A stretch of 64,000 bases of DNA from a virus. The translations under genes were made by a program, and so were the position numbers. This document shows positions 1 through 64,000 of this stretch, piece after piece (the first letter of the stretch is position 1; the number at the start of each line of letters is the position of its first letter). The notes under the pieces are model-generated. The model was not told where the DNA came from. It did no database searches and was given only the letters and a program-made list of their open reading frames with translations. The stretch covers positions 1-64,000 of the IMG/VR virus record IMGVR_UViG_3300032293_001441; one strand, 5' to 3'.

Positions 1-126
1 CACTTGTTCCGCTAGACCCACTTGGTCCAGAAGTTCCACTTGTTCCGCTAGATCCACTTGGTCCAGAAGTTCCACTTGTTCCGCTAGATCCACTTGGTCC
101 AGAAGTTCCACTTGTTCCGCTAGATC
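1..126 (-). repeat. 36-bp tandem repeat coding for Gly-Thr-Ser/Pro triplets
   Basis: Three almost identical 36-bp units (1-36, 37-72, 73-108) and part of a fourth follow each other without spacers. They differ by one base (gaccca versus gatcca). Each unit codes in frame for twelve residues of the form Gly-X-X. The array continues off the left edge, so its true length is unknown. The near identity points to recent expansion or slippage. Confidence 0.9.
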
Positions 127-337
127 CACTTGTTCCGCTGGTACCACTTCCTCCCCCACCAGTTCCACCGGATAGGTATGGCAAACTGTTCCAAGAAGTA
201 GATCCATTTCCTATTTTTAATTTACCGGTATCCAACTCAAATCCGGCTTCGCCCGCATACAATGTGGGATTTACTGACGCCCAGTTTGCGGCGGTGTCTC
301 TTTTTAACTGGATTCTGGAAATTCTTATGGTTGCCAT
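1..337 (-). CDS. Partial tail-fibre-type protein, MTD-like N-terminal domain plus collagen-like Gly-Thr-Ser repeats
   Basis: The gene runs off the left edge, so only about 112 N-terminal residues from the ATG at 337 are visible. Residues ~9-52 (IQLKRDTAANW, then AGEAGFELDTGKLKIGNG) have the pattern of the small N-terminal domain of phage receptor-binding proteins known as the major tropism determinant N-terminal domain, which anchors fibres to the tail. From residue ~57 a Gly-rich hinge leads into collagen-like triplets (GTSGTSGPSGSS) encoded by a 36-bp DNA repeat. A tail-fibre role is inferred; the distal tip is outside the window. A TATTTATA element lies 4 nt upstream of the start. Confidence 0.8.
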   Translation of the reverse strand, partial: MATIRISRIQLKRDTAANWASVNPTLYAGEAGFELDTGKLKIGNGSTSWNSLPYLSGGTGGGGSGTSGTSGSSGTSGTSGPSGSSGTSGTSGPSGSSGTSGTSGPSGSSGTS

Positions 338-341
338 TTTA

Positions 342-349
342 TATAAATA
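342..349 (-). promoter_or_regulatory. TATTTATA element before the partial fibre gene
   Basis: The coding (minus) strand reads TATTTATA 4 nt before the ATG at 337. This is one member of the recurrent start-proximal motif set described in the findings. With such short spacing, a promoter here would give a leaderless message. Confidence 0.45.
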
Positions 350-352
350 TTA

Positions 353-2578
353 TTAAGATCCAGCATCTCCTCCGTCGAGTGATATGTCTATTATCGTACC
401 TCCACCACCACCTCCACCACCTCCTCCACCACCACCTCCGCCGCTCCCACCACTACCAACGACGATACTAACAGGAACATCACTGGACACCGCACCACTC
501 GGGTCTACGAATATTTTTGATTTTAATGGCATAAATCTTTTATTATAAGCGAAAGTATATGAGTTTGAGCCATATGCCAATCTGTTTTGAGCGTCATATA
601 GTTCCATTTCTATTTCATATAGTTCATTGGGTACTTTTACGGGCAGTGGTATTTTTACGCTAAAACTATCAATAGAATAATCTATATTTTGATATGGCTG
701 TATAGAAATATCAGATATGCTCCATTCACCTTTGCTTGGTGCGAGAAGTATAGTACCAAATGATTCTTGTTCATTGAAAAATGTCTTTTCATATGACTCA
801 TTAGCACCAAAGTTGTATGAATTGTCTATATATCCAATCATTTTTTTATTTGTTCCACTTATATAATAAGTATATAATTTGGCATCATTTGAGTTGTTAG
901 CACCCGCTTTTACTTTCATACTAAACTTATATAAAGTATTTTGACGTAATCTGATAGGATTACTGTCGTGAACCTGTCCGTTTATTAGATTTTCTTGCGA
1001 GGCACTATAGTTTGATATATATGGAATGTTATTTATGCCAAGGTATGACGACGTTGGATATATACCATAGTTTATAAATGCGTCTGTATTAGCATACCAA
1101 TATGAGTTATTCAGCAAGTTGGGTGCATAGTATGTAAAATCGGTTGAACCAGCAAAAGTGTTGTCCTTGAATATTACATAATCGCTCAATGAACTATTAT
1201 CGGCGTGGCTTATTCTGGCACCGTTTATAAGCACTTCGTTACTTTGCGAAAACACACAAGCGCCTTTTATAAACCAATGCTTATTTACGTGTTCATTGCT
1301 ATAAAAATATGCCGTATTATCATATAGTCCATTATCAAACTTCTTTGAACGTATAACGTGCTCTGCTTCAATCTTACCTTCAGTTAGCAATGTTTTTGAT
1401 ATTGGCGTGTTTAAACTTCTGCCATATATCTTGTAGTATGACAAATCGCCGCACAATGTTCTGGCATTATTACATTCGATATTTAAAGTAGAAACCAAAT
1501 ATAAGGAGGAAGCCGCACCAGCACGATCAAGAGAGATGGGTATTTGTTTATGAAATATTTCGTATTGACCGTCAGACAAACTCAATACATAAAAATTTTT
1601 CTTGTGAAATACAGTTTGCTTGGCCGCATCATCTATTACCGTATATCCTTTTAACTGAACAAGATTGTTTTTTGCATATGGCGAATCTTCGTTTGTCAAA
1701 TTGATAAGTTCAGATACCGTGGCAAACGGTATATCAAGAAGCAATGAAGTTTCATTTACCACTCGCTTTATCTTGGCAATAAAGTCTGTGTTTAATATGC
1801 CTTGATATTCTACTCTATTGTCGCCAAAGTTTGTATATGTAAATTTTGTTACGATTGGATTTTTCAGGCGTATGTTTTCGCCTTCCATACTGGCACTAAA
1901 CTTGTTCCCAGATTTCCAGTATAGTTGATATGATGCATCTTCAAACTGATAATCATAATCTCCGTTTGCATTGTTTTTTGGACTTAGTGCAATTGATGAA
2001 AAAGATCCGGAAAACAATCTGTGTGAATTTGTAGGATACGATGGTAGTGAATATACTTCAGATCTTGTTCTGATATATGGAGAAGTAAAAAACCTAACCT
2101 CGGAATCAGTTTTTTTACTGGTGTCTATTAGCAAGTTTCTTGACCATACCACTTCTACGGTTTCGATTTTCTTGTCTTCGGACGGAGCACTTGTTAGTGG
2201 CAATCTTTGATCTTTGGCTATTTTATATCCTACGTTGTTATAATATGCTATACTTCCGGTATATTCTCCTAGATTTAACCCCGACCCTTTTATTTCTATC
2301 TTTCCTATGCCATTTATTGTATCTTTCGATACATTTACATAGTATAACTGCCCCATCAATGTTTGTTCTGAAAAAAGAGCATTCGTCGGTTTGATTACAC
2401 CACTTGGTAAAAGATTGTTTTTTGTATCATATACCGCAACTGTTATTGGCGTGTTCGGTATAACATACGGCGTTGTATTTACCGTAAACGAATTCTTGCC
2501 CGCTTTTAGTATATCACTAAAATTAGTTAGAAAAAAGTAGGTGTTAGAGTTGTAATCCGCTTCAAATATTTGTGCCAT
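353..2578 (-). CDS. Large virion/tail protein with polyglycine C-terminus
   Basis: A 741-residue protein I cannot assign to a named family. Most of it is rich in Ser, Tyr, Asn and Thr with alternating beta-type segments, as in virion structural proteins. It has no signal peptide or membrane segment. The last ~35 residues contain an uninterrupted run of about 15 glycines followed by a short acidic tail. Glycine-rich ends of this kind are found in adhesin tips of T-even-like phages, so a tail or adhesin role is plausible but inferred. It lies between the partial fibre gene and the recombination nuclease. The start codon sits inside a hairpin (2575-2599), and a TATTTATA element lies 22 nt upstream. 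Confidence 0.7.
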   Translation of the reverse strand: MAQIFEADYNSNTYFFLTNFSDILKAGKNSFTVNTTPYVIPNTPITVAVYDTKNNLLPSGVIKPTNALFSEQTLMGQLYYVNVSKDTINGIGKIEIKGSGLNLGEYTGSIAYYNNVGYKIAKDQRLPLTSAPSEDKKIETVEVVWSRNLLIDTSKKTDSEVRFFTSPYIRTRSEVYSLPSYPTNSHRLFSGSFSSIALSPKNNANGDYDYQFEDASYQLYWKSGNKFSASMEGENIRLKNPIVTKFTYTNFGDNRVEYQGILNTDFIAKIKRVVNETSLLLDIPFATVSELINLTNEDSPYAKNNLVQLKGYTVIDDAAKQTVFHKKNFYVLSLSDGQYEIFHKQIPISLDRAGAASSLYLVSTLNIECNNARTLCGDLSYYKIYGRSLNTPISKTLLTEGKIEAEHVIRSKKFDNGLYDNTAYFYSNEHVNKHWFIKGACVFSQSNEVLINGARISHADNSSLSDYVIFKDNTFAGSTDFTYYAPNLLNNSYWYANTDAFINYGIYPTSSYLGINNIPYISNYSASQENLINGQVHDSNPIRLRQNTLYKFSMKVKAGANNSNDAKLYTYYISGTNKKMIGYIDNSYNFGANESYEKTFFNEQESFGTILLAPSKGEWSISDISIQPYQNIDYSIDSFSVKIPLPVKVPNELYEIEMELYDAQNRLAYGSNSYTFAYNKRFMPLKSKIFVDPSGAVSSDVPVSIVVGSGGSGGGGGGGGGGGGGGGTIIDISLDGGDAGS

Positions 2579-2599
2579 AGGTTTTTATAGTTCCTATGG
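2575..2599 (-). promoter_or_regulatory. Hairpin enclosing the start codon of the 741-residue protein
   Basis: The arms CCATAGG and CCTATGG are perfect 7-bp complements with an 11-nt loop. On the transcript the left arm carries the only SD-like bases (UAGGA) and the right arm contains the AUG at 2576-2578. The structure could therefore limit initiation. The arms are short, so chance is possible. Confidence 0.35.
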
Positions 2600-2600
2600 T

Positions 2601-2608
2601 TATAAATA
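2601..2608 (-). promoter_or_regulatory. TATTTATA element before the 741-residue protein gene
   Basis: The coding strand reads TATTTATA 22 nt before the ATG at 2578, in the short gap downstream of the nuclease gene. It belongs to the recurrent start-proximal motif set. Confidence 0.5.
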
Positions 2609-2612
2609 TATA

Positions 2613-5600
2613 TCAGACGGTATTATCTATCTTACTGAACCCGTTTTCCTTCTTTATCTCGAGTTGCTTATCTACCATGTCTCGCATAGCGTCAAGATGG
2701 CTTATTATAATGATAAAATCAAAGTTTCGCTTTAGATAATCAAATAATGCGTGTAGCATAGGTATATTATGGCCATCTAATGCCGAAAACCCTTCATCTA
2801 CGACGAGAAAGTTTGGTCTTGGTAGATTACTCACGTTGATAAGAGCAACACGAAGTGCCAATCCCGATATGAACTTTTCCATACCTGAACATAGTTCGAG
2901 CGGCCATTTTTTGTCTTCGTATTTGATATATACGTTTACATTTTTACCGTCCGTTTCTATGCTGATGCCAAATTCAACAATATTGGACAGTATATTGTTT
3001 ACTTCTTGTTCGATCCTTGGGATAGCGTCGGATATAATTTGATATGGCACTCCGTCCTTACAAACGGCGGAAATATAATATTGATATGCGGAGAGATCTT
3101 CTTCGTATTTCTGTATTGTGGCCAACTGTTTTTCTACTTCCTTCAATTGATCGGAAAAAGATATTTTTTTGCCATATGCATCAATATATTCTTTTTCTAT
3201 CGATTTTAATTGTGTCGATATAGTCGAAGATTTAGATTTCAGATCGGTTATAATATTTTCTATAACTTTATTACTTTCGACAATTTCCTTAGATCTATCG
3301 TACAGTGCCATCAAATCCTGCAATTCATTCAGCCGCGTAGTATTCTTTTCAAGTGAAGACTTTAAGTTTGAGATTTCAAGTTCCTTTTTCAATATAAAAG
3401 AATTGAGAGTATTAATAGATTCTTTTATTTTAATACTTTCTTCGTATTTTGACACATATTCGGAATATGCGTCCATTTCCGATTTTATTTTTGCCAGAGA
3501 CTCCGAAAGTTCTTTCGCCTCATCTTTATCGGCGGTAAAACTTTCTCGCGTCGCTATGGCATCTTTTACAAAGATGTTATTGCAGCAATATTTACAATTA
3601 GGATCATATTCATGTTTATCCAAATGACTCAACTTCTTCAATTTTTCATTTACAATCGTTTTGAGTTTGTCCAAATCATTTTCGACTCTCTGTTTGGTTC
3701 TTGATAGAGCAAGATATTTATCGTTCTTCTCTTTCAGATCTTCTGGAAAATTTTTTTGTTTATTCAAAGCATCTGCATATTCCCGCTTTTTATCAACAGT
3801 TTCTCCATCTATTTTTTCGATGCTTTCAAGTATCTGCTTATTTTTTATAATAATAGTATCTCGCTCACGCACGATGGGAACTATGTTAGTAGGAACATTT
3901 TCGAGTTTTATCAATCTCGCTTTTTGGGTTTCTATTTGAGTATCAATATCACTTTTTGATGTAGAATATTTCTCTTTTTGCCCAATCAAATCATTAATTT
4001 TGGAATTTATTAGTTCTATGTCATTATTAATTTGTTCTATTTTTTTTAGGCCATTTTCTTTGTTGAATAATTTGACAGCCCCAGACAACTCCTTTGTTTT
4101 ATCCGAAGCAAGAGAATGTAGTTTATCAAACAAGTTTATACCAATAAACTGGGATAATAATTCTTTACGGTCTGATTGCCCCATATCAATAAACGAGCCT
4201 TGATTGCCCTGTAGAGCAAGTGTAGTCAATACAAAGTCGTCATAGTCACCAAGATAATCACGTATGATTTCATTGGTGCTGCGGCGCGCCTCGCTGTTTA
4301 GACTTACTTTTTCATCGCCGTTGATCTTGTAAAAGTTTACATCAACTTTGACATTGTTCTTTTTGTCTCGCTTGCCTTCACGTTCAATAACGTAATGAAC
4401 GTTGTTTATCTCAAACGTGAACTTGCCACTAAATGACATCTTTTGCGAGTTCATTACGTGTGTAGCCTTGAATGCTCGCGCACTCTTGTCAAACACCGTA
4501 AAGCACAACGCATCCATCAATGAACTTTTGCCGCTGGCATTTGCCGCAAATAATCCATATACATCCTCGAGTTTTGTAAAATCAAGAATGTTCTTTTCGC
4601 CATAACTGAACATATTACTGAACTCAAACTTGACTGGCTTCCAACGAATGTTTCTTGACGTATCATCCTTGCTTAGTCCGGCGTTTAGTTCTTTATTGAT
4701 TTCGAATACCGACTCTATAGTGTCGTCGTCCATGACATCAGCAAACTTCTTCTTCAAGTATTCGGATATTGTCTTGTTTTGATAATCTACGTTTCCTATT
4801 TGATTTAGATTTGAGATATTCTGTGCTTGTGCAACTTTAGTAGCACCGTCTGTATCAACTCTTGTATAAATAATATCGCTGATTTCATATGTTTTACCCA
4901 ATTGGTTAACCACCTTTTTAACTTCTGTTGCTACACTTTCCTTACAACGCACACGAATTTTTGGTTTACGCGGCATTTCGCTTATGTCGGTAACTAGTTT
5001 ACCGTCATCGATGTCTATCGTAAAATACCCATAGTCGTTTGGTATTTCAATATGAGAATATGTTCTTTGCTCGATATCCCATAACGAGAACCCGTGTCCA
5101 AGCAATGATTCGCCGTGGTTCTGTTGGATAAGAGACCCCGCATAACGTATAATAGGTTTTTCATTTTGTTTGTCATAAGATTGTAAATCTTGTATCATAT
5201 GAATATCGCCTAACATAGCAATATCGTGCCCATCAAATAATTCATTTGAAATGGTATGATCCGTGATTTGATATCCAACGTTCGTTTTGGCACTAAACAC
5301 GCCACCGTGAAATAACGCGATTTTTGTATCAAAACTGGTCCTTATCTTTTTGGTTACGTTCTTCAACTTGATGTATTTGGTAACGTCATCAAATACACTC
5401 ATGTTGTTGATGAGTAGGTTGGCGGCAGCATACAATCCGGTATTCTTTAGATAAAAAAGTTTATTGTGCTTTAGGTTATCAACAATGGGAGAAATACTAT
5501 CAAGACGAGTTGCATTAGTAAGCAAACAATCGTGATTACCTGCAATTATAATAGTTGGCCTAAGTTCCGCCAACTTATGAAAAAACTCACTGGCAAGTTG

Positions 5601-5819
5601 AACCGCTTCTGGACTCAGATCGACTTTGCTATGAAGTGTGTCACCAGTATTGATAATAATAGTGTTTTCTGGCGTCTTTGATATTTCTGCATACAACTTC
5701 TCAAACGCCTCTCTATATTCTTCGTGACGTTTTGTAAGACGAATATGTATGTCGGATATATGAACAACATAATCAATCTTACTTAGTCCTATATCCAATT
5801 TTTCAAATGTATCTATCAT
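2613..5819 (-). CDS. Fused SbcD-SbcC (gp47-gp46 / Mre11-Rad50-like) recombination nuclease
   Basis: A single 1068-residue chain combines two normally separate subunits of a double-strand-break processing nuclease. The N-terminal ~330 residues carry calcineurin-type metallophosphoesterase motifs in order: DIHIR (~23), GDTLH (~59), GNHD (~94), LFHGG (~170) and GDIH (~205). From ~400 an SMC/Rad50-like ATPase follows: a Walker A-type loop AANASGKSS (~421-429), coiled coil, a zinc-hook CKYC (~742) at the apex, second coiled coil, ABC signature LCSGMEKF (~975), Walker B FLVVDEGFSALD (~1008) and an H-loop SHLD. T4 gp47 and gp46 are two proteins. The role in phage recombination-dependent replication and host DNA breakdown is from family knowledge. 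It is 5 nt downstream of the primase gene. Confidence 0.93.
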   Translation of the reverse strand: MIDTFEKLDIGLSKIDYVVHISDIHIRLTKRHEEYREAFEKLYAEISKTPENTIIINTGDTLHSKVDLSPEAVQLASEFFHKLAELRPTIIIAGNHDCLLTNATRLDSISPIVDNLKHNKLFYLKNTGLYAAANLLINNMSVFDDVTKYIKLKNVTKKIRTSFDTKIALFHGGVFSAKTNVGYQITDHTISNELFDGHDIAMLGDIHMIQDLQSYDKQNEKPIIRYAGSLIQQNHGESLLGHGFSLWDIEQRTYSHIEIPNDYGYFTIDIDDGKLVTDISEMPRKPKIRVRCKESVATEVKKVVNQLGKTYEISDIIYTRVDTDGATKVAQAQNISNLNQIGNVDYQNKTISEYLKKKFADVMDDDTIESVFEINKELNAGLSKDDTSRNIRWKPVKFEFSNMFSYGEKNILDFTKLEDVYGLFAANASGKSSLMDALCFTVFDKSARAFKATHVMNSQKMSFSGKFTFEINNVHYVIEREGKRDKKNNVKVDVNFYKINGDEKVSLNSEARRSTNEIIRDYLGDYDDFVLTTLALQGNQGSFIDMGQSDRKELLSQFIGINLFDKLHSLASDKTKELSGAVKLFNKENGLKKIEQINNDIELINSKINDLIGQKEKYSTSKSDIDTQIETQKARLIKLENVPTNIVPIVRERDTIIIKNKQILESIEKIDGETVDKKREYADALNKQKNFPEDLKEKNDKYLALSRTKQRVENDLDKLKTIVNEKLKKLSHLDKHEYDPNCKYCCNNIFVKDAIATRESFTADKDEAKELSESLAKIKSEMDAYSEYVSKYEESIKIKESINTLNSFILKKELEISNLKSSLEKNTTRLNELQDLMALYDRSKEIVESNKVIENIITDLKSKSSTISTQLKSIEKEYIDAYGKKISFSDQLKEVEKQLATIQKYEEDLSAYQYYISAVCKDGVPYQIISDAIPRIEQEVNNILSNIVEFGISIETDGKNVNVYIKYEDKKWPLELCSGMEKFISGLALRVALINVSNLPRPNFLVVDEGFSALDGHNIPMLHALFDYLKRNFDFIIIISHLDAMRDMVDKQLEIKKENGFSKIDNTV

Positions 5820-5824
5820 AAATA

Positions 5825-6799
5825 TTATTTTCCTAATCTTAAACAGGTTAGTGCCCCAAAGTCAAGCACATCCGTTTGTTTAATCTGGTTTATAGTTTTT
5901 TCAAATCCAAGCACGTTAGGGTCTTTGCCTTCCAACCGCACAAGCTTGGCAGTTTTTCCAAGAGTTTGTATAAAGTTCGCAATTTTTATTGAACTATTCA
6001 ACGCATCATCGTCTAACACAATATTGACTTCAGGACATTTGCTGGAAGTTATTGCTGCTTGAAGTTTTTTACTCATTGTTTTGCCAAACAGCGGTATGGC
6101 ATTACGCTTGAGTGATATAGCATCCAACGCACCTTCGCACAGATATATTGGATAATCAAAGTCTATCATATTCTCAAACCCAATGATATTCTTGCTAAAC
6201 TCGCTGTTCTTATATTTGTAGCCGTCATCATAATAACTGCGGCAACTATAAAAGTTCAGATTGTTATCTTTGTCGTATGATGGAAATACAAGACGATTTG
6301 CAAATGGACCCTTTGAGCAATATCCAATGTTATATTTTACAATATCACACAACGATAGTTTGCGTTTCTTGGCATAGTTGAACGCGACTTTATATTCTCT
6401 GCTGCCGTCATTTTCTGCCAAACTTTTGAAGTCAGGCATAAGAGAAAGTGATTCTGTTTTTTCAACTTCAACTTCACCAACTTTGAGTGATAAAATCTTG
6501 CTGTCAAACTCTGATAAATTTGGTTTGTGCCCGGTATATCGGTCATTATCCCGTACTTTGTCCAATATATCGGACGTTACGTTCATTCGCTTAAACAGCC
6601 AATATAATCCACGACCCTTGGCATTACATACCCAGCAGTTCCATTTATTGGGTTCATCCAGACACACTTCCATCTTTGTTTTATGATGGTGGCAGAAAGG
6701 ACAATGATATACTATATTGTTGCCTTTACGTAGCCTGCCAGTTTCCTTGAATGCTCTGTTCAGCAAACTGGTAAGTTCTGTTATTTTTAATGATGACAT
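5825..6799 (-). CDS. DnaG/gp61-type DNA primase
   Basis: A 324-residue protein with a zinc-binding domain at the N-terminus (C33-x2-C36 and C55-x2-C58, within YHCPFC and CWVC) and a TOPRIM fold. TOPRIM features are CEGALDA (E222) and VLDDDA (~263-265), which bind catalytic metal ions. This is the arrangement of bacterial DnaG and T4 gp61, which lay RNA primers on the lagging strand with a replicative helicase. At 324 residues it is close to the compact phage form and lacks an obvious C-terminal helicase-binding domain. It sits just upstream of the recombination nuclease and appears to have its own sigma70-like promoter (6810-6837). Confidence 0.9.
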   Translation of the reverse strand: MSSLKITELTSLLNRAFKETGRLRKGNNIVYHCPFCHHHKTKMEVCLDEPNKWNCWVCNAKGRGLYWLFKRMNVTSDILDKVRDNDRYTGHKPNLSEFDSKILSLKVGEVEVEKTESLSLMPDFKSLAENDGSREYKVAFNYAKKRKLSLCDIVKYNIGYCSKGPFANRLVFPSYDKDNNLNFYSCRSYYDDGYKYKNSEFSKNIIGFENMIDFDYPIYLCEGALDAISLKRNAIPLFGKTMSKKLQAAITSSKCPEVNIVLDDDALNSSIKIANFIQTLGKTAKLVRLEGKDPNVLGFEKTINQIKQTDVLDFGALTCLRLGK

Positions 6800-6809
6800 T
6801 TACCATACC

Positions 6810-6837
6810 ACTATACAGATAATGGTAAAGTAGTCAA
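6810..6837 (-). promoter_or_regulatory. Sigma70-like promoter before the primase gene
   Basis: The minus strand reads TTGACT, a 16-bp spacer, then TATAGT. The -10 box ends 10 nt before the primase ATG, so the leader would be only a few nucleotides. The promoter lies directly after the terminator at 6844-6871, which makes a transcription unit boundary here likely. Confidence 0.6.
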
Positions 6838-6843
6838 CTAATA

Positions 6844-6871
6844 AAAAACCCGCCGTATTTGGCGGGTTTTT
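6844..6871 (-). terminator. Rho-independent terminator, bidirectional
   Basis: A perfect 11-bp stem (AAAAACCCGCC / GGCGGGTTTTT) with a 6-nt loop. The A and T runs give a U tract in either direction. It terminates the leftward transcript of the small gene at 6899-7129. Confidence 0.9.
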
Positions 6872-6898
6872 GTTTTAATTATTTGATTTGTTGCGAGT

Positions 6899-7129
6899 TT
6901 ATCTGGGATTTTTTGCCCATTCTTGGTCTTGATTAAACAGGCGTATAATATCTGCTGCAAGAATTCCCGCTTTATCTTCAAACTCCGGATTTTGGAATTT
7001 ACCGAGAATATCGGTCAATTTATAAGTAATTTGATTGCCTACGTCGCCCTTGCCCAACGGTAATCCTTCTTGTACCAAGGATTCTTGTATTGTTTCTCTA
7101 ATCAATTGCTTGAGTTCACTTCTTGTCAT
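6899..7129 (-). CDS. Small phage protein with amphipathic N-terminus
   Basis: A 76-residue protein not recognised as a known family. It opens with MTRSELKQLIRETIQESL, a charged amphipathic helix resembling the opening of the 151-residue protein at 21740-22195 and similar short leaders on other proteins in this window. The rest is acidic and probably helical. It stands alone, with a terminator 28 nt downstream. A variant element TATTTATT occurs 27 nt upstream of the ATG. Function unknown; packaging as an accessory virion protein is one possibility. Confidence 0.7.
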   Translation of the reverse strand: MTRSELKQLIRETIQESLVQEGLPLGKGDVGNQITYKLTDILGKFQNPEFEDKAGILAADIIRLFNQDQEWAKNPR

Positions 7130-7156
7130 AATGATATATTGTTAAAAGGTTATGTT

Positions 7157-7164
7157 AATAAATA
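7157..7164 (-). promoter_or_regulatory. TATTTATT variant of the start-proximal element
   Basis: A one-base variant of the recurrent TATTTATA octamer on the coding strand, 27 nt before the ATG of the 76-residue protein. Confidence 0.35.
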
Positions 7165-7181
7165 TAATGCTAAAACGGTAA

Positions 7182-7673
7182 TCAACCCGCTAAACTGAGC
7201 ACAATTGCATCTCTAACATCTTCCATACGCTTCTCTTCAGTTCCCTTTTTATTAAGAACAGTCCATTTAGTCATATCATACATCTTATCAATGCTTTCTT
7301 TAACAAACACCTTGGGTTTTACTCCTTTGATTCTCGCCGCCCCAAGTGCCTTTTTACGAGCAGTTTGTGCGTGAATACTATCTACACTCACGCCATAATG
7401 ATTTTCAAGTATATAACCTATTACAGCCTTGTTTTTGACCAGTTTAATAATGACTTGCTGTGAAGTACCTCCACCAGCAAATCCAAACAAACTTTCTTCA
7501 ATCATTATTTTATCAAAACTGTGACCAACCAGAGTTTTTATAATAAGGTCTGCTTTATCTTTATACTTCTCAGCGTTTGATATATCAATATAGCCGCAAG
7601 ATAGTATTTCTTTATTTTCTGTAATTGCCCATCCACAGCAAGTAGTCGAGAGGTCAAGCCCTAACACTTTCAT
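7182..7673 (-). CDS. RuvC-like Holliday junction resolvase
   Basis: A 163-residue protein with the RNase H-like fold signature of RuvC-type resolvases: a first strand with catalytic Asp (GLDLSTTCCGWA, D7), a central acidic pair (MIEES, E59/E60) and a C-terminal acidic cluster EDVRDA (E151, D152, D155). The length matches small RuvC proteins. In phages these enzymes resolve branched DNA before packaging, a role served by the unrelated gp49 in T4. The gene lies near the primase and recombination nuclease, which fits a replication/recombination set. The TATTATAAATGG just upstream resembles a T4 late promoter in the normal orientation. Confidence 0.85.
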   Translation of the reverse strand: MKVLGLDLSTTCCGWAITENKEILSCGYIDISNAEKYKDKADLIIKTLVGHSFDKIMIEESLFGFAGGGTSQQVIIKLVKNKAVIGYILENHYGVSVDSIHAQTARKKALGAARIKGVKPKVFVKESIDKMYDMTKWTVLNKKGTEEKRMEDVRDAIVLSLAG

Positions 7674-7691
7674 ATAACCATTTATAATAAA

Positions 7692-7985
7692 TCAACCGCG
7701 ATATGGCGTGTTGTCGTGCTTCAATGTTTGTGCTGCGTAATTCAAACCGGCAGCAGTAAATGGCCCGCCACCATTGGGACCAAAGTTGGTCTGATAGGTA
7801 TTTGGCAAGAAGTTAACAAAAGTACGATCAGTACCGGCATCTTTACTCAACCCCCATGCCATCTTACCCGCTCTGTTTATGATGTGAGAGCGAATTCCGA
7901 TTGGCGGATTGGCGTCAACGGTTCTATATAAGTCCGCTAAACTTTGAGTTTTGGAAGGTCTTGGTGTACTTGGTAGTTGTGGCAT
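7692..7985 (-). CDS. Small unknown protein, Gly/Pro/Asn-rich
   Basis: A 97-residue protein with no recognised domain. The N-terminal 20 residues are Pro/Ser/Thr-rich and basic. The middle contains IGIRSHIINRAGKMAWGLS, and the C-terminal part is Gly/Asn-rich (FGPNGGGPFTAAG). It has one of the best ribosome binding sites in the window (CAGGAGAA, 8 nt before the ATG) and a TATTTATA element 23 nt upstream. It precedes the resolvase gene and follows the large FG-GAP protein. A minor virion protein is possible. Confidence 0.65.
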   Translation of the reverse strand: MPQLPSTPRPSKTQSLADLYRTVDANPPIGIRSHIINRAGKMAWGLSKDAGTDRTFVNFLPNTYQTNFGPNGGGPFTAAGLNYAAQTLKHDNTPYRG

Positions 7986-8008
7986 ATTAAAATTCTCCTG
8001 TTATTTAT

Positions 8009-8016
8009 TATAAATA
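8009..8016 (-). promoter_or_regulatory. TATTTATA element before the 97-residue protein
   Basis: The coding strand reads TATTTATA 23 nt before the ATG at 7985, followed by AATAAATAA and then the SD sequence AGGAG. Confidence 0.5.
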
Positions 8017-8021
8017 TAAAG

Positions 8022-11000
8022 TTATGTGTCAAAACGAACAACAATGTTAAGTGGCCAATCAATTAGATTTTTGACCGGTCTTCCCAATTTACCAACCGCC
8101 ACCAGTTCGTTTCCTTGATATAATCCGATTGTTGTTATAAATGGAGCCAAATACGAGCCTGTAGGATCATACGACGAACTATATTGATATTCCAAGAAGT
8201 ATGGACTTACCTTTACATTATCTTTTCGGCAATACACATTCAAATATTCTTTAATTTCTTTTACGTATTTGCGTGTAGAATTTTCATTTGTCAGTAAATC
8301 TAAACGTTCTGGCACAAGTCGATCAAAATAATACAGTGAAAGTATGTTTCCGTCGTTTAGATTTATCTTTCCATCACCATCAACATCCAGCAATCCAGTG
8401 TTTACCAAATTTTCTTGTATATAATCAAATGCAGTTTTGGTAAATGCATTAAATGAAGAACTTGTCAAATAAGCGGCCTCGTCACTTTCAAACAAAAGTA
8501 CGTCTTCAGATTCAAGTTGTAATATGTCACTATTCCACCAACTATAATCGTTGAGCGTATCCTGTTCTAAAACAAGTCCATTGTCATCAAATACGAATTC
8601 CTCAAAAAATTTTCTTTTCTGTAAATAACGCATTATCAAATCAACATCAAGAAAATCAAATATTCCATCTTGATTTACATCGAACAACAATGAACTTTGT
8701 ACAAGCGAAGTTGGATTTGTGCTATAATTAAACTCTCCCGGTCTGATTGAAACTAAGTGTTCGTGTTCGTATATTGTATGCGATCCTTGATAACTAAGAT
8801 CAAACCCACGAGAACCTGTACCAGTAAATATATTGTAATAATTTGATGCCGTGTTTGTTAATACAAAATAACCATTTTTGTAAAATATATTTCCGATCAA
8901 TGGGCTAGTTTCATATTTGTTTATTGGATATACAAAAACCGATCCGGAGTAATTAGCCGGAAAGCCGGAAAATATTTGTATATTTTGATCGTATATTGAC
9001 GCCGTGGCGGATGATGTTGCAAAATTTACCAACGGAGCACCAACTGCCAAAAAGTCCGACGACACACTCACCGAATAACCATATAAGTTTGCTGGGCTAT
9101 TTTTATCTTTGTTTATTTTCGTATTACCAGTAAATTCCCATTTATCCAGAATATCGCTATAATTATACACTGTTACTCTACCCAAAACCCCGTTTGGATC
9201 TTCGGAAGAAGTGGATTCGTATTCATAATCTTCCAAAACAAATTCATCGGATACATAATCAACATTTCTTCCAGATTTATCGGCCCACGACGATACTGCC
9301 GCAAAGTTTCCTTCGACTGAAACAGACGACCCAAATAGCCTATTATTTGTGGAATATCTTCTATTTCCAAATGTTTTATATACTTTATAAAAACTCGAAG
9401 TCCCGCATAGCGTGGTATATCTGTAAAAATAAGCAGATCCTAATATGTCTGGATTTCCGGCATACGTAGAATATGGAATGAATGCCTTGTCTCTGATACA
9501 TCCCACCAACACAGTCGGCCAACTTATACATACGGATTTACCAAACCCATCAGATGTAATTTCAGCCGAAGTAACATCCGTCGCATACAATGGAGAAGAC
9601 ATATCTAAATCTCCATACGTAGAATCTTTTCTAAGAATTTTTATTTCGGACCAAGAGGCAGTTGGACAATCGCCTATAGATGCGGAATAAAATGATGCGG
9701 TAAATACAGATGCATATCCTTCACCGCTTTTATTTGTTCCAACAACAATGCTACCCGAATCGACAGAAACCGACCATCCAAAATTATCTCCTTCAGACCA
9801 TACACTTGACGTTATAAAAGACTCTTGAACCCAAGTATAGTTTCCAACTATATAATACGGATACTCACCGGCACCAGAGCCCGTCACAATCGTAACAAAA
9901 TTGCAAGATCCGGTTTCGGTAGAATATATTTTTTTGCGATATACATACGCTCCACCTTTACTACCACTCACTCCAGGAGAGCCGACAACGAGTAAATCGT
10001 TATCCAAACTCACAGAATAACCGAATTTATCGTTGTTTGTATTTCCCGTAAGAACTTCGATTATTCCCCAATTATCTATACCGCCTTTGTTTTTATCGTA
10101 AACATAAACAAATCCTGGATACGATCCACTCGTATAGCACAACGATCCGCTTATATTAGATAACGTCGTTACACACACCGACCCAGTCGGAGATCCTATT
10201 GCCAAAAAATCATCTTTCACTGACACCGAATAACCGAAACTATCTTCTAAATAAGAAGAACTGAGTAATGATTGCTCAGTCATTAAGAAATTATTATTTT
10301 CTATAGAAATCAACAAAGAACTATCAGATGAAAATTCTCTTGCCAACCCATTCTGTGTAAATGGACAATAAAACTTTTTCATCAATCTGTGAGTGCCGGT
10401 AGAATCGTCGTATTTAAACAATGCTGCATATCCCTGCCTTGCTGTGGACAAACTGTACTGATCCATGCTAGACCCAACTGCGATATATTTGAACCAAGAA
10501 CTTACCGATTCTCCGAAATGTTCATTCTCCGGTTGAAAATAATTTCTGGAATAAGAATCGTCAAAACTCCAAGTGAGAGAAGATTCTTCAAACAACACAT
10601 TTTTTCCCGCGTTTTTATATTCAGTGGCTTGTTGCAGCGAGAGATAAGTAACGGAACCATTACTCGAAGTAATATAAAACTTTATTGACCCTGTTTCATA
10701 ATATGGCCGAGCCATTAAGTTTTTTACTCCGCCCAACATATTGTACGAAGAAAAATGAGATCCACTTATAAACAAGTTTGTTGCACCATCGTCGTAAATA
10801 TCATACGTTTGATCGACGTTTGAATTATCTACTATATGAACTGTATTTGGTCGTACTTTGTCTCCAAATGCATTATGATTTAGTGCCAATGTTACAACCC
10901 TATCGTTAATAATTCGCACCTCTTTTTGTCCAGTACTAAAATCTCCACCATATTTTTCAACTCCAAACAACTGATATTGGTTTCCATTGCCATAAAACAT

Positions 11001-11261
11001 AGAATCCGTAAGGCTGTATATGTTTCTTGCATATTTTCCGGATTGATTGATTGGCTCCAACGAGGCAGAATAATATGGACTGCCAGATGGATAAAAAATC
11101 GATGATATTTTCTTACCTTCGTTTATCTCACAAAACTGATTGTAATATGTGCTATATCCATATGCATCAACAGAAGACGAATCGATACTTTGAACTTTCC
11201 AGTTCTTGAACGTATTGAACGGCCTTATTGTTATATCCCCTGCGGAGAACTGCTTTATCAT
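8022..11261 (-). CDS. Virion protein with FG-GAP beta-propeller and two dockerin/EF-hand-like calcium loops
   Basis: A 1079-residue protein. Between about residues 245 and 790 there are seven FG-GAP-type repeats, each with an F/Y-G-x-S-V core followed by a hydrophobic VG-x segment (DSFGYSVSVKDDFLAIGS, DKFGYSVSLDNDLLVVGS, DNFGWSVSV, RLFGSSVSV, NLYGYSVSV). Seven repeats are what a complete seven-bladed propeller needs. Two dockerin-like calcium loops follow: DVNQDGIFDFLDVD (~860) and DVDGDGKINLNDG (~958). The last ~35 residues (ITTIGLY...LVAVGKL) match the C-terminus of the next gene upstream, probably a shared virion assembly domain. A structural role is inferred from context. Confidence 0.8.
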   Translation of the reverse strand: MIKQFSAGDITIRPFNTFKNWKVQSIDSSSVDAYGYSTYYNQFCEINEGKKISSIFYPSGSPYYSASLEPINQSGKYARNIYSLTDSMFYGNGNQYQLFGVEKYGGDFSTGQKEVRIINDRVVTLALNHNAFGDKVRPNTVHIVDNSNVDQTYDIYDDGATNLFISGSHFSSYNMLGGVKNLMARPYYETGSIKFYITSSNGSVTYLSLQQATEYKNAGKNVLFEESSLTWSFDDSYSRNYFQPENEHFGESVSSWFKYIAVGSSMDQYSLSTARQGYAALFKYDDSTGTHRLMKKFYCPFTQNGLAREFSSDSSLLISIENNNFLMTEQSLLSSSYLEDSFGYSVSVKDDFLAIGSPTGSVCVTTLSNISGSLCYTSGSYPGFVYVYDKNKGGIDNWGIIEVLTGNTNNDKFGYSVSLDNDLLVVGSPGVSGSKGGAYVYRKKIYSTETGSCNFVTIVTGSGAGEYPYYIVGNYTWVQESFITSSVWSEGDNFGWSVSVDSGSIVVGTNKSGEGYASVFTASFYSASIGDCPTASWSEIKILRKDSTYGDLDMSSPLYATDVTSAEITSDGFGKSVCISWPTVLVGCIRDKAFIPYSTYAGNPDILGSAYFYRYTTLCGTSSFYKVYKTFGNRRYSTNNRLFGSSVSVEGNFAAVSSWADKSGRNVDYVSDEFVLEDYEYESTSSEDPNGVLGRVTVYNYSDILDKWEFTGNTKINKDKNSPANLYGYSVSVSSDFLAVGAPLVNFATSSATASIYDQNIQIFSGFPANYSGSVFVYPINKYETSPLIGNIFYKNGYFVLTNTASNYYNIFTGTGSRGFDLSYQGSHTIYEHEHLVSIRPGEFNYSTNPTSLVQSSLLFDVNQDGIFDFLDVDLIMRYLQKRKFFEEFVFDDNGLVLEQDTLNDYSWWNSDILQLESEDVLLFESDEAAYLTSSSFNAFTKTAFDYIQENLVNTGLLDVDGDGKINLNDGNILSLYYFDRLVPERLDLLTNENSTRKYVKEIKEYLNVYCRKDNVKVSPYFLEYQYSSSYDPTGSYLAPFITTIGLYQGNELVAVGKLGRPVKNLIDWPLNIVVRFDT

Positions 11262-11266
11262 ATAAT

Positions 11267-11274
11267 GATAAATA
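11267..11274 (-). promoter_or_regulatory. TATTTATC variant of the start-proximal element
   Basis: The coding strand reads TATTTATC only 5 nt before the ATG at 11261. A strong SD-like AAGGAGG lies further upstream, but GGAG/CTCC pairing may sequester it. Confidence 0.4.
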
Positions 11275-11303
11275 TAATATCTGGGAGATATTCCTCCTTC
11301 AGA

Positions 11304-12395
11304 TTATATATCTATCTTGATTTTTATAAGGCACTCGTTAGTAAAGTCTTTTAGCAATGGCTGACTCAACTTTGCGACAGCAACAAGATCATTTGTTTCG
11401 TTATACAGTCCCACAGTGGTAATGTATACTTTTGGATTTGTATAAAAATCGCTGAATCTCAACTTTCCTACATCCTGTGGATTTGATGGTGCTTCTTCCG
11501 AAGAAATTACAAATGTTGGATTATTTGAATAATTATAGTCTTGATTTTTTACACGAACGAAAAAGTGTCTTGCGGCCACGTACTCAGTTGCTCTTGCAAG
11601 CATAGGGGACGTTAGTGCTCCAAGTTTTATAGATTGGAACAACAAGTTTTGCATTTTTGCAAATTGACCATTCCACAAAGAACTTGATGGATTGTTTATT
11701 GGGAACCCATTCACAGTACCGATTAATTGACTTATCTTTGTTGGGTTTAGTACCACCATACCCAGATCTGGATACATAGTTCCTATTCCCTCATATCCAG
11801 TAGACGCGGCACCTCCCGACAATGTCCCGCGAATAAGATTGTATCTCTTTCCACCAGATTCCGCCGTTGCTTTTGGGTTGTATCTTGAATCGTCGATCAG
11901 AGTGGCAGTACCAAGAGATCCGCTTAACGTTATTTGAAATTGGCCGGGATCAAGTCTGTCTTTATATTTTGCTGAACGGAATGCTATGACGTATATATCA
12001 TCGGAATCTACTAACGCACTTCCGGTTTGGAATGTAAACTTCGTGTCTGCTGGAGTAAGTATGAGATTTCTGTATTGATTATATATGGCTTGCGTTGGGA
12101 ATATCAAACTTCCGTTCGCAGAACTTGTATCATAATTTGAACTACCAGATCCTGCATAATGTCCATAAGTCAAGGAAAAGTATATATCAGCATTTGATAT
12201 ATTCGACCCCGTATCATATACATTTGTATAATACAACCCATTAAGTGGTTCAAGTGCAGAAGACGACGCTATTGTTTGCGCGCTACTGGTATAAAACTGT
12301 TCCCAACTTGCCGTGCCATCGCTCCACATACCGGTGGAAACTGGCTGTGTTCTTCCCGCGACTATATCAGATGATTCAAATTGCTTAAAGATCAT
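11304..12395 (-). CDS. Phage structural protein sharing its C-terminal domain with the FG-GAP protein
   Basis: A 363-residue Ser/Thr/Asn-rich protein without a signal peptide. Its opening (MIFKQFESSDIV) resembles that of the 1079-residue FG-GAP protein (MIKQFSAGDIT). Its end (ITTVGLY, DLVAVAKLSQP) matches that protein's end. The pair therefore look like paralogues that differ by the large insertion. Proteins with this ending occur in structural blocks of T4-like aquatic phages, so I assign a baseplate or tail role by context. It is separated from the next gene upstream by only 11 nt. Confidence 0.7.
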   Translation of the reverse strand: MIFKQFESSDIVAGRTQPVSTGMWSDGTASWEQFYTSSAQTIASSSALEPLNGLYYTNVYDTGSNISNADIYFSLTYGHYAGSGSSNYDTSSANGSLIFPTQAIYNQYRNLILTPADTKFTFQTGSALVDSDDIYVIAFRSAKYKDRLDPGQFQITLSGSLGTATLIDDSRYNPKATAESGGKRYNLIRGTLSGGAASTGYEGIGTMYPDLGMVVLNPTKISQLIGTVNGFPINNPSSSLWNGQFAKMQNLLFQSIKLGALTSPMLARATEYVAARHFFVRVKNQDYNYSNNPTFVISSEEAPSNPQDVGKLRFSDFYTNPKVYITTVGLYNETNDLVAVAKLSQPLLKDFTNECLIKIKIDI

Positions 12396-12406
12396 ATATT
12401 AAATTT

Positions 12407-13036
12407 TTACGTTTTTACGCGAACCGTCACCGGTATAGTTATAGATCCTCCGCTTTCGTTACCTACCACCGTTAGGTTTGTCACTGTCGTGGTAGTAAGG
12501 GCGGAATTTGGAACAAATCTAAATCTGAGCCCCAACGCAACTTGTGCGGTTGTGGATGATACATCTCCAATAAATGTCGGTATAGTTGATGTACTCGTTA
12601 CTTGTAATTGTTCTCCTATGATAGTACCAACGTTTTTATTAGCCAAAACGGCAGTATATCCAAGAGTTGTATTGTATACTGGGTTCGTGCTTGGTACAAT
12701 AACGACTTCGCCCTTATAATCTTTATCAACGTCGATGGAACTTTGCCCGAGAGATATAATAGGTATAGATTCTACGCCCGAAGGTAGTGTGACTAATTTA
12801 TATTTTAGTGCCTGCGTCTCATCCGTAAATGCTTCAAATACTGGAGTATTACGAATTGCCAAGTCATAGTACGCAGAACCCTGTGGGTGATTGGGTTGAT
12901 AAAGGCGATAATCGATCTCATCGTCCGACAGCGCATAAGATGTAATATTTAGGCCACCTTTGGCCGCAAGTAGTTCTCTGCCTTTTTTCGTGAGAACCGC
13001 ATCTACAGTGATAGTTTCGTTATTGATGTACGCCAT
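12407..13036 (-). CDS. Phage structural protein (unknown family)
   Basis: A 209-residue protein starting MAYINNETITVDAVLTKKGR. The segment VDAVLTKKGRELLA with an adjacent ALSDDEIDY resembles openings of structural proteins in tail blocks of aquatic myophages, but I cannot name the family. It is beta-rich after residue 100. It lies between two virion genes in one operon and has a TATTTATT variant 15 nt upstream of the ATG. Confidence 0.7.
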   Translation of the reverse strand: MAYINNETITVDAVLTKKGRELLAAKGGLNITSYALSDDEIDYRLYQPNHPQGSAYYDLAIRNTPVFEAFTDETQALKYKLVTLPSGVESIPIISLGQSSIDVDKDYKGEVVIVPSTNPVYNTTLGYTAVLANKNVGTIIGEQLQVTSTSTIPTFIGDVSSTTAQVALGLRFRFVPNSALTTTTVTNLTVVGNESGGSITIPVTVRVKT

Positions 13037-13051
13037 ATAGGTTTCTTTCTA

Positions 13052-13059
13052 AATAAATA
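13052..13059 (-). promoter_or_regulatory. TATTTATT variant of the start-proximal element
   Basis: The coding strand reads TATTTATT 15 nt before the ATG at 13036, followed by a weak SD (AGAAAG). Confidence 0.4.
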
Positions 13060-13087
13060 TATATGTTAAATCCTTTTTTTACTTATT

Positions 13088-16000
13088 TTATACTGTTTTT
13101 GATATTACTGGTTCGCTATTATCCAATAGTCCAGTGCTTGCATCCACGGTAGTTTTTTTATTCTGACTTCCTTTTACCCATTTAAATGATCTTCCCGTGT
13201 TATCGAATGAATGTATTTCTTTTTTCGAGAATTGTTGCTTTTTATATTTGTAGTGAGTATGAAAATATCCATCCAACAATACGGAACTTGATGGCTTATA
13301 TGACAAAGATAGAGTTTTTTGATAATTTACTCCCTGCGTGAGTCGAGCAAACAGCGGACCCGTGGTTTTTTCTATAAATTCTGAAAATACAGATCCACCG
13401 TCAGTTGAAGAAATGATAAAATAATATTCTGGCCCGACTTGTAGATTTGTATAAAATCCGTTCGTAGAAATAGTACCTTCAAATATTGGATTTCCGTCTA
13501 AATCCAAATTGAATAGACCAGAGTAAAAAACCGGATAACTCAATTTTGGGTCATACGAACCAGAAACATTTAGTGGTGAATTTATTTGTCCATATATTTG
13601 TACGGACGGAGAAATTTTCTCAAAAATTGATCCGGTTATAATACCTTCAATTGTATGTGCAGAATTTATAGCAATATCCGCCCAGCCCAAATATCCAACG
13701 TTGAAACTCGTTTTTCCGCTGAAATATATACTTGTTGGAGATTGGCCTTGAGAAATATCAGGAACCGCCCACATAGATGCAGTCATTGGGTATGACGTTG
13801 GATTTGGTAGTCCTACCAAATTTATTTTTTCATACGACTTATTGATAGTTTGGACTTTTCGATTAAAATCCGTGTTCGTATCCGGAGGCAACGTATTATT
13901 ATCCAAGACTTTTGATCTGAGTACTGAATACTTTTTATTTACTTTTACAACGTCGCAGCGATAATATGTGTTGTTATAATAAGTCAACCCATTTTCAGAA
14001 TATACACCAAACCCGAATTCAGAAAAATCTGAATCATAAAATGATTGATTTATATCGTTATTCAAACTAGTCCCCGTATCAAAACTGTATTCTACAGATG
14101 CAGTATGTTGAGGAAGATTTGTTGCAATTACTTCTTTCTTTGATGTAAGATCTGCTACTTTTTGCTCAATATTTTGTTTTACCAGTGGTTTGATTTCAAG
14201 TTTTGGTCTTTCTAGTATCGTAGGCTCAATCAATATGCCATCTACGAGTTTTGCTCTTGCGGGTATAAGTCCCCTGATATACTTGAACATCGCCTTATCG
14301 AAATAAAAACGAACGATGTTCATGAAGAAACTAAAATCTATGTTTCCAAATCCTTGATCGTAATATATCTGCTTGAACTTTTCAAATTTGTCATACGAGC
14401 GTTTGTATACGTCCGAAGGATCTCCAATCAAATCTCCCAGAGGGAATTCCCCGAAGAATTTTATGATTTCTGTATTTTGTATTTCGGACGGGGAGAAGAA
14501 AATTCCAAGTTTATTCGCATCTACGTTGGACAATTCACTTGCTTTGAATGACGCTCTTGTTTCGGAAGAAAGATTTGTCACCAATTCTTGTTCAATGTAA
14601 TTTATCTTGTTACTTCTAAATTTGTTTGAACCATAGTCCGGAAGATTCATTACGGTTCTTACGTCTTTTCTGGAAAATTGATATGGAAATGCTGGACCTT
14701 CCGAGGGATCGCAATACGTAGTTTGGTCTAGTGGACCAAGTATTTGTGGAAAGTTTATGGCAGCAAATGTAGGAAAGTCGCTTCTAAAAGAAAGATTGTT
14801 TAGTAAAATTCCATATGGAACCGGATCAAACAAATCCACAGGTCTTTCAAACGATATTCTATAAAGATTATCCGAAACCATCTGTTGCGGAGTTTCAAGA
14901 TCATACGCATTTCTGTTCAATGTATGAGCGATAAATCTTTCAGTGGAAATCGGAGATTCCCATATTCTTATATCGTCAATATTTCCAAAAAATGCCTCCG
15001 GATCAATACTCAAAGACGCGGTGTTTTGATTGTAATTTCCAATATACAAATAAGATCCAGATTCGAATGAATCGTTATAACTTCCGCTAAGGAATGCACT
15101 AGCAGAAACATAGTATGTTATAAGATCATCTTCAGATTTTTGCAGCAATAAATCATATTTGGTCGGATATTCATTTAATGAAGCCGTTGCACCAAATAAA
15201 GGTTCAACATCATTCCTTCTGAGTAGTGCTTTATATGAATTTCCATCAAATATTGGTGCTCTGGAAGTAAGTATAGACTTTACTTCTCCGGAACCATCAT
15301 CGATGCTAAAGAACAAAGTTCCCCAATCTTTACCTTTTTCACGAACTGCTCCCACTACCCATGTATCGGAACAATTTACTAATCTGAATATCTTACCATC
15401 ATCGTGAGTCTTTTTTGTGTCAAATCTGAAACTAAATTCTATAGACTGAGCACTACCTGTCCAATCCAACTTGAAATATTCACCACTTCCGCTGAAATAT
15501 GGCTCATACTTTACTTCTTCTACAATATACAATGACTTATCGGTCAAATCACTGGAGTTTTGTATACCACCATATTCTTTTATCTTGATTATATTCTTTG
15601 GTACACCAAAGCACGAAATCAAAGCATTCAATGATGCCTCGGTTCCTTTTGTTTTGTAGATGTATGGCAGTGTATTGAGTATACGCTTCCATATTATCTG
15701 ATTTCTTTGTTCTTCCGAAAACTCTCGTGCTTTTGAGTATAATGGAGACTCTGGATCAAAATCGGATTTTGAAAATGTAGACAATATAAGCGGGAGATTA
15801 TCTTTTGATATTTCAACATTCCATCCAAGAGACTGTAGCATGTCTCCAACAATACTTGTTGATATTCCAACATTTGGAGAACTCGACGTATTATTTTTCT
15901 CGGTATATTGTTTAGCAGCCAATGAAATATTATCAAAGAAATGACCGACCATACCAACAAACTTGATATAGTCTGCGTTATTGTCCGCATCTTCTATCAT

Positions 16001-17761
16001 AAACTGAGGTAAGTTATTTATCAACGATCCTCCGTTTTCTTTATCGTACAAAGAAGCGGAAGTATATCCGTCCATTTCTCTTGTATGCTCATCGTACCAC
16101 ATCGGGTTGTCATACAGGAATTTCTCATATCCGTCCATTCCCGCTTCTATCTGATCTATTTCATCATTTGCATCAGATTTTTGTTTCAAATAAAATGCAT
16201 CGCTTGGGTTGGAAGTAAGTTTTACATCCAAAACTACTATTTCTTCCACCAATTCTTCTATTCTAGTTCTTTTACTTTCAAATGATTTTAATCGCAAGTC
16301 TACGGAAGAAAAGTTTACAAAATTTTCAAAACTTCTATAATCTGTCGTATCTATAAATCGCTGAGACTTCGCATCTAATTTACTATTCAATTCATTGTAC
16401 AAACTACCCGTTTCACCTACGAGTTGTTCCATAGATAGCGCTTCGGATGAATTTCCTTCACTTTCTATTTTTATTAGAAAATTTGGACCGCGTAGAGGTA
16501 TAGTATTTATTACCTGCCTTGAATAAAAATAAACATTTTGAACGATTGGCAAGAACGCAAAGTCGCATGAAATCCATGCGTCACTATTTAGTTCCACGTC
16601 ATCCGGCAGTGGTTCTAGTAATTTCAATGCCAATACATCATAAAATCTTGAATCACTCGTCGCGATAGATTTTCTATTGATTATTGATATAGGTTTTTTT
16701 CCAGGTATATTCAAATAATACTTGAAATACCCAGATAAATTTACGTTATACTTTTGTTCTAACCCCAATATTATAGGATAAAATATATTATTGTAGAATA
16801 TTGCCTGCAAAAATTCCACAATCTGAGGATATGTGTCTGGCTTCGTATTTGTTATACGATTTAATTCTTGATCTATAACATACAAGAACAGACTGTAATA
16901 ATAGTCTCTGACACCCTCGAAGGAATACCCGGATTCATAATTTTGATATAGCCAATTCTTAAATTGATCGTATATACCAATTATATCGTTTGTAGCATAT
17001 TGCCCGCTACTTTTTAGCATCCCTCGTCTCACTCCGTAGTATATGTCAGTCAAAAATGAAACAACATCAACGTCCCGTTTGAAACTATAGTTAAACTTTA
17101 AAGCATCGGCTCCGATTGGGTCTAGTAAAGCGACATTGTTGTAAATTTGATACATCTCGGGAGCAGACATCCCAAATAACAACCCGTCCGCAACCTCTTT
17201 GATCAGTATTAAATTGTTTGAAAACAATTCAAATTCCGTGTTGATTTTGGATTCAGTACCTTTTAACGTTTTTGGTATTAGGCCAACTTCTTTTCTGGTG
17301 TTAGAAACTACATTAACAGAAAGTTTATTTTCCGGTCCACTCTCCGCACCTATGATGTTTCTCCCCAATTCTATATAAATCTTGTAGTTTCCATTTTGTA
17401 TACCAAGATTATTTAAATTTCTACTTACATCAAAAAATAACGATTGTGTTTCTGTACCAAGTATTACAAAGTCGGTAGTATATTTCTTGTAAGAATATGT
17501 TATGAACTGGTTGAATACATCGTAATATGACGATGTTACAGACGAATACGATCCCTCGGAGTATATTACGGACGAAGTAATAAAAGTATCTTCTAAATTA
17601 TATACACCAAACCGGATATAATCTTGTTCGGATTGACCGAATGGAAAATTCTTGAAAGTATTTCCATCAGTATAATATTCCAAATCTTCTTTTTTCAAAA
17701 ACGATCCATAACTCAAAGATGAGGTGGAAGTTACTGTATATTTTATATCAGATAAGTTCAT
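13088..17761 (-). CDS. Giant tail/baseplate protein with internal LamG-like domain
   Basis: At 1557 residues this is the largest gene in the window. Around residues 695-730 it has WKRILNTLPYIYKTKGTEAS and then a cluster ending IKIKEYGG, a pattern I associate with phage tail proteins. A concanavalin/LamG-like beta-sandwich follows at about 765-945 (SIEFSFRFD, later YLYIGNYNQNTASL and IDDIRIWESPIS), a fold that often binds carbohydrate. The flanks are Tyr/Asn/Ser-rich with no membrane segments. It overlaps the next upstream gene by 4 nt (ATGA), so the two are translationally coupled. It lies downstream of the baseplate wedge genes, so it probably belongs to the baseplate or fibre network. Confidence 0.75.
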   Translation of the reverse strand: MNLSDIKYTVTSTSSLSYGSFLKKEDLEYYTDGNTFKNFPFGQSEQDYIRFGVYNLEDTFITSSVIYSEGSYSSVTSSYYDVFNQFITYSYKKYTTDFVILGTETQSLFFDVSRNLNNLGIQNGNYKIYIELGRNIIGAESGPENKLSVNVVSNTRKEVGLIPKTLKGTESKINTEFELFSNNLILIKEVADGLLFGMSAPEMYQIYNNVALLDPIGADALKFNYSFKRDVDVVSFLTDIYYGVRRGMLKSSGQYATNDIIGIYDQFKNWLYQNYESGYSFEGVRDYYYSLFLYVIDQELNRITNTKPDTYPQIVEFLQAIFYNNIFYPIILGLEQKYNVNLSGYFKYYLNIPGKKPISIINRKSIATSDSRFYDVLALKLLEPLPDDVELNSDAWISCDFAFLPIVQNVYFYSRQVINTIPLRGPNFLIKIESEGNSSEALSMEQLVGETGSLYNELNSKLDAKSQRFIDTTDYRSFENFVNFSSVDLRLKSFESKRTRIEELVEEIVVLDVKLTSNPSDAFYLKQKSDANDEIDQIEAGMDGYEKFLYDNPMWYDEHTREMDGYTSASLYDKENGGSLINNLPQFMIEDADNNADYIKFVGMVGHFFDNISLAAKQYTEKNNTSSSPNVGISTSIVGDMLQSLGWNVEISKDNLPLILSTFSKSDFDPESPLYSKAREFSEEQRNQIIWKRILNTLPYIYKTKGTEASLNALISCFGVPKNIIKIKEYGGIQNSSDLTDKSLYIVEEVKYEPYFSGSGEYFKLDWTGSAQSIEFSFRFDTKKTHDDGKIFRLVNCSDTWVVGAVREKGKDWGTLFFSIDDGSGEVKSILTSRAPIFDGNSYKALLRRNDVEPLFGATASLNEYPTKYDLLLQKSEDDLITYYVSASAFLSGSYNDSFESGSYLYIGNYNQNTASLSIDPEAFFGNIDDIRIWESPISTERFIAHTLNRNAYDLETPQQMVSDNLYRISFERPVDLFDPVPYGILLNNLSFRSDFPTFAAINFPQILGPLDQTTYCDPSEGPAFPYQFSRKDVRTVMNLPDYGSNKFRSNKINYIEQELVTNLSSETRASFKASELSNVDANKLGIFFSPSEIQNTEIIKFFGEFPLGDLIGDPSDVYKRSYDKFEKFKQIYYDQGFGNIDFSFFMNIVRFYFDKAMFKYIRGLIPARAKLVDGILIEPTILERPKLEIKPLVKQNIEQKVADLTSKKEVIATNLPQHTASVEYSFDTGTSLNNDINQSFYDSDFSEFGFGVYSENGLTYYNNTYYRCDVVKVNKKYSVLRSKVLDNNTLPPDTNTDFNRKVQTINKSYEKINLVGLPNPTSYPMTASMWAVPDISQGQSPTSIYFSGKTSFNVGYLGWADIAINSAHTIEGIITGSIFEKISPSVQIYGQINSPLNVSGSYDPKLSYPVFYSGLFNLDLDGNPIFEGTISTNGFYTNLQVGPEYYFIISSTDGGSVFSEFIEKTTGPLFARLTQGVNYQKTLSLSYKPSSSVLLDGYFHTHYKYKKQQFSKKEIHSFDNTGRSFKWVKGSQNKKTTVDASTGLLDNSEPVISKTV

Positions 17762-17979
17762 AACTCCGTAAATTGAGTTTCAATTCTAGTTTCAACTTTT
17801 ACTGGCTCATATATCACGTTTTTTAGTTCTATGCTTATGGATGAACTATACAACTGACCAGTAACATTTTGTATGATTAGATTAGAATATTCGTCTATAT
17901 TTGGTACAATATAACCGGTGTTCAATAAACTTTCTACATCCGCCTGATTATATCCAGTTAGATTTGGGTTGGCTTTCAT
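17758..17979 (-). CDS. Small protein coupled between two virion genes
   Basis: A 73-residue protein (opens MKANPNLTGYNQADVESLLN) with no recognised domain. Both ends overlap their neighbours by 4 nt, so it is made in step with the 446-residue and 1557-residue structural proteins. It may be a small baseplate or connector component, but this is inference from position. Confidence 0.7.
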   Translation of the reverse strand: MKANPNLTGYNQADVESLLNTGYIVPNIDEYSNLIIQNVTGQLYSSSISIELKNVIYEPVKVETRIETQFTEL

Positions 17980-19316
17980 CTAGAAATCTTGAATGTTGTT
18001 GGAATAGTATAGGTCAATATTGACCCACTTTGTTCTGAACGTATTTCAACCTTGTAGTATCGTTCAGACGCGAGTCCGCTTGTATCAAGCATAAAATAGT
18101 TTCCTGTTGGATCACAACTTAGGCGAGTAAAATCATCATACGGAAGTATTGTTTCTTCGCTTTCTGCATCCTTGATTTGGTAATAACTGGATGACGGTAG
18201 ATAGTATGGCGAAAGATAATCGGAGAATCTATTAGTAAATGTTTTTACTGGATATCTTTGTCTTGCGGCGACATCCATACGAACAATGGAACCAAACTTA
18301 TATTCTCTTGCCATATTCTTCATATTTACTACGGCATCGCGTAGTTGTATAGCATCCGCACTACCAGTATTGATGGTAGAATCATACCAGCATACATCAA
18401 TATATGGAGAATATATTGTGTTGGTTTCTTTGCTAAAGAACTTCAATGATCCATAATCCACAGAACTTGATTCGTCTGCGTGCATCAATATGAAACCTTC
18501 GTTTGGTATTGCTCTAGTAAGCCAAGCATTTACTATTGGAGTAACATCCATTCTTACGTCGGATGTTTGATAGTCAAAATATTGATAGCAAGCGTATGAA
18601 CCTGTCGATATTATGCTGGACGAAACTGGTGGAACATAACTGCTTGTAGGACAATCTGGGAATGGGTTGTATTGACTTATGTTTGGATACTCGGCATATC
18701 CAGAACCAGATGCGATAGAGGCACTGTTCAACCACCATACACCACCACCACTACAATCGGTAAGTGATCCAGTGTTCCACCATTTTTGTATCTGGTCGGC
18801 ACTATAAAACTTCCAGTTTGCTCCGTCAGAAGTGGATGCGCCATCGTATTTGTATCCTGTTCCCATCGCCCAAGACTGCGAAACAGGATATGCGGCAAGA
18901 GAATAACGAACTGGCACTTCTTGCGACTCACAAATCTTCAAGTTCAAAAAAAACTTAGGACTGGCGATTGTTCCCGCCGCTATAGATTGCGATATGGTAG
19001 ATAAGTCAAAATGTAAAAGTGCTCGTGATAAAACAGCACCCATAGTAGTTGGACCAGATACATCTTTATATGAACTGGATACTATTCTTGGATCCGTAGA
19101 ACCAGAATCAAAAGACGCCGATTTTGGTCCATTCAATAGTTCTATGCTTGAACTGGTATAAGAAACCAATACAGGAAATGTACTTGTGCTTGAACAACTA
19201 TAGCCAGAGACCCGCTTCTCAACTTCTAACAGTTCGTCCAAACCCATATTTTTGTACATATAGGTTGGATAGTTGGTTATAAACGTGTCTTTTGTTGGAT
19301 ATAAAAAGTAGTGCAT
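17976..19316 (-). CDS. Structural protein with DNRLRE-like beta-sandwich
   Basis: A 446-residue protein. It opens MHYFLYPTKDTFITN, a typical start of DNRLRE-like beta-sandwich modules, in which resistance-to-shear surface proteins present a strand with Thr-Phe-Ile. Further pieces fit that fold: ALLHFDLSTI (~95), then VTPIVNAWLTRAIPNEGFIL (~285) and SLKFFSKETN (~315). The family is known from bacterial surface proteins; here the baseplate context suggests a virion component. The gene follows the gp6-like wedge gene, with a TATTTATA element 18 nt before its ATG. Confidence 0.7.
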   Translation of the reverse strand: MHYFLYPTKDTFITNYPTYMYKNMGLDELLEVEKRVSGYSCSSTSTFPVLVSYTSSSIELLNGPKSASFDSGSTDPRIVSSSYKDVSGPTTMGAVLSRALLHFDLSTISQSIAAGTIASPKFFLNLKICESQEVPVRYSLAAYPVSQSWAMGTGYKYDGASTSDGANWKFYSADQIQKWWNTGSLTDCSGGGVWWLNSASIASGSGYAEYPNISQYNPFPDCPTSSYVPPVSSSIISTGSYACYQYFDYQTSDVRMDVTPIVNAWLTRAIPNEGFILMHADESSSVDYGSLKFFSKETNTIYSPYIDVCWYDSTINTGSADAIQLRDAVVNMKNMAREYKFGSIVRMDVAARQRYPVKTFTNRFSDYLSPYYLPSSSYYQIKDAESEETILPYDDFTRLSCDPTGNYFMLDTSGLASERYYKVEIRSEQSGSILTYTIPTTFKISR

Positions 19317-19334
19317 TTATATATTTCTTTACTT

Positions 19335-19342
19335 TATAAATA
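19335..19342 (-). promoter_or_regulatory. TATTTATA element before the DNRLRE-like protein
   Basis: The coding strand reads TATTTATA 18 nt before the ATG at 19316, followed by AAGTAAAG. Confidence 0.5.
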
Positions 19343-19371
19343 TAAACACCCAACAGATATTCTGTATATAT

Positions 19372-21327
19372 TTATGCTACTCTGCCTACTATATCTTTAG
19401 TTGGAAAACGTACTTCAAACACCGATGGATCTATGGATGGATATATAACATTATCTACTGTGGCCTTTTCGATGTCATATTCATACTGAGAATAGTCGCC
19501 ATCTTTTAGTGTAAGATTTTTTACACGCAACTGAGTTACGGACTGAACGCCATCTACCTTGGCGATTTCCAGTTCCAATCTGCTAAGATTGATTGGCTGA
19601 CAGAACTTTACATTGTTTATGTCAAAATATTGCTGTACTAGTGTTAAGCAATTAGCCAAAACTTCACGCTTATTATAGTTTTTATAAACAATAATGCTAA
19701 AATCTACACCAATGTTAATAACATATCCATCCAAAATGTTAATACTGTCTGTCAGCATTCTATACTGGTTTAAATAGTTTTTTAGATTGGTGCGTATTGC
19801 TTCGTTTGTGGGAATCAATCGCTGGCTGTTATCATAACACAGAACATATAAGTTAATAGCAAATGGATTATTTTTGTCTGGGTCTACTCTATTTACTGTA
19901 CCGGGCGACAAACTTCCAGTTTGTATAGGAGAAGGGTTGGCCTGTATATTAGCCATATCCAACTGAGTATCCGTGACGGCATATACCTTTGCAATAGAAC
20001 CATACTTTGCTGGCATCGCGTGCGTTCTTACTTCATAATCGCTTTGGGTTACTGCACGATTTTGAGCAGCAAAATATGCAAGTGCATTATTTCGGATTTC
20101 GTCATTAGTTTCCGCAGCCTTTCCTCCAGTTGCCGGTGTTGGATTATTTACCCGAACCGAGCGGCGAACTAAATTTGTTAAATTTAATTCCAACAACCCA
20201 AGTTCTGTCAAATCTCCGAAAAATTCAACGGAACTTACATTTTTTATTGAATTTGCATTTACATTACTTTCTACGCCGCCACCAACTACATATCTTACAG
20301 TCAATGTTGTGTTTGATGGAGCCTGCCCAAATGCTTTGGATGATAGAAAATTTGATGGATCGTATGCAATATTTTCTGCTCTGAACGTGGTGGGTTTATT
20401 TACTGTGAATGCGTTAGGTACAATCAACTCGTCGTCTTTTATGCTAGTACCAGAACCAAATTCTAAGAATGTATTATTTTCGGCATCCACTCCCGTGACA
20501 AATCGCTTTGATGTACGCAAATATCTCAACAAAAATGGAGTAGTATCTCGATGAGCAGACAGCGTTATGTTGTTTTTGTAGATGTTTTCGTAATCTATTG
20601 GAACCAAGTCTTGTGCCAAATAATCAGTCTCATACCATCTATTACCGTCCGAATCATATACGTCTAAAACTTCTATAACATTTGTATCGTCTAAATATAA
20701 TTTTAAAAATGGAACAGGATCTGAAACTGAAATATTTTTGGTTATAATCTGGCCCGAAAACGCATCTACGGTCTTTTTTAAAACAAAAAACTCTGGCTGG
20801 CCCGCCGCGTTTCTTTGAAATACAGAAATTTCCAGTGGATCGTTTTTTGTGTCCACTGTAAAATCGACCGGAGCATTTGTAATAAATGCTACGTTTGTAT
20901 CACTGGTGGTTGCCATTCCTGGTTTTATTATCTGTGCATAATTTAAATCTGGGACCATTTCTCCCACATCATTCATTTTTGACGGAACTAATTGATAAAC
21001 ATCCAATTTAGTGACCGAAGGAGTGGTCGTTTTTGCTTTATATCCAACCGACTTTGCCGCGTCTATGATATTTTTTCTTTCTTCTGAATTTACTAGCATT
21101 GATTCTTTAAATTGATAATCTATGTAGTAAGATAGAACGTCTCCTACGTATGCAACCATTTCCATAAACATCATGCCGGTAGAAGCATCACTAAAATCTC
21201 TGTAAGTATTTGGATAATATGTCTTTGCAAAATCTATTAAAGACTGCTTTAATTGCGAAAAATCTTTATTTAGATACTTTATATCTTTCTTTTCTGGTTT
21301 GAATGATTTTGGTGTATCTAATATCAT
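19372..21327 (-). CDS. Baseplate wedge protein, gp6/J-like
   Basis: A 651-residue protein whose first 110 residues match the conserved opening of T4 gp6-like and J-like wedge proteins: DFSQLKQSLIDFAKTYYPN, then DASTGMMFMEMVAYVGDVLSYYID and NIIDAAKSVGYKA. In T4, gp6 dimers join neighbouring wedges into the baseplate ring. The central TNDEIRNNALAYFAAQNRAVT and a C-terminal VDGVQSVTQLRVKN are also typical of the family. It overlaps the gp25-like gene by 4 nt, the usual gene order in contractile tail clusters. Confidence 0.92.
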   Translation of the reverse strand: MILDTPKSFKPEKKDIKYLNKDFSQLKQSLIDFAKTYYPNTYRDFSDASTGMMFMEMVAYVGDVLSYYIDYQFKESMLVNSEERKNIIDAAKSVGYKAKTTTPSVTKLDVYQLVPSKMNDVGEMVPDLNYAQIIKPGMATTSDTNVAFITNAPVDFTVDTKNDPLEISVFQRNAAGQPEFFVLKKTVDAFSGQIITKNISVSDPVPFLKLYLDDTNVIEVLDVYDSDGNRWYETDYLAQDLVPIDYENIYKNNITLSAHRDTTPFLLRYLRTSKRFVTGVDAENNTFLEFGSGTSIKDDELIVPNAFTVNKPTTFRAENIAYDPSNFLSSKAFGQAPSNTTLTVRYVVGGGVESNVNANSIKNVSSVEFFGDLTELGLLELNLTNLVRRSVRVNNPTPATGGKAAETNDEIRNNALAYFAAQNRAVTQSDYEVRTHAMPAKYGSIAKVYAVTDTQLDMANIQANPSPIQTGSLSPGTVNRVDPDKNNPFAINLYVLCYDNSQRLIPTNEAIRTNLKNYLNQYRMLTDSINILDGYVINIGVDFSIIVYKNYNKREVLANCLTLVQQYFDINNVKFCQPINLSRLELEIAKVDGVQSVTQLRVKNLTLKDGDYSQYEYDIEKATVDNVIYPSIDPSVFEVRFPTKDIVGRVA

Positions 21328-21734
21328 ATATTTCCGGCGGTTACGTTGACTTCCAGGATCTGCGTTTCCATCTCACCAATACTCGGTACAGTATACAATA
21401 CCTTGACATATATTCTATATTTGTCATTATGTTCTGTAGTATTTGTGCTAACTTGTACACTGTTGATGTTCACGTATGGCATCCACCGAGTAACATCTCT
21501 CCGTATAGTATTTTCTATTATTGGAGAAATTTCTTCGGTATAATTTTCAAATAATACACTCCATAGTCCAGAACCAAACTCCGGATTTCTTCTTCGTTCT
21601 CCCTTTTTTGTTCTGAATAATAAATTTAAATTTGATTTTATTTGTTCTAGTATACTATAACTCTGATTAAAATAGCCCTGTGGCCCATGTGTTATGGGCA
21701 AAGTTATACCGTAAGGCTGTGTTAATGTTGCCAT
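21324..21734 (-). CDS. Baseplate wedge protein, gp25-like
   Basis: A 136-residue protein of the GPW/gp25 family. Key pieces are SILEQIKSNLNLLFRTKKGER, NPEFGSGLWSVLFE (the conserved loop that binds the gp6-type partner), then IENTIRRDVTRWMPYVNI. T4 gp25 forms the inner wedge core and helps start sheath assembly. Length is normal for the family. It overlaps the gp6-like gene by 4 nt and lies 6 nt from the gene before it. Confidence 0.93.
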   Translation of the reverse strand: MATLTQPYGITLPITHGPQGYFNQSYSILEQIKSNLNLLFRTKKGERRRNPEFGSGLWSVLFENYTEEISPIIENTIRRDVTRWMPYVNINSVQVSTNTTEHNDKYRIYVKVLYTVPSIGEMETQILEVNVTAGNI

Positions 21735-21739
21735 CTATT

Positions 21740-22195
21740 TTATGCAGGTCTCTTGGCTTTCGCCTTGGCGTCGGCGGCTTTTATGAGTTTTGAATAATCT
21801 CTAGTCAATGCATTTGCCACCGCAGCAACTTCTTTATTCTCGTTCAATGCGTCTTTTGGTAAAGTTTTAATAACATCCAACGCAGAAGATACCTGAGTTT
21901 GTTCTTCGGTAGGAACGCCGCCAACGGTTTCGTTCAATACTTGATTGAGAAGTGGATTTTTTGTAAACATCTTTGGTACAGGGGCCGGTTGCTTCTTTAT
22001 TGGTTCTTCTAGCCCAACATTAAAGTTTGGCTTTTTTGCGGGAATCTGTTCAAACTGTTTTCTAGACTCGAGTATTTCCGTCGATTTTTCACTCATTTTT
22101 TCGGCCAAAACTTCCATTAGAAGTTGAGGAAGCGCATTATGCACTTCTTCTTTTACTAAAGTTCTTATAATTTCAACTAATTCTGTCTTTTTCAT
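21740..22195 (-). CDS. Small helical phage protein in the baseplate cluster
   Basis: A 151-residue protein not recognised as a named family. The N-terminus (MKKTELVEIIRTLVKEEV) is an amphipathic helix much like that of the 76-residue protein at 6899-7129. A Pro/Lys-rich middle and an Ala/Lys-rich C-terminus (AADAKAKAKRPA) follow. The position directly upstream of gp25 suggests a baseplate chaperone, assembly or minor virion protein. Confidence 0.65.
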   Translation of the reverse strand: MKKTELVEIIRTLVKEEVHNALPQLLMEVLAEKMSEKSTEILESRKQFEQIPAKKPNFNVGLEEPIKKQPAPVPKMFTKNPLLNQVLNETVGGVPTEEQTQVSSALDVIKTLPKDALNENKEVAAVANALTRDYSKLIKAADAKAKAKRPA

Positions 22196-22210
22196 ATATA
22201 TACGTCTTTC

Positions 22211-22218
22211 TATAAATA
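22211..22218 (-). promoter_or_regulatory. TATTTATA element before the 151-residue protein
   Basis: The coding strand reads TATTTATA 15 nt before the ATG at 22195, followed by GAAAGACG, which could serve as a weak ribosome binding site. Confidence 0.5.
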
Positions 22219-22238
22219 TTATACTGATTGAAAACTTA

Positions 22239-24755
22239 TTAATTTACTTGTTCTGTTTTTTTATAAAGTCTTACCGATTTTACTTTATACGAATCGCCTT
22301 TGGCACTATACCCAGTTCTTACTACTTCTATTACGTGACCCTTGTCCACAGATTCTGCGGTTTTTACTTGGTCATCTCGATTCAATTGTTCATATTTTTC
22401 CGCCAATTTCTTAGCAAATGACTGAGTTGCTTCATTTTTTAATTTTTCATTCCATTCTTTTTCAAACTCGGAATTTACTTGTTCTTGGCTTATTATGCCA
22501 TCCGGAACCTCATACATGACGGGTATATTCATCGTACCTCTAGGACTTTTATCGTTTTTGACAATGACTTTTTGTCCATTTTGTCTTTCATAAAATAAAC
22601 GATTCCCATTTTCGTCGGTTTTAAAAACGCTCTTTTCTTTTATATAATTTCCATTACTATCTTGTTTCATGCTACCGTAGTTTTTTTCTAGCCAAAGTTT
22701 TTTTCTCGTAGATTTACTTCTTTCCAGTTGATCTGCTGGCATTTCCAGCGAAGACGGAGTAACTTTCGTGGGCATATCCACGTCCGCCGAAACACCTTTT
22801 ACCGTGAATAAACTTTTTGTTCCGGATGGCAACTCCGTAGCAGTGGATCCATCCGAAAATGTATAAGATATAGATCCATCTGAATTTTTTGTAAAATACG
22901 GAGAATCTCCCTCAGACGGCAGTGAGTAATCCTCGGACATAGCCAAAACAAGATATGTAGAGGTTTTTCCATTCGGCAATGTATCAATAGCAACAGAATC
23001 GCCCGAAGAATTTCCAAATCCATATTTTTCGATTGAATATTCTGCCGTATAAGATTCGGTTTTTGATCCGTCTACATACACAATGGTCAACACATTTTTA
23101 GTTCCAGAAATGGATACAATTTCAAGTCCAACTGGAATTATACTTATACTTTCTGGAGATATAAGTAAATACTCATTTCCATAACTGTCAGTTTGTAATG
23201 TAAATAGTGGATTTATTGGTCTTTTTACTTTATTTGGCGGTGGACTTGTATATTCAACCGGTTTTGGGGGATTTACTCTAGCCTGAGATGTTCGTTTTTG
23301 TGCTTCTTCTCTTGTAATTTCCTCGCTACTTTGCGTAGAAGATACAACTTCGCCGGTTTTGTTGTTTACAACGGTTACGGTTTCTGTTTTAGTGGGTGGT
23401 ATTATTTTATCCGGAACCGGTTCGTATTTATTTGTTTCTGGGTTATATCTGTCGGCAGATATTATCTTACCTCCCCCTTTAATCACTGTCTCTTTGATGG
23501 TCGTAGTATTTGCGGGTGCAGTATTAGAAAGTGTCACTTTTCCGGTCTCACTATCTATAGTTGCCGTTGGACTGGCGGGTGGTATGGATTTGCTTACTGG
23601 TACGGAAGGTTCGCTGTTTGCGGATGTTACTATATTTACATTTTTTGGAATTTCAACTTTTTCCTGAGACCGAGTTGGGATTACATTGTCAGTTGGCGCA
23701 GATTTTACTGTTGCTGGATTAGGCGTTATTTTTGAAAGCGCAAACGCTCCAGCGCCCGCAGTCAATCCTCCGACTAAAGATGATTTTGTAGATGCGCCCG
23801 CAATTTTTGCACCAGCGACCGTTCCAACCGCAGAACCAACAACGCCACCTCCTAATTTTCCAGCCGCAGTAGATGCCACCAAATTTCCAGCAGCACCACC
23901 CACGGCTTGCTTTAAATTTCCGCCCGCCGCAAGTGCACCTGCGGCAGACCCAACTGCACCGGCTACGTTGCCCGGAATTCCAACTTTTCCGGTAAGATTT
24001 CCGGCCAAACTTCCGGCAACGCCACCAACCAAAGATCCAGCCGCTTGCTTTAAATTTCCACCCGCCGCGAGTGTACCTGCGGCACCACCAATTGCACCGG
24101 CTATTTGACCACCAACTCCCGCGTTAGACGCGAGATTTCCAACAACGCCACCTACGGCACCTCCAATTGCACTCTTTGCAATAGAACCGGCAGCATCTTT
24201 TAAACTTTGACCAGATGCCAGTGCGCCCGCGACTCCTCCAACTGCACCAGACAATGCCCCTCCAGCCGCACTTTTCAATGTATCAAGTAAAGCCGATTTC
24301 TTGTCGGCGAGAGCATTAAGAGCACTGATTTTTGTGCCGGGAGAAAATTCTGGAACAATTGAATTTAATCGACTCATCGATTTTTCTTTAAATGCACTAA
24401 GATCTACTGGAGAAGAAAGCAATCCAAGTTTTCCGGTTTGTATTTCAGGTAAATCTATTTTTGAATCAAACTTTGGTAATGATTCGGCAATTTTAGTTTT
24501 TGCATCAGGAAGTACGTCTGACGGTATAGATGGAGCGGAAAAATTGGGTACTGCATTTTTTAATGCTCCTCCATCCGGTAAACCGGAACTAAGACCGCCC
24601 ATGGAAGGAATTTGAGGTAAATTTGCTCCAAGTGATGCATTAATCGGGGAATTCAATCCAACCGAAGCAGGTGCCGGAAGATTTGAACTAATTCCGGATA
24701 AATTTCCAGTGAATGAAGAAGGATCCGGTGCTTTAAATGTAGGAATATTTACCAT
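22239..24755 (-). CDS. Large protein with glycine-zipper repeats
   Basis: An 838-residue protein. Residues ~1-150 are Pro/Ser/Leu-rich. Residues ~150-350 consist of Ala/Gly helices with G-x3-G spacing and repeated blocks such as AAGGNLKQAAGSLVGGVAG, the glycine-zipper pattern of membrane-inserting or tightly packed helices. A Pro/Thr linker follows, then a beta-rich region (~520-600) and a charged C-terminal half. It lies between the spike gene and the gp25 region. It could be a tape-measure-like, hub or membrane-penetrating virion protein; I cannot decide between these. The repeated blocks suggest internal duplication. Confidence 0.7.
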   Translation of the reverse strand: MVNIPTFKAPDPSSFTGNLSGISSNLPAPASVGLNSPINASLGANLPQIPSMGGLSSGLPDGGALKNAVPNFSAPSIPSDVLPDAKTKIAESLPKFDSKIDLPEIQTGKLGLLSSPVDLSAFKEKSMSRLNSIVPEFSPGTKISALNALADKKSALLDTLKSAAGGALSGAVGGVAGALASGQSLKDAAGSIAKSAIGGAVGGVVGNLASNAGVGGQIAGAIGGAAGTLAAGGNLKQAAGSLVGGVAGSLAGNLTGKVGIPGNVAGAVGSAAGALAAGGNLKQAVGGAAGNLVASTAAGKLGGGVVGSAVGTVAGAKIAGASTKSSLVGGLTAGAGAFALSKITPNPATVKSAPTDNVIPTRSQEKVEIPKNVNIVTSANSEPSVPVSKSIPPASPTATIDSETGKVTLSNTAPANTTTIKETVIKGGGKIISADRYNPETNKYEPVPDKIIPPTKTETVTVVNNKTGEVVSSTQSSEEITREEAQKRTSQARVNPPKPVEYTSPPPNKVKRPINPLFTLQTDSYGNEYLLISPESISIIPVGLEIVSISGTKNVLTIVYVDGSKTESYTAEYSIEKYGFGNSSGDSVAIDTLPNGKTSTYLVLAMSEDYSLPSEGDSPYFTKNSDGSISYTFSDGSTATELPSGTKSLFTVKGVSADVDMPTKVTPSSLEMPADQLERSKSTRKKLWLEKNYGSMKQDSNGNYIKEKSVFKTDENGNRLFYERQNGQKVIVKNDKSPRGTMNIPVMYEVPDGIISQEQVNSEFEKEWNEKLKNEATQSFAKKLAEKYEQLNRDDQVKTAESVDKGHVIEVVRTGYSAKGDSYKVKSVRLYKKTEQVN

Positions 24756-24760
24756 ATTTG

Positions 24761-26416
24761 TTAAAATGTGGGAATTGGAGAATTTTCTCCTCCGCCTTCA
24801 TATATAAGTTCCAATTTATAAGTTTTTTTCTTTTCGTTTTCTTCTTCTTGAGCCGCTTTTTCTTCTTGTTCTTTTGCAGAATTTGTTGAATTTTCATCCA
24901 TTGGAGAATCTGCTGCCAATTCTCCGCCCTTAAGACCCGGTGCTCCTCCTCCACCAACAACAAAAACGCGCTGGCTCATATTTCTCGGAGCATCGTCTCT
25001 AAGTTTTATTAGGCTTTCTCTTAATTTTTTTAAATCTTCAACTTGCTTTTTGAGTTTTTCTTTCCATTCGTTTTTTGGAGCAAATTGAATATCTTTACCG
25101 CTGTCGTTTTCGTGTAAATGCTTTGCCAGCCAATCCTCACAAAGTTCTATCATCCAATTTGTTTGTAAAAGAATCCAATCACATAGAGCCATGTTCCAAG
25201 TAGTCGTCGTTCTTCCCAAAAGAACTGGCTCAACCGCTTGTTCAAACTCTCCTAAGAATATAAAAGGAGAATTTATTGTAGTTTTATCGTTTGTAGTAAG
25301 AACAATCTGCTTGTGTGAATCTACGGTATATTCGTCGTCCGTGACTATGGCATATCTTTTTTTAGAAAAATGAAAAGTTTCGTTTGCTTTTGACGAAAAT
25401 ATGAGCCGGTCACTGTTTATTACGATTTGGTCGCCGTCTTGTTTTGGATAATTGAATTGGGTTGCACCGTCCGGAGAATACCCCGCTTGCTCCTCTTTCA
25501 CATCCATCTGAAACATTACTTTTTTTGTAGTTGGAGAAAACGCAGACTCCGTTTTCCCCGAAGTGATGTGTATAGAAGAACCATCTTTGTTTATATCTTC
25601 CGTGGTATATCCTTTACCAGTATGTCCTTGTGGCGATTTTATTGGTGCTTGTCTGTTTCTAATCAAAATCATGGAGTTTCCACCACCATCCTCATATTCT
25701 CCAATACCATTATCATTGGATCGATTAGAGTCGTATGCACCAAATCGTATAGATGACCCGAATCTGGATTGTAGAATAGTATCCCCTTCATATAATTTCA
25801 ATCCACGTATTTTTGGATTAAATTTAAAATAACTTCCAAGCACACCGGTATAGTCTAGACCACCGTTAAAATTCATCTGAGAACTTGGTCCGTCAAATTC
25901 ACCATCTTCCGAATATTCGTTTATGTTTTTATCAACTTCTCCGGATTTTCTTTCTGCCGAAAAATTCGCATTACAATTTATTGTGGAATTTACATTGAGT
26001 TTTCTTGTATAAAAATATTGATCCCCATACTTCCCCACAATAACTATTTCGTTCATTAGTGGGTATTCTACAATACCTGTATTTTCCATCGGAAATGCCC
26101 AATCAAGTGTACTTTTTTGTGCATTTTGTTGACTTTTTATAAATCTAAATCTTATTCTACCTATCCACGAATAATCTTTATCTTTTCCCGTGGGCTTACT
26201 TCCGTCTACATTGGGTGGCCAATCTTCAACGTCCAAACTTGATTTATTTAAAACGGGATGTTCTTCATCCATTATAACATCCAATACCACCGCTTCTTCC
26301 AATTCGTAAAATAGTAAAGAATCTGGCTTTCGTTCGATTACAAACCGCTTAGATGCAAGCATATCATCTTGCTTTACCATTTGTTCTGATCGTTTGTCTA
26401 TGGTAATGTAAGCCAT
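24761..26416 (-). CDS. Baseplate spike/hub protein, gpV/gp5-like
   Basis: A 551-residue protein. The middle has an OB-like region with IGRIRFRFI (~85-95). Residues ~320-410 form short repeated beta segments (QIVINSDRLIFSS, QIVLTTNDKTTINSPFIFLG) like the beta-helical needle of gpV/gp5 spikes. The turn EPVLLGRTTTTWN after the needle is the usual end of these spike modules. A coiled-coil and Gly-rich tail follow. No T4-type lysozyme domain is visible. The spike caps the tail tube and pierces the outer membrane. It lies in the baseplate cluster, 4 nt downstream of a small gene. Confidence 0.72.
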   Translation of the reverse strand: MAYITIDKRSEQMVKQDDMLASKRFVIERKPDSLLFYELEEAVVLDVIMDEEHPVLNKSSLDVEDWPPNVDGSKPTGKDKDYSWIGRIRFRFIKSQQNAQKSTLDWAFPMENTGIVEYPLMNEIVIVGKYGDQYFYTRKLNVNSTINCNANFSAERKSGEVDKNINEYSEDGEFDGPSSQMNFNGGLDYTGVLGSYFKFNPKIRGLKLYEGDTILQSRFGSSIRFGAYDSNRSNDNGIGEYEDGGGNSMILIRNRQAPIKSPQGHTGKGYTTEDINKDGSSIHITSGKTESAFSPTTKKVMFQMDVKEEQAGYSPDGATQFNYPKQDGDQIVINSDRLIFSSKANETFHFSKKRYAIVTDDEYTVDSHKQIVLTTNDKTTINSPFIFLGEFEQAVEPVLLGRTTTTWNMALCDWILLQTNWMIELCEDWLAKHLHENDSGKDIQFAPKNEWKEKLKKQVEDLKKLRESLIKLRDDAPRNMSQRVFVVGGGGAPGLKGGELAADSPMDENSTNSAKEQEEKAAQEEENEKKKTYKLELIYEGGGENSPIPTF

Positions 26417-26419
26417 AAT

Positions 26420-26797
26420 TTATTTAACCTTTTTTTCGGTTACTTCCGGTTTTTGTAACTGTTTGGCGGTTTCTTCTACGGTGGCCATCAATTGCTTGCG
26501 TTCTTCTTCGGTCAGCAACATACCACCACCTTCACCTTCTGCTCCACCCTTGCCACTCATTAGCCGCTGTATAATCGCAGCAAGTTTGATAAGTTGTTCA
26601 TCGTTTCTTACACCAACGTCAAAATATTCTTTCAATAATGGCACAATCATGGTGGCATCATTGATGGTTTTGATCATTTCACGCAAATCTGTAATCAGAA
26701 TATCTATCTGATTCTTCTTTTCTTCGCTGTTTTTGACGATGTCTTTACACAGGTCAGAAAAGTTTTTGCCCTTAAAAATCTCTATGTCATTATCCAT
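26420..26797 (-). CDS. Small helical protein upstream of the spike gene
   Basis: A 125-residue, mostly helical and charged protein. It has a Gly-rich break (GKGGAEGEGGG) before a C-terminal helix LLTEEERKQLMA. No family recognised. It is 4 nt from the spike gene and shares its transcription unit, so it may be a baseplate assembly factor. The TATTTATA element lies only 3 nt before the ATG and is one half of a perfect palindrome. Confidence 0.65.
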   Translation of the reverse strand: MDNDIEIFKGKNFSDLCKDIVKNSEEKKNQIDILITDLREMIKTINDATMIVPLLKEYFDVGVRNDEQLIKLAAIIQRLMSGKGGAEGEGGGMLLTEEERKQLMATVEETAKQLQKPEVTEKKVK

Positions 26798-26800
26798 GAC

Positions 26801-26817
26801 TATAAATAGTATTTATA
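26801..26817 (-). promoter_or_regulatory. Palindromic double late-type element TATAAATA-G-TATTTATA
   Basis: A perfect 17-bp palindrome containing the octamer in both orientations, 3 nt before the ATG at 26797. Either strand can therefore read TATAAATA. It sits between the late sigma gene and the small baseplate-cluster gene. Confidence 0.5.
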
Positions 26818-26825
26818 ATATATAT

Positions 26826-27734
26826 TTAGATTTTTGCCCCGCTGATTGTGCCACGATTTAGATATTCTTCAGCGATGTTTTGCTGGGTAGCCTTCATTTT
26901 ATTGATGACTTTGGTGATTTTCTGAGTCTGGCAGTCGGCGATTTCTCGTATATATAAATAAAGTGCCTTTTTATTGAATACATCAATACGGTCAGCGTTT
27001 CTGAATATTTCTATAACAGCGTGAGCAATCTTTAGGTCTTTTTCCTTGTTGAACATCTTATGCACGTTCTTATCCCAGTAATCTACCATTAGTGCTATAA
27101 ACTCGCGTGTTTCGCTTTCTTGCTTTTCGTGTTCTGGTTCTACTACAAACTCACCAGCGTCGCCTGCTTGTTCACATATTTCAACGTGCTTCTTAAACCG
27201 CTTATATGTTGTATTGTTATCTAAAATAAACCAGTTCTTGGCAACAATGCTGAAATAACTAAATGCCTTACCCTTGCCTGGCTCATATTTGTCTATATTA
27301 GCCACCATATGCGATATAGCCTGCTTTTGTATTTCAAGAGGGCTGACATCCGCGTAACTAAATTTGAATGTGTTATAAACGTTTTCTGCTATCTTAAAGA
27401 ACGCTTGCTGAATATGGTCGTTGTATATTCTATCTTTTTCTCTGGAATCTGTTGTTTGGTTGTATGCTATGATCGCTGCTTCTGTTGCTGGAGTAAAATA
27501 TACATTTGATACTTTTGGTGTGCCGTCTTTTTGCTTATTCTTGGCACCTTTTGGTCTACCTCTTGGTCTCTTCTTTGGTTCAATCGGCGTATCGTTTATT
27601 ACAACCGGAACAATAATCTGCTTTTTTATCTTTGGTTGCTTCTTGACCTTTTTTATATTTTTGGACGCTACTCGTTTTACCTTTTTGACGAGTTTTGTTT
27701 TTTTAGCATTCTTCTTCAGTTTCTTTTTTTTCAT
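26826..27734 (-). CDS. Late-transcription sigma factor, gp55-like, with Lys-rich AT-hook N-terminus
   Basis: A 302-residue protein. From ~77 on it resembles the T4 gp55/cyanophage late sigma family: a sigma region-2-like helical core with EIQKQAISHMVANIDKYEPG (~134-153) and AFSYFSIVAKNWFILDNNT (~157-175), which would contact the -10 element and core polymerase. The first ~40 residues are almost all Lys with hydrophobics, and residues 56-66 are an AT-hook (KRPRGRPKGAK). T4 gp55 is about 185 residues, so the N-terminal ~75 residues are an addition. It would direct host RNA polymerase to late promoters, and in this window candidate sites are AT-rich octamers. It is 3 nt downstream of a membrane protein gene. 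Confidence 0.82.
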   Translation of the reverse strand: MKKKKLKKNAKKTKLVKKVKRVASKNIKKVKKQPKIKKQIIVPVVINDTPIEPKKRPRGRPKGAKNKQKDGTPKVSNVYFTPATEAAIIAYNQTTDSREKDRIYNDHIQQAFFKIAENVYNTFKFSYADVSPLEIQKQAISHMVANIDKYEPGKGKAFSYFSIVAKNWFILDNNTTYKRFKKHVEICEQAGDAGEFVVEPEHEKQESETREFIALMVDYWDKNVHKMFNKEKDLKIAHAVIEIFRNADRIDVFNKKALYLYIREIADCQTQKITKVINKMKATQQNIAEEYLNRGTISGAKI

Positions 27735-27737
27735 ATA

Positions 27738-27992
27738 TTATTTTATCTTCTCGTCAAACTCTTTGATTATCTTTACGATTTCAGAAAACACAAATCCTAC
27801 ATCATCGTCCTTCTCAAACAAGTTTCTGTCATCTACCGCTTTTATTCTGTTGTATACATCAGACACTTCGCTTCTAAACATATCAAGCCACTCTTCGTAT
27901 ACTTCCATCTTTTTGAGTAGATTATAGCACGCATATCCCAACGCACAAGTCGTTAGGAAAAATATAACCAGCAGAGTTATTAGTAACCACAT
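27738..27992 (-). CDS. Small membrane-anchored phage protein
   Basis: An 84-residue protein with one N-terminal transmembrane segment (LLITLLVIFFLTTCALGYAC, residues ~3-22) and a cytoplasmic helical tail. The tail ends with DDDVGFVFSEIVKIIKEFDE, a signature I recall in small conserved proteins of aquatic T4-like phages. Function unknown. It lies between the late sigma factor and a small acidic protein in one operon. Confidence 0.75.
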   Translation of the reverse strand: MWLLITLLVIFFLTTCALGYACYNLLKKMEVYEEWLDMFRSEVSDVYNRIKAVDDRNLFEKDDDVGFVFSEIVKIIKEFDEKIK

Positions 27993-28000
27993 AAAGAGTA

Positions 28001-28159
28001 TTATTCTTCGTCTTCCTCTTCTTCATCTTCGTCGGGATCATATCCAAGTTCTTCTTTGATGATGCCCAACGCATCTTCGACTGAGGGCCAACTGCGGCTT
28101 TCTAGTGCGTATTCTAATAGTTCTTTTACTTCTTCTAGGTTATCTGGGTCAATATTCAT
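28001..28159 (-). CDS. Short acidic protein (52 residues)
   Basis: A 52-residue protein starting MNIDPDNLEEVKELLEYALE and ending in an Asp/Glu run (DPDEDEEEEDEE). Its ATG overlaps the deformylase stop codon (ATGA at 28156-28159), which argues for translational coupling and for a real gene. No family recognised; strongly acidic small phage proteins can be DNA mimics or protein-binding factors, but nothing here shows which. Confidence 0.75.
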   Translation of the reverse strand: MNIDPDNLEEVKELLEYALESRSWPSVEDALGIIKEELGYDPDEDEEEEDEE

Positions 28160-28773
28160 AGTATTTTCCATCCTTGGTCAACGAGTTCCAATGCCTTCTT
28201 GTATTTTATATATTGTGTTTCACCATTTTTTTCCACAACAACCTTATCATTTCTGCCGTGTTTTACCTTTTTTTCTACCGGCTTGATGAACTTGACGCCA
28301 GGATCAATCATCAGTCTGCCATTCAGATGGTCGATTTCATGCTGAACGCAGATTGTTTCTAATATACCAACATCGTCATATACGCTCTTTTCTGTTGGCG
28401 GATTTGTATCTGGACCAAATGGGATGGGGTTGGCGTGGTTGAGAGTATTGACGGTTACTTTCAACTTACGCATCGTATTACAACTCTTGCCCGGCAAACT
28501 TAGGCAACCTTCAAGATAAATGATATTTTCATTACTAACTTCTGTTATAACAGGATTCATCAACACAACTGGCGGCTGATCTTTTCTGGCTCTAATAACA
28601 GAAACACTTTTTGATATTCCTATTTGATTAGCAGATAGTCCAACTCCACCGTGAGGCAAACTATCTAAAGTTTCTATAAGCTTGTTTGCTATTTCTTGAC
28701 CCTCTTCAATAGAAGATACAGGTGTTGTTGGCTTATGTAGAAAATCTTTATCCTTGACTATTTTATAACTCAT
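28156..28773 (-). CDS. def: Peptide deformylase
   Basis: A 205-residue deformylase with all three conserved motifs: GVGLSANQIG (~44-53), EGCLSLPG (C90) and HEIDH (145-149). The cysteine and two histidines bind the metal, and the glutamate is catalytic. It removes the formyl group from nascent proteins; phage copies are best known from aquatic T4-like phages. I start at the ATG 28771-28773 (MSYKIVKDKD), not at an in-frame GTG 30 nt upstream, because the promoter at 28805-28832 would start transcription at about 28798. A 10-bp hairpin lies in the leader just before the ATG. Confidence 0.93.
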   Translation of the reverse strand: MSYKIVKDKDFLHKPTTPVSSIEEGQEIANKLIETLDSLPHGGVGLSANQIGISKSVSVIRARKDQPPVVLMNPVITEVSNENIIYLEGCLSLPGKSCNTMRKLKVTVNTLNHANPIPFGPDTNPPTEKSVYDDVGILETICVQHEIDHLNGRLMIDPGVKFIKPVEKKVKHGRNDKVVVEKNGETQYIKYKKALELVDQGWKIL

Positions 28774-28775
28774 AC

Positions 28776-28806
28776 TATGTGAATTTTTTGTTTTACAATT
28801 CACATA
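28776..28806 (-). promoter_or_regulatory. Leader hairpin before deformylase
   Basis: Arms TATGTGAATT and AATTCACATA are perfect 10-bp complements with an 11-nt loop, ending 2 nt before the ATG. The element overlaps the -10 box and probable start of transcription, so it could be a DNA operator or an RNA structure that limits translation. Confidence 0.5.
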
Positions 28807-28832
28807 TATATTGAATAGTTTTATTTTGTCAA
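28805..28832 (-). promoter_or_regulatory. Sigma70-like promoter for deformylase
   Basis: Minus strand TTGACA, 16-bp spacer, TATATA. It lies in the gap behind the coiled-coil membrane protein gene. Near-consensus boxes suggest recognition by the host housekeeping polymerase. Confidence 0.75.
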
Positions 28833-28848
28833 CTTATAATAAAACAAA

Positions 28849-30372
28849 TTATGGCTGTGGACGACTAAAGCGTTCATAATTTCGCAACATAGGTTCATTT
28901 GGGTCTTGGGAATTTGATTTTTTGGATTTTACTTTTGATTTTAATTGCCCATCGTAGACATCACTTGCGAGTTGAACAGAAGGCGTTGGCGTTATGGTTG
29001 GTGCGGATAATGTGTCGGTAGAAGGTTGTTCCAAAATTTCTTCTATATCTATTTTAGGCATTTCCGATGTCGTCGGAGTAGGTTCCGGAGTTGGAGTTGA
29101 TAATGGTGTTACGGAGGGAACAATCTTTTCTTTGTTTTTTCCTACTAATGTATTATACGCCAAAATCAAACATACAGCCAGCGGGTCAAACACAAGCATG
29201 ATAGACCATATGAAATAGTTTACTGCTGTATCCAATGGTACGCCAAGGCTCTTAGCAATAAACTTGAATGTTCCTACGTCCGTTTTTACTATCTTGTCTT
29301 TATAATCTGTGTTTTGATTACGTAGTGCTTGTATTTCGCTTTGATATTCTATTACCTTTTTCTTTCCAGATTCTGCCAGTTCATCCTTTTTGCTGTTTAG
29401 CGATGACACTTTATTATCCGATTCTTTATTGTATGCGTCTATGGACGCCATTATCTCTTCAATGTCTTTTTCGAGTTTCTTGACGTTTGCTTCTATATCT
29501 CCACGCTGACCTTTACTTCTGCTTTCTATTGCGGCCACACGGTCATTATACTCTTTCATCTGCGACGCATATTGCTCGCGCAGTTTGGTTATTCTGTCTT
29601 GAGATGATTTTATCTTTTCATCTATTTCAGCGCGTTCTTTTGCTTGACCTTCTTTTACAACTCTGGCTTGGTTTAGTCCATTTTTACCAAACAAACCACC
29701 TGTACCTTGGTCCATCCACGTTTGAACTTCTTTATCCAATATTTCCAATCTAGAATTGAATAGTTTTATCTGCTCAAGTTCTCTGGCTATATCGGTGTCG
29801 GTTGAAGATTTAGATATTTCGAGAGCTTGTTTTGCTGCTGCTATATCTGCCGAAGCATCCTGTGTTGTATTTGCTGATTTACGAATGCTTTCTATCTGCT
29901 GATTTTTTTGTGCTATAACTTGAAGTTTTTGTTCTATGAACTTTTTTCTATTAGTATCCGCTGCGGCTATTTCTTCCGAGTTATAATCGGAGTTTTTTAT
30001 ATTTTCTATGGTCTTTTCTAATTCTTTTATCTTGGTATTATTAGATTCTATGTTTTGTTCATAACCCTGAACCGCAATAGACGTTGCGGTGTATCCCGCA
30101 CTCAAATATCCATATATACCGATTGAAGTTATACCCATCAGAAATAGTGTAGCAAGCAACATATACGACCTCATCCACCATCCTATTTCTTTCCATTTCT
30201 GCTTTAGAAACGTGGCTGTAATAAGTTTACCAACTTCAAGGGCGGTACCCATTATAATAATAGATAATCCACCGCCAACAAAAAGCAGTTTTAATCCGAT
30301 TACACTAAAATAAGCACCGCAGATTGATATTGCTATGCCGCTCAATAATACTAATAATGCTAAAAAGTTCAT
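28849..30372 (-). CDS. Polytopic membrane protein with long coiled coil
   Basis: A 507-residue protein. Hydrophobic segments at ~1-25, ~28-50 and ~70-92, and a fourth at ~380-402, flank a ~270-residue region of charged heptad repeats (NNTKIKELEKTIENIKNS and following), predicted as coiled coil. The C-terminal ~100 residues are Pro/Ser/Thr-rich and end in a basic stretch. No family recognised. The topology suggests an inner-membrane protein with a large soluble coiled-coil loop. It has no close operon partner, and its own -10-like TATACT lies before the start. Confidence 0.7.
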   Translation of the reverse strand: MNFLALLVLLSGIAISICGAYFSVIGLKLLFVGGGLSIIIMGTALEVGKLITATFLKQKWKEIGWWMRSYMLLATLFLMGITSIGIYGYLSAGYTATSIAVQGYEQNIESNNTKIKELEKTIENIKNSDYNSEEIAAADTNRKKFIEQKLQVIAQKNQQIESIRKSANTTQDASADIAAAKQALEISKSSTDTDIARELEQIKLFNSRLEILDKEVQTWMDQGTGGLFGKNGLNQARVVKEGQAKERAEIDEKIKSSQDRITKLREQYASQMKEYNDRVAAIESRSKGQRGDIEANVKKLEKDIEEIMASIDAYNKESDNKVSSLNSKKDELAESGKKKVIEYQSEIQALRNQNTDYKDKIVKTDVGTFKFIAKSLGVPLDTAVNYFIWSIMLVFDPLAVCLILAYNTLVGKNKEKIVPSVTPLSTPTPEPTPTTSEMPKIDIEEILEQPSTDTLSAPTITPTPSVQLASDVYDGQLKSKVKSKKSNSQDPNEPMLRNYERFSRPQP

Positions 30373-30416
30373 AGCATATAAGTATAGTATATATTATAAA
30401 AAAACCCTAAGTTGTA

Positions 30417-32642
30417 TTATGGACCATAACGTATGATGATTCTTACATTACTTGGTGCCGAAATACCTGTAACATTAACAAGTGCTGAACTACTTTCCGT
30501 TGAACTGGTCATTCCATCAAAGGTACGTGTGGCGACAACTTTGTATGTTCCACCAGTATCTATTACGACTGGCGATACGGTGTATGTCGATAATGTAGCA
30601 CCAGATATAGCCACATTATTTCTATACCATTGATATGATATTGTACCTGCTCCAGAATCTGTAACAGGCGGGGCAGGCGTTGCGGACACGCCGCTTACAT
30701 CCTGAAATCCAGTCGTTCCTCCATTAATGAGCGTACTAAATGATAGTGGTGTTAATGTACCGTTGGCTGTGTTTACTGTATACCACTGACCATTGTCAAA
30801 GGATTGACCATACAACGTTGAACCGGCTGGACCGAAGGTGATTTGAAGTCTGGCTATTGCTGGAGAACCAACTGTGCCTATATTGGTGGCAGATATAGTA
30901 CCACTTAACGGACCAGATGGTAGAGTCAGATTATAAAACATAGAACCGTTGGAAGTAGTGGCATATAATGTACCATTACTAGTAATGGCTATGTCTCCAA
31001 TATAATTGTTGCCTGTTGTAGGTATACCGCCCGTGAGCGTAGCAGACGAAGTGCCATTAGAAATCATTGTAGGGGTTCCTGATCCGTCATATTGTAATGC
31101 GACTCGCACCAGCATATGTGTACCCGGCATAATATACCAATAAGCATTATTCCAATATGCTCCGTTGTCTGGTCGGCTGGTGGTCAATTGCCCTAGATTG
31201 ACTGGTGTAGAATTGGCAGATTGGTTCCAATACCACAGAGACGCCAGGCCACTTCCACTCGGATTAGGTGCCGCAAAAAATACTTGACCTCGCGTAGTAT
31301 CAAACGCTATTCCGTTTATTGCATTTGTTGATGTAGCACCTACAAGAGTAGACACATCTCGCACAGCCCTCTTTGTTCCAGTATCGCCGATTTCATAAAT
31401 ATTGTTGTCTGTACCAACAGTATAATAATACACCGATACTGATGCGAAGGTTGACAATGTAAGTGTATTTCCAAACTCAACACTTGTAGCAACAGGCTGA
31501 ACGGTAAAGATAGGTGCCTTTAATGTTCTAATAACGTTTACTGTTGCTGTATTGCTGTCTGTAAAACTGGATACACCATCTATAGTACTGGTTGCTCTAA
31601 GTTTATACACACCAGAGTCTGCGCTGGCAGCGGCACTCACAGTATATGATGTAGATGTTGCTCCTGTTATAATAACATCATCTTTGTACCATTGATATGT
31701 TGGAGTTGGTGTGCCAGTAGCCAACCCAGATAATGTAAATGATTGATTTAGATCAATGGTCACGGAGGATGGTTGAGCAGTAAATACTGGTGCCGCAAGA
31801 GTTCTAACTACGGTTACTGTTACTATATTACTATCAACTGAACTGGATGCTCCGTTTAGTGTATTGGTCGCAACAACCTTATAATCGCCGCCATTGGCAC
31901 TAACAGCAGAACTTACGGTATATGATGTAGATGTTGCTCCAGTTATAGCGACGTTGTCTTTATACCATTGGTATGTTGGAGTTGGAGTGCCAGTCGCTAA
32001 TGCCGATAGTGTAAATGACTGTGTAAGATTTACTGTTGCGGCGACGGGTTGCGTAGTAAATGTGGGCGGCACCAAAACTTCTATGACAGTAACTGCCACT
32101 GCATTACTGTCCGTAGACACCACTGTTCCGCTAACAGTATTGCTTGCTGATACTTTGTATGTGCCCGCGTCAGCAAGAACTGCCGATGATACTGTGTATG
32201 TAGCAGATGTTGCACCTGATATAGCAACATTATTTTTAAACCATTGATATGTTGGTGGAGAGTCGCCCGTTGCAAGAGATGATAGTGTAAAAGATTGGCC
32301 GACAGATGCGTTAGTAGCAACTGGTTGTAGTGTAAAAACCGGCGGATTGACCACACTCAAAGTTGCAATATTTGAAAGACTACTTCCCAACGAGTTACTA
32401 ACTTCTACGGTATATGCGGCAGCATCCGATATTGTAACATTCGCTAACACATACGATATAGATGTTGCACCGGCAATATTCGTTCCCCCTTTTTTCCACT
32501 GGTATGTAAACGGGGCTGTTCCGCTGGCGGTAACATCAAAGGTGACAGTCTGACCAACTTTGGCAACCGGACTAACATCTTGAGCATATGCCATACTGCA
32601 TAATGCAAGTATATAAAAAAGTATCTTGATATAGTTCTTCAT
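30417..32642 (-). CDS. Secreted multi-domain Ig-like protein with an inserted propeller-like domain
   Basis: A 741-residue protein. Residues 1-20 are a signal peptide (MKNYIKILFYILALCSMAYA) with a likely signal peptidase site. Four Ig-like modules follow (QWKKGGTNIAGAT, QWFKNNVAISGAT, QWYKDNVAITGAT, QWYKDDVIITGAT), each with the W-x-K core and a D-x-G-x-Y/T-K end. The fifth Ig begins at ~371 but is interrupted at ~400-650 by a beta-propeller-like region (DNNIYEIGD, GIAFDTTRGQVFFAA, GTLYATTSNGSMF), then completed by QWYRNNVAISGAT. Such Ig proteins occur on bacterial surfaces; phage Ig domains usually sit on virion proteins without a signal peptide. A lifestyle or surface role is possible. Confidence 0.82.
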   Translation of the reverse strand: MKNYIKILFYILALCSMAYAQDVSPVAKVGQTVTFDVTASGTAPFTYQWKKGGTNIAGATSISYVLANVTISDAAAYTVEVSNSLGSSLSNIATLSVVNPPVFTLQPVATNASVGQSFTLSSLATGDSPPTYQWFKNNVAISGATSATYTVSSAVLADAGTYKVSASNTVSGTVVSTDSNAVAVTVIEVLVPPTFTTQPVAATVNLTQSFTLSALATGTPTPTYQWYKDNVAITGATSTSYTVSSAVSANGGDYKVVATNTLNGASSSVDSNIVTVTVVRTLAAPVFTAQPSSVTIDLNQSFTLSGLATGTPTPTYQWYKDDVIITGATSTSYTVSAAASADSGVYKLRATSTIDGVSSFTDSNTATVNVIRTLKAPIFTVQPVATSVEFGNTLTLSTFASVSVYYYTVGTDNNIYEIGDTGTKRAVRDVSTLVGATSTNAINGIAFDTTRGQVFFAAPNPSGSGLASLWYWNQSANSTPVNLGQLTTSRPDNGAYWNNAYWYIMPGTHMLVRVALQYDGSGTPTMISNGTSSATLTGGIPTTGNNYIGDIAITSNGTLYATTSNGSMFYNLTLPSGPLSGTISATNIGTVGSPAIARLQITFGPAGSTLYGQSFDNGQWYTVNTANGTLTPLSFSTLINGGTTGFQDVSGVSATPAPPVTDSGAGTISYQWYRNNVAISGATLSTYTVSPVVIDTGGTYKVVATRTFDGMTSSTESSSALVNVTGISAPSNVRIIIRYGP

Positions 32643-32649
32643 TTTGTCC

Positions 32650-32678
32650 TATATTGATGATAGACAGCATTTTGTCAA
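32650..32678 (-). promoter_or_regulatory. Sigma70-like promoter for the Ig-domain protein
   Basis: Minus strand TTGACA, 17-bp spacer, AATATA. It lies 7 nt before the ATG at 32642, immediately after the terminator of the upstream RNA, so the leader would be nearly absent. Confidence 0.65.
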
Positions 32679-32686
32679 GATAATAA

Positions 32687-32781
32687 AACAGCCCCATATT
32701 TCTATGGGGCTGTCAGGGGTGATTGAACTCAACTTCACCCTCCACCAGTCAGCATAATGGCTGACACATATAACCTTTAAC
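32687..32781 (-). ncRNA. Candidate structured small RNA
   Basis: A ~95-nt stretch between the Hsp20 and Ig genes has no ORF but contains its own near-consensus promoter (32788-32815), probable start GGG at ~32781, three hairpins and a terminator. The hairpins are GTCAGC/GCTGAC with a 6-nt loop, then GGGTGA/TCACCC enclosing a smaller TTGA/TCAA pair, and the 10-bp terminator stem. An independent RNA gene is the simplest reading, but expression is not shown. It is not a tRNA: no acceptor or T-arm geometry fits. Confidence 0.5.
32688..32713 (-). terminator. Rho-independent terminator of the candidate small RNA
   Basis: A perfect 10-bp stem (ACAGCCCCAT / ATGGGGCTGT) with a 6-nt loop, followed on the minus strand by TTTTATTATC. 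It would also stop readthrough from Hsp20. Confidence 0.9.
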
Positions 32782-32787
32782 CCGTCT

Positions 32788-32815
32788 AATATAAGTGAAG
32801 GATGTTATATGTCAA
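32788..32815 (-). promoter_or_regulatory. Near-consensus sigma70 promoter for the small RNA
   Basis: Minus strand TTGACA, 16-bp spacer, TATATT, just after the Hsp20 stop. No ORF follows before the terminator at 32688-32713, which supports a short non-coding transcript. Confidence 0.7.
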
Positions 32816-32822
32816 CCTTTTT

Positions 32823-33275
32823 TTACAACAATTTGACTTTTTGTGGTTTTGCTTCCTCAAGTTTGACACGAGGAAGCGTGACCTTTAATGTGCCATGTTG
32901 GAAATACGCCTTGATCTTGGTCTTGTCAATACCTTCACCAACGCTGAACGAGCGAGTAAAACTAGAACGCTTGATTTCCTTGTAGATATAGCGTCCTTTG
33001 GCTTCATTTACCGATTCCGGGACTTGCTTCTTACCACCCTTGATAACAAGAGTATCGCCCTCTAATTCAACGGAAACGTCTTCCTTGCTCAATCCAGCAA
33101 GATCTGCTTCCAATTCGTATTTATCGCTGTATTCAACAACATCAACTTTTGGATAGCTAGTTTTGCTATATGTTCCGGTATAAGGAGTTATACCGAATCC
33201 GTTGAAGACATCGTCGAATAGACGATCAAATGGGGTGAGAAACTCATCCCGTGTATATCTGCTTAGTGTACTCAT
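32823..33275 (-). CDS. hsp20: Small heat shock protein (Hsp20 family)
   Basis: A 150-residue alpha-crystallin-domain chaperone. Features: KVDVVEYSDKYELEADLAGL, the DVSVELEGDTLVIKG strand, YKEIKRSSFTRSFSVGEGID, and the conserved end HGTLKVTLPR. An I/V-x-I/V-like C-terminal tail (VKLL) follows. I start at the ATG 33273-33275 (MSTLSRYTRDEF) with AAAGGA upstream, because the 28 extra residues of the longer frame do not resemble the family. Hsp20 is common in aquatic T4-like phages and is thought to help virion protein folding. No clear promoter was found in its leader. Confidence 0.93.
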   Translation of the reverse strand: MSTLSRYTRDEFLTPFDRLFDDVFNGFGITPYTGTYSKTSYPKVDVVEYSDKYELEADLAGLSKEDVSVELEGDTLVIKGGKKQVPESVNEAKGRYIYKEIKRSSFTRSFSVGEGIDKTKIKAYFQHGTLKVTLPRVKLEEAKPQKVKLL

Positions 33276-33380
33276 ATGTTTGTATCCTTTGTTTATATCG
33301 GCCCCATTATGGGCACCGACGGTACATATATGCAAACTACGTACCAACTGTGTTGTCACACCATTTACCTATGAAGACAC

Positions 33381-33411
33381 AAAAAGGAGCACCAAACTGG
33401 TGCTCCTTTTT
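33381..33411 (-). terminator. Strong rho-independent terminator, bidirectional
   Basis: A perfect 14-bp stem (AAAAAGGAGCACCA / TGGTGCTCCTTTTT) with a 3-nt loop. It separates the HD hydrolase gene from Hsp20. The rest of the region between them (33276-33435) has no ORF that I can support. Confidence 0.95.
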
Positions 33412-33435
33412 GTCACACGCTTGAGACTAGGTGTC

Positions 33436-34110
33436 TCAACTTTCTCGCTTCGCAACGTCATGTTCAGCATTGCACGCCATATAGTCGGCAACGTGAATAA
33501 GACGAGCAAGATTGTTCTTTAGACCCTTGTCTGGGTCATATGTCTTTAGATAAAATTCAGCCGCTTCATCATACATTCCATCAGACAACTTGATCGCCAA
33601 TGTTTCTTTCCAAGTAAGCACAATACCAAACCGCTGTAGATTATATAATGCTCTATCCGTAACTCTCCAGAACTGATTTTTTGTGTTATTCTTAAAGAGA
33701 AGTCCTTGCTTATTCATAGACCATTCGTCTGTATTGGGAATATAATATGGTCCAGTTTCGTCTCCAAGTTTTCCCAAGTCGTGGTGAAGTGCAGCCATGA
33801 CACGTTCTTCTTCTGTATAATCAATCTCTCCGCCAAGAGTTTCATATAACTTCTGCACTCCGCGACTAGCACGTTCTACATCCATTACATGATGAAGATA
33901 ACCTCCGGTATAAGCATTATGATAATGCTTTTTTCCGGATGCGGGCGCGGTCGCCAGTTGCAATCCAAGATTATTCTCGGCGTACATATTCAACAACTTT
34001 TCGAGTCTATCTCCGCTAAACTTTTCCTTCAAAAATTCAAGAAAGTATTCGTAATTTTCTTGAACTTGATTTTCTGTCAAATCTGAACCTGTATGTAGTG
34101 TTTTATTCAT
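33436..34110 (-). CDS. HD-domain hydrolase
   Basis: A 224-residue protein with the HD metal-binding signature: GGYLHHVMD (H73/H74), HHDLGK (H110, D111) and a C-terminal HVADYMA. HD enzymes hydrolyse phosphate esters, often nucleotides. Homologues occur in aquatic T4-like phages, but the substrate is not known from this sequence. The gene lies upstream of Hsp20 with a terminator between them, and has a sigma70-like promoter, TTGACG-16-TATGTT, just upstream. Confidence 0.87.
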   Translation of the reverse strand: MNKTLHTGSDLTENQVQENYEYFLEFLKEKFSGDRLEKLLNMYAENNLGLQLATAPASGKKHYHNAYTGGYLHHVMDVERASRGVQKLYETLGGEIDYTEEERVMAALHHDLGKLGDETGPYYIPNTDEWSMNKQGLLFKNNTKNQFWRVTDRALYNLQRFGIVLTWKETLAIKLSDGMYDEAAEFYLKTYDPDKGLKNNLARLIHVADYMACNAEHDVAKRES

Positions 34111-34125
34111 AAATGATATGAATAC

Positions 34126-34153
34126 AACATAGCATCTAAATTGAGATCGTCAA
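34126..34153 (-). promoter_or_regulatory. Sigma70-like promoter for the HD hydrolase
   Basis: Minus strand TTGACG, 16-bp spacer, TATGTT, in the gap behind the glycosyltransferase operon. Confidence 0.55.
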
Positions 34154-34163
34154 TTTATAATAA

Positions 34164-35861
34164 TTAAACTTCCTTGCGAATATCTCTAGAGTAATGGTAT
34201 ACACGATTGTGATTTACCAACGATGCCATAAGTACCGCACTACGTAATCTTCCTTTTTTCATGACTTGAAAGGCATGCGACATCATCGTTTGTTCAAACG
34301 GAGAAGCATATACCGTTTCAAGAAATATCTTATAATTTCCCGCCTTTGTCATAACACTTGGCCAATTGCTGTAATAAACATCGCCAATCAAATAACTTAC
34401 ACCATCTATGCAGCCAGAATTTTTCCATTTCATTCTATGTGTACCATCTGGGAAATATTTGTTTTTTACATTCTGTGGCACATTATGCCATGCCCATTGC
34501 TTGTGATGATCGCCAAAAAATTCACTGAATGAAATTTTTATAAAGTCCAATTTTTCTTCTTCAACGATATTGATGCACTTATCTATCCAGTTGTCTATAT
34601 GCATATTCAGTCCATTTTTACATAGCACATTCTTATCCTGCATAAGCATGTCATCTTCAAACCATATGATATATTTTGACCCACTATCGTGAAAATGTTG
34701 TGCTGCCCACTGGCGTGCTCCGCATACGCCCATATTTCCTTTACGTATCAATTCAAATCCATACTTCTTGGCAATGTCATCAAATGCTGGTTTGGTTGTT
34801 TCATCTGTGCTATTGTCGATGATATATTTGTTGTTTATACGCAATAATTCTGGATTATATTTTTCCATACTATCTATCAATAGTAATAGTTGCTGTGGCA
34901 AATTAAAGCAGGTGATATACAAGTTTACTCCCTTGCCTGACTTGTTCATGGCAACTTCTTCTTCGCTTTGAAAATACTCAACATCCGCTGGCACATCTTG
35001 TTTTGGTATACTTATTTCATACTTTGGCATCGGCATTTGCTTTACTCTTTCAAAGAATGTTGAAACCAATCCATTATCTTCTATCATCTCTATATTAGTT
35101 AGTTCTGGGTGAAGATACGTAATAAGCGTAAATATACTTTCTTCTGTGCCCATGTATCCTTCATTCAACGTATTGTTTAGAAGATTATAATATATTCCAT
35201 TTATCTGCGATAACACTTTCTTGTTTCCTCCAAAAAATCCACCCCGTGCAACTCGATTTACTTTTGCGTTTGCATATTTGTTCATCGCATCAATCTTAAA
35301 TCCGTGTATCTCACTGGTAGTTTCGTATGGATAGCAAACAAACAAAAACTTCTTCAACATCGGCTCTAATTTTTGAATCACATTGTCGTGACTAAAATAG
35401 CCAGGATGTACCGTCTGAGTAAGACCCGCATCTATCCAGCAATAATTTTCCGAATCAAACGGGTTGAAAATTGCGGCGTCGTTCAGCATAAACATCTTGC
35501 TCATTACGAGAGGATTATACAAATCAAGTTTTGCTTGTGTTGATTCTGCCAGCCATCCCACCTGATTGTACCAGTTGGGATCTTGACGTATTTTATTTAC
35601 TTTATCATATAAACTAAACCACGTTCTAAAATCTTCAGTCTTTTTGGTACGAACGTCTGTACCAACAGATCCCTCGCGTGCTTTTAGCACAAATTGTTCA
35701 TGTTCTTTATCCACGTACACTAACATCGGCGTATTTTTACATGCGCGCAATAATTTATCAAAATGTTCCAAGTATTGGCTAAATGGACGCTTGAACCCAG
35801 TGTCCAGTTCACCCCTTTTTAAATCAAATAATCCCGTTACAAGTGTTGTATTATAGTTCAT
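34164..35861 (-). CDS. Two-domain glycosyltransferase (HtrL/YibB-like plus GT2-like)
   Basis: A 565-residue protein. The N-terminal ~270 residues look like the HtrL/YibB family: MNYNTTLVTGLFDLKRGE at the start, then the conserved KMFMLNDAAIFNPFDSENYCWIDAGL. From ~300 a GT2-like domain follows: NLYITCFNLPQQLLLLIDSM, VCGARQWAAQHF and the acceptor/metal motif WFEDDML. Two transferase domains in one chain suggest sequential sugar addition. It is the last gene in a tightly packed six-gene operon that follows two fibre genes, so fibre or host-surface glycan modification is the likely use. Confidence 0.8.
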   Translation of the reverse strand: MNYNTTLVTGLFDLKRGELDTGFKRPFSQYLEHFDKLLRACKNTPMLVYVDKEHEQFVLKAREGSVGTDVRTKKTEDFRTWFSLYDKVNKIRQDPNWYNQVGWLAESTQAKLDLYNPLVMSKMFMLNDAAIFNPFDSENYCWIDAGLTQTVHPGYFSHDNVIQKLEPMLKKFLFVCYPYETTSEIHGFKIDAMNKYANAKVNRVARGGFFGGNKKVLSQINGIYYNLLNNTLNEGYMGTEESIFTLITYLHPELTNIEMIEDNGLVSTFFERVKQMPMPKYEISIPKQDVPADVEYFQSEEEVAMNKSGKGVNLYITCFNLPQQLLLLIDSMEKYNPELLRINNKYIIDNSTDETTKPAFDDIAKKYGFELIRKGNMGVCGARQWAAQHFHDSGSKYIIWFEDDMLMQDKNVLCKNGLNMHIDNWIDKCINIVEEEKLDFIKISFSEFFGDHHKQWAWHNVPQNVKNKYFPDGTHRMKWKNSGCIDGVSYLIGDVYYSNWPSVMTKAGNYKIFLETVYASPFEQTMMSHAFQVMKKGRLRSAVLMASLVNHNRVYHYSRDIRKEV

Positions 35862-35862
35862 A

Positions 35863-36468
35863 TTATTCTTTTTTCATACAAACCCATGCTACATTTTCAA
35901 ACTGTTCTTTCATACAAGAAACTAGTCCGAAAGAATTTATAGAATCTTGTATATCAGAATCTTGTATTTCCATCCAGTTCCATATCTTATCTCGTATATT
36001 CGTTTCAAAATATTCCGAGTTTCTTGCATAGTCGTGAGCCATAATAATGTCTCCCCGTTTCAAAAATCTGGATAATAACTTAAATTCGTTTTTTTTACTA
36101 CCACCATCACATAGTACAATAGTAGTTCCGCTCGATTCTATGTATTTTTTTATTTTTTCTGGGTCTAACAATGCGTCGTATGCGTTATTAAATAGAGACT
36201 CGGTATATTTGTTTATTTTTTTTCCATCATTTATATGATGAGAAAGAAATCCATAATCATGTATGTCGTAAGTATCAATCGTTGTATTATATAACCCAAC
36301 CTGATCTAGAATGTCTCTCAACAGTAAAGTTAGTCCACCGTGGAACGTTCCAATTTCCAAAACTCTTGTCGGTGAAGTTTTTTCAAATAATTCTATGAAT
36401 GGTAGGTGTACATCCGATCTCTGAGATGTTGCCAATCCTTTATAAATAAAATGTCCATCGATGCTCAT
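35863..36468 (-). CDS. Class I SAM methyltransferase-like protein (CmcI-type)
   Basis: A 201-residue protein with a Rossmann SAM-binding loop RVLEIGTFHGGLTLLL (~34-49), a downstream acidic residue (DTYDIHDYG), VLCDGGSKKNEF and GDIIMAHDYA. This arrangement fits the cephalosporin-hydroxylase (CmcI)-type methyltransferase family, whose members often modify sugars in glycan clusters. Its first residues overlap the last codon of the next upstream gene. Substrate unknown; methylation of a fibre glycan is inferred from context. Confidence 0.75.
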   Translation of the reverse strand: MSIDGHFIYKGLATSQRSDVHLPFIELFEKTSPTRVLEIGTFHGGLTLLLRDILDQVGLYNTTIDTYDIHDYGFLSHHINDGKKINKYTESLFNNAYDALLDPEKIKKYIESSGTTIVLCDGGSKKNEFKLLSRFLKRGDIIMAHDYARNSEYFETNIRDKIWNWMEIQDSDIQDSINSFGLVSCMKEQFENVAWVCMKKE

Positions 36469-37205
36469 ATAGTGTTTATTAAGTTTAAAGAAAAACTCGA
36501 GTTATCATGTATTAGATAAGGCTCGGTGTCAAATTTAGTAATTATTTTATTTTTTATTTTTTTATAATATGTTTCATCCAAAAATCCAGTCGAAAAAAAA
36601 TACTCACATGTGTGGTCTTTTATTAATTTATTTACGTACAAGTCGTAGTATTGCCAGACGCCTTGATCGTCCCAAAAATCAATTTCTTTTGTTAAACATA
36701 TATTTTCCAATTCATCTAAAATAGATACCAATGTAGACGTTTTTGAAACAAAAGCGCCAGAATTTAGGTATTTAAAATCTATGTTTTCTAATTTATTTTT
36801 TTTAATATCCCAAGATTCTACGGTCTCTAAATAAGGCCAACAGTTTTTTTCGGTGGAAATAATAAAATCGGTGTTATTGTCAATCAATCGTTCCATCATA
36901 TTGCGATAACTTCTGCAAAATTTTGTATCGCTATAATCAATGTGACATATATATTCATATTTTCCTATTAAATTATTTTTTATAAATTTATTAATAAGAA
37001 AGATTTTGCTGTATACAAGATCTTTTCTTTTACTAAGACCTATATTTGGAATAATTTTAGTATTACTTGGTGATATATCCCTTGAGAAATTTACAAATAT
37101 ATCTTCGCTGGAACAGTCTGCGTTAAATTTTATTTTCAATTCCTCTTTCGTGGGTTCTCTACCCCCTTCGGAATAATATGTAGTCACTAAACAACTTGGT
37201 TTCAT
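36465..37205 (-). CDS. PLOD-like glycosyltransferase A
   Basis: A 246-residue protein. It shows the pattern of the GT domain of eukaryotic procollagen lysyl hydroxylase/glucosyltransferase (PLOD) and its phage/viral relatives: KYEYICHIDYSDTKF (D-x-D-like), KYLNSGAFVSKTSTLVSIL and WDDQGVWQYY (a conserved acid-Gln pair). It overlaps both neighbours by 4 nt. The nearest known enzymes add glucose to hydroxylysine-linked galactose; that chemistry is not claimed here. Confidence 0.72.
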   Translation of the reverse strand: MKPSCLVTTYYSEGGREPTKEELKIKFNADCSSEDIFVNFSRDISPSNTKIIPNIGLSKRKDLVYSKIFLINKFIKNNLIGKYEYICHIDYSDTKFCRSYRNMMERLIDNNTDFIISTEKNCWPYLETVESWDIKKNKLENIDFKYLNSGAFVSKTSTLVSILDELENICLTKEIDFWDDQGVWQYYDLYVNKLIKDHTCEYFFSTGFLDETYYKKIKNKIITKFDTEPYLIHDNSSFSLNLINTI

Positions 37206-37906
37206 TTTAATAATTCAAATTTTTCTATAAATTTTGGACTACCGTAATTCCAACCGTTGTCGTGAACAAACATGGGAAAATTACTTTTTGAGAACCCATC
37301 ATAACTTCTAGAATATGTGCACAAAAATAATTCATTATTTTTGTCCAATATAATTTTTGGGCCATGGTTTGATAGGTAGTGATATGTATACACCCCCTGA
37401 TCTCCACCAAAAGTTTTCAAGTTAAGAGGTAGTATATTTTTTATAATAGATTTGAACAATGATATGTACCAATCCCTTTTGCCTACCGACAATCCTCCAT
37501 TTAAATAATGTCGCATTTTATTGTCGTTCTCGGAATAATTTACGGTCCAATCTGGACAATTCCACGGATATCTGTGGGCTTCCGAGGAAAATAAAATATT
37601 ATCTGGTGAATTTATGTCGTTTATATTTCCTAAACAAACCACGTCATTTGTATCTGATATAACATAATAATCGTCGTCTAGAAACTTGAACTTATCCAAA
37701 GATAAAAATATTCTATATAAAATAAATTCATATTGGTAGTCAAATCTCCGATGAAATTCTTCTTCCAGTGTTTTAAAATTATTTCTATTAAAATGAATGT
37801 TTATAAAATTCTCGGGGGAATTATTTTTTATAAACGATTTGTATAATGAACTGTTTGATAGATCTATACGATCTTCGTATGACCAAGTTATACTTAATAT
37901 TTTCAT
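37202..37906 (-). CDS. PLOD-like glycosyltransferase B
   Basis: A 234-residue protein of the same type as the next gene downstream. Key features: DDDYYVISDTNDVVCLGN (DxD metal site), YLNGGLSVGKRDWYI, GGDQGVYTYHYL, and a terminal FVHDNGWNYG. The two neighbouring genes are probably diverged duplicates. They overlap by 4 nt, as does the GT25 gene upstream. The conserved aspartates argue for activity. Confidence 0.77.
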   Translation of the reverse strand: MKILSITWSYEDRIDLSNSSLYKSFIKNNSPENFINIHFNRNNFKTLEEEFHRRFDYQYEFILYRIFLSLDKFKFLDDDYYVISDTNDVVCLGNINDINSPDNILFSSEAHRYPWNCPDWTVNYSENDNKMRHYLNGGLSVGKRDWYISLFKSIIKNILPLNLKTFGGDQGVYTYHYLSNHGPKIILDKNNELFLCTYSRSYDGFSKSNFPMFVHDNGWNYGSPKFIEKFELLK

Positions 37907-38613
37907 GTATTATATTTTTCCGGGTGATGGCCGCATATCCAATTTTCCAAATTAGTTTCTACTCTAGTCAAATCGGAATAAGAATTATATTGTGTACTAA
38001 ATGAATATTTATAGCACAAACTTTTAAATACCGTGGGAAATTTATTCAACGGTTGATCTTCTTTATAAAAATTTTCTGGATTTTTTGCCATCTGTTCTCC
38101 GTACATAAATAAACAAAGCAACTCGTCCGGATAATGTGTCGAGTATGTATTATCAAATTTTTCTATTAAAGTCTTACACAATTCTTTTTTGATCAAATAA
38201 GATTGTGCATAACTTGTTGACGAAGTTTGGTAGCAATTATTTTTATAATATATTGGTTGTCTTCTATTGACACATCCAAGCCAAAACAAATCCCAATCCG
38301 TCGAATGAATGTCTTGAAATATTTGCACTCTATCTTTGAATAGTGGCTCCAAAAATTTACAATCATCTTCCAACACTAATAGAGTTTCTGCGGAAGAATT
38401 TAAAAATTTTTTATAAATTTCGAACGTGCTTCTCAACAAATTTACCTGCGGAGTACCGGTGTCTTCGTTTGCTTTGTGCCTAATTACGCCGTTGATTGAA
38501 AATTCTCTTAAATTTGATAGAATTTTTTCATTTCTATCGGTACGTCTATCCAAATTTATATAGAACCCGATATCGGCGATTTTTGTAGTATCTCCAATAC
38601 TTATTCCACTCAT
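37903..38613 (-). CDS. Glycosyltransferase family 25 protein
   Basis: A 236-residue protein with the GT25 opening FYINLDRRTDRNEKI (~17-31) and the metal site LVLEDDCKFLEP (~78-90). GT25 includes bacterial LPS galactosyltransferases and the eukaryotic collagen galactosyltransferases. A typical YLIKKELCKTLIEKF follows. The operon position, between a GlcNAc-transferase-like gene and the PLOD-like pair, with 4-nt overlaps on both sides, suggests stepwise assembly of one glycan. Confidence 0.85.
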   Translation of the reverse strand: MSGISIGDTTKIADIGFYINLDRRTDRNEKILSNLREFSINGVIRHKANEDTGTPQVNLLRSTFEIYKKFLNSSAETLLVLEDDCKFLEPLFKDRVQIFQDIHSTDWDLFWLGCVNRRQPIYYKNNCYQTSSTSYAQSYLIKKELCKTLIEKFDNTYSTHYPDELLCLFMYGEQMAKNPENFYKEDQPLNKFPTVFKSLCYKYSFSTQYNSYSDLTRVETNLENWICGHHPEKYNT

Positions 38614-39914
38614 AAATTTCCAGTGATTCTTTCTCCCCAGCCTTTAGATACACTATGTGGCCACACGACCCAGTGGTGTGGTTTTTCGGCAGTATTAAAT
38701 GTTCTCCAAAGTTTTATGTATTTATCTCCACTCGGATCTTTTGCTTCGCCTAATAGTCGCTTAATTTCGTTAATATCCGCATCCTGTCTATATATCAAAG
38801 AATTATCTTCACGCTCGAATGCAACACACCAAAAATTATAATCGTCGAGTCTAAAATTGTTAGTCTGAAGATCTATACAGTGTTTAAATATTTGTAGAAA
38901 TGAATCTTCCCATTCTTTCTCAGTCTTGTATTTGTGATATTTGTTGGGAGGATATGCTTTGTCTATTGTTTCCTGTTGAACTGCACGTTTTCCGAAATGA
39001 AGCCCTGCGTATTTTTCGTAATCTTTTAGAGTTCTTACTTTTCCAAATCCATATGGCCCCCATTTTATGATATCGTGTTTTTCTCCGTCCATAGAAAATA
39101 GTATACGATTCCTGCGATGGCACAAATGATTCCGCTCCCCCCAGTCCTTCTTATCTGGTATTTTATTGGTACTACTCGACCCATGATCGTCCCAATGCTT
39201 GGTTCTCCCCTTGCGAGTATATTCGTGCCAAGCAACTAACCGATGTGGATGGAACAAATCGTACCCCCAAGTAAATGCTCGAACCGCGATACTTATTTCT
39301 TCCCCGTGGAAATAATATTCTGGGTCATGTGGCACTTCTTTACAGAATTTTCCGGTAGTAAATGCAAAATGTGCAGAATAAAATCTTGCAGGAACGGGGG
39401 CAGACAATTCTCTCCAATTATCGATAGATGCAGGTAAAAAGAATACAGCACCTTCTGGAATAAATCTGTCGAAATCCATTCTCCAAGGAGTTTGCACTCT
39501 TGCTTCTGGATCTTTATCTGGATCAAATGATGGAATATAACCAGTAAGCAATGGCTTCTTGTGTCCCATTTTTTGAAGTTGCTTATACATTCCAATTATT
39601 ACGTCGTCCCAATCTTTTACGAATCTGTGGTGTGAATCTAATTGCAATGTATATTCTTCACCATCATATCGCTGCTGTATTTGATTGCGTGCCCAACACG
39701 CACCTTTGCTTTCCATGTGAGGAATATCAATAATTTTTACGTTTTTTAACTTTTTAAGTTCATCGATATTTTCATCCGGCGCGTGCTGCCAAGCAATACA
39801 AAACACGAGATTTTCCGGATGCTTCGCATTTGCTATGCAGTCCTTTATTGTGGGAACTAATTGAGGGTCGCGATATGCGGCAATTTGTATGAAGATTTTT
39901 CCTTTGGAACTCAT
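38610..39914 (-). CDS. GlcNAc transferase-like glycosyltransferase (Skp1 GnT1 type)
   Basis: A 434-residue protein matching the GlcNAc family that includes Dictyostelium Skp1 N-acetylglucosaminyltransferase: IFIQIAAYRDPQLVPTIKDC near the start, GACWARNQIQQRYDGEEYTL, then DSHHRFVKDWDD (D-x-H metal site), AVRAFTWGYDLFHPHRLVAWH and a histidine-rich YTRKGRTKHWDDHG. The Skp1 enzyme adds GlcNAc to hydroxyproline; the phage substrate is unknown. It is the first gene of the six-gene operon, 51 nt downstream of a Thr/Pro-rich fibre gene, and has a 16-bp palindrome in its leader. Confidence 0.85.
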   Translation of the reverse strand: MSSKGKIFIQIAAYRDPQLVPTIKDCIANAKHPENLVFCIAWQHAPDENIDELKKLKNVKIIDIPHMESKGACWARNQIQQRYDGEEYTLQLDSHHRFVKDWDDVIIGMYKQLQKMGHKKPLLTGYIPSFDPDKDPEARVQTPWRMDFDRFIPEGAVFFLPASIDNWRELSAPVPARFYSAHFAFTTGKFCKEVPHDPEYYFHGEEISIAVRAFTWGYDLFHPHRLVAWHEYTRKGRTKHWDDHGSSSTNKIPDKKDWGERNHLCHRRNRILFSMDGEKHDIIKWGPYGFGKVRTLKDYEKYAGLHFGKRAVQQETIDKAYPPNKYHKYKTEKEWEDSFLQIFKHCIDLQTNNFRLDDYNFWCVAFEREDNSLIYRQDADINEIKRLLGEAKDPSGDKYIKLWRTFNTAEKPHHWVVWPHSVSKGWGERITGNL

Positions 39915-39936
39915 ATAACATTTAATTTACTATATT

Positions 39937-39952
39937 CTTGTATATATACAAG
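39937..39952. promoter_or_regulatory. 16-bp perfect palindrome CTTGTATATATACAAG
   Basis: A self-complementary 16-mer in the leader of the first glycosyltransferase gene, 2 nt from a TATTTATA octamer (39954-39961). Its symmetry fits a dimeric regulator site. No partner sequence elsewhere was confirmed. Confidence 0.35.
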
Positions 39953-39953
39953 T

Positions 39954-39961
39954 TATAAATA
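39954..39961 (-). promoter_or_regulatory. TATTTATA element before the first glycosyltransferase operon
   Basis: The coding strand reads TATTTATA 39 nt before the ATG at 39914. This is the longest spacing in the set and the one that best fits a conventional leader. Confidence 0.45.
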
Positions 39962-39965
39962 GTAA

Positions 39966-41171
39966 TTATCCACTACATGACGTATTTAATAGTCCGCCTC
40001 CAGAAAATACTTCTGTACCACAACCAATAACAATTTGAGTATTATAAAATTCCGGACCGGTCGTTCCACTCTGTGTTATTGTATTTCCTGCCGAATTTTT
40101 ATAAGTAACACTCCAATTTCCTACACTGTTCACATTTGCATATACCACTTTCAATGGTATGAAATATGCAGTTGCGGATCTATTATCCGTCATATAAATA
40201 TTTGTATTTGCCGATGTAGTTGATCCATCGGAGGGATTGGATATTCCTCCAAAAACCCAATAACTAAATACATTATTCGCACTCGGTGTCGCAGTAAGAT
40301 TTACATTAGTCCCATAAGGATATGTATTTGATGTCGGAGAAACTGTACCGGATCCGTTTGTAGAAGTTAATAACGTCTTTGTTTGTATAGAAAAACTCGA
40401 TGTCAACTTACAGTCGTTAATTGGCATTGTAAATTCGCCTTTACCAAAAATTCCCTCTAAATATTCCGTAGAACTATAAGTAAATCCCGGAATTGATACA
40501 GCATTAAATCCTGTGAAATTGTTTCCAGTGTTTGGTTCAGCGTATATTGTGACGGATGTTCCAGATTTTATATTGGAAATTCCTTCGGAATATGGTATTG
40601 TAATGCCATCCCCATCAATTTTTATTTTAAGTTCGAATGTATTTTTTGTTGGAGTAACCGTAACAGTTGGTGATGGCGAAGGAGTATTCGTTGGAGTCGG
40701 AGTTGGAGTTGAAGTTTCCGTAGGAGTTGCCGTAGGAGTTTGATACATCGAAGGCGTCGGAGACGGAGTCTCGGTAGGAGACGATGTTACAGTCGGAGTA
40801 TTAGTTTGTGTCGGCGTAATAGTAGGTGTTATCGTCGGTGTAAGTGTTGGTGTCGGTGTTGGTGTTCTGGTATATGAATCTCTTCCGCTCTTCGTTGGTG
40901 TGGGTGACGGAGTTCTGGTAGGGGTCAACGAAGTCGATGGTCCCACATTTCTGGTCACAATTGGGGTTCTTGTAGGAGTTATCGATGGCGTGATAGTATT
41001 TGTCGGAGATGGTGATGGTGGGATAATTGCTTTCCACCCGTGATTTAACGTGTCAACATGAGAACCGGTCTTAATGTATAATAACCCTTCATCGGTCTCG
41101 TTAGTTTCTCCGATTAACCCAAATACTTTTCCATTTGGATTTCCGTGACTGGGTACATGACTAGAAAACAT
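39966..41171 (-). CDS. Modular fibre protein: docking domain, Thr/Pro linker, InlB-like repeat tip
   Basis: A 401-residue protein. Residues ~10-50 (NPNGKVFGLIGETNETDEGL, LYIKTG, GWKAI) form an N-terminal module shared with the fibre proteins at 49072-49923 and 49931-50968. A ~130-residue Thr/Pro/Ser-rich linker follows (TPTPTPTLTPTITP). The C-terminal ~220 residues contain two divergent bacterial-repeat (InlB B-repeat-like) units ending GTVSPTSNTYPYGTNVNLTA, a beta-grasp type tip. It lies 51 nt upstream of the first glycosyltransferase operon. A virion fibre or decoration role is inferred. Confidence 0.75.
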   Translation of the reverse strand: MFSSHVPSHGNPNGKVFGLIGETNETDEGLLYIKTGSHVDTLNHGWKAIIPPSPSPTNTITPSITPTRTPIVTRNVGPSTSLTPTRTPSPTPTKSGRDSYTRTPTPTPTLTPTITPTITPTQTNTPTVTSSPTETPSPTPSMYQTPTATPTETSTPTPTPTNTPSPSPTVTVTPTKNTFELKIKIDGDGITIPYSEGISNIKSGTSVTIYAEPNTGNNFTGFNAVSIPGFTYSSTEYLEGIFGKGEFTMPINDCKLTSSFSIQTKTLLTSTNGSGTVSPTSNTYPYGTNVNLTATPSANNVFSYWVFGGISNPSDGSTTSANTNIYMTDNRSATAYFIPLKVVYANVNSVGNWSVTYKNSAGNTITQSGTTGPEFYNTQIVIGCGTEVFSGGGLLNTSCSG

Positions 41172-41184
41172 AACATTTAATTTT

Positions 41185-42420
41185 TTATACTCTTATATAT
41201 CCTTCAAAACTAAACGTACACGGCGCTTCGGTGAGACTCCCACTGTATGCCACATATAATGACCTATCCACATGCCCCGCGCCTAGTGCCAACAATCCGA
41301 GAGGATTGACGCCGTATGATGCGCTTGTAAATGGTACTCTATTGTCCCACCAAGAACCAGTTCCGCTGGCAGATATTGGAGACATGGACGCGGAACTTCC
41401 TATTGAAATAAGGGGCTTGAAATTTGATTCAACTACACAAGACGTTAAGAAATATTTTTCGGGAAGAACATTTCTTTTTTCTCCATTTCCCAAATAACAA
41501 GAACTTGTTGTATAAAAATTTAATATAAATTTCTTTGTTGGATTTGTCGCTCTAGCGCCCTCGGTGGGTAAAAGTAAGTGACGATTTCCTTTTGAATCCA
41601 ACCACTGAGTTGGACCAGCGAATAAATTTTCTGGAGTATATGATGCGATTAAATTTGCGTGCGAGTAATTAGATCCACCGAAAAACAACTGCGCAGATCC
41701 AGTTGCAGTCAACGCAGCATTAAATACTTGCGCTTCGTATATTGTGCATTCAAGATTTGTTTCAGTCGCCTGCCCATTTCCCATTACGATGTGTGAACTG
41801 TTTATGGTGGTTGGTCCACCGCTAGAACTTGCAATATATTCTCCGTTAACTATCAGTTTAACATCTCCGCTTGAGTTTTTTGTCAGGCACGCTCCAAACA
41901 CTCGATCTTTATTATTGATGAAAAAGTTTGTTACGACTGCTTGGCTAGTACTCGTTCCATCTGACACATATCCAACTAAATCGTCATTAACGACCGCAAT
42001 GTATGCGGAATTCGCAGATTCTCCGACGGAAGCGTATGAAGTTCCTGCGCCAAATAATACACGATGTATTGCCGAAGCATCTACCGGTCTTGTAGATGGA
42101 ACAAATCCTCTCACAAATATGCTAAAATTTGATCCAAGTACTGGAAATGGAGTGTAGCAATATAAATTTTTATCTCCATTGGGGGTTGTTGCGGAACTAA
42201 AATACAATCCATTGGAAGTTTGACCAGATTGATACGGCGTTTGTAGATCTAATATTCCACTCGACAGCATCCAACCGGCAAAATCCTGTGCAGTAATAGC
42301 CTTGGTTTCTCCCGTCGGGGCTATTGTCAACTCACTAACATCTACAATAGGAATAAGATCTCCCGCCGCCGCTTCGTTGGATAAAAGTCGCCTTAATTCG
42401 GTTGTTTTCTGGTTTGCCAT
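41185..42420 (-). CDS. Fibre-type protein with LamG-like domain
   Basis: A 411-residue protein. The first ~50 residues (MANQKTTELRRLLSNEAA, DLIPIVDVSE, TKAITAQDFAGWM) resemble N-terminal attachment modules of aquatic phage tail fibres. A concanavalin/LamG-like region follows (~75-290): FSIFVRGFVPSTRPVDAS, VNGEYIASSSG and YEAQVFNAALTATG. These folds often bind glycans. It is directly upstream of the modular Thr/Pro fibre gene, 13 nt apart, in one operon. Its TATTTATA element lies 18 nt before the ATG. Confidence 0.75.
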   Translation of the reverse strand: MANQKTTELRRLLSNEAAAGDLIPIVDVSELTIAPTGETKAITAQDFAGWMLSSGILDLQTPYQSGQTSNGLYFSSATTPNGDKNLYCYTPFPVLGSNFSIFVRGFVPSTRPVDASAIHRVLFGAGTSYASVGESANSAYIAVVNDDLVGYVSDGTSTSQAVVTNFFINNKDRVFGACLTKNSSGDVKLIVNGEYIASSSGGPTTINSSHIVMGNGQATETNLECTIYEAQVFNAALTATGSAQLFFGGSNYSHANLIASYTPENLFAGPTQWLDSKGNRHLLLPTEGARATNPTKKFILNFYTTSSCYLGNGEKRNVLPEKYFLTSCVVESNFKPLISIGSSASMSPISASGTGSWWDNRVPFTSASYGVNPLGLLALGAGHVDRSLYVAYSGSLTEAPCTFSFEGYIRV

Positions 42421-42438
42421 AATAAAATTATCTTTTGA

Positions 42439-42446
42439 TTATAAAT
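42439..42446 (-). promoter_or_regulatory. TATTTATA element before the LamG fibre gene
   Basis: The coding strand reads TATTTATA 18 nt before the ATG at 42420, followed by ATCAAAAGA. Confidence 0.5.
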
Positions 42447-42502
42447 ATCAGGCAGCATATGAAAATATATGCCATTTTATAATTTATACTTTACTTATTA
42501 TA

Positions 42503-43285
42503 TTACCCTAGATTTTTTACTTTCTTTACGATGAACTTTACTAGGGCACTGCGTAGTATGTCGTCTTCATTGAATTCAAACGTATATATACCGTGCTCTT
42601 TGCTGTCATCGTCATTAAACAGGTTGAATATTGCCTGAAATCCACTTCTTCCGTTAATATCCGACTGTTGAGGGTCGCCGCACAAGAATATCTTGCTAAA
42701 CTCGCCTGCTCTAGTCATAAGAGTTATTAGTTCCTTTTTTGTGCAATTCTGCATTTCATCGCCAATAACTGCCTTGGCATTCCAGTTCAATCCACGAAGA
42801 TATCCAACTGGTAATCCTTCTATTCTTTCATCTTTTATTAGATATTGTATATCTTCTCGCGGCAATAGTTCATCGAGTTTATCAATCAGTGGACGTTTAT
42901 ATGGACTCAACTTGTCATCTGCTTCGCCTGGCAAGGTTCCCATTTTTGTGTCGGCACTTTCAACGATACTACGAACATAAAGTAAATCACTTACTTTCTT
43001 TTCGTTCATTAGCAGCAACGCCGCTAATACAGATAGATATGTTTTTGTTGAACCTGCTGGTCCAGAAACCAATAACATTTTTACTTTTTTATCTAACGCC
43101 AATTCTATAAATTTCTTTTGTTTTTCGGTCAGTTCTCTGTCTAATATTCTTAAGTGATGTTCTATTTTTCCTCTTTGATGCACTACTGGACTTTTATCGT
43201 GTTTTATTTGTGGTTGTTGATGGTTATTGTTATTTTCTATATCGTTGTGCTTTTTCTTATTCAGTAGGCGTTTTTTCTTTGACAT
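42503..43285 (-). CDS. phoH: PhoH-family ATPase
   Basis: A P-loop NTPase of the PhoH family: LLVSGPAGSTKTYLSVLAAL (Walker A, with Ser in place of the usual Gly before Lys-Thr), VRSIVESADTKMGTLPGEAD, Walker B AVIGDEMQNCT, and the sensor-like IFLCGDPQQSD. PhoH proteins bind RNA and may act in RNA metabolism; the gene is widespread in aquatic phages. Lys/Asn/His-rich N-terminal ~55 residues precede the domain. I favour the ATG 43283-43285, 1 nt after the upstream stop; a start 24 nt upstream is also open. Confidence 0.9.
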   Translation of the reverse strand: MSKKKRLLNKKKHNDIENNNNHQQPQIKHDKSPVVHQRGKIEHHLRILDRELTEKQKKFIELALDKKVKMLLVSGPAGSTKTYLSVLAALLLMNEKKVSDLLYVRSIVESADTKMGTLPGEADDKLSPYKRPLIDKLDELLPREDIQYLIKDERIEGLPVGYLRGLNWNAKAVIGDEMQNCTKKELITLMTRAGEFSKIFLCGDPQQSDINGRSGFQAIFNLFNDDDSKEHGIYTFEFNEDDILRSALVKFIVKKVKNLG

Positions 43286-43286
43286 A

Positions 43287-43658
43287 TTATTTTGTTTTTT
43301 TGTATTCAAAAAAGACGGACATCATGTCCAACTTTTGCATAACCTGCTTTGCCTGACGGCAAATTTCAAAATCATCGTGTTTTTTTGAAAACTCAATGAT
43401 GTTTTGAATGTTTTCCCTAAAATCTTTTTGGTTCATCAATACCACGAAATTTGAATTTTTGAAACTGAAGATCTCAACAACTGGCATTCTGTTTTTTATG
43501 CCATATTCAATGTTATTCAATATGCGACGGTTGATTTCGTGGCGATGCGTTTCCAAATACTTTTCCATTTCCGTGTTTGATGACGGAAGTTCTATGACTT
43601 CGTATGAATTTTTTGACTTTACTTTTGATCCAGACTTACTGCGTGGATTCTTTTTCAT
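43287..43658 (-). CDS. Small charged phage protein upstream of PhoH
   Basis: A 123-residue protein. The first 20 residues are Lys/Ser-rich, then a helical and charged region with INRRILNNIEYGIKNRMPVVEIF and QKDFRENIQNIIEFSKKH. No family recognised. It is nested between a putative metallopeptidase (23-nt overlap) and PhoH (1-nt gap) in a tight operon. Confidence 0.7.
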   Translation of the reverse strand: MKKNPRSKSGSKVKSKNSYEVIELPSSNTEMEKYLETHRHEINRRILNNIEYGIKNRMPVVEIFSFKNSNFVVLMNQKDFRENIQNIIEFSKKHDDFEICRQAKQVMQKLDMMSVFFEYKKTK

Positions 43659-44016
43659 ATACTGAAGATAAATATATCTCTAGCAAAGATTTTCCCATTA
43701 TATTCACAAACTTCTCGTTCTCAGACAATGTTTCTTCTCCCGTTGCATCCAATATGATATGCATCACTTCATGAAAAAATGTTTCTGCCACCGTTTCTTC
43801 TGTTATTTTAACCACGGCTTCATATACCACGCCATCTTCTTCATATTTTCTATTTACTTCGCCAACTCCCTGCAAACGTATTAATTTCAAATCTTCGTCT
43901 GCACAACCATAACAATCTTCTTTCTCAAACAAATCAGGCTCTATTTGGACTTTATATTTGTGTCCAAAAAGTATAAATTCTTTCGGTATATTAAGTCTTT
44001 TTTCGGTATTAAACAC
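43636..44016 (-). CDS. Putative zinc metallopeptidase-like protein (HExxH)
   Basis: A 126-residue protein with the HExxH metal site FFHEVMHIILD (~80-90). The flanks, IPKEFILFGHKYKVQIEPD and ENEKFVNIMGKSLLEIYL, resemble small SprT/ImmA-type phage metalloproteins. The start is GTG at 44014-44016, since no in-frame ATG lies nearby. A shared octamer (44021-44028) lies between it and the divergent plus-strand gene at 44031. Confidence 0.7.
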   Translation of the reverse strand: MFNTEKRLNIPKEFILFGHKYKVQIEPDLFEKEDCYGCADEDLKLIRLQGVGEVNRKYEEDGVVYEAVVKITEETVAETFFHEVMHIILDATGEETLSENEKFVNIMGKSLLEIYLSSVYEKESTQ

Positions 44017-44020
44017 TACA

Positions 44021-44028
44021 TATAAATA
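44021..44028. promoter_or_regulatory. Octamer shared by two divergent genes
   Basis: Plus strand TATAAATA lies 2 nt before the ATG of the plus gene at 44031. On the minus strand the same bases read TATTTATA, 4 nt before the GTG at 44016. It is one of two divergent regions with this arrangement. Confidence 0.45.
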
Positions 44029-44030
44029 TC

Positions 44031-44306
44031 ATGAGTGAACAAAAAGAACCAAATTTAATTGATAAGGCAAAAAGCCTGACCAAGGCCGCATATGACTGGA
44101 GCGTAAAGGACAAATTCAACAAAGTACCACCGGAGGTATTTGAACAAAGAAAATCTATATGCCTTGGTTGCCCAAATTGGGATACTGAAGCATTTAATGG
44201 GTTGGGAAAATGCAAACTATGTGGATGCTCTGTGGCAAAATTATATATGCCAAGTTCTATTTGTCCAGATAAGCCTCCTAGATGGAATCCTATATCTATT
44301 TCTTAG
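44031..44306 (+). CDS. Small cysteine-rich, probable zinc-binding protein
   Basis: A 91-residue protein, one of only two plus-strand genes. The C-terminal half has six cysteines (C43-x2-C46, C60-x2-C63-x-C65, C77) with SICLGCPNWD, KCKLCGCSV and SSICPDKPPRW. This pattern recalls small iron-sulphur or zinc proteins conserved in T4-like phages, but I cannot confirm which. The 3' end overlaps the convergent gene at 44296 by 11 nt. Confidence 0.75.
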   Translation: MSEQKEPNLIDKAKSLTKAAYDWSVKDKFNKVPPEVFEQRKSICLGCPNWDTEAFNGLGKCKLCGCSVAKLYMPSSICPDKPPRWNPISIS

Positions 44307-44511
44307 TTTTCTGTTGACAAGTTCCACAACCAGCAAACAAACTTTCGCAATAATAACAAAAGCCGGTGAATACTTGATGTATTCCACCGGCTTTATACTT
44401 TAATAACACTATCTGATTTTTATTATCTTTACACGAACGACAAATATAAACAGTACCGTGGCTTTTTAGTGTGTTCAGTTCGCTGCTTGTGATAATGGTT
44501 TCTTTAGACAT
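44296..44511 (-). CDS. Small zinc-ribbon-like protein
   Basis: A 71-residue protein with three CxxC pairs (YICRSCKD, FCYYCESL, CGTCQQ), which could bind one or two zinc ions. It overlaps the upstream HELCH protein gene by 37 nt and the convergent plus-strand gene by 11 nt. Zinc ribbons often contact nucleic acid or polymerase; no function is assigned. Confidence 0.65.
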   Translation of the reverse strand: MSKETIITSSELNTLKSHGTVYICRSCKDNKNQIVLLKYKAGGIHQVFTGFCYYCESLFAGCGTCQQKTKK

Positions 44512-44960
44512 GAGATCAATAGATTATAATAATAAGTATAATCTTTGTTGGTATAAACCATTTTAGCTTTATGCTTAAAAACAGTTTTTACCGTAGCCAT
44601 ATCTTTGCCAATATCCTTCTCCTTGAAATACCACTTGAACAAAAACTGATTGACTTGTATGTCTTGGGCAATATTACACCACTCTCTGTCCATCTTTGGA
44701 TTGATTAGCCAATGACCAAACATTACGTGGCATAGTTCGTGGCAAATAACAAACAACTTTTTATCATACTTGTATTTTTTCCAAACTTCTGGATTAGCAA
44801 CAAGTCTGAAATTGTTGTTATGTATTTCTAACTCAACAGATTCGGCATCTTCGTCAAATACCATTGGTTCAAACCTATTCCACATCTCACCAAATAATGG
44901 ATTGAGAATATCAAGCCTCATACTCAGCAGTTGATTCTCTCGTTTCTTAAGTTTTTTCAT
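44475..44960 (-). CDS. Putative metallopeptidase (DUF2201/VWA-associated type)
   Basis: A 161-residue protein with HELCHVMFGH (~75-84), an HExxH motif with a third His four residues on, which fits metal-binding peptidase domains of the DUF2201 N-terminal type. FDEDAESVELEIHNNNFRLV and DREWCNIAQDIQVNQ flank it. The ATG lies directly after the T run of the terminator at 44970-44987; a start at ~44921 (MRLDILNPLFGEM) is an alternative. Confidence 0.7.
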   Translation of the reverse strand: MKKLKKRENQLLSMRLDILNPLFGEMWNRFEPMVFDEDAESVELEIHNNNFRLVANPEVWKKYKYDKKLFVICHELCHVMFGHWLINPKMDREWCNIAQDIQVNQFLFKWYFKEKDIGKDMATVKTVFKHKAKMVYTNKDYTYYYNLLISCLKKPLSQAAN

Positions 44961-44969
44961 AAAAAAATA

Positions 44970-44987
44970 GGGGAGGTTTCCCTCCCC
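44970..44987 (-). terminator. Rho-independent terminator abutting a start codon
   Basis: A 7-bp GC-only stem (GGGGAGG / CCTCCCC), 4-nt loop, and on the minus strand TATTTTTTT then ATG. It would end transcription from the small basic gene and leave the next gene needing readthrough or its own promoter. Confidence 0.9.
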
Positions 44988-44992
44988 TTGGT

Positions 44993-45214
44993 TTAGATGC
45001 GGGCTCGTCGAGCCTTCTTCTTGCTCTTGGGCTTTTCAGTCGTGCCAGCTACATACTTTTCGCCAGCAGCCTTGCGACGAGCCGCACTTGCCCACGAGTT
45101 GCGAGTCTTCTTGCTCGCAAACTCGTACTTCTTCCCTTCGTTAAGCAACTTCTCCACTTCATCGGCAGAAGTTGCGCTCAAAATACGCTGTTTTAGACCT
45201 TGATTGTTCTTCAT
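44993..45214 (-). CDS. Small basic protein
   Basis: A 73-residue protein with a very basic C-terminus (KPKSKKKARRARI) and an Arg/Ala-rich middle (SWASAARRKAAGEK). Such proteins often bind nucleic acid, but no family is recognised. It is directly followed by the terminator at 44970-44987 and is 4 nt from the gene before it. Codon use is GC-richer than in the surrounding virion genes. Confidence 0.7.
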   Translation of the reverse strand: MKNNQGLKQRILSATSADEVEKLLNEGKKYEFASKKTRNSWASAARRKAAGEKYVAGTTEKPKSKKKARRARI

Positions 45215-45218
45215 ATGA

Positions 45219-45419
45219 TTAGACTCGGGCCTTCTTCTGGTTCAGGGGGCGGATTTCCAACTTGCTGCCATCGGGGTATCGCTTGATGATACCTGTCCAA
45301 TAGTCAAGCTCTCGCTGGGCATCCAGTTTGGAGTCATACTCCGAGTCGCTAACGCGGACGTTGTTCCGAAAAACAGCGTACATTGTGGTTTCAGTTTGTT
45401 CGAGTGTATTATTACTCAT
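45219..45419 (-). CDS. Small unknown protein
   Basis: A 66-residue protein (opens MSNNTLEQTETTMYAVFRNN) with a beta-type segment MYAVFRNNVRVSD followed by a helix KLDAQRELDYWTGIIKR. No family recognised. It is in a three-gene run of small, GC-richer genes ending at the terminator. Confidence 0.65.
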   Translation of the reverse strand: MSNNTLEQTETTMYAVFRNNVRVSDSEYDSKLDAQRELDYWTGIIKRYPDGSKLEIRPLNQKKARV

Positions 45420-45434
45420 GTTTTGGTTTTTGTA

Positions 45435-45632
45435 TTATTCTTCACTATAACGAGAATAGTTGTAACTCTCTAGGTACGATAATTCATCACGAATGTCGTG
45501 CTCGGTGGGTTCAATCATCGCGGGCAAACCAACCTTCTTGAGCGCAAGTTCCTCGCCCGCGTCGTTGGTCACGACCTTCTTGGGACGACCGCGACCACGC
45601 TTGATAGTATATGTGTTAGATGTATCATTCAT
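45435..45632 (-). CDS. Small AT-hook protein
   Basis: About 65 residues from the third possible ATG (MNDTSNTYTI), chosen because GGTAAGG lies 9 nt before it; starts at 45638 and 45650 are also open. The N-terminus has an AT-hook, IKRGRGRPKKV (~10-20), which binds the minor groove of AT-rich DNA. The rest is acidic (EPTEHDIRDELSYLES). A promoter-like TTGTAC-17-TATGGT lies just upstream. It may bind the AT-rich promoter regions of this phage or host DNA. Confidence 0.7.
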   Translation of the reverse strand: MNDTSNTYTIKRGRGRPKKVVTNDAGEELALKKVGLPAMIEPTEHDIRDELSYLESYNYSRYSEE

Positions 45633-45650
45633 ACTCATATACCTTACCAT

Positions 45651-45860
45651 ACTATCTTAAAATATCAAGTACAAAATATTAGAATAATTACTATTTATAA
45701 TGACCGTGAGTAAGTTTAGCGTAAATGACCGAATACAACATGGTTATATACATTTTAAATGCTTGTGCGTGTGTATTGCTAAAGGCAAAAACCCCACATT
45801 TTACTTAAAGGGGCTAGTCAGAACGATATTTAGTTGGAAGTATTAAAAAAATATTCATTG
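45651..45860. other. Non-coding gap between two operons
   Basis: About 210 nt without a supported gene. It holds a likely weak terminator (45792-45813) for the glycosyltransferase operon on its right and a promoter-like TTGTAC-17-TATGGT for the AT-hook gene on its left. The remainder shows nothing I can name. Confidence 0.6.
45792..45813 (-). terminator. Possible terminator after the second glycosyltransferase operon
   Basis: A short CCCC/GGGG stem with a further TTT/AAA pair and bulge, followed on the minus strand by TTTTTGCC. The stem is weak, so confidence is modest. Confidence 0.4.
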
Positions 45861-47189
45861 TTATTTAACTTTATATTTTTCTAAATCCTCGTCTGGGATC
45901 TGGGAGTAATAGTCATTATGAAAAGTTGGAATTAATTTCACAGTTCCACTCTCATTGGCGCAGAGATTGTCTGTATTTTTTAGTGTATATTCATTATCAA
46001 ATCCCATTGTAGAAATATGATATGTACCCATTCCCCAACGATATATCATTGTGGATTGGTTTTCCTTGGTATAGACTTTTTTTGGAAACGTAATCGTAAA
46101 ATCGACATCTTCATTTCCGCTTTTATTTGGAAAATTCGTTTCAAGTATATATTTTTTAGAGTACACATTTCCGTTGTTTACACTACTTTTCTTAGTTGAA
46201 AATTTATTATTTTTGAACAAATAATGATTTTCAGACCGATACACCTCCATACCACGCTTTTCATTTATTTGTTGGGATACACACTTTAATGCCCATGGAC
46301 AAAGTAAATCATCATCGTCCAGTCTATATATATTATTTGCTCCACACGCAATAAACCCGTATTTCAACTTTTCTGATATGGAAGAGAACCTATAATTTAA
46401 ATTTATAACTTTTATATTTTTGTGATCAAATACATATTGTACATCCGGGCAATCATTTATTATTACCATTTCCATAGGGCCGTCGTAAATTTGATTTAAA
46501 AATGAATATATTGCTTCTTCCAAAAAATTTTTTCTTTTATACGTAATAGTCAATACAGAGATAAATGGACTGCACGTTGAAGAATATGTAGCGATGTCGT
46601 CGTCTTGAATTTTTTTAAACTCGGATAGAAGTGATGTAGAAGACATTCTGGTTTCTATTGGAAACCCGGTCAGTTGCCATGCGCCTCCATACACCGAGTC
46701 CATAAGAAAATCATCACCGCACGCAATTTTTAATTTTTCAGGAATAGAAACCCAGTTTGATTTTTTTAAAAATAGTAAACACCCCCAACCAGATGGGCGT
46801 TCTTGTATTTTTTCTACTTTAAAATTCATCGACGACGGAAATGTGCGATAATTGCTCGTAGATTGTCCCACAATTCCACTATCGATATGATCCTTAATAA
46901 AATGAAATACCGATGTGTCGAAATTAATATCATCATTACTAATACATAAGTTATTAAATTTAGATAAAGATACTCCCAAATTCCACGCGGGATTTACATA
47001 CATATTTTGATCTCTTGGAACAATCTTCACTTTTGATGGAATAGTTTTAATTTTTTCCGCATACTCATTTGAATTATCTATCAATATTATTTCACCAACT
47101 TGTTCGCAAGTGTTCAAATCGGAAATCAGTTTATATATTCTATTAGATTTCCACAGTGTAGGTATTATAACTGAAAATTTATCGTTCAT
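45861..47189 (-). CDS. Bifunctional GT2-type glycosyltransferase, two GT-A domains
   Basis: A 442-residue protein with two nucleotide-sugar-binding GT-A domains in tandem. The first (~5-200) starts FSVIIPTLWKSNRIYKLI with IILIDNSNEYAE and SNDDINFDTS. The second (~207-390) starts FISVLTITYKRKNFLEEA and has IINDCPD and the DxD-type YRLDDDDLLCPWAL. It is the last gene of the operon and overlaps the GT32-like gene by 11 nt. Two domains in one protein suggest alternating sugar addition, as in polysaccharide synthases. Confidence 0.85.
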   Translation of the reverse strand: MNDKFSVIIPTLWKSNRIYKLISDLNTCEQVGEIILIDNSNEYAEKIKTIPSKVKIVPRDQNMYVNPAWNLGVSLSKFNNLCISNDDINFDTSVFHFIKDHIDSGIVGQSTSNYRTFPSSMNFKVEKIQERPSGWGCLLFLKKSNWVSIPEKLKIACGDDFLMDSVYGGAWQLTGFPIETRMSSTSLLSEFKKIQDDDIATYSSTCSPFISVLTITYKRKNFLEEAIYSFLNQIYDGPMEMVIINDCPDVQYVFDHKNIKVINLNYRFSSISEKLKYGFIACGANNIYRLDDDDLLCPWALKCVSQQINEKRGMEVYRSENHYLFKNNKFSTKKSSVNNGNVYSKKYILETNFPNKSGNEDVDFTITFPKKVYTKENQSTMIYRWGMGTYHISTMGFDNEYTLKNTDNLCANESGTVKLIPTFHNDYYSQIPDEDLEKYKVK

Positions 47190-48153
47190 ATTTTTCTAAG
47201 GTCAAATTATACAACCAAGTTGATAATTCGTGTTCTTTATTTTTATCTATTTCTATTAACCATTCCGGTTTTGTGTCCTTAGAATGTAGCCACATATGAG
47301 ATAAATAAGGATAAGTTTTTAAAACCGTATCAAGAAATTTATATGCAGTTTCTTTGTCGCACTTATATTTTCCCCATTTATACAAATTAATATTTTTTAA
47401 ACTCTTATATATGTCACACATTTCTCCACCGTATGCACATTGATCCCAATATGAGCAATTGGAAAGAAAGTCCTCGTAAAAATATATAAGCGTAAGACCC
47501 AGTGTATACGTTTCTGGAAATTTTTTGCAATATTTTAAAGTTAAAGACTGAAAAGAATAATCCCCACAAATACGCACTGGATGATTTCCATTTATGAAAA
47601 TGTCGTCGTTTAATATTCCATCTATAATCGGATGATTTGGCTCGAAATTTTGCCAACAATCGTTCCGTGGAAATATGGGAATGTGATCGTATCCTCTAAT
47701 TTCTCTCAAACTACCAGGTAAGCAATCCTCCGCATTTAATTTATTGTAGTGACAAGTGTGAGGATCGTAAGACCTACATATTATATTATTTTTTTCTGTC
47801 ATGGATTTTATTGCCAAATCGTCGGTGTCGATATAACTTCCTCCATATTTATACAATAAAATTAGCCGAATAATGTCCGATTTTTCTCTTGCAGAAGCCG
47901 ACAAGTAATGTTTAAAAAAAATATCTTTGAGAACAGGAGAAAAATCGATCAGTGATATATCCCATCGTTTTAACTGTATATTGTATTTTGGTATAAAATC
48001 ACTTTCGCGCAGAGTGTTTGATATAACATATATTGCTCTGTCGGGATTAAATACTCTGGTACTGTATACACAGTCCAGTAATATTTTTAATCTATTATCT
48101 GAAATAGGACCGTCCCAAAAGAAAAAAATATTGTTTCTGGATTTTTTCATCAA
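47179..48153 (-). CDS. GT32-like glycosyltransferase with DXD sugar-binding region
   Basis: A 324-residue protein with the DXD module EKSDIIRLILLYKYGGSYIDTDD (~92-114; the DTDD is the metal site). The family includes yeast Och1-type and bacterial capsular or toxin glycosyltransferases. No membrane helix is seen, so it probably acts in the cytoplasm. It is 1 nt from the GT2 gene upstream and overlaps the GT2-type gene downstream. Confidence 0.87.
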   Translation of the reverse strand: MMKKSRNNIFFFWDGPISDNRLKILLDCVYSTRVFNPDRAIYVISNTLRESDFIPKYNIQLKRWDISLIDFSPVLKDIFFKHYLSASAREKSDIIRLILLYKYGGSYIDTDDLAIKSMTEKNNIICRSYDPHTCHYNKLNAEDCLPGSLREIRGYDHIPIFPRNDCWQNFEPNHPIIDGILNDDIFINGNHPVRICGDYSFQSLTLKYCKKFPETYTLGLTLIYFYEDFLSNCSYWDQCAYGGEMCDIYKSLKNINLYKWGKYKCDKETAYKFLDTVLKTYPYLSHMWLHSKDTKPEWLIEIDKNKEHELSTWLYNLTLEKYER

Positions 48154-48154
48154 A

Positions 48155-49003
48155 CTACGTCTGACTATCTTTTGAATTTATGGAGTCCGCAGATTCTGCG
48201 AACCATTTGTCCAATAAAGAATTATTTATATCTATCTTAAAATGATCATAAATTTCTTGAGTATCTAGTCCCAACTCTCTAAACCCCAATATATAATTTT
48301 TAACTCTATGCTCGGTGTATATTGGATAAGGAACACCGTCGGGTCTTCCGAATCTATGCACCCATCTTAAAAAAGGAAGACACAGTGTCTTTTTTCCATA
48401 TTTTTTATATTTTTTATGTATATACCCCTCTTCTCCACCAAACCCAATAAATTTTGGGTGAAATCCTAACCAACTATCTTTTCTACAAGAAAATACTCCA
48501 AGTCCTTGGCACTCTATTTCGAACGGTTCGGATGAAATGTCATTTCCGCGTGGATCTGTCCCCCAAGTTCCCCACATATGGTTTTTCCACTTTAAATCAA
48601 AATGAGTAAATACCGTTTTTAAACTATCAGTGTATAACGGACCTTGCAATAAATTTTCATCATCTTTTTCCGAGTCATAAAAATCTATCAAAGACCGCAA
48701 CGATCCTTGTTCTAGCATAACATGGCAATCCATAACCAAGACATATGGGGTATTTGAAAAATCAAAAATCTTACTTCTTATTGAAGTAGATTTATATTCG
48801 TTGAATGGAATATATCGACACTCGGGTATAGAATTGCAAAATTTTTCCAACAATTTACCGTGTGAACCGGATGGATTGTTGTCAATTACAACAAATTCTA
48901 TTTCGTTTGATACTTCTTTATGATATAGCCTTATAGATTGTATTGAAAAATACACTCCACTATAATCATCGTATGTAACCATACCGATTGTAAGTTTTTT
49001 CAT
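48155..49003 (-). CDS. Glycosyltransferase family 2 protein
   Basis: A 282-residue GT2-like enzyme: opening MKKLTIGMVTYDDYSGVYFS, FVVIDNNPSGSHG and the DxD-type YVLVMDCHVML. It starts the second glycosyltransferase operon, 68 nt downstream of a Pro/Thr-rich fibre gene. TATAAAATAG before the ATG is promoter-like but not convincing. Substrate unknown. Confidence 0.85.
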   Translation of the reverse strand: MKKLTIGMVTYDDYSGVYFSIQSIRLYHKEVSNEIEFVVIDNNPSGSHGKLLEKFCNSIPECRYIPFNEYKSTSIRSKIFDFSNTPYVLVMDCHVMLEQGSLRSLIDFYDSEKDDENLLQGPLYTDSLKTVFTHFDLKWKNHMWGTWGTDPRGNDISSEPFEIECQGLGVFSCRKDSWLGFHPKFIGFGGEEGYIHKKYKKYGKKTLCLPFLRWVHRFGRPDGVPYPIYTEHRVKNYILGFRELGLDTQEIYDHFKIDINNSLLDKWFAESADSINSKDSQT

Positions 49004-49071
49004 ATAACTATTTTATATTAAAGTAGCGCCAATCGTTTAGTAAGTGCGTGACTAACTATTGAATAACCAGT

Positions 49072-49923
49072 TTATTGTTGTCCTATATTCTCATTATTTT
49101 CGTTTCCTCCGCCTCCTCCTGTTCCAGGTGAGGTAGGTGCGCTCGTAGGCGCGTCAGTTGGTTCGTCCGTAGGCGCGTCAGTTGGCGCGTCAGTTGGTTC
49201 GTCCGTAGGCGCGTCCGTAGGCGCGTCCGTAGGCGCGTCCGTAGGCGCGTCCGTAGGCGCGTCAGTTGGTGCGGATGTCGGAGCGTCAGTTGGTGCGTCC
49301 GTAGGCGCAGACGTTGGTGCAGAAGTTGGTGCGTCTGTAGGTGCGGATGTTGGAGCGTCGGTTGGCGCGGACGTAGGCGCAGACGTTGGCGCGTCCGTAG
49401 GCGCAGACGTTGGCGCGTCCGTAGGCGCAGACGTTGGCGCGTCCGTAGGCGCAGACGTTGGCGCAGAAGTTGGTGCGGACGTTGGTGCAGAAGTTGGCGC
49501 ATCGGTCGGTCCGTCTGTAGGTTCGTCTGTAGGTTCGTCTGTAGGTCCGTCTGTAGGTCCGTCTGTAGGTCCGTCTGTAGGTTCGTCTGTAGGTTCATCG
49601 GTGGGCGGCGATGACGGACTTGGGGTAGGAGTTGGTGTACGAGTAGGAGTTACAGTCGGCGTTACTGTCCGAGTCGGCGTCGGGGTTGGAGTGTTGGAAG
49701 TTCCGGACGGAGTCGGAGTTACGGTCGGTGTAACGGTTTGTGTCAATGATGGGGTAACGGACGGAGTTGGTGGGGGTTCTGGTACTAACTCCTCCCATCC
49801 TACGTTGAGCATATCTGCTCCAACTTTTACATACAATTTTCCGTCGTCTGTACCAATTGCTGCACCAACTTGTCCAAAAATTTTTGATTCCGGATTTCTT
49901 CTATATGGAATGTGTTTCGGCAT
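49072..49923 (-). CDS. Modular fibre protein with Pro/Thr/Asp/Ala tetrapeptide repeats
   Basis: A 283-residue protein. Residues ~9-48 (NPESKIFGQVGAAIGTDDGK, LYVKVGADMLNVGWEEL) form the shared docking module. The rest is low complexity: Thr/Pro first (PTPTRTVTPTVTP), then more than thirty PTDx or PTSx tetrapeptides (EPTDGPTDAPTSAPTSAP), ending in a short Gly/Asn tail. The Thr/Ser density makes it an obvious candidate for O-glycosylation. It lies upstream of a glycosyltransferase operon and 7 nt downstream of its paralogue. A spacer, stalk or mucin-like shield is inferred. Confidence 0.72.
   Translation of the reverse strand: MPKHIPYRRNPESKIFGQVGAAIGTDDGKLYVKVGADMLNVGWEELVPEPPPTPSVTPSLTQTVTPTVTPTPSGTSNTPTPTPTRTVTPTVTPTRTPTPTPSPSSPPTDEPTDEPTDGPTDGPTDGPTDEPTDEPTDGPTDAPTSAPTSAPTSAPTSAPTDAPTSAPTDAPTSAPTDAPTSAPTSAPTDAPTSAPTDAPTSAPTSAPTDAPTDAPTSAPTDAPTDAPTDAPTDAPTDAPTDEPTDAPTDAPTDEPTDAPTSAPTSPGTGGGGGNENNENIGQQ
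49131..49600 (-). repeat. 12-bp tandem repeat array coding Pro-Thr-(Asp/Ser)-x tetrapeptides
   Basis: Roughly 470 nt of degenerate 12-bp units (for example gcgtccgtaggc and gcagacgttggc). The variations are mostly in-frame substitutions. The array lies inside the fibre gene at 49072-49923 and is likely to vary in length by slippage. Confidence 0.85.
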
Positions 49924-49930
49924 ATGTTTA

Positions 49931-50968
49931 TTACGATAATGTTATATATCCGTCGTAATTTGCTAAACTTTGTCCGGTGCCGCCGCCGTTCGTTCCTGCG
50001 TATGCGCCGGTATCGTAGTCTGGACCTTCCGATCCTCCAATTCCGCCCCCACCACCACCACCACCAGCGCCCCCGCCATCGTCTGCATCATTTGCCCCAC
50101 CGGTTCCATTTACCGCAACAAATGATGATGGAGCATATGAAGCGGATTCTCCTTCTGCTGGAGGATTAATACCAGCACCTCCACCTCCACCTCCACCGCC
50201 AGCACCGGAAACAAGAGAATTCGCATTCGTTAGTATAACGGATGCGCCACCTCCACCGCCACCCCCACCAGAAGCCCCGGTAGCACTTGGACCCGCGTTT
50301 CCTCCATTTCCACCCGAATAATAACCGATACCGCCAGAACCTCCGCCGGTACCAGTTTGGTTATTGCCACCGGGTCCGCCCGCATTTCCAGGTATTAGTT
50401 TGTATGTCCCGTCAAGTAAAAACGTACCCAATGTTCTCGATCCTCTTCCACCACTCCCACCTTGAACCGATACATCGTCCCCACCTTCGCCACCATGTGC
50501 GCCATTTATATCATAGTTTATTATAAAATTATTAGAGAATGGGCTGATAGTCCATGTACCATATCCATTTACAGTCAATGGACCATGTATACTAAAATCC
50601 CACACAGTCCTACCACTTACTGCTGGAGATATATTTAATCTTCTTGTATTTCCGGAAGGTGTAATTGTTGGTGTAGGTGTTGGTGTAGGCGTATTAGAAG
50701 ACGGCGTCGGTGTAGGTGTAAGAGAAGTACCTGTTACTGTCGGCGTCGGTGTAGGAGTACCAGACGACGGTGTGATAGAAGGAGTGGGAGTAATCGTTGG
50801 AGTGGGGGTGATTCCGGATTCTACTTCTTGTACTTCAGTCCATCCCACGTTCAAAGTATCATTTTGTTTTTTTACATAAGCCTTACCTTCATCGGTTCCT
50901 ACTAAATCTCCGACCAATCCAAAAACTCTGGTATTAGGGTTAGAATGATACTTGACGTGGTCGTTCAT
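49931..50968 (-). CDS. Modular fibre protein with Thr/Pro linker and Gly-rich tip
   Basis: A 345-residue protein. Residues ~9-50 (NPNTRVFGLVGDLVGTDEGK, AYVKKQNDTLNVGWTEV) form the shared docking module. A Thr/Pro linker (~55-105) follows. The C-terminal ~190 residues have glycine-rich loops (GGHGGEGGDDVSVQGGSGG, GAGGGGGGGGAG) ending SLANYDGYITLS. The Gly-rich loops resemble adhesin tips of T-even phages and glycine-rich domains of other fibres. It is the first gene of a run with the tetrapeptide fibre and a glycosyltransferase operon. Confidence 0.75.
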   Translation of the reverse strand: MNDHVKYHSNPNTRVFGLVGDLVGTDEGKAYVKKQNDTLNVGWTEVQEVESGITPTPTITPTPSITPSSGTPTPTPTVTGTSLTPTPTPSSNTPTPTPTPTITPSGNTRRLNISPAVSGRTVWDFSIHGPLTVNGYGTWTISPFSNNFIINYDINGAHGGEGGDDVSVQGGSGGRGSRTLGTFLLDGTYKLIPGNAGGPGGNNQTGTGGGSGGIGYYSGGNGGNAGPSATGASGGGGGGGGASVILTNANSLVSGAGGGGGGGGAGINPPAEGESASYAPSSFVAVNGTGGANDADDGGGAGGGGGGGGIGGSEGPDYDTGAYAGTNGGGTGQSLANYDGYITLS

Positions 50969-51014
50969 ATATATTAAATATAAAATATATTAAAATTTTG
51001 ATTTATTATATTGC

Positions 51015-51887
51015 CTAAGATGTTACATTTTTTCTGTTTTCTAATGCCGGAATAGCCGCATCTGCCTTTGCCGGATAGTCAAATCCCTTTGCTGCCATTT
51101 TTTTGTGCTTTGCCCAAAACTCTTTACCAAAATCTTCTTTATTTTTCTTGAAATGTTTTTTTGATAACAATTCCTGCTTTTCTGCGTCGGTTTTTTTTCT
51201 TGCCTGATCTATTTGAAGACTTAGTTCATCGTATGCAATTTGTCCGCGAACGTCGATAAATTCATATACAAATTCTTGTGGAGATAATCCAAGTTTTCGC
51301 ATAAACCCCAGAATTAAGTTCATATAAGGGTCAATCTTTGACTTATCGTTCCAAAAACTAATAACTTTTCCATTTTTCCACAATCTTCCGCATAACTCCT
51401 TTGTACGCGTCGATCCAGTTTTACCCGTTTCTTCAGATCCTCTTATTTCTATATCTTTCAGTCTTAATCTATTTTGCTTTAAATACTCCACCAGCCCAGC
51501 GTCTGTGTTATCTTTTAAATTGTAAAAATAAATTCCTATATTTGGGTAAGTCAAAAAAAACAATCCCACGCAACCATGCAATTCGTCTGGCTCACACTTG
51601 TTTTTCATTCCTTCCGGATATACCACGGATCTGGATGCCAGATTTAAACCGGCTTCCATTCTGTTATGCGTTTGCTCGTCGGAAAATACAACAATGCGTG
51701 AAGAAGAATCTATATAAAACGTTATTGCATCCGAATCTTCCCAACCGAGAGATACCTTATCTTTTATTTTTGCTCCCTTATTTATAAAGTATGATGCATC
51801 GTCTCTATTGATAGTGACTTCGTCGGGATCTTCGGATAAAATGCTTTCCATTAAAAATTGAACATCAAATGGAATGCGCTTTTTCAT
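51015..51887 (-). CDS. Unknown phage protein, possibly packaged
   Basis: A 290-residue protein starting MKKRIPFDVQFLMESILSED (ATG 51885-51887, 1 nt after the upstream stop; a longer frame adds 15 unlikely residues). The middle is a mixed alpha/beta region with GCVGLFFLTYPNIGIYFYN, and the C-terminal ~70 residues are charged helices. It has no recognised domain. The opening LLMESILSE fits the L-x-E ending of T4 capsid-targeting sequences. It lies downstream of the tailspike. Confidence 0.65.
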   Translation of the reverse strand: MKKRIPFDVQFLMESILSEDPDEVTINRDDASYFINKGAKIKDKVSLGWEDSDAITFYIDSSSRIVVFSDEQTHNRMEAGLNLASRSVVYPEGMKNKCEPDELHGCVGLFFLTYPNIGIYFYNLKDNTDAGLVEYLKQNRLRLKDIEIRGSEETGKTGSTRTKELCGRLWKNGKVISFWNDKSKIDPYMNLILGFMRKLGLSPQEFVYEFIDVRGQIAYDELSLQIDQARKKTDAEKQELLSKKHFKKNKEDFGKEFWAKHKKMAAKGFDYPAKADAAIPALENRKNVTS

Positions 51888-51888
51888 A

Positions 51889-52077
51889 TTACAATAATTT
51901 ACTCTTTGGTTTAAAAGGATTATTTTCCGCACGAAATGCGTGCTTTTGATCTATGCCTTGTTTCACAATATTAGCCGCCGCTTCATTATAATTTGGCGAC
52001 TTTTTAACATCAGGTTGCATATCTCTAATAACCTTGCTTAGTTCGTTTTGATTTACGTTGTCTTTGTATATACTCAT
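51889..52077 (-). CDS. Small unknown protein
   Basis: A 62-residue protein from MSIYKDNVNQ (ATG 52075-52077). I prefer this to a start 33 nt upstream because a TATTTATA element lies 9 nt before it and the longer frame overlaps the tailspike stop. It has a helix ELSKVIRDMQPDVKK and a basic end (NPFKPKSKLL). Function unknown. Confidence 0.6.
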   Translation of the reverse strand: MSIYKDNVNQNELSKVIRDMQPDVKKSPNYNEAAANIVKQGIDQKHAFRAENNPFKPKSKLL

Positions 52078-52081
52078 AAGT

Positions 52082-54880
52082 TTATCTATAAATAGCACGA
52101 ATTCCTCCATCCGAACCAGTAATGTTCGTATTTGAACCTATTACTACACTTGTGTTGGGATCATACGAAGCAGTAAATCCGGCACGGGTAATATACCAGA
52201 AAGCACCTGCATTGTATATTCTGTGCGGAGGGTATATGGCATAATAATCAAAACTGTAATACACCTGTGTGGCAGATAGTTTTACAATATCTCCTTCTAC
52301 TATTGAAGTTTTGTCTGTAATTATCCGTTCAGTGTTTTGTCCATTTGAGTCGAGCGTGGAACTTTGCCAAAGTGGAAAACTATTTGATGTACCGTAACTC
52401 AGAGGATTTATTAATATTTTTGGATACAGAGTTGACGTTGGCGTTGGTGTAAGAGTCGAGGTTGGAGTCGGAGTCTGTGTTGTACTCGGGGTATACGTGG
52501 GTGTAGGTGTAGGAGTTTGTGTTGAAGTCGGAGTAATCGTAGGAGTTGGTGTAACACTTTCCGTAGGAGTTATTGTCGGCGTGGGAGTAATCGTAGAAGT
52601 TACTGTCGGTGTTACTGTAGGTGTTACTGTGGGGGTTACTGTTGAGGTCAGAGTAATGGTAGGAGTTGGCGTAACACTTTCCGTAGGAGTTACTGTCGGC
52701 GTAGGTGTTGGTGTAGGAGGTGGATAATATGTTTCCTCCGTTGCCTCAAAATTTTGCAAAATTTGAGCTGAATCCAACACAGAATCATAAATGAAAACTT
52801 GGCCAATATCTCCGACATATTGATAACTTCCTCCAAGATATGCACTTTGCCCAATCCACAATTCTTGACTATTTGTTACACTGCCAACATATGAATCTAA
52901 TTTTGTGTTGGTTTGTGCACCGTCAACATACAAATACCAATTACTGTCATTGCGTGTAAACATGACCAAGTGCCATTGGTTATCATTGTATGTAGTTAAT
53001 GTGCTGCTTAAACTAGATTGTGTGGCTCCTTGAGCCATATCCGCGATAATTTGCCCGCCATTCAACCAAATTCTATAATTCCAAGGAGCACCGTCAGCAG
53101 TTTCCTTGCTCAAAATCATCTTTATACCACCCGCACTTGTTCTAAACCAAGCGCCCACAGAAAAATTCTCACTTGCCAAACTTTGATTTGTATCTACGTA
53201 CTCACCACTATTAAAAGTAAAATGCGTAATATTGTATGTGGGCCTTTGATCACCATCCGAACCAACCAAACTCGCCGTATATGCGTTGGTACTTAAATCA
53301 TACCATTCTGTTCCGCTACCGGGATAACTCGAACCTGTTGCAGCATTAAGATATAATTGAAGTCCGCTTGTAACAACGGATATTGGCGCTGGAGTGGAGG
53401 TTGGTGTTGGCGTTGGCGTAAGAGTTGCGGTTACACTTGGTGTCGGCGTGATAGTGGCAGTTGGAGTTACTGTTGCTGTTGGCGTCGGAGTCAAGTCAAC
53501 CGATGCCGAACGAAGCGGGTGAGGATATGTATATGGTTCATAATACAAGTTCCATGCAGACGCGGACCAAGTATACAGTCTACCTTGCGAACCAGTTCCG
53601 CTTTGATTCCAGCTACCCTCGTCTGTTACCCAAAATCCAACGCTCTGAGTGGTCGGCGTTGTAGCAGCCATTTCTGCCGAAGTACCAATTGTAACTCCGC
53701 CAGGCTGTGTGGTATCAAACCCGGCTTCAGCAAAAAAGTCTCGGTTTGCCCGAATCATATCATATTCTGTAAATGATGCAGTGCCAGTTTGACTTTGATA
53801 TAACATGCTTGCGGAGGCAGGAACTGATTTTGTTTGACGAGGCCATACAGATCCAGCGGCTCTATTTCCCCATACATAGTTTGGTTCACCGGCGGCAGTT
53901 TTTGGATCTTTGCTTACGCCAATCTGGTCTGTAATCGGATAATTTACTGGCGTTTGGTATACATTTCCAAAATTTGGCCATGTTGCCAAGTATCCATAGT
54001 CGGTCAAAAAGAACCAACCATTAGATACAGCGGATGTATTATTAAATACCATGTTTGTACCGCCACGTAACTCAATCGCTGCCCAAAATTGAGATGAATA
54101 TGTCCAAGTATTGTTATATACTTCCATGTTACGGACGCCGCGAGCAGGTGTTCCGTTGCTTGCTAATCCGTGACCATCAACCTTGATTGCACCAGTGATT
54201 GTACAATTACGCACAACCATTCTACAATTACTGTTTGCGTCACTTACATATCCCGCGCCGCTAAATACACAATCTTCAATAAAAATGTTATTAGCTCCGC
54301 CTAATGTATTATTACTTTGCCACGCATTATCTGGACCGCGAGCAAATATCAATTCACTGTTACCTGTGCCACCTGATATTCTACAATTATCAATCAATGC
54401 AGAACTTACTTTGGCACCATACATAAAATATGAAGATCCGCCGCGACCCTCATATGTTATGTTAGTGATACGTAACCCAGCACCAGTAAAATTTATACCA
54501 CCAGTAACACCACTATTATTATATGGAGAAACAACGATTGGCGTTACTGGTCGCGTATTCGCGCCAATAATTTTCATATTGGAAAATGTAATTGCACTCC
54601 ATAGATTGATTACACCGCTGTTGTATGTTGAACCATTTTCATCAATGGTAATAACAGTATCATCACCTTGACCGGTGATGGTAATAGGCAATATGAAATA
54701 TATTCTACCACCATTGCCAGGATTTGAAGCAGGCGCACCCCATGTACCAGATCCGCTAGGCAAAACAATAGTATCGCCTGCTTCTACATTTTTAACAAAT
54801 GTACCATTAACTATGCCGCGATAATAACAATCTTCTATTGCAGCATGAGAACAATCAGCGAGATAATATGTATATGCCAT
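52082..54880 (-). CDS. Tailspike-like protein: beta-helix, LamG domain and Thr/Pro linkers
   Basis: A 932-residue protein. Residues ~1-370 look like a right-handed parallel beta-helix (ITITGQGDDTVITID, RITNITYEGRG, NNIFIEDCVFSG, MVVRNCTITGAI), the fold of pectate lyases and phage depolymerase spikes. Thr/Pro linkers follow (~465-500), then a LamG-like module (~508-710: GLQLYLNAATGSSYPGSGTE, FSVGAWFRTSAG, GDIGQVFIYDSVL). A second long Thr/Pro linker (PTPTPTVTPTESVTP) and a ~90-residue C-terminal domain complete it. Depolymerase activity is possible; no catalytic site can be assigned. A TATTTATA element lies 13 nt upstream. Confidence 0.82.
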   Translation of the reverse strand: MAYTYYLADCSHAAIEDCYYRGIVNGTFVKNVEAGDTIVLPSGSGTWGAPASNPGNGGRIYFILPITITGQGDDTVITIDENGSTYNSGVINLWSAITFSNMKIIGANTRPVTPIVVSPYNNSGVTGGINFTGAGLRITNITYEGRGGSSYFMYGAKVSSALIDNCRISGGTGNSELIFARGPDNAWQSNNTLGGANNIFIEDCVFSGAGYVSDANSNCRMVVRNCTITGAIKVDGHGLASNGTPARGVRNMEVYNNTWTYSSQFWAAIELRGGTNMVFNNTSAVSNGWFFLTDYGYLATWPNFGNVYQTPVNYPITDQIGVSKDPKTAAGEPNYVWGNRAAGSVWPRQTKSVPASASMLYQSQTGTASFTEYDMIRANRDFFAEAGFDTTQPGGVTIGTSAEMAATTPTTQSVGFWVTDEGSWNQSGTGSQGRLYTWSASAWNLYYEPYTYPHPLRSASVDLTPTPTATVTPTATITPTPSVTATLTPTPTPTSTPAPISVVTSGLQLYLNAATGSSYPGSGTEWYDLSTNAYTASLVGSDGDQRPTYNITHFTFNSGEYVDTNQSLASENFSVGAWFRTSAGGIKMILSKETADGAPWNYRIWLNGGQIIADMAQGATQSSLSSTLTTYNDNQWHLVMFTRNDSNWYLYVDGAQTNTKLDSYVGSVTNSQELWIGQSAYLGGSYQYVGDIGQVFIYDSVLDSAQILQNFEATEETYYPPPTPTPTPTVTPTESVTPTPTITLTSTVTPTVTPTVTPTVTSTITPTPTITPTESVTPTPTITPTSTQTPTPTPTYTPSTTQTPTPTSTLTPTPTSTLYPKILINPLSYGTSNSFPLWQSSTLDSNGQNTERIITDKTSIVEGDIVKLSATQVYYSFDYYAIYPPHRIYNAGAFWYITRAGFTASYDPNTSVVIGSNTNITGSDGGIRAIYR
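52087..52094 (-). promoter_or_regulatory. TATTTATA element inside the 3' end of the tailspike gene
   Basis: The coding strand reads TATTTATA 9 nt before the preferred ATG (52077) of the small gene. It supports that start and lies in coding sequence, so it is less likely to reflect AT-rich spacer bias. Confidence 0.5.
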
Positions 54881-54893
54881 ATTTTATATACAC

Positions 54894-54901
54894 TATAAAT
54901 A
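54894..54901. promoter_or_regulatory. Octamer shared by divergent genes at 54880 and 54933
   Basis: The minus strand reads TATTTATA 13 nt before the tailspike ATG. The plus strand reads TATAAATA, 31 nt before the ATG of the plus gene at 54933, the classical T4 late arrangement for that gene. Confidence 0.5.
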
Positions 54902-54932
54902 TAACCATAATAGAATAGTTATATATGAATAT

Positions 54933-55583
54933 ATGGCTAAAACCGCACCAAATAAAAAACCGAGAATACCGCAAGGAGAAACCATATTTTATATATTTAA
55001 ACTGTCTGGATCAGAATATATGCTATATGATTCAAGCATGGGAGATCCGGTGCAATACGGATCGCTTAATCTTATAACAGCAAAATTGAATTTACATGCC
55101 GAAGAATTAAATAAAAAACTAAAGCCTGGTGAAAAACCAAAACAAATATATGCTCATAAACTTATCAGAGATGCAACGACGGGTTGGAAAATTGCAGAAT
55201 CGATAAATGGTATAGATTATGAATCGCCGCCATCAAAAATACCAAATCCAAAATATATTAACCCAAGAAAGATAAGAGGAATGGACGACGACCCAGTATT
55301 CTTTTGGATAGATATGGGTAGCATGAATTATCTATATGATATGGATATGGGTTCGCCATTATGCTTTGGATCGCCCGCTAAAATAAAAGGTCCAATACTA
55401 ATGCATGCAAAAGCATATAATTTCAGTGTTATGATGTTTCAATTTCCGCCGAAGATGATTGAACCAAAATGGAAACTTAGCATAAAATATAACACCAGCG
55501 AGCAAGAAGAAAAAAAGAAATTGGCAGAAAAGAAAAAAGAAGAAGAGATCAACCCACAAACGCCAGTTAAAGACAACAATTAA
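54933..55583 (+). CDS. Unknown protein with an internally repeated domain
   Basis: A 216-residue plus-strand gene. The two halves repeat: SGSEYMLYDSSMGDPVQYGS (~25-44) and MGSMNYLYDMDMGSPLCFGS (~127-146), each followed by a K-x-nnL-H-A-x-x-N segment. The C-terminal ~25 residues are Lys/Glu-rich. No family recognised. Its 3' end overlaps the convergent gene at 55580 by 4 nt. The duplication suggests a dimeric or pseudo-symmetric fold. Confidence 0.75.
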   Translation: MAKTAPNKKPRIPQGETIFYIFKLSGSEYMLYDSSMGDPVQYGSLNLITAKLNLHAEELNKKLKPGEKPKQIYAHKLIRDATTGWKIAESINGIDYESPPSKIPNPKYINPRKIRGMDDDPVFFWIDMGSMNYLYDMDMGSPLCFGSPAKIKGPILMHAKAYNFSVMMFQFPPKMIEPKWKLSIKYNTSEQEEKKKLAEKKKEEEINPQTPVKDNN

Positions 55584-56986
55584 ATTGCGTTGGCGGGTAG
55601 ACCGTATGACACATTGACAAACTTGACGAAAGTTGAATATTTCTCCTTGCGAACAGGTTTAGAATACCACCACCTCAACTGATGAAACAGGTTATCGTAA
55701 AATGAATCCGCGATATCCTTGGTCACATCTTTCGGTTCAATTGGAATTTCTGGCTCATTCAATTTATTGCCGCGTTTTACCATTTGCAGTCCGTATACAT
55801 CCCCACTTTTCTTTTTTTCCGCAAGATTTTTGAATAATTCTTGTATATCTTTTTCCTTGGGGGGCAATGTAAGATTTCCTCTTCCGCCGATTTCAACGCC
55901 AATATCTCCAAGAATTTTCGCAAAAGAATTCATAGTTTCACTATTATTAGTATTCAGTGATATTCCCCTATAAAACGGTCTCCACGCCGCATATTCAAAA
56001 TCACTGGCCGATACCTTTACTGGCTTGTCAAGAAACTCGCTGCTCGTTATTTTCGCCGTCACGGCATCAAACTTCTTCTTCACATCCGCCGCGTCAAAAT
56101 TAGGATCTCTATTCACAAATGCATCATATGCAATTGCCAACATTTTTTTGTAAAATTCAGGATCCATTTCCTTGAATGTAGAAAAAATATAACGAGCAAG
56201 TCCTTTTGCATCACCATTGTTTACATCGTTCATGAATTTCACGAAGAATTTCTTCTTCAATGGTTCTGAATTTTTACTGGTTTCCCAATTTTCATCTGAA
56301 CCCGATTCTTGATAATACTCACTGTGCAGTGTACGAATCGCGCTTAACAAGTCTGGATAATATTCAATTGGGCGCTTTGAATGCTGAACCCGTCGCGTTC
56401 CTGTTCCTCCTACTGCATATCCCTTCGTAGAAACATCCGCTGATATATATTTTTCTGGAGGCAAGCCACCAATGCCAGTCTGGGCAATCGCCGCTCTTAA
56501 TCTTATGATCTCGTCATAATCCTCTGGTGATTGTTCTCCGACCTCCGACTTGCGTGCAAGATTTTTTTCAGCCGCGCTTAATTTATTATATAAAAGATTT
56601 CGTCTATAGTTCTTAACAAGATATTGCACAAAATGCAACATCTCATGTTCTATAACATCATATACTGCCCTTCTACCCTGCATGAGGTCAATAGTTATCA
56701 ACCCAATATTATATTGTATTTTCTCTGAACTAAAGAAACTGTTATTTTTCTGACCACTAAATGAAAGAATTATCTTTGGCTTTGGTTCCAAACTGTTCAA
56801 AAACTCATATCTTGATCCACTAAAATCGATATCAAATGTCTGATCTGGAAAATTCTTGCTTGTTACTCTTTTTACATCACCCTGTCTAAACTTATCATAT
56901 GCATTGTAATATGCATCAATAATACCTTGATATATATTCTGCGGAAGATGAAAATATCCTTCTTTAATTACATTAACGGGTTTCAT
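55580..56986 (-). CDS. Large protein with HExxH motif, probable metal-dependent protein
   Basis: A 468-residue protein. The HExxH site is IEHEMLHFVQYL (~115-125), followed by a long helical, charged C-terminal part with EKDIQELFKNLAEKKKS. It opens MKPVNVIKEGYF, with V-I-K-E ending the short leader. The motif alone does not prove peptidase activity. Such proteins at the end of virion gene blocks may be injected with DNA. A GATAAATA-type octamer on the opposite strand (TATTTATC on coding) lies 6 nt upstream. Confidence 0.68.
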   Translation of the reverse strand: MKPVNVIKEGYFHLPQNIYQGIIDAYYNAYDKFRQGDVKRVTSKNFPDQTFDIDFSGSRYEFLNSLEPKPKIILSFSGQKNNSFFSSEKIQYNIGLITIDLMQGRRAVYDVIEHEMLHFVQYLVKNYRRNLLYNKLSAAEKNLARKSEVGEQSPEDYDEIIRLRAAIAQTGIGGLPPEKYISADVSTKGYAVGGTGTRRVQHSKRPIEYYPDLLSAIRTLHSEYYQESGSDENWETSKNSEPLKKKFFVKFMNDVNNGDAKGLARYIFSTFKEMDPEFYKKMLAIAYDAFVNRDPNFDAADVKKKFDAVTAKITSSEFLDKPVKVSASDFEYAAWRPFYRGISLNTNNSETMNSFAKILGDIGVEIGGRGNLTLPPKEKDIQELFKNLAEKKKSGDVYGLQMVKRGNKLNEPEIPIEPKDVTKDIADSFYDNLFHQLRWWYSKPVRKEKYSTFVKFVNVSYGLPANAI

Positions 56987-56992
56987 GCTATA

Positions 56993-57000
56993 GATAAATA
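56993..57000 (-). promoter_or_regulatory. TATTTATC variant of the start-proximal element
   Basis: The coding strand reads TATTTATC 6 nt before the ATG at 56986, directly after the stop codon of the ParB-like gene. Confidence 0.4.
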
Positions 57001-57540
57001 TTATTTAACTCTTGTATCCTTAATAGGAAAAGGTATTTCACCAGAAGTTTCGCCTTTTAACACATTTGGCCAGACACCTTTATAATAATCAAAACTATTA
57101 GGATCACCCTGTTCATTCCAGCGTATTGCCATACCTTTCTTTGAACCATTTGATGTCAAAACAACCGGCATACTTCTTACACCCATAATCTTTAGTGATA
57201 ATGCGCGATGTCTGCCATCATGATTTGTCGCTTTTGATGTTCCCTGCCCATCATGCTCAAAAGACAATTGCGGCAAACTGCTCATTTTTACACCACTATT
57301 CATCAAAGATCTTATCTCATTTGCTCTTTCATGAAATTTATTCAAGGCATTACTTGGCATACGCTGCGCCACGGTCAAAAATTCATCAGGCGACATATAT
57401 GCAATAATACTTCTTGATTTGCCATCTGTCATACCATTTGCTATATTCCATGCACTTTCGCTAAAATATATATCACCATCATTACCACTACTACTAAGTT
57501 CTGATGATTCAGATAACAAAGATATTAAAGATATATGCAT
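57001..57540 (-). CDS. ParB/Srx-superfamily-like protein
   Basis: A 179-residue protein. The segment NHDGRHRALSLKIMGVRSMP (~107-126) has the GxHR-type core of the ParB N-terminal/sulfiredoxin superfamily, which can bind and hydrolyse nucleotides. The first 16 residues (MHISLISLLSESSELS) form a short leader with an L-x-E site. The full ParB DNA-binding domain is not present. It pairs with the next small gene upstream, 5 nt apart, which opens similarly. A role in partition, nucleotide hydrolysis or host takeover is all open. Confidence 0.7.
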   Translation of the reverse strand: MHISLISLLSESSELSSSGNDGDIYFSESAWNIANGMTDGKSRSIIAYMSPDEFLTVAQRMPSNALNKFHERANEIRSLMNSGVKMSSLPQLSFEHDGQGTSKATNHDGRHRALSLKIMGVRSMPVVLTSNGSKKGMAIRWNEQGDPNSFDYYKGVWPNVLKGETSGEIPFPIKDTRVK

Positions 57541-57545
57541 ATGTT

Positions 57546-57989
57546 CTAATGAGAGTCTATATACATATCAAACTTATTAGCATCGCCGTCTAGTTTGCTT
57601 ATTACAATATGAGTAGTATCAAATTTTATATTAGGCTTCTTTTTCCAATTATATCCAGCACCAGTTTCATATATGCTATATGGTATATCAATAGTATATA
57701 CCCCCTCACTAAATTTGGCAACAATATATACATGCTGCTCATCTGTTGCACATACCGGACTATATTCTATCCCAATACTATTTAACACGTCACCCATACT
57801 ATCTGCAATAAGATGACATATTCCACCACTACCAACTTCTTCATCATATCCATCACTATTCAATGCCCAACCATCATATTCTTTTTGAGCAGCATCTACC
57901 ATCTTTAAAAGAATATCCTTGGTTAATATCTTTATGCTCTTTATATCATCTTCATTTTCTTTTAACAAACTCTTAAGTAGTATATGCAT
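57546..57989 (-). CDS. Putative papain-like cysteine protease-type protein
   Basis: A 147-residue protein from ATG 57987-57989 (MHILLKSLLKENEDD); the longer frame adds 18 atypical residues. GSGGICHLIADSMGDVL (C58), EQHVYIVAKF (H86) and VYTIDIP (D101) give a Cys-His-Asp order typical of papain-fold enzymes. The short leader ends L-K-E, similar to the neighbouring gene. Activity is not shown by sequence alone. The upstream DNA is AT-rich without a clear promoter. Confidence 0.68.
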   Translation of the reverse strand: MHILLKSLLKENEDDIKSIKILTKDILLKMVDAAQKEYDGWALNSDGYDEEVGSGGICHLIADSMGDVLNSIGIEYSPVCATDEQHVYIVAKFSEGVYTIDIPYSIYETGAGYNWKKKPNIKFDTTHIVISKLDGDANKFDMYIDSH

Positions 57990-58255
57990 ATACAATATAT
58001 ATAAAAATTCATATAAAAAAATATCCCCTGTGGTAATTTGCAAAAATAAAACTGTATATACAAAAATCCTATAACTAAATTTTCAAAATTTTAAAATTTA
58101 AAAAATAGGGGATATAATGTAAAAAACTATATAAGGAAAAAAGGATAATAAACAGATACAGGATTATAAGGTGTTATATATGAATTATAAAGGTTAGATA
58201 ATTGTGTATATATGAAAGTGTAGCAAAAAAATTGACTTCAAGTATAAAACGCATT

Positions 58256-58382
58256 ACCCCGCCCCCCACCTCCCCCCCACCTCCCCACCTAGAAGACACC
58301 TAGACCGGCACCTACGCGGGGGGGTGGGGGGTTGTCAAGCCTTTTTTTCAACCCCCACCCCCACGGGGGGAGGGTGGGTGGT
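58256..58382. other. G-quadruplex-prone tracts on both strands
   Basis: On the minus strand 58257-58290 reads four or more G runs (GGGG, GGGGGGG, GGGGGG, GGGG) separated by short linkers, a canonical G-quadruplex pattern. On the plus strand 58318-58332 and 58364-58382 are also G-rich. A GGGGGTTG/CAACCCCC hairpin (58327-58334 and 58349-58356) lies between. Confidence 0.7.
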
Positions 58383-58418
58383 CACCGAATGTTCTTGACT
58401 ACCTCATAAAAAAAGTAT

Positions 58419-58448
58419 GGGGCGGGAGGCTCTCACCCCTCCCGCCCC
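58419..58448 (-). terminator. Rho-independent terminator
   Basis: A 10-bp GC-rich stem (GGGGCGGGAG / CTCCCGCCCC) with a 10-nt loop, followed on the minus strand by TACTTTTTTT. It ends the gene at 58456. Confidence 0.95.
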
Positions 58449-58455
58449 GATTCAC

Positions 58456-59070
58456 TCAGACCTCGACCTCGGTCCCTCCGCAGCGGAGGGATTGCATCGC
58501 GCCCGCGTCCAGACAGAGGGACCGATACTTCGAGATTGAAAGTTGCTTGCGAATCGCGTCCTTGGCAATCGTCAGGGGACGCGACTTGACAACCTTGTGC
58601 GTCCCCGCCTCCAGCACCTTGCGGGAGACGACAATCCCTCGCAGTTCAAAGGTGCCGTCATCGAACACGCTGACCCCGTTGCCAACGCTCGCATAGCGGT
58701 TGCGCTTGGTGTAACTGTCATTCTGTTCGCCCCGCTTGGCGTTCTCCAGCGTGTTTCGCAGAGACCGCAGCACCTCGGCCTTCGCCTTGCGGTCGAGGCT
58801 TCCCCGCACGTTGTCCACCGGCTTCACCGCCCGCGCTTCCGCCAGCGACTTGCGGACCAAGTTTCCGTAGTCCCCGCCAACGAGGACCGTGTACCGGCTG
58901 ACCTCCCCGCTTTCCTTGGCGCGGTAGGTGACCCCAACGAACTTGGCGCCGGTGATGCCCATCCGGTTGAGCAGCGCGACAATCGCGTCCGAAGCGGAGA
59001 GGGAGGAGGGAGCAACCGTCGCGACGGCGCGGGCGGCGGCGGCAATGGCGGAGGTAGTGGCGGAGTTCAT
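58456..59070 (-). CDS. Unknown GC-rich gene, early-type
   Basis: A 204-residue protein starting MNSATTSAIAAAARAVATVA (ATG 59068-59070); the longer frame adds 19 Arg-rich residues from a non-coding leader. It is Ala/Arg-rich with a beta segment ITGAKFVGVTYRAKESGE (~33-50) and RYTVLVGGDYGNLV. The base composition is markedly GC-richer than in the virion genes, as in its neighbours. No family recognised. A terminator follows the stop by 8 nt. Confidence 0.7.
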   Translation of the reverse strand: MNSATTSAIAAAARAVATVAPSSLSASDAIVALLNRMGITGAKFVGVTYRAKESGEVSRYTVLVGGDYGNLVRKSLAEARAVKPVDNVRGSLDRKAKAEVLRSLRNTLENAKRGEQNDSYTKRNRYASVGNGVSVFDDGTFELRGIVVSRKVLEAGTHKVVKSRPLTIAKDAIRKQLSISKYRSLCLDAGAMQSLRCGGTEVEV

Positions 59071-59225
59071 TTGTGAGAGTGTCTCGGTTCGGCGCGGGTC
59101 GCGGCGTCGTTGCTGCGTTGCCCTCACCTACCCTCGACGCAACACATCATTCAGATTTTCTATCCCTTGTCGATTTCTTTTTTAGAAAAAGTGAGCAGGC
59201 CAAAATTGACCTTGACAGATTCAAT

Positions 59226-59255
59226 AAAAGTCTACTCGTGTTTGAGTGGACTTTT
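59226..59255 (-). terminator. Terminator-like hairpin, bidirectional
   Basis: Arms AAAAGTCTACTC and GAGTGGACTTTT pair over 12 bp, one of them G-U, with a 6-nt loop. T and A runs flank it on both strands. Confidence 0.75.
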
Positions 59256-59271
59256 TTTATTGTGTCAATGA

Positions 59272-59310
59272 GAATGGGCGTCAAGCGAGCTATCAACTTG
59301 ACGCCCATTC
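59272..59310. repeat. 14-bp perfect inverted repeat
   Basis: Arms GAATGGGCGTCAAG and CTTGACGCCCATTC with an 11-nt loop. No U run follows on either side, so an operator, origin element or processing hairpin is as likely as a terminator. Confidence 0.75.
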
Positions 59311-59359
59311 AATGACCCCACCGGAGGGGCGATTGAAACCGGCGGGAAACTCTAGTGGT

Positions 59360-59386
59360 GCAGCCTCTCCACGGCGGAGAGGCTGC
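59360..59386 (-). terminator. Hairpin after the 99-residue gene
   Basis: Arms GCAGCCTCTC and GAGAGGCTGC pair over 10 bp with a 7-nt loop, 14 nt after the stop of the gene at 59401. No U run follows, so termination is uncertain. Confidence 0.45.
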
Positions 59387-59400
59387 GACCGTTGCGGGGG

Positions 59401-59700
59401 TTAGTCGAGCACGTTGAAATACGCCTCCTTGTCCAACTTCAAGACCAGGTAGCGGGCGCGGTCGTAGATGCCGATTGCAACCGGCTTGCGGTTGTACGAC
59501 ATCTTGCCGCTCATCGCGTAGTTGTTGTACGCGACTTGCGCGAAGCGGATGAGCGCCGCCGCCAGCGGGGTAGTGGTCACGCGGTGAGCGTTCCACGGGT
59601 TGACCACCTCGGTGGACTGGTCGGAGATGACCAGACCGTAGTCGGCGGTCAACTTGTTGACCAGATTCGTCTCGGGCTTGGTGAGGGTGATGTTGTTCAC
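59401..59700 (-). CDS. Unknown small protein
   Basis: A 99-residue protein (opens MNNITLTKPETNLVNKLTAD) with AAALIRFAQVAYNNYAMSG and PVAIGIYDRARYLVLKLDK. No family recognised. Codon use is GC-rich. The ATG is preceded by TTGTTAAAAATAAAAAATCT, which resembles the early element recurring at 60.5-62.1 kb. A hairpin lies just after the stop. Confidence 0.7.
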   Translation of the reverse strand: MNNITLTKPETNLVNKLTADYGLVISDQSTEVVNPWNAHRVTTTPLAAALIRFAQVAYNNYAMSGKMSYNRKPVAIGIYDRARYLVLKLDKEAYFNVLD

Positions 59701-59878
59701 GATGCAGACCCTAGCAGATTTTTTATTTTTAACAAGGATATTCTTTCAGTTTATCCCAGAAAGTTCAAATGCCACTTTTGGTATTGACATTTTAATAAAA
59801 GTATGAATGGAGTCGCCATTCGATACTTTGAGCAAAGGAAGAGGAAGGGGCTTGCGCTCCCCCCCCCCCCCACCTAAA
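59701..59878. other. Non-coding gap with a C13 homopolymer
   Basis: About 180 nt with no supported gene. It contains a run of 13 C (59859-59871) just after the stop of the next gene and AT-rich DNA near the start of the 99-residue gene. The run may also be a sequencing artefact. Confidence 0.6.
59859..59871. repeat. Homopolymer of 13 C
   Basis: A single-base tract prone to slippage and sequencing errors. Its length should not be trusted from one assembly. Confidence 0.8.
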
Positions 59879-60166
59879 TTAAACCAACTCCTCGACTTGC
59901 GCCGCCTCTGCGGCTTCAGCCTGCAAGCGAGCGACCTTGACCGCTTCCTTGACCAGGCGGGCATAGGTAGATGCATTTCCCGCCTTGATGGTGTATTCGT
60001 CCGTATCAATGCCGTGCAGATCAAACGCCTCCGTCGCGGCGGCAGCGTCATCCACCCAGACCGTCTGCGACGGGCTGTCGATGAACAGGTGAATGTTGCT
60101 CAAATCCAGAGCGACCGTGCCATACTTGAACAGGGTGGCGTTCTTGAACGAGATAACGTGCTTCAT
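59879..60166 (-). CDS. Small unknown protein
   Basis: A 95-residue protein (opens MKHVISFKNATLFKYGTVAL). It has a beta segment VALDLSNIHLFIDSPSQTVWV and an Ala/Glu-rich helical C-terminus (KVARLQAEAAEAAQVEELV). No family recognised. It lies in a run of small early-type genes. An 8-bp hairpin AACCAAGC/GCTTGGTT lies 24 nt upstream. Confidence 0.68.
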   Translation of the reverse strand: MKHVISFKNATLFKYGTVALDLSNIHLFIDSPSQTVWVDDAAAATEAFDLHGIDTDEYTIKAGNASTYARLVKEAVKVARLQAEAAEAAQVEELV

Positions 60167-60190
60167 ATCTAGGTTGTTAGATCAATCAGG

Positions 60191-60211
60191 AACCAAGCGT
60201 TGTGCTTGGTT
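60191..60211. repeat. 8-bp hairpin upstream of the 95-residue gene
   Basis: Arms AACCAAGC and GCTTGGTT with a 5-nt loop. It is not followed by a U run on either strand, so a terminator is unlikely. Confidence 0.5.
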
Positions 60212-60284
60212 GTCATTCCATCTTGATCCAACGAAAGTAAGAGATCAGAAAAAAATAAAATGTCCAGAAGAAAATGGAAGTATC

Positions 60285-60491
60285 TTACTTGATAAATCCT
60301 GCTGCCTTTAGACGCAACTCTGTGTCAAACTTGGCTTTTTCACGCATAAAGCCAGCAACATCAGACTCTTCCCACAAGCCACCGCCGCGCTCCCAGCGGG
60401 CAGCAGGATCACCATACTTCTGCTCTGGATAGCACCGCTTAAAGCCATAGTCTTCTGCCAGAGCAATCAGATGCGAGTTTGTTAGCGTCAT
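60285..60491 (-). CDS. Small unknown protein
   Basis: A 68-residue protein (opens MTLTNSHLIALAEDYGFKRC) with a Gly/Trp-rich middle (RWERGGGLWEESD) and a basic, helical end. No family recognised. A sigma70-like early element (60498-60525) ends 6 nt before the ATG. Confidence 0.7.
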   Translation of the reverse strand: MTLTNSHLIALAEDYGFKRCYPEQKYGDPAARWERGGGLWEESDVAGFMREKAKFDTELRLKAAGFIK

Positions 60492-60497
60492 AACAGT

Positions 60498-60525
60498 AGA
60501 CTACCTAAATTTTATAAAAAGTCAA
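60498..60525 (-). promoter_or_regulatory. Early promoter element, copy 1
   Basis: Minus strand TTGACT, 16-bp spacer, TAGTCT. The spacer contains TATAAAAT. One of several near-identical copies between small genes. Confidence 0.65.
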
Positions 60526-60529
60526 GCAC

Positions 60530-60739
60530 TTACTTCCGATTGAGCCAAGTAATGGTCTTGTCCACTACCTTGAACATACCGGCTCCAATTACCCCTACCA
60601 AAACAATAACAGGGCCAAGGGCCAGTACCAACTTGAGCAACGAGACATTTTTGATGCTCAAATCGTCGGGCAGGCTGAATAATACAAACATACCGAACAC
60701 AGTCCAAAGTACGAGGGTGGCGATAAGGATGGTAGTCAT
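60530..60739 (-). CDS. Small membrane protein A
   Basis: A 69-residue protein with two hydrophobic segments: ~3-23 (TILIATLVLWTVFGMFVLFS) and ~36-56 (LVLALGPVIVLVGVIGAGMF). The loop and ends are charged. The next gene downstream has the same architecture, so the two are probably paralogues. Function unknown. Confidence 0.7.
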   Translation of the reverse strand: MTTILIATLVLWTVFGMFVLFSLPDDLSIKNVSLLKLVLALGPVIVLVGVIGAGMFKVVDKTITWLNRK

Positions 60740-60749
60740 CTTGGATAGT

Positions 60750-60777
60750 ACTGTGATAGATTTTATAGAAATGTCAA
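60750..60777 (-). promoter_or_regulatory. Early promoter element, divergent copy
   Basis: Minus strand TTGACATTTCTATAAAATCT, sharing the TATAAAAT core, followed by a poorly matched -10. The spacing to a -10 is uncertain. Confidence 0.5.
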
Positions 60778-60778
60778 G

Positions 60779-60967
60779 TTACTTCTGAATAAAACTGAAT
60801 CGCACTAGCAGAAAAAGTGGAGAGGCAACGGGGCCATAATAAAGAATAGCCTCGGCAATGCTAACATCAAGATATTCTTCTTTGGAATATGTACCAAATG
60901 CTAGTATGGCGGTGCAGATGCCAAACAGCGACCAAGTAGCGAGTAGTCCAAGGATAATGTCGATCAT
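60779..60967 (-). CDS. Small membrane protein B
   Basis: A 62-residue protein with two hydrophobic segments: ~3-23 (DIILGLLATWSLFGICTAIL) and ~40-58 (AILYYGPVASPLFLLVRFSF). It resembles membrane protein A in length and layout (TWSLFG versus LWTVFG). A function in membrane or superinfection control is a guess only. It is preceded by the element at 60975-61002. Confidence 0.7.
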   Translation of the reverse strand: MIDIILGLLATWSLFGICTAILAFGTYSKEEYLDVSIAEAILYYGPVASPLFLLVRFSFIQK

Positions 60968-60974
60968 TGGGGAT

Positions 60975-61002
60975 AGACTACCTAAATTTTATAAAAAGTC
61001 AA
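60975..61002 (-). promoter_or_regulatory. Early promoter element, copy 2
   Basis: Minus strand TTGACT, 16-bp spacer, TAGTCT, identical to copy 1 over 30 bases. Confidence 0.65.
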
Positions 61003-61008
61003 GAACTA

Positions 61009-61221
61009 TTAGCGATCAATTTCGACCAAGATTGCCTTTTGCCAATCCCTGTCTGCGCTGAACCACATACTGAACAGTTCGTGATTAACATCACTGCTGC
61101 CAACTTCTTCAAATCCGTTGTTGACTAGGCGCTGACCGGCGCAACTGCGAAGAATGTTCTGAGTAATGATGCCCAGAAGATTGTATTGGCTGAAACACTC
61201 TTTCCAAGTTTCGTAGTTCAT
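61009..61221 (-). CDS. Small unknown protein
   Basis: A 70-residue protein (opens MNYETWKECFSQYNLLGIIT) with NILRSCAGQRLVNNGFEEVG and a Trp-rich end. No family recognised. It lies between two copies of the early element. Confidence 0.7.
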   Translation of the reverse strand: MNYETWKECFSQYNLLGIITQNILRSCAGQRLVNNGFEEVGSSDVNHELFSMWFSADRDWQKAILVEIDR

Positions 61222-61230
61222 TGTGCTGGT

Positions 61231-61258
61231 AGAGTACTTAAATTTTATAAAAAGTCAA
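61231..61258 (-). promoter_or_regulatory. Early promoter element, copy 3
   Basis: Minus strand TTGACT, 16-bp spacer, TACTCT. The TTGACT-to-TTTA part is the same as copies 1 and 2. Confidence 0.6.
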
Positions 61259-61884
61259 GCAAGAACCAATTTTTTCTTGGGAGTCTTTAGATTAATATTT
61301 TTCATACCACGCCAAACCTTCAAAAGCATATACTTTTGATTCTTATATTTCTTAAATCCCAACTTGGCCCAATGCTTGCGTAACTTTGCTCTGCGACGAT
61401 TAATTTCTTCGTCGGTCTCGCCTTCTGTATCACAATAAAACGGGCTAGGCTTCACAGCAACAATTTCTCCGTGACCAACGTAATTGAGAATAAAATCGCG
61501 AATAACAACCAACCCAATGTTCATTCCACGATATTCTGGGTCAATTTTTATTGAATCAATGATGGTGAAATCATCAGAAGGAAAATCGTTATCGTTGACG
61601 ATGTGTTCCTTGATTTCATAATCATCATTAAGTATTTCGTTAGCAACATCTGTTACCGTCTGGGTTACGTCCAATAGATCAAACAGTTGGGAGTCATCAT
61701 CTTTGAAGCAACTATTTAACGCAACTTTGCAGATGCAAAACTCGCCAATATCTTTGGTGCTAGCATCCGGCTGATATAAAAGAATACTTCCAGAAAACTC
61801 TGTGTAATAATCCGCACCGTCCCAGTCGCGAACCTTCTTACTAAATGAAACTCTATAAGAAATGTCCTCTTTGGTGATATCCAT
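61255..61884 (-). CDS. GNAT-like N-acetyltransferase
   Basis: A 209-residue protein. Residues ~107-140 (FTIIDSIKIDPEYRGMNIGL, VVIRDFILNYVG) form the GNAT core with a V/I-D-P-x-Y-R-G-x-x-I-G acetyl-CoA loop. A later KLRKHWAKLGFKKYKNQKYM (~170-190) fits the C-terminal part of the fold. The N-terminal half has beta segments SKKVRDWDGADYYTEF. Substrate unknown; phage acetyltransferases can modify host proteins or tRNA. A copy of the early element precedes it. Confidence 0.75.
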   Translation of the reverse strand: MDITKEDISYRVSFSKKVRDWDGADYYTEFSGSILLYQPDASTKDIGEFCICKVALNSCFKDDDSQLFDLLDVTQTVTDVANEILNDDYEIKEHIVNDNDFPSDDFTIIDSIKIDPEYRGMNIGLVVIRDFILNYVGHGEIVAVKPSPFYCDTEGETDEEINRRRAKLRKHWAKLGFKKYKNQKYMLLKVWRGMKNINLKTPKKKLVLA

Positions 61885-61899
61885 AGTATTGATAATGAT

Positions 61900-61927
61900 A
61901 GACTACCTAAATTTTATAAAAAGTCAA
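61900..61927 (-). promoter_or_regulatory. Early promoter element, copy 4
   Basis: Minus strand TTGACT, 16-bp spacer, TAGTCT, identical to copies 1 and 2 in the TTGACT-to-TAGTCT part. Confidence 0.65.
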
Positions 61928-61930
61928 GAG

Positions 61931-62059
61931 TTATTCCCAGCGATTCGCATATTTGTTTTTGCGATTGTATGCGCCCTTGCCCTTCTTGGGCTTGTGGACG
62001 ACGCCACCAAGGTTGACACCGGAAGTGAAAACAGAGCGAAGTTTGGTATTGATCTTCAT
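61931..62059 (-). CDS. Very small basic protein (42 residues)
   Basis: A 42-residue ORF starting MKINTKLRSVFTSGVNLGGV and ending GKGAYNRKNKYANRWE. The Lys/Gly/Arg-rich C-terminus suggests nucleic acid or ribosome contact. It lies between two early elements, in the same spacing pattern as its neighbours, which supports it being a real gene. A GTGCCA/TGGCAC hairpin lies in the leader. Confidence 0.65.
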   Translation of the reverse strand: MKINTKLRSVFTSGVNLGGVVHKPKKGKGAYNRKNKYANRWE

Positions 62060-62068
62060 TGTGCCAAC

Positions 62069-62097
62069 AACTATGGCACTTTTTATAGAAAAGTCAA
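62069..62097 (-). promoter_or_regulatory. Early promoter element, copy 5
   Basis: Minus strand TTGACTTTTCTATAAAAAGT, with TAGTTG at -10 after 18 bp or ATAGTT after 17 bp. The leader can form a GTGCCA/TGGCAC hairpin. Confidence 0.55.
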
Positions 62098-62300
62098 GAA
62101 CTATCTTCGCGATCCATAATTGCTATTCTAAGTTTGGCATATTCACCCAGCCATAATGCCAGCATTTCTTGACTATTTTCTTTGACGGTGCCTGCCATTA
62201 CAAGCAGCATACTTTGAGTATTTTTATCACCCAGTTCGCCAAATCTATTTGCCAAATCTATCAGGCATTGCACCAGTTGATTTTTTGTATCTTCGTTCAT
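62094..62300 (-). CDS. Small helical protein
   Basis: A 68-residue protein (opens MNEDTKNQLVQCLIDLANRF), mostly amphipathic helix, with an acidic C-terminus. No family recognised. Its ATG overlaps the stop of the 55-residue gene upstream (ATGA), so the two are co-translated. Confidence 0.68.
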   Translation of the reverse strand: MNEDTKNQLVQCLIDLANRFGELGDKNTQSMLLVMAGTVKENSQEMLALWLGEYAKLRIAIMDREDSS

Positions 62301-62464
62301 ACTTCACGAATCGTGGAGATTTCAGAATAATGAACGGGGTATTCATCTACTCCAATAATAACATATTCGCCAGCCACATTAGCATAGCCAGTAAAATATC
62401 TACCATCATTTGTGTGTAGATGAATATTCTTTTTGTTTAGCGAAAATAGGTCGTTATTTTTCAT
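62297..62464 (-). CDS. Small unknown protein (55 residues)
   Basis: A 55-residue ORF starting MKNNDLFSLNKKNIHLHTND, with beta segments GRYFTGYANVAGEYVIIGVDE. It overlaps the next gene by 4 nt (ATGA). It has its own promoter (62472-62499), placed inside the 3' end of the methyltransferase gene. No family recognised. Confidence 0.7.
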   Translation of the reverse strand: MKNNDLFSLNKKNIHLHTNDGRYFTGYANVAGEYVIIGVDEYPVHYSEISTIREV

Positions 62465-62469
62465 ACGTT

Positions 62470-63225
62470 CTAATCTATCTGTAGTTCTTTTTTTGTCAAG
62501 GCTATACGTTCATTGGTTATGTTATAATACTTCAGGCTTATTTCACTACCAATGTATTTTCTATTACTTTTTAGGCAAGATACTGCTACGGTGCCTGTGC
62601 CAGTAAATGGGTCATATACTATATCATCTACATTACTGAAGTTATGTATTATTTTATTAGATAGTTCTAACGGAAAAGAAGCGCCGTGTTCTTTACTGAA
62701 CTTTTCGCCTCTGCTTATTTGCCAGATATCTTCTAACTTGCCTCTGCCAAAATTACATTTCTTGAATTGGCGAGAAATAGCATTACTTTTCTCAAATACT
62801 AAAATAAGTTCGGTGCGTCTATTCAATACACCACTTTGCATAGATGGCTGACCGTGGTTTTTATCCCATACAATAATATCTTTTAGATGATTAGAAAACT
62901 CGCCAATCATCTTGAAAAAAGCAACCTTGCTGCCAGTTACAATCTGAATGTTGTAAAAAACAATCTTGCTGGTTCTTATTAGTTCAGAAAGTATCTTGCT
63001 GTGCAGTCTATGAAAATCATCAATCGGTAGATTATCATCAAAGCCAACATACTTTGTACTAAACTCTTCTTTGACTATTTGGCGGCTACAATACTTGCCA
63101 TTACGAATTCTTAGATTCATATTGTATGGCGGCGAAGTAAATACCAAATCAACAAAACTGTCTGGCATACGAGCCATCGTAGCCAGACAGTCCTCATTGT
63201 AAATCTTGTTCAGTTCAAGACTCAT
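62470..63225 (-). CDS. DNA methyltransferase (N6-adenine/N4-cytosine, beta-type order)
   Basis: A 251-residue protein. The catalytic motif TSPPYN lies at 30-35 and the SAM-binding motif DPFTGTGT at ~205-212, the beta-class order. MSLELNKIYNEDCLATMARM starts the N-terminus (ATG 63223-63225; a start 36 nt upstream adds 12 atypical residues). The target recognition region lies between the motifs. Phage copies protect DNA from restriction or compete with host modification. It overlaps the Api92-like gene by 11 nt. Confidence 0.88.
   Translation of the reverse strand: MSLELNKIYNEDCLATMARMPDSFVDLVFTSPPYNMNLRIRNGKYCSRQIVKEEFSTKYVGFDDNLPIDDFHRLHSKILSELIRTSKIVFYNIQIVTGSKVAFFKMIGEFSNHLKDIIVWDKNHGQPSMQSGVLNRRTELILVFEKSNAISRQFKKCNFGRGKLEDIWQISRGEKFSKEHGASFPLELSNKIIHNFSNVDDIVYDPFTGTGTVAVSCLKSNRKYIGSEISLKYYNITNERIALTKKELQID
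62472..62499 (-). promoter_or_regulatory. Sigma70-like promoter inside the methyltransferase 3' end
   Basis: Minus strand TTGACA, 16-bp spacer, TAGATT. It reads into the 55-residue gene. It overlaps the final codons of the methyltransferase. Confidence 0.6.
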
Positions 63226-63763
63226 CTTCTTCTTCCAGATGCTCGAACGGGTCAAAATCAAACTCGTCGATCACAAACTGGCGATACAACACCGTTTCTT
63301 CTTCATCTTCACAGTCATAACTAACCTCGTCATAATCCTCGCCAGCGATTGTAAGACGACCAGCAAAACCAACTCCACACTCATAATACTTGTGAGTAAA
63401 ACTCAGTTCTGGAAACAACGTGGATAGATACTTGGTTGCTTCAAGCGACGGACCCCACGCACTATCAAAACTGTAATAGATGTTATTGTCGCTGGCAGTA
63501 TCCTCGCTGGCCTCGATGTCCCACTTCGTACCCCAATACTTGACGTGCCAGTCGTACCAGTTGTCGGAACCATACTTTTCGATCAGTTCCTTGCTTTTGT
63601 CGGCTTGGGCCTCGGGGACAGGAGAAGTGGTCTCTTCCAGTTCCTGCGGCATAGGACGAATCTTCTGAAGCGTCAGCGGCTCGCCATTGAGCCACTCACG
63701 GAACTTGACGATGCCATCAGCATCACCATCAATAGACAACGTATTGAAACAATAGTTGGGCAT
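63215..63763 (-). CDS. Api92-like protein with ferredoxin-like fold
   Basis: A 182-residue protein with the Api92/YubB-type layout: the opening MPNYCFNTLSIDGDADGIVK, the conserved PMPQELEET (~37-45), and WYDWHVKYWGTKWDIEASED (~69-88) followed by a WGPSLEATKYLSTLFPELSF segment. This family is found on phages and plasmids; its function is unclear. It overlaps the methyltransferase by 11 nt. The acidic C-terminus is Asp/Glu-rich. Confidence 0.8.
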   Translation of the reverse strand: MPNYCFNTLSIDGDADGIVKFREWLNGEPLTLQKIRPMPQELEETTSPVPEAQADKSKELIEKYGSDNWYDWHVKYWGTKWDIEASEDTASDNNIYYSFDSAWGPSLEATKYLSTLFPELSFTHKYYECGVGFAGRLTIAGEDYDEVSYDCEDEEETVLYRQFVIDEFDFDPFEHLEEEDES

Positions 63764-63770
63764 AGGAGAA

Positions 63771-63800
63771 TAGATTGATGTACTTTTTATCTAATGTCAA
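63771..63800 (-). promoter_or_regulatory. Promoter-like sequence before the Api92-like gene
   Basis: Minus strand TTGACA, about 17-19 bp, then CAATCT or ATCTAT. It overlaps the end of the gene at 63797. The -10 box is a poor match. Confidence 0.4.
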
Positions 63801-64000
63801 GAACGATGTGGAGAAACTCGTTTGAGGCAAGTGCCATAGCCAGGTCGCCTCGTTGCCTTGTCGTGCGCCCTAGCCTGATCCTCGGTCATAAGCATCAGGC
63901 TCGGCGCGGTCTTGTGGTCAAAGACCAGACGCCCCACCAACCTTGGCTTTGGTCCGTTTAGGATGTCAGCCAAAGTGGCGGGAGGAACGATGTCACTCAT
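63797..64000 (-). CDS. Small unknown protein at the right edge
   Basis: A 67-residue protein beginning with the ATG at the last base of the window (MSDIVPPATLADILNGPKPR). The start coincides with the edge, so a longer N-terminus outside the window cannot be excluded. The middle LVFDHKTAPSLMLMTEDQAR is helical. GC-rich like other early genes. No family recognised. Confidence 0.55.
   Translation of the reverse strand: MSDIVPPATLADILNGPKPRLVGRLVFDHKTAPSLMLMTEDQARAHDKATRRPGYGTCLKRVSPHRS

Follow-up and report, generated by a model that had tools for sequence, protein, structure and literature searches.

A mosaic phage tail-block protein with a predicted integrin-type FG-GAP propeller and a split pair of dockerin-like calcium loops

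Why would a gene in the tail block of a virus encode, in a single chain, seven FG-GAP units, two dockerin-like calcium loops and a phage-type C-terminal domain, as a first-pass annotation had claimed, and what might such a protein do? We address this question for a window of 64,000 nucleotides, the whole stretch analysed here, which comes from a virus record of 65,947 bases (IMGVR_UViG_3300032293_001441). The modules, their mosaic pattern, the synteny, and the loop residues with their conservation were computed from the sequences, and the propeller fold is a computed prediction. The reading that we favour, with a probability of roughly 0.6, is that of a baseplate-proximal tail protein that displays an exchangeable adhesion domain.

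Module architecture and the FG-GAP propeller

The focal open reading frame has an ATG start and an intact frame, encodes 1079 residues and spans exactly 8022..11261 on the minus strand. The protein has no PHROG family and no tblastn match in the phage collection at an E-value of 1e-5, and its kinship to known phages was detected only via HMMs of its modules. The features of the protein are as follows:

8022..11261, minus strand: focal gene, a 1079-residue mosaic protein, putatively of the tail (ORF call, homologues)
10767..11261, minus strand: N module, residues 1-165, part of the scaffold (HMM matches to gp105 of Flavobacterium phage immuto, 3e-5, and to an ORF of the 484-kb uncultured phage LR756508, 6e-12)
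8898..10754, minus strand: predicted integrin-type FG-GAP propeller, residues 170-788 (Pfam, motifs, predicted structure, PDB profile)
8694..8906, minus strand: M module, residues 786-856, part of the scaffold (HMM match in the 591-residue protein of Microcystis phage Mel-JY01; conservation); its first three residues overlap the aligned range of the propeller
8646..8681, minus strand: putative calcium loop 1, DVNQDGIFDFLD, residues 861-872, followed by a helix (Pfam, pattern, model)
8397..8606, minus strand: segment between the calcium loops, residues 886-955
8352..8387, minus strand: putative calcium loop 2, DVDGDGKINLND, residues 959-970, followed by a helix (pattern, model, PDB profile)
8025..8174, minus strand: C module, residues 1030-1079, common to the scaffold family (HMM matches)

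The M module holds the signature EFNYSTNP and the C module the signature TTIGLYxxxELVAVGKLGRPVK. Conservation is 0.87 in the C module, 0.78 in M and 0.66 in N, and is lowest, at 0.52, in the propeller span.

Pfam FG-GAP_2 (PF14312) matches the whole protein with an E-value of 1.3e-27 and 96.1 bits against a cut-off of 23, and six stretches each pass this cut-off alone; PF01839 (FG-GAP), unlike PF14312, has no match in the virus's own genome. Seven FGxSV-type motifs (residues 249, 342, 413, 494, 573, 643 and 727) recur at a spacing of ~70-95 residues, compared with a mean of 0.12 such motifs in shuffled copies. The claim of seven FG-GAP units in one chain is thus well founded. A search of the PDB with the family profile gives integrin alpha-4 (E-value 0.0015) and cellulosomal dockerin-containing proteins (E-value 0.004) as top matches. 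The AlphaFold2 model, built from an alignment of 24 sequences, has a mean pLDDT of 66, with the propeller blades mostly at 70-95 and the N and C modules at 30-50 in parts. Integrin alpha headpieces are the top matches of residues 170-788 in both Foldseek and VIA-align, with a Z-score of up to 32 over 352 residues at 3.4 Å. The first-pass annotation had made its reading depend on whether structure prediction would give a propeller, and the model does predict a seven-bladed propeller of the integrin type. The aligned range begins far ahead of the first FG motif and reaches the M module's start, as would be expected if strands from both ends closed the predicted propeller.

Several blades of integrin alpha carry DxDxDG calcium loops; in contrast, no such loop was found in the blades of the focal protein (residues 165-790), where each 1-2 loop has 2-3 residues, and therefore any calcium dependence should come from the dockerin-like pair. 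Length changes of the propeller among homologues concentrate in four loops (17-46, 12-26, 26-91 and 29-94 residues), three of which are of the 2-3 or 4-1 type; the remaining one, a 3-4 loop, faces the other side of the blades. The 2-3 and 4-1 loops form the ligand-binding face in integrins.

FG-GAP-type propellers in phage proteins are already known to annotators. They are present in proteins of the cyanophages S-TIM5, S-MbCM6 and S-SCSM2R and of Vibrio phage nt-1, several of which are annotated as virion structural, so the uniqueness implied at the outset was too strong. The similarity of these proteins to the focal protein is limited to the propeller, with the N and C modules not aligned, and Pfam finds no dockerin-like loops in the FG-GAP protein of S-SCSM2R, the one scanned. 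Bacterial genomes gave only distant propeller matches, in Acidobacteria, Bacteroidota and others. The open literature searched gave nothing directly relevant on FG-GAP or dockerin in phage tails, and we found in it no description of an FG-GAP propeller that shares an exchangeable, baseplate-linked scaffold with a split pair of dockerin-like loops.

The scaffold family and its tail locus

Two scans of viral contigs recovered about 50 contigs with a relative of the focal protein at ~35-99% identity, the largest contig being of 297 kb; the most distant homologues (L021 and L067) are 34% identical and 1472-1473 residues long. In L021 (L021:6001-10416), a LysM domain, which binds peptidoglycan, is present between the two calcium loops, upstream of a conserved ESEDVLL segment. 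The N and C modules are also found in smaller proteins, viz., gp105 of immuto (YP_010114578.1; 357 residues) and a 304-residue ORF of LR756508, which, unlike the focal protein, have neither propeller nor calcium loops. The Mel-JY01 protein (WWT39517.1) shares the N, M and C modules and the locus with the focal protein, but its modules surround a LamG domain (Laminin_G_3, 3e-14) at the place of the propeller and no calcium loops were found in it; LamG occupies the same place in related viral contigs. Scans that started from these proteins recovered 47 loci with kinship to the Mel-JY01 protein and 140 stretches akin to immuto gp105. The phage-type C-terminal domain described earlier is real: among the fetched loci, 291 non-identical proteins carry the C module.

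In a tree of the scaffold parts alone, the FG-GAP form is a single clade (support 99/96) and the form of 550-630 residues is another, and three changes in all suffice. The labels 'mid', 'long' and 'short' on this tree were set by length; LamG is confirmed by Pfam in three 'mid' proteins and matched more weakly by three 'long' ones. In this tree, read without a fixed root, the insert-free row of LR756508 has a very long branch, so that its placement beside the FG-GAP clade is unsure. Gain of the propeller by insertion would be a more natural reading than its loss.

The neighbourhood of the focal gene includes the following:

11304..12395, minus strand: neighbouring protein of ~363-364 residues, a paralogous scaffold with the same C module (blastp/HMM)
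12407..13036, minus strand: 209-residue protein of the tail block (synteny, same position in relatives)
19372..21327, minus strand: gp6-like baseplate wedge subunit (PHROG 219, 3e-21; immuto baseplate wedge protein)
21324..21734, minus strand: gp25-like baseplate wedge subunit (PHROG 261, 2e-15)

The order of genes is wedge genes, 209-residue gene, scaffold paralogue, focal gene, RuvC-like gene, primase and SbcCD, with the wedge genes upstream of the focal gene and the last three downstream. Relatives as distant as L021 (~34% identity) keep this order, and its outline is also seen in immuto and Mel-JY01; homologues of the paralogue are found in immuto, Mel-JY01, RM378 and LR756508. Immuto gp105, like the focal protein, adjoins a scaffold paralogue (gp106) and is located downstream of baseplate-wedge genes, and in the corresponding block of immuto some genes carry tail fiber and tail spike annotations. 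With its N and C modules and its baseplate-linked locus, the focal protein belongs to an immuto-type tail scaffold family. At the level of sequence, the placement in the tail block made by the first-pass annotation is supported by the common scaffold modules and by a gene order that matches the baseplate regions of immuto and Mel-JY01.

Other genes of the window, all on the minus strand, were noted alongside. A fibre-like gene start, open at the window edge (2-337), begins with RIQLKRDTAANW..., continues into Gly/Ser/Thr repeats and is directly downstream of the gene at 353-2578, which encodes a 741-residue protein with poly-glycine near its end and no Pfam or PHROG match, and which is conserved beside SbcCD in relatives. 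Three otherwise different proteins (39966-41171, 49072-49923 and 49931-50968) have in common an N-terminal segment of ~46 residues (blastp E-values down to 1e-12) followed by Pro/Thr-rich repeats. A glycosyltransferase (38610-39914; phrog_24687 at 3e-177) adjoins several smaller ORFs (35863-38613), and an Ig-like repeat protein with an apparent signal peptide (30417-32642) has Hoc-type head-decoration matches. Peptide deformylase and Hsp20 (28156-28803 and 32823-33359) are auxiliary genes of a large phage.

Possible roles of the exchangeable domain

Since LamG and LysM are present as alternative or added cargo, this family is most simply explained as a scaffold that displays adhesion domains. 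We propose that an ancestral scaffold of ~300-360 residues, consisting of the N, M and C modules and insert-free in immuto-like phages, would attach to the tail. The lineage of the window plausibly gained two inserts: an FG-GAP propeller between the N and M modules and, between M and C, a region that contains two dockerin-like EF loops. With its variable loops the propeller would contact the host, a surface protein or a polysaccharide being the probable ligand. Calcium binding would fold the two calcium loops, which would thereby make the stalk region beside the conserved C module stiffer or lock it. The protein is likely present in the virion, and binding of a host-surface ligand appears to be the best explanation for the propeller. 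Two points speak against this reading: one of the four variable loops faces away from the other three, and variation in the loops would likewise be tolerated by a propeller whose role is structural and not adhesive.

It is also conceivable, though unlikely, that the propeller is architectural, serving as a baseplate spacer or structural knob in which the EF loops are structural calcium sites, while another fibre gene recognises the host. The separate fibre-like gene just downstream (2-337) could fill the latter role, and phage tails contain beta-propellers with other roles; the term is frequent in a paper on how the tail of phage SU10 reorganises (PMC9509320). However, an insert that is swapped for LamG or absent at the same locus fits better with an accessory display domain than with an indispensable structural component, and the clustering of indels in loops also speaks against a purely architectural part. 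Quite improbable in our estimate is a protein that keeps the particle in mucus or aggregate polysaccharide and does not bind the infection receptor: LamG, LysM and FG-GAP are all common in extracellular adhesion and LamG fills the sister slots, but the gene is in the baseplate/tail block, away from the Hoc-type head-decoration gene. Display of an exchangeable adhesion domain near the baseplate remains our preferred reading.

The split dockerin-like calcium loops

Both 12-residue loops fit the strict dockerin/EF pattern: the residues that should hold calcium, at positions 1, 3, 5, 9 and 12, are acidic or amides. Matches to this pattern average 0.0026 in shuffles and two matches occur in none of 20,000; since shuffles rarely give either the FGxSV motifs or the calcium loops, these are not chance products of composition. 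In each of the 22 full-length homologues of the alignment the ligand positions of both loops are conserved (position 9 is serine or aspartate in a few), and two calcium loops in the chain, as first described, are hence retained. In the model, loop 2 and its helices have a pLDDT of 77-87, the region of loop 1 is of middling confidence and the segment between the loops is not resolved. Pfam Dockerin_1 (PF00404) matches the focal protein with an E-value of 0.017 and 15.7 bits, below the cut-off of 22.9, and among six homologues tested three are above the cut-off (L008, L012 and L021) and three below (L002, L013 and L015).

The focal protein shares with type I dockerins a pair of 12-residue calcium loops that each lead into a helix. 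It differs from them in layout, as the adjacent repeats of a ~60-70-residue module are not seen here: the loop starts (861 and 959) are 98 residues apart and 86 residues intervene. It also differs in that residues at loop positions 10-11, the cohesin-recognition pair in type I dockerins, vary among homologues. On these sequence features, the term dockerin is fair for each loop and not for the module.

A search for a cohesin-like partner, as had been suggested, was made in ten related records (up to 297 kb, possibly fragments) and gave only sub-threshold matches, with no cohesin above the cut-off. The weak matches are confined to the neighbouring gene of ~363-364 residues in three of the ten relatives, and when compared against all of Pfam they are at chance level (E-values 0.29-0.37). 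The predicted fold of this neighbour has no significant match in the PDB (best Z-score 3.9) and no cohesin fold was seen. Neither result supports the neighbour as a cohesin partner, a role further disfavoured because it is also conserved in phages without the FG-GAP form. Dockerins are matched by the loops both in Pfam and in the profile search of the PDB. Nevertheless, a true dockerin, whose two loops would bind a cohesin-like domain of the host or of a second virion protein, is very improbable given the split loops, with LysM between them in a homologue, the variable recognition residues and the want of a cohesin above the cut-off in the ten related records. In a wider form, calcium-dependent joining of virion parts, as the first-pass annotation proposed, may or may not apply.

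A mechanical role of calcium in the stalk is the more plausible proposal. A bolder form of it, to which we give a low probability, is a calcium switch, in which calcium would join the two halves around the inserted segment or LysM and so dock or release the propeller arm, making adsorption calcium-dependent via a dockerin-derived joint. With this family it can be tested whether a propeller of the integrin type acts as a phage adhesin, and whether a calcium need in adsorption traces to the dockerin-like loops. The C-terminal TTIGLY...AVGKL module is a handle by which tail proteins so far without annotation, which number in the hundreds, can be labelled. A single tail scaffold that in related phages has an empty slot, or LamG or FG-GAP in it, is a natural record of large phages swapping whole adhesion domains.

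What the first reader, a model, noticed from the sequence alone, without database searches (positions are those of the whole stretch)
32687..32815. Candidate phage small RNA with promoter, three hairpins and terminator
Between the Hsp20 and Ig genes there is a near-consensus promoter (TTGACA-16-TATATT) followed by ~95 nt with no ORF, three hairpins and a strong terminator. This is the layout of a stand-alone sRNA. It is not a tRNA or a known riboswitch by sight. It could regulate host or phage messages.
Basis: partly seen in the sequence, partly recalled or inferred. Interest (0 to 1): 0.7.

Follow-up and report, generated by a model that had tools for sequence, protein, structure and literature searches.

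The report
Conserved pseudoknotted phage small RNA
Between two genes of an uncultured freshwater-type phage lies a real, roughly 95-letter non-coding RNA whose folded shape is preserved by matched mutations across dozens of related phages; it belongs to no RNA family in the public library, and what it does is still unknown.

Summary
On the minus strand there is a TTGACA-16-TATATT promoter (11 of 12), about 95 nt without an ORF, and an intrinsic terminator. This is a genuine structured RNA and not a chance fold. Relatives at the same locus in more than 20 phage contigs share the RNA. A covariance model finds them at E 1e-5 to 1e-28, one strong copy per record, and 23 of 26 base pairs show changes on both sides (95.5% of cells paired; covariation 0.548 against 0.187 shuffled).

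The anatomy differs slightly from "three hairpins". The first hairpin is one stem of a probable H-type pseudoknot. It is followed by a near-invariant single-stranded UGGUGGA, a conserved GGGUG/CACCC hairpin and the terminator. The 5' end AAAGGUUAU is also conserved.

When the RNA follows hsp20 it has its own TTGACA promoter 9-14 nt upstream. When it follows dnaK, an HD-hydrolase gene or other ORFs it has none, yet keeps the same 5' boundary. It persists where hsp20 and dnaK are absent, so it is not a chaperone 3'UTR part.

Rfam has no match. No bacterial genome carries it beyond chance hits. I favour a trans-acting RNA that works through its fold. No transcript, partner or target could be tested.

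The parts
32810..32815 (-). -35 hexamer TTGACA
   Evidence: TTGACA is exact in the hsp20-linked relatives listed; in L006/L007 it is present but no good -10 follows, and the automated scan ranked another site first
32788..32793 (-). -10 hexamer TATATT, 9 nt before the conserved AAAGG
   Evidence: -10 element ends 9-12 nt upstream of AAAGG in most hsp20-linked relatives, range 5-14
32680..32778 (-). the non-coding RNA (about 92-99 nt; 5' end inferred from the conserved AAAGG boundary and promoter spacing)
   Evidence: R1 match 32688-32778, 79.6 bits, E 2.5e-16; R2 90.5 bits
32770..32778 (-). conserved 5' segment AAAGGTTAT
   Evidence: alignment A5 consensus
32767..32769 (-). pseudoknot stem A, 5' arm (ATG; weak in this genome)
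   Evidence: stronger in relatives (e.g. ATAGG/CCTAT, TTATGG/CCATAA, CAGT/ACTG)
32760..32765 (-). stem B, 5' arm GTCAGC
   Evidence: helix 1 of A5: 7 of 7 pairs with a change on both sides
32757..32759 (-). pseudoknot stem A, 3' arm CAT
32748..32753 (-). stem B, 3' arm GCTGAC
32741..32747 (-). near-invariant single-stranded junction TGGTGGA
   Evidence: invariant in A1 and A2
32717..32740 (-). hairpin P2: GGGTGA / TCACCC with inner TTG/CAA
   Evidence: compensatory GGATG/CATCC in L009
32687..32714 (-). intrinsic terminator hairpin, T-rich tail to about 32680
   Evidence: 9 of 10 pairs of helix 4 have a change on both sides
32823..33272 (-). hsp20 gene (upstream neighbour, not part of the RNA)
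   Evidence: PHROG 432, E 3e-22
30417..32642 (-). Ig/Hoc-like gene (downstream neighbour, separate cargo)
   Evidence: PHROG 4069, E 1.2e-64

Best explanation
It is a member of a family of phage non-coding RNAs that I could not find described. In this genome it is made as its own transcript of about 95 nt from a sigma-70-type promoter and ends at an intrinsic terminator. Shown by comparative sequence: a stem B hairpin, a P2 hairpin and a terminator hairpin held by compensatory changes, a near-invariant UGGUGGA junction, and a fixed AAAGGUUAU 5' end. Well supported: stem B is part of an H-type pseudoknot with stem A and a loop 1 of usually one nucleotide (mostly U). Inferred: the compact pseudoknot + junction + P2 domain is the working part and acts in trans by binding a host or phage protein or ribonucleoprotein (possibly something that reads an exposed GGAG). 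In this reading it is not mainly a base-pairing antisense RNA. Where the phage lacks a dedicated promoter, the same RNA is presumably released by processing of the 3' end of the upstream mRNA.
For: Covariation: 23/26 pairs with double changes, 0/500 shuffles, and slid controls at most 0.10 against 0.548. Stem A across 16 clade representatives: score 167 against a shuffle maximum of 151 (0/4000) and 5/10000 when arms are swapped between clades. The model recovers members at about E 2e-5 or better, one strong copy per record. Own TTGACA promoter in hsp20-linked relatives, absent in dnaK-linked and most HD-linked ones. The same 5' boundary directly behind dnaK stop codons. The RNA is retained when hsp20 and dnaK are absent. 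The most conserved letters are the junction and P2 base, while hairpin loops and stem sequences vary. No enrichment of complementary sites for the 5' segment.
Against: No transcript evidence. No partner identified. In dnaK- and HD-linked lineages the RNA could simply be a 3'UTR with a terminator. A5 was fitted to the structure of one clade, which inflates pair counts somewhat. Stem A is weak in the window (3 bp) and fails or is poor in L017 and L022. The target search covered only 64 kb of an incomplete phage genome and no host.
Confidence: 0.6

Rival explanations
1. A base-pairing trans-acting sRNA: the single-stranded 5' end AAAGGUUAU (and perhaps UGGUGGA) is a seed that pairs with phage or host mRNAs, with the pseudoknot and hairpins as scaffold and stabiliser.
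For: The 5' end is conserved across deeply diverged members and lies just downstream of the promoter; known phage sRNAs such as PreS and VpdS act on mRNAs with the help of Hfq (PMC12197685).
Against: No excess of complementary sites in the window. Nearly all near-perfect matches to the complement of UGGUGGAGGG lie on the strand opposite to most genes. UGGUGGA conservation is tied to a structural junction.
Confidence: 0.22
2. A cis element: a 3'UTR/terminator module that protects the upstream mRNA end or insulates the neighbouring cargo genes, without a life of its own.
For: In dnaK-linked and several HD-linked lineages it lies directly behind the stop codon with no promoter, and nearly all members end in a terminator.
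Against: The hsp20-linked branch puts a conserved promoter between hsp20 and the RNA, pointless for a cis 3'UTR element. It is retained behind at least three unrelated upstream genes. The pseudoknot and junction are far more than a terminator needs; more distant hsp20 relatives have only a plain terminator there.
Confidence: 0.15
3. A chance or artefactual fold with a terminator and a spurious promoter.
For: Promoter-like sites are common in AT-rich DNA (9 found, 6.4 expected nearby).
Against: Overwhelming covariation and conservation.
Confidence: 0.01
4. A remnant or decoy related to tRNA-cluster stable RNAs or tmRNA (as T4 rnaC/rnaD, or Menderavirus tRNA-cluster RNA).
For: Stenotrophomonas phages Moby and Mendera have a similar motif inside a tRNA cluster, and one weak hit lies inside a predicted tmRNA (L137).
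Against: T4 rnaC/rnaD have no match. The Menderavirus matches are weak (E about 0.0013-0.0018) and hardly better than the tmRNA hit. Most members have no tRNA nearby.
Confidence: 0.05

Closest known systems
Phage-encoded trans-acting sRNAs (e.g. PreS of lambda, about 88 nt; VpdS of VP882; PMC12197685)
   Same: Short phage RNA, in the case of PreS of similar length and encoded between genes.
   Different: No sequence or structural relationship shown; carries a pseudoknot and an invariant structured junction; no target and no Hfq link known.
T4 stable RNAs rnaC and rnaD
   Same: Small stable RNAs, with no function given in the record, in a large T4-type phage.
   Different: 139 and 119 nt, encoded in the tRNA cluster of T4; no match to the model and no GGUGGAGGG.
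manA and wcaG motifs (T4-like cyanophages; PMC2864571)
   Same: Structured RNAs of T4-like phages with a proposed pseudoknot (manA); manA is sometimes near ibpA/Hsp20 chaperone genes.
   Different: manA, and by the paper's reading wcaG, are putative gene-regulating 5' elements; neither model matches this RNA, which lies behind genes and ends in a terminator.
T4/T2 gene 32 mRNA pseudoknot (PMC3014915)
   Same: A pseudoknot of two coaxial stems in T4-type phage RNA.
   Different: It is a leader-mRNA operator bound by gp32; this one is near the 5' end of a separate short RNA with a different sequence context.
ToxI-type RNA antitoxins (type III toxin-antitoxin)
   Same: Compact H-type pseudoknot RNA (recalled; not compared here).
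   Different: ToxI comes as tandem repeats next to a toxin gene (recalled). Here there is one unit, no toxin gene was identified beside it, and there is an extra conserved junction and hairpin.

Membership tests
Structured non-coding RNA gene | Base pairs conserved by compensatory change | tested here: met
   23/26 pairs, covariation 0.548 against 0.187 shuffled
Structured non-coding RNA gene | No conserved reading frame | tested here: met
   Indels within the RNA, and by eye no start codon or frame shared by members; the only listed ORFs of at least 40 aa that touch it, of 41 and 58 aa, start at its ends and run into neighbouring sequence
Stand-alone phage sRNA | Own promoter and terminator | tested here: met
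   Met in the window and most hsp20-linked relatives; not met in dnaK-linked and most HD-linked members
Stand-alone phage sRNA | A discrete transcript | not testable with these tools
   No RNA-seq available
Stand-alone phage sRNA | A trans target or partner | tested here: inconclusive
   No enrichment of complements to the 5' end in the window; host unknown
Any Rfam 15 family | Match above gathering score | tested here: not met
   0 matches in the window; best sub-threshold 23.4 bits against a cut-off of 44
tRNA / tmRNA | ARAGORN call | tested here: not met
H-type pseudoknot | Stem A formed across stem B with short loop 1 | tested here: met
   Across 16 clade representatives, 0/4000 shuffles, 5/10000 swaps; weak in the window itself and in L017, L022
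T4 rnaC/rnaD | Sequence/structure match | tested here: not met
   No R2 match anywhere in T4
Substrate of a phage RegB nuclease (GGAG site) | Phage encodes RegB | tested here: not met
   Of 13 records searched PF10715 was found in T4 only, not in nine carrier contigs; those contigs may be fragments
ToxI antitoxin | Tandem pseudoknot repeats beside a toxin gene | tested here: not met
   One unit per locus; flanking genes are hsp20, dnaK, an HD-type gene, Hoc-like and others, none called a toxin

The most novel reading that the evidence does not exclude
A new class of compact pseudoknotted phage RNA that acts through its fold on a host or phage protein or the translation machinery. It would be made either from its own promoter or by trimming from whatever mRNA precedes it, and would be shared by uncultured lake phages and, in a diverged form, cultured Stenotrophomonas phages.
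Probability: 0.3. Interest if true: 0.75.

Novelty: new variant of a known kind. Interest (0 to 1): 0.55.

Why it matters
Structured RNAs of lytic phages outside model systems are little charted. This one has strong comparative support, a precise 5' boundary, a covariance model to find more copies and a simple layout, so it can be tested directly (express about 95 nt, pull down, probe). The presence or absence of a promoter around an unchanged RNA also gives a natural comparison between a free-standing sRNA gene and a 3'UTR-derived RNA in one phage lineage.

Tried and rejected
Known families: Rfam at both thresholds, tRNA/tmRNA, T4 rnaC/rnaD. Leader peptide: the window's ATGTGTCAGCCATTATGCTGA is not kept in relatives. 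Chaperone 3'UTR element: rejected because the RNA persists without hsp20/dnaK. RegB substrate: GGA unpaired with the fourth G constrained is the geometry RegB alone cuts (PMC3014915), but no RegB was found in the carrier phages. Seed targets in the window: no enrichment. Inverted repeat over the RNA promoter as a general operator: significant in some members only. Alternative read-through fold in the window, pairing GGTTGACATATA with TATATGTGTCAGCC, is not shared by L002 or the dnaK-linked loci and is unsupported. A looser pattern scan gave mostly noise. A bacterial-genome scan gave 4 hits, about what chance gives for that pattern by my rough estimate, with coding-like context. Plain MAFFT alignment misaligns stem B, so covariance-model alignment A5 and a manual alignment were used.

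Full report
Observation. The feature is on the minus strand. The promoter TTGACA(32815)-16-TATATT(32788) matches 11 of 12 positions, and a 12-pair terminator hairpin lies at 32714-32687. The 96-nt RNA folds at -39.9 kcal/mol, z = -4.6. The combination of an 11/12 promoter with a strong terminator within about 140 nt occurs once in the window and in none of 20 dinucleotide-preserving shuffles. Rfam 15 gives nothing above threshold in the whole window, and there are no tRNAs. The window is part of a 65,947-base virus record. Its baseplate wedge protein is closest, at 45% identity, to Microcystis phage Mel-JY01, then to an uncultured 484-kb phage and Flavobacterium phage immuto. None of those three carries the RNA.

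Relatives. Hsp20-guided retrieval brought 80 loci. In those with Hsp20 at least 60% identical, where the contig reaches far enough, the 3' flank of hsp20 or of dnaK holds the same RNA. Pattern scans added further loci. Nearly all share AAAGGUUAU, a variable stem, UGGUGGA, GGGUG...CACCCCUAA or close variants of it, and a terminator. The more distant hsp20 relatives inspected (L029-L070) have no such RNA and mostly a plain terminator there. A covariance model built on one clade (R1) finds the other members at E 2e-5 to 1e-23, with the window at 79.6 bits, E 2.5e-16. The broader model R2 finds one strong copy per carrier record.

Structure. On the model-based alignment A5 (39 sequences, 29 distinct, median pairwise identity 70%), 95.5% of cells are standard pairs. 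23 of 26 pairs have changes on both sides, and the covariation score is 0.548 against 0.187 for shuffles and at most 0.10 for slid partners. A5 was fitted to the model structure, which favours it; the slid and shuffle controls and the range of stem B sequences argue that this is not the cause. In the manual alignment all 12 distinct stem B arm pairs are fully paired, against 1.3 expected on shuffling. Stem B's 3' arm abuts UGGUGGA. In most clades a second stem (A) pairs the bases just before stem B's 5' arm with those just after it: ATAGG/CCTAT, TTATGG/CCATAA, TGGG/CCCA, AGGT/ACCT, CAGT/ACTG. This is an H-type pseudoknot with a loop 1 of usually one nucleotide. Over 16 clade representatives the stem A score is 167 against a shuffle mean of 94 (maximum 151, 0/4000), and 5 of 10000 swaps of arms between clades reach it. 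An earlier, smaller test without L268, L269 and L262, and with a different placement for L027, gave weaker support (swap control 220/5000). In the window itself stem A is only 3 bp.

Promoters and boundary. In hsp20-linked members an exact TTGACA precedes the RNA. The scan places the -10 element 9-12 nt before AAAGG in most of them (range 5-14); in L006/L007 no good -10 follows. In dnaK-linked members the best upstream score is no better than shuffled sequence, and AAAGG begins in or next to the dnaK stop codon. In L327, L331, L332, L333 and L328 no hsp20 or dnaK gene was seen beside the RNA; it follows an HD-type gene or small ORFs, and only L333 has a promoter-like site (9/12). The constant element of the locus is therefore the RNA. 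In the hsp20- and dnaK-linked members its left boundary stays fixed whether it is set by a promoter or by an upstream gene. I infer processing in the second case.

Distribution. A scan of 84,980 prokaryote genomes with the core pattern gave four hits with coding-like context. Within phages, Stenotrophomonas Menderavirus genomes hold a candidate distant copy between CPT_Moby_136 and tRNA-Lys in a large tRNA cluster. It has a GGGU/ACCU stem A, CCUGG/CCAGG stem B, UGGUGGA and the GGGUGAC...GUCACCC hairpin. Its model scores (27-28 bits, E 0.0013-0.0018) are hardly better than a match inside a predicted tmRNA (L137) and one in L266, so I treat it as a lead, not as membership.

Function. The parts that vary least are the UGGUGGA junction, the base of P2 and the 5' AAAGGUUAU; stem sequences and loops vary freely. 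This pattern suits a fold recognised by a protein or ribonucleoprotein at least as well as a base-pairing seed. The 5' segment has no excess of complementary sites in the window (14 against 10.05 expected), and nearly all matches to the complement of UGGUGGAGGG are on the strand opposite to most genes. An exposed GGA next to a paired G is the geometry that T4 RegB alone cleaves in a small RNA (PMC3014915), but RegB is absent from nine carrier records tested. I put about 60% on a trans-acting RNA that works through its fold, 22% on a seed-pairing sRNA and 15% on a cis 3'-end element. The main gap is the lack of any transcript or partner data.

Prior knowledge. Searches of open-access papers on phage sRNAs and phage structured RNAs and passages read in three papers showed nothing matching. 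Most subscription papers were not searchable.

Noticed in passing
L010 5484-5600; L218 1296-1395; L006 and L002 P2 loops: The RNA gene looks mosaic: L010 joins an L007-like pseudoknot half to a window-like terminator and downstream DNA, and P2 loops and terminators are swapped among clades, as if recombination often happens inside it.
   Followed up: partly
window 30417-32642 and the sites downstream of the RNA in L002, L016, L022, L327, L330-L332: The RNA borders a hypervariable cargo site: a Hoc/Ig-like gene in the window, and elsewhere a nucleotidyltransferase-like gene, a GIY-YIG-like endonuclease or other ORFs (the last names are by eye, not by profile).
   Followed up: partly
L003 5459-5505, L009 5450-5490 (upstream of phage dnaK): Promoters of phage dnaK carry perfect or near-perfect 13-bp inverted repeats of different sequence in different phages, overlapping the promoter.
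   Followed up: partly
window 32680-32825: A read-through transcript from hsp20 could fold into an alternative 12-bp hairpin that would block stem B; not conserved in relatives.
   Followed up: partly
L299 5080-5171 (Moby), L303 312-394 (Mendera), L266 3353-3438 minus strand: Possible distant copies near tRNA genes in cultured Stenotrophomonas phages and in another contig, of uncertain homology.
   Followed up: partly
window 49000-51000 and 58000-60500: G+C jumps to 0.45-0.55 against about 0.36 around, with no clear genes at 58-60 kb; possible insert or repeat-rich genes.
   Followed up: no
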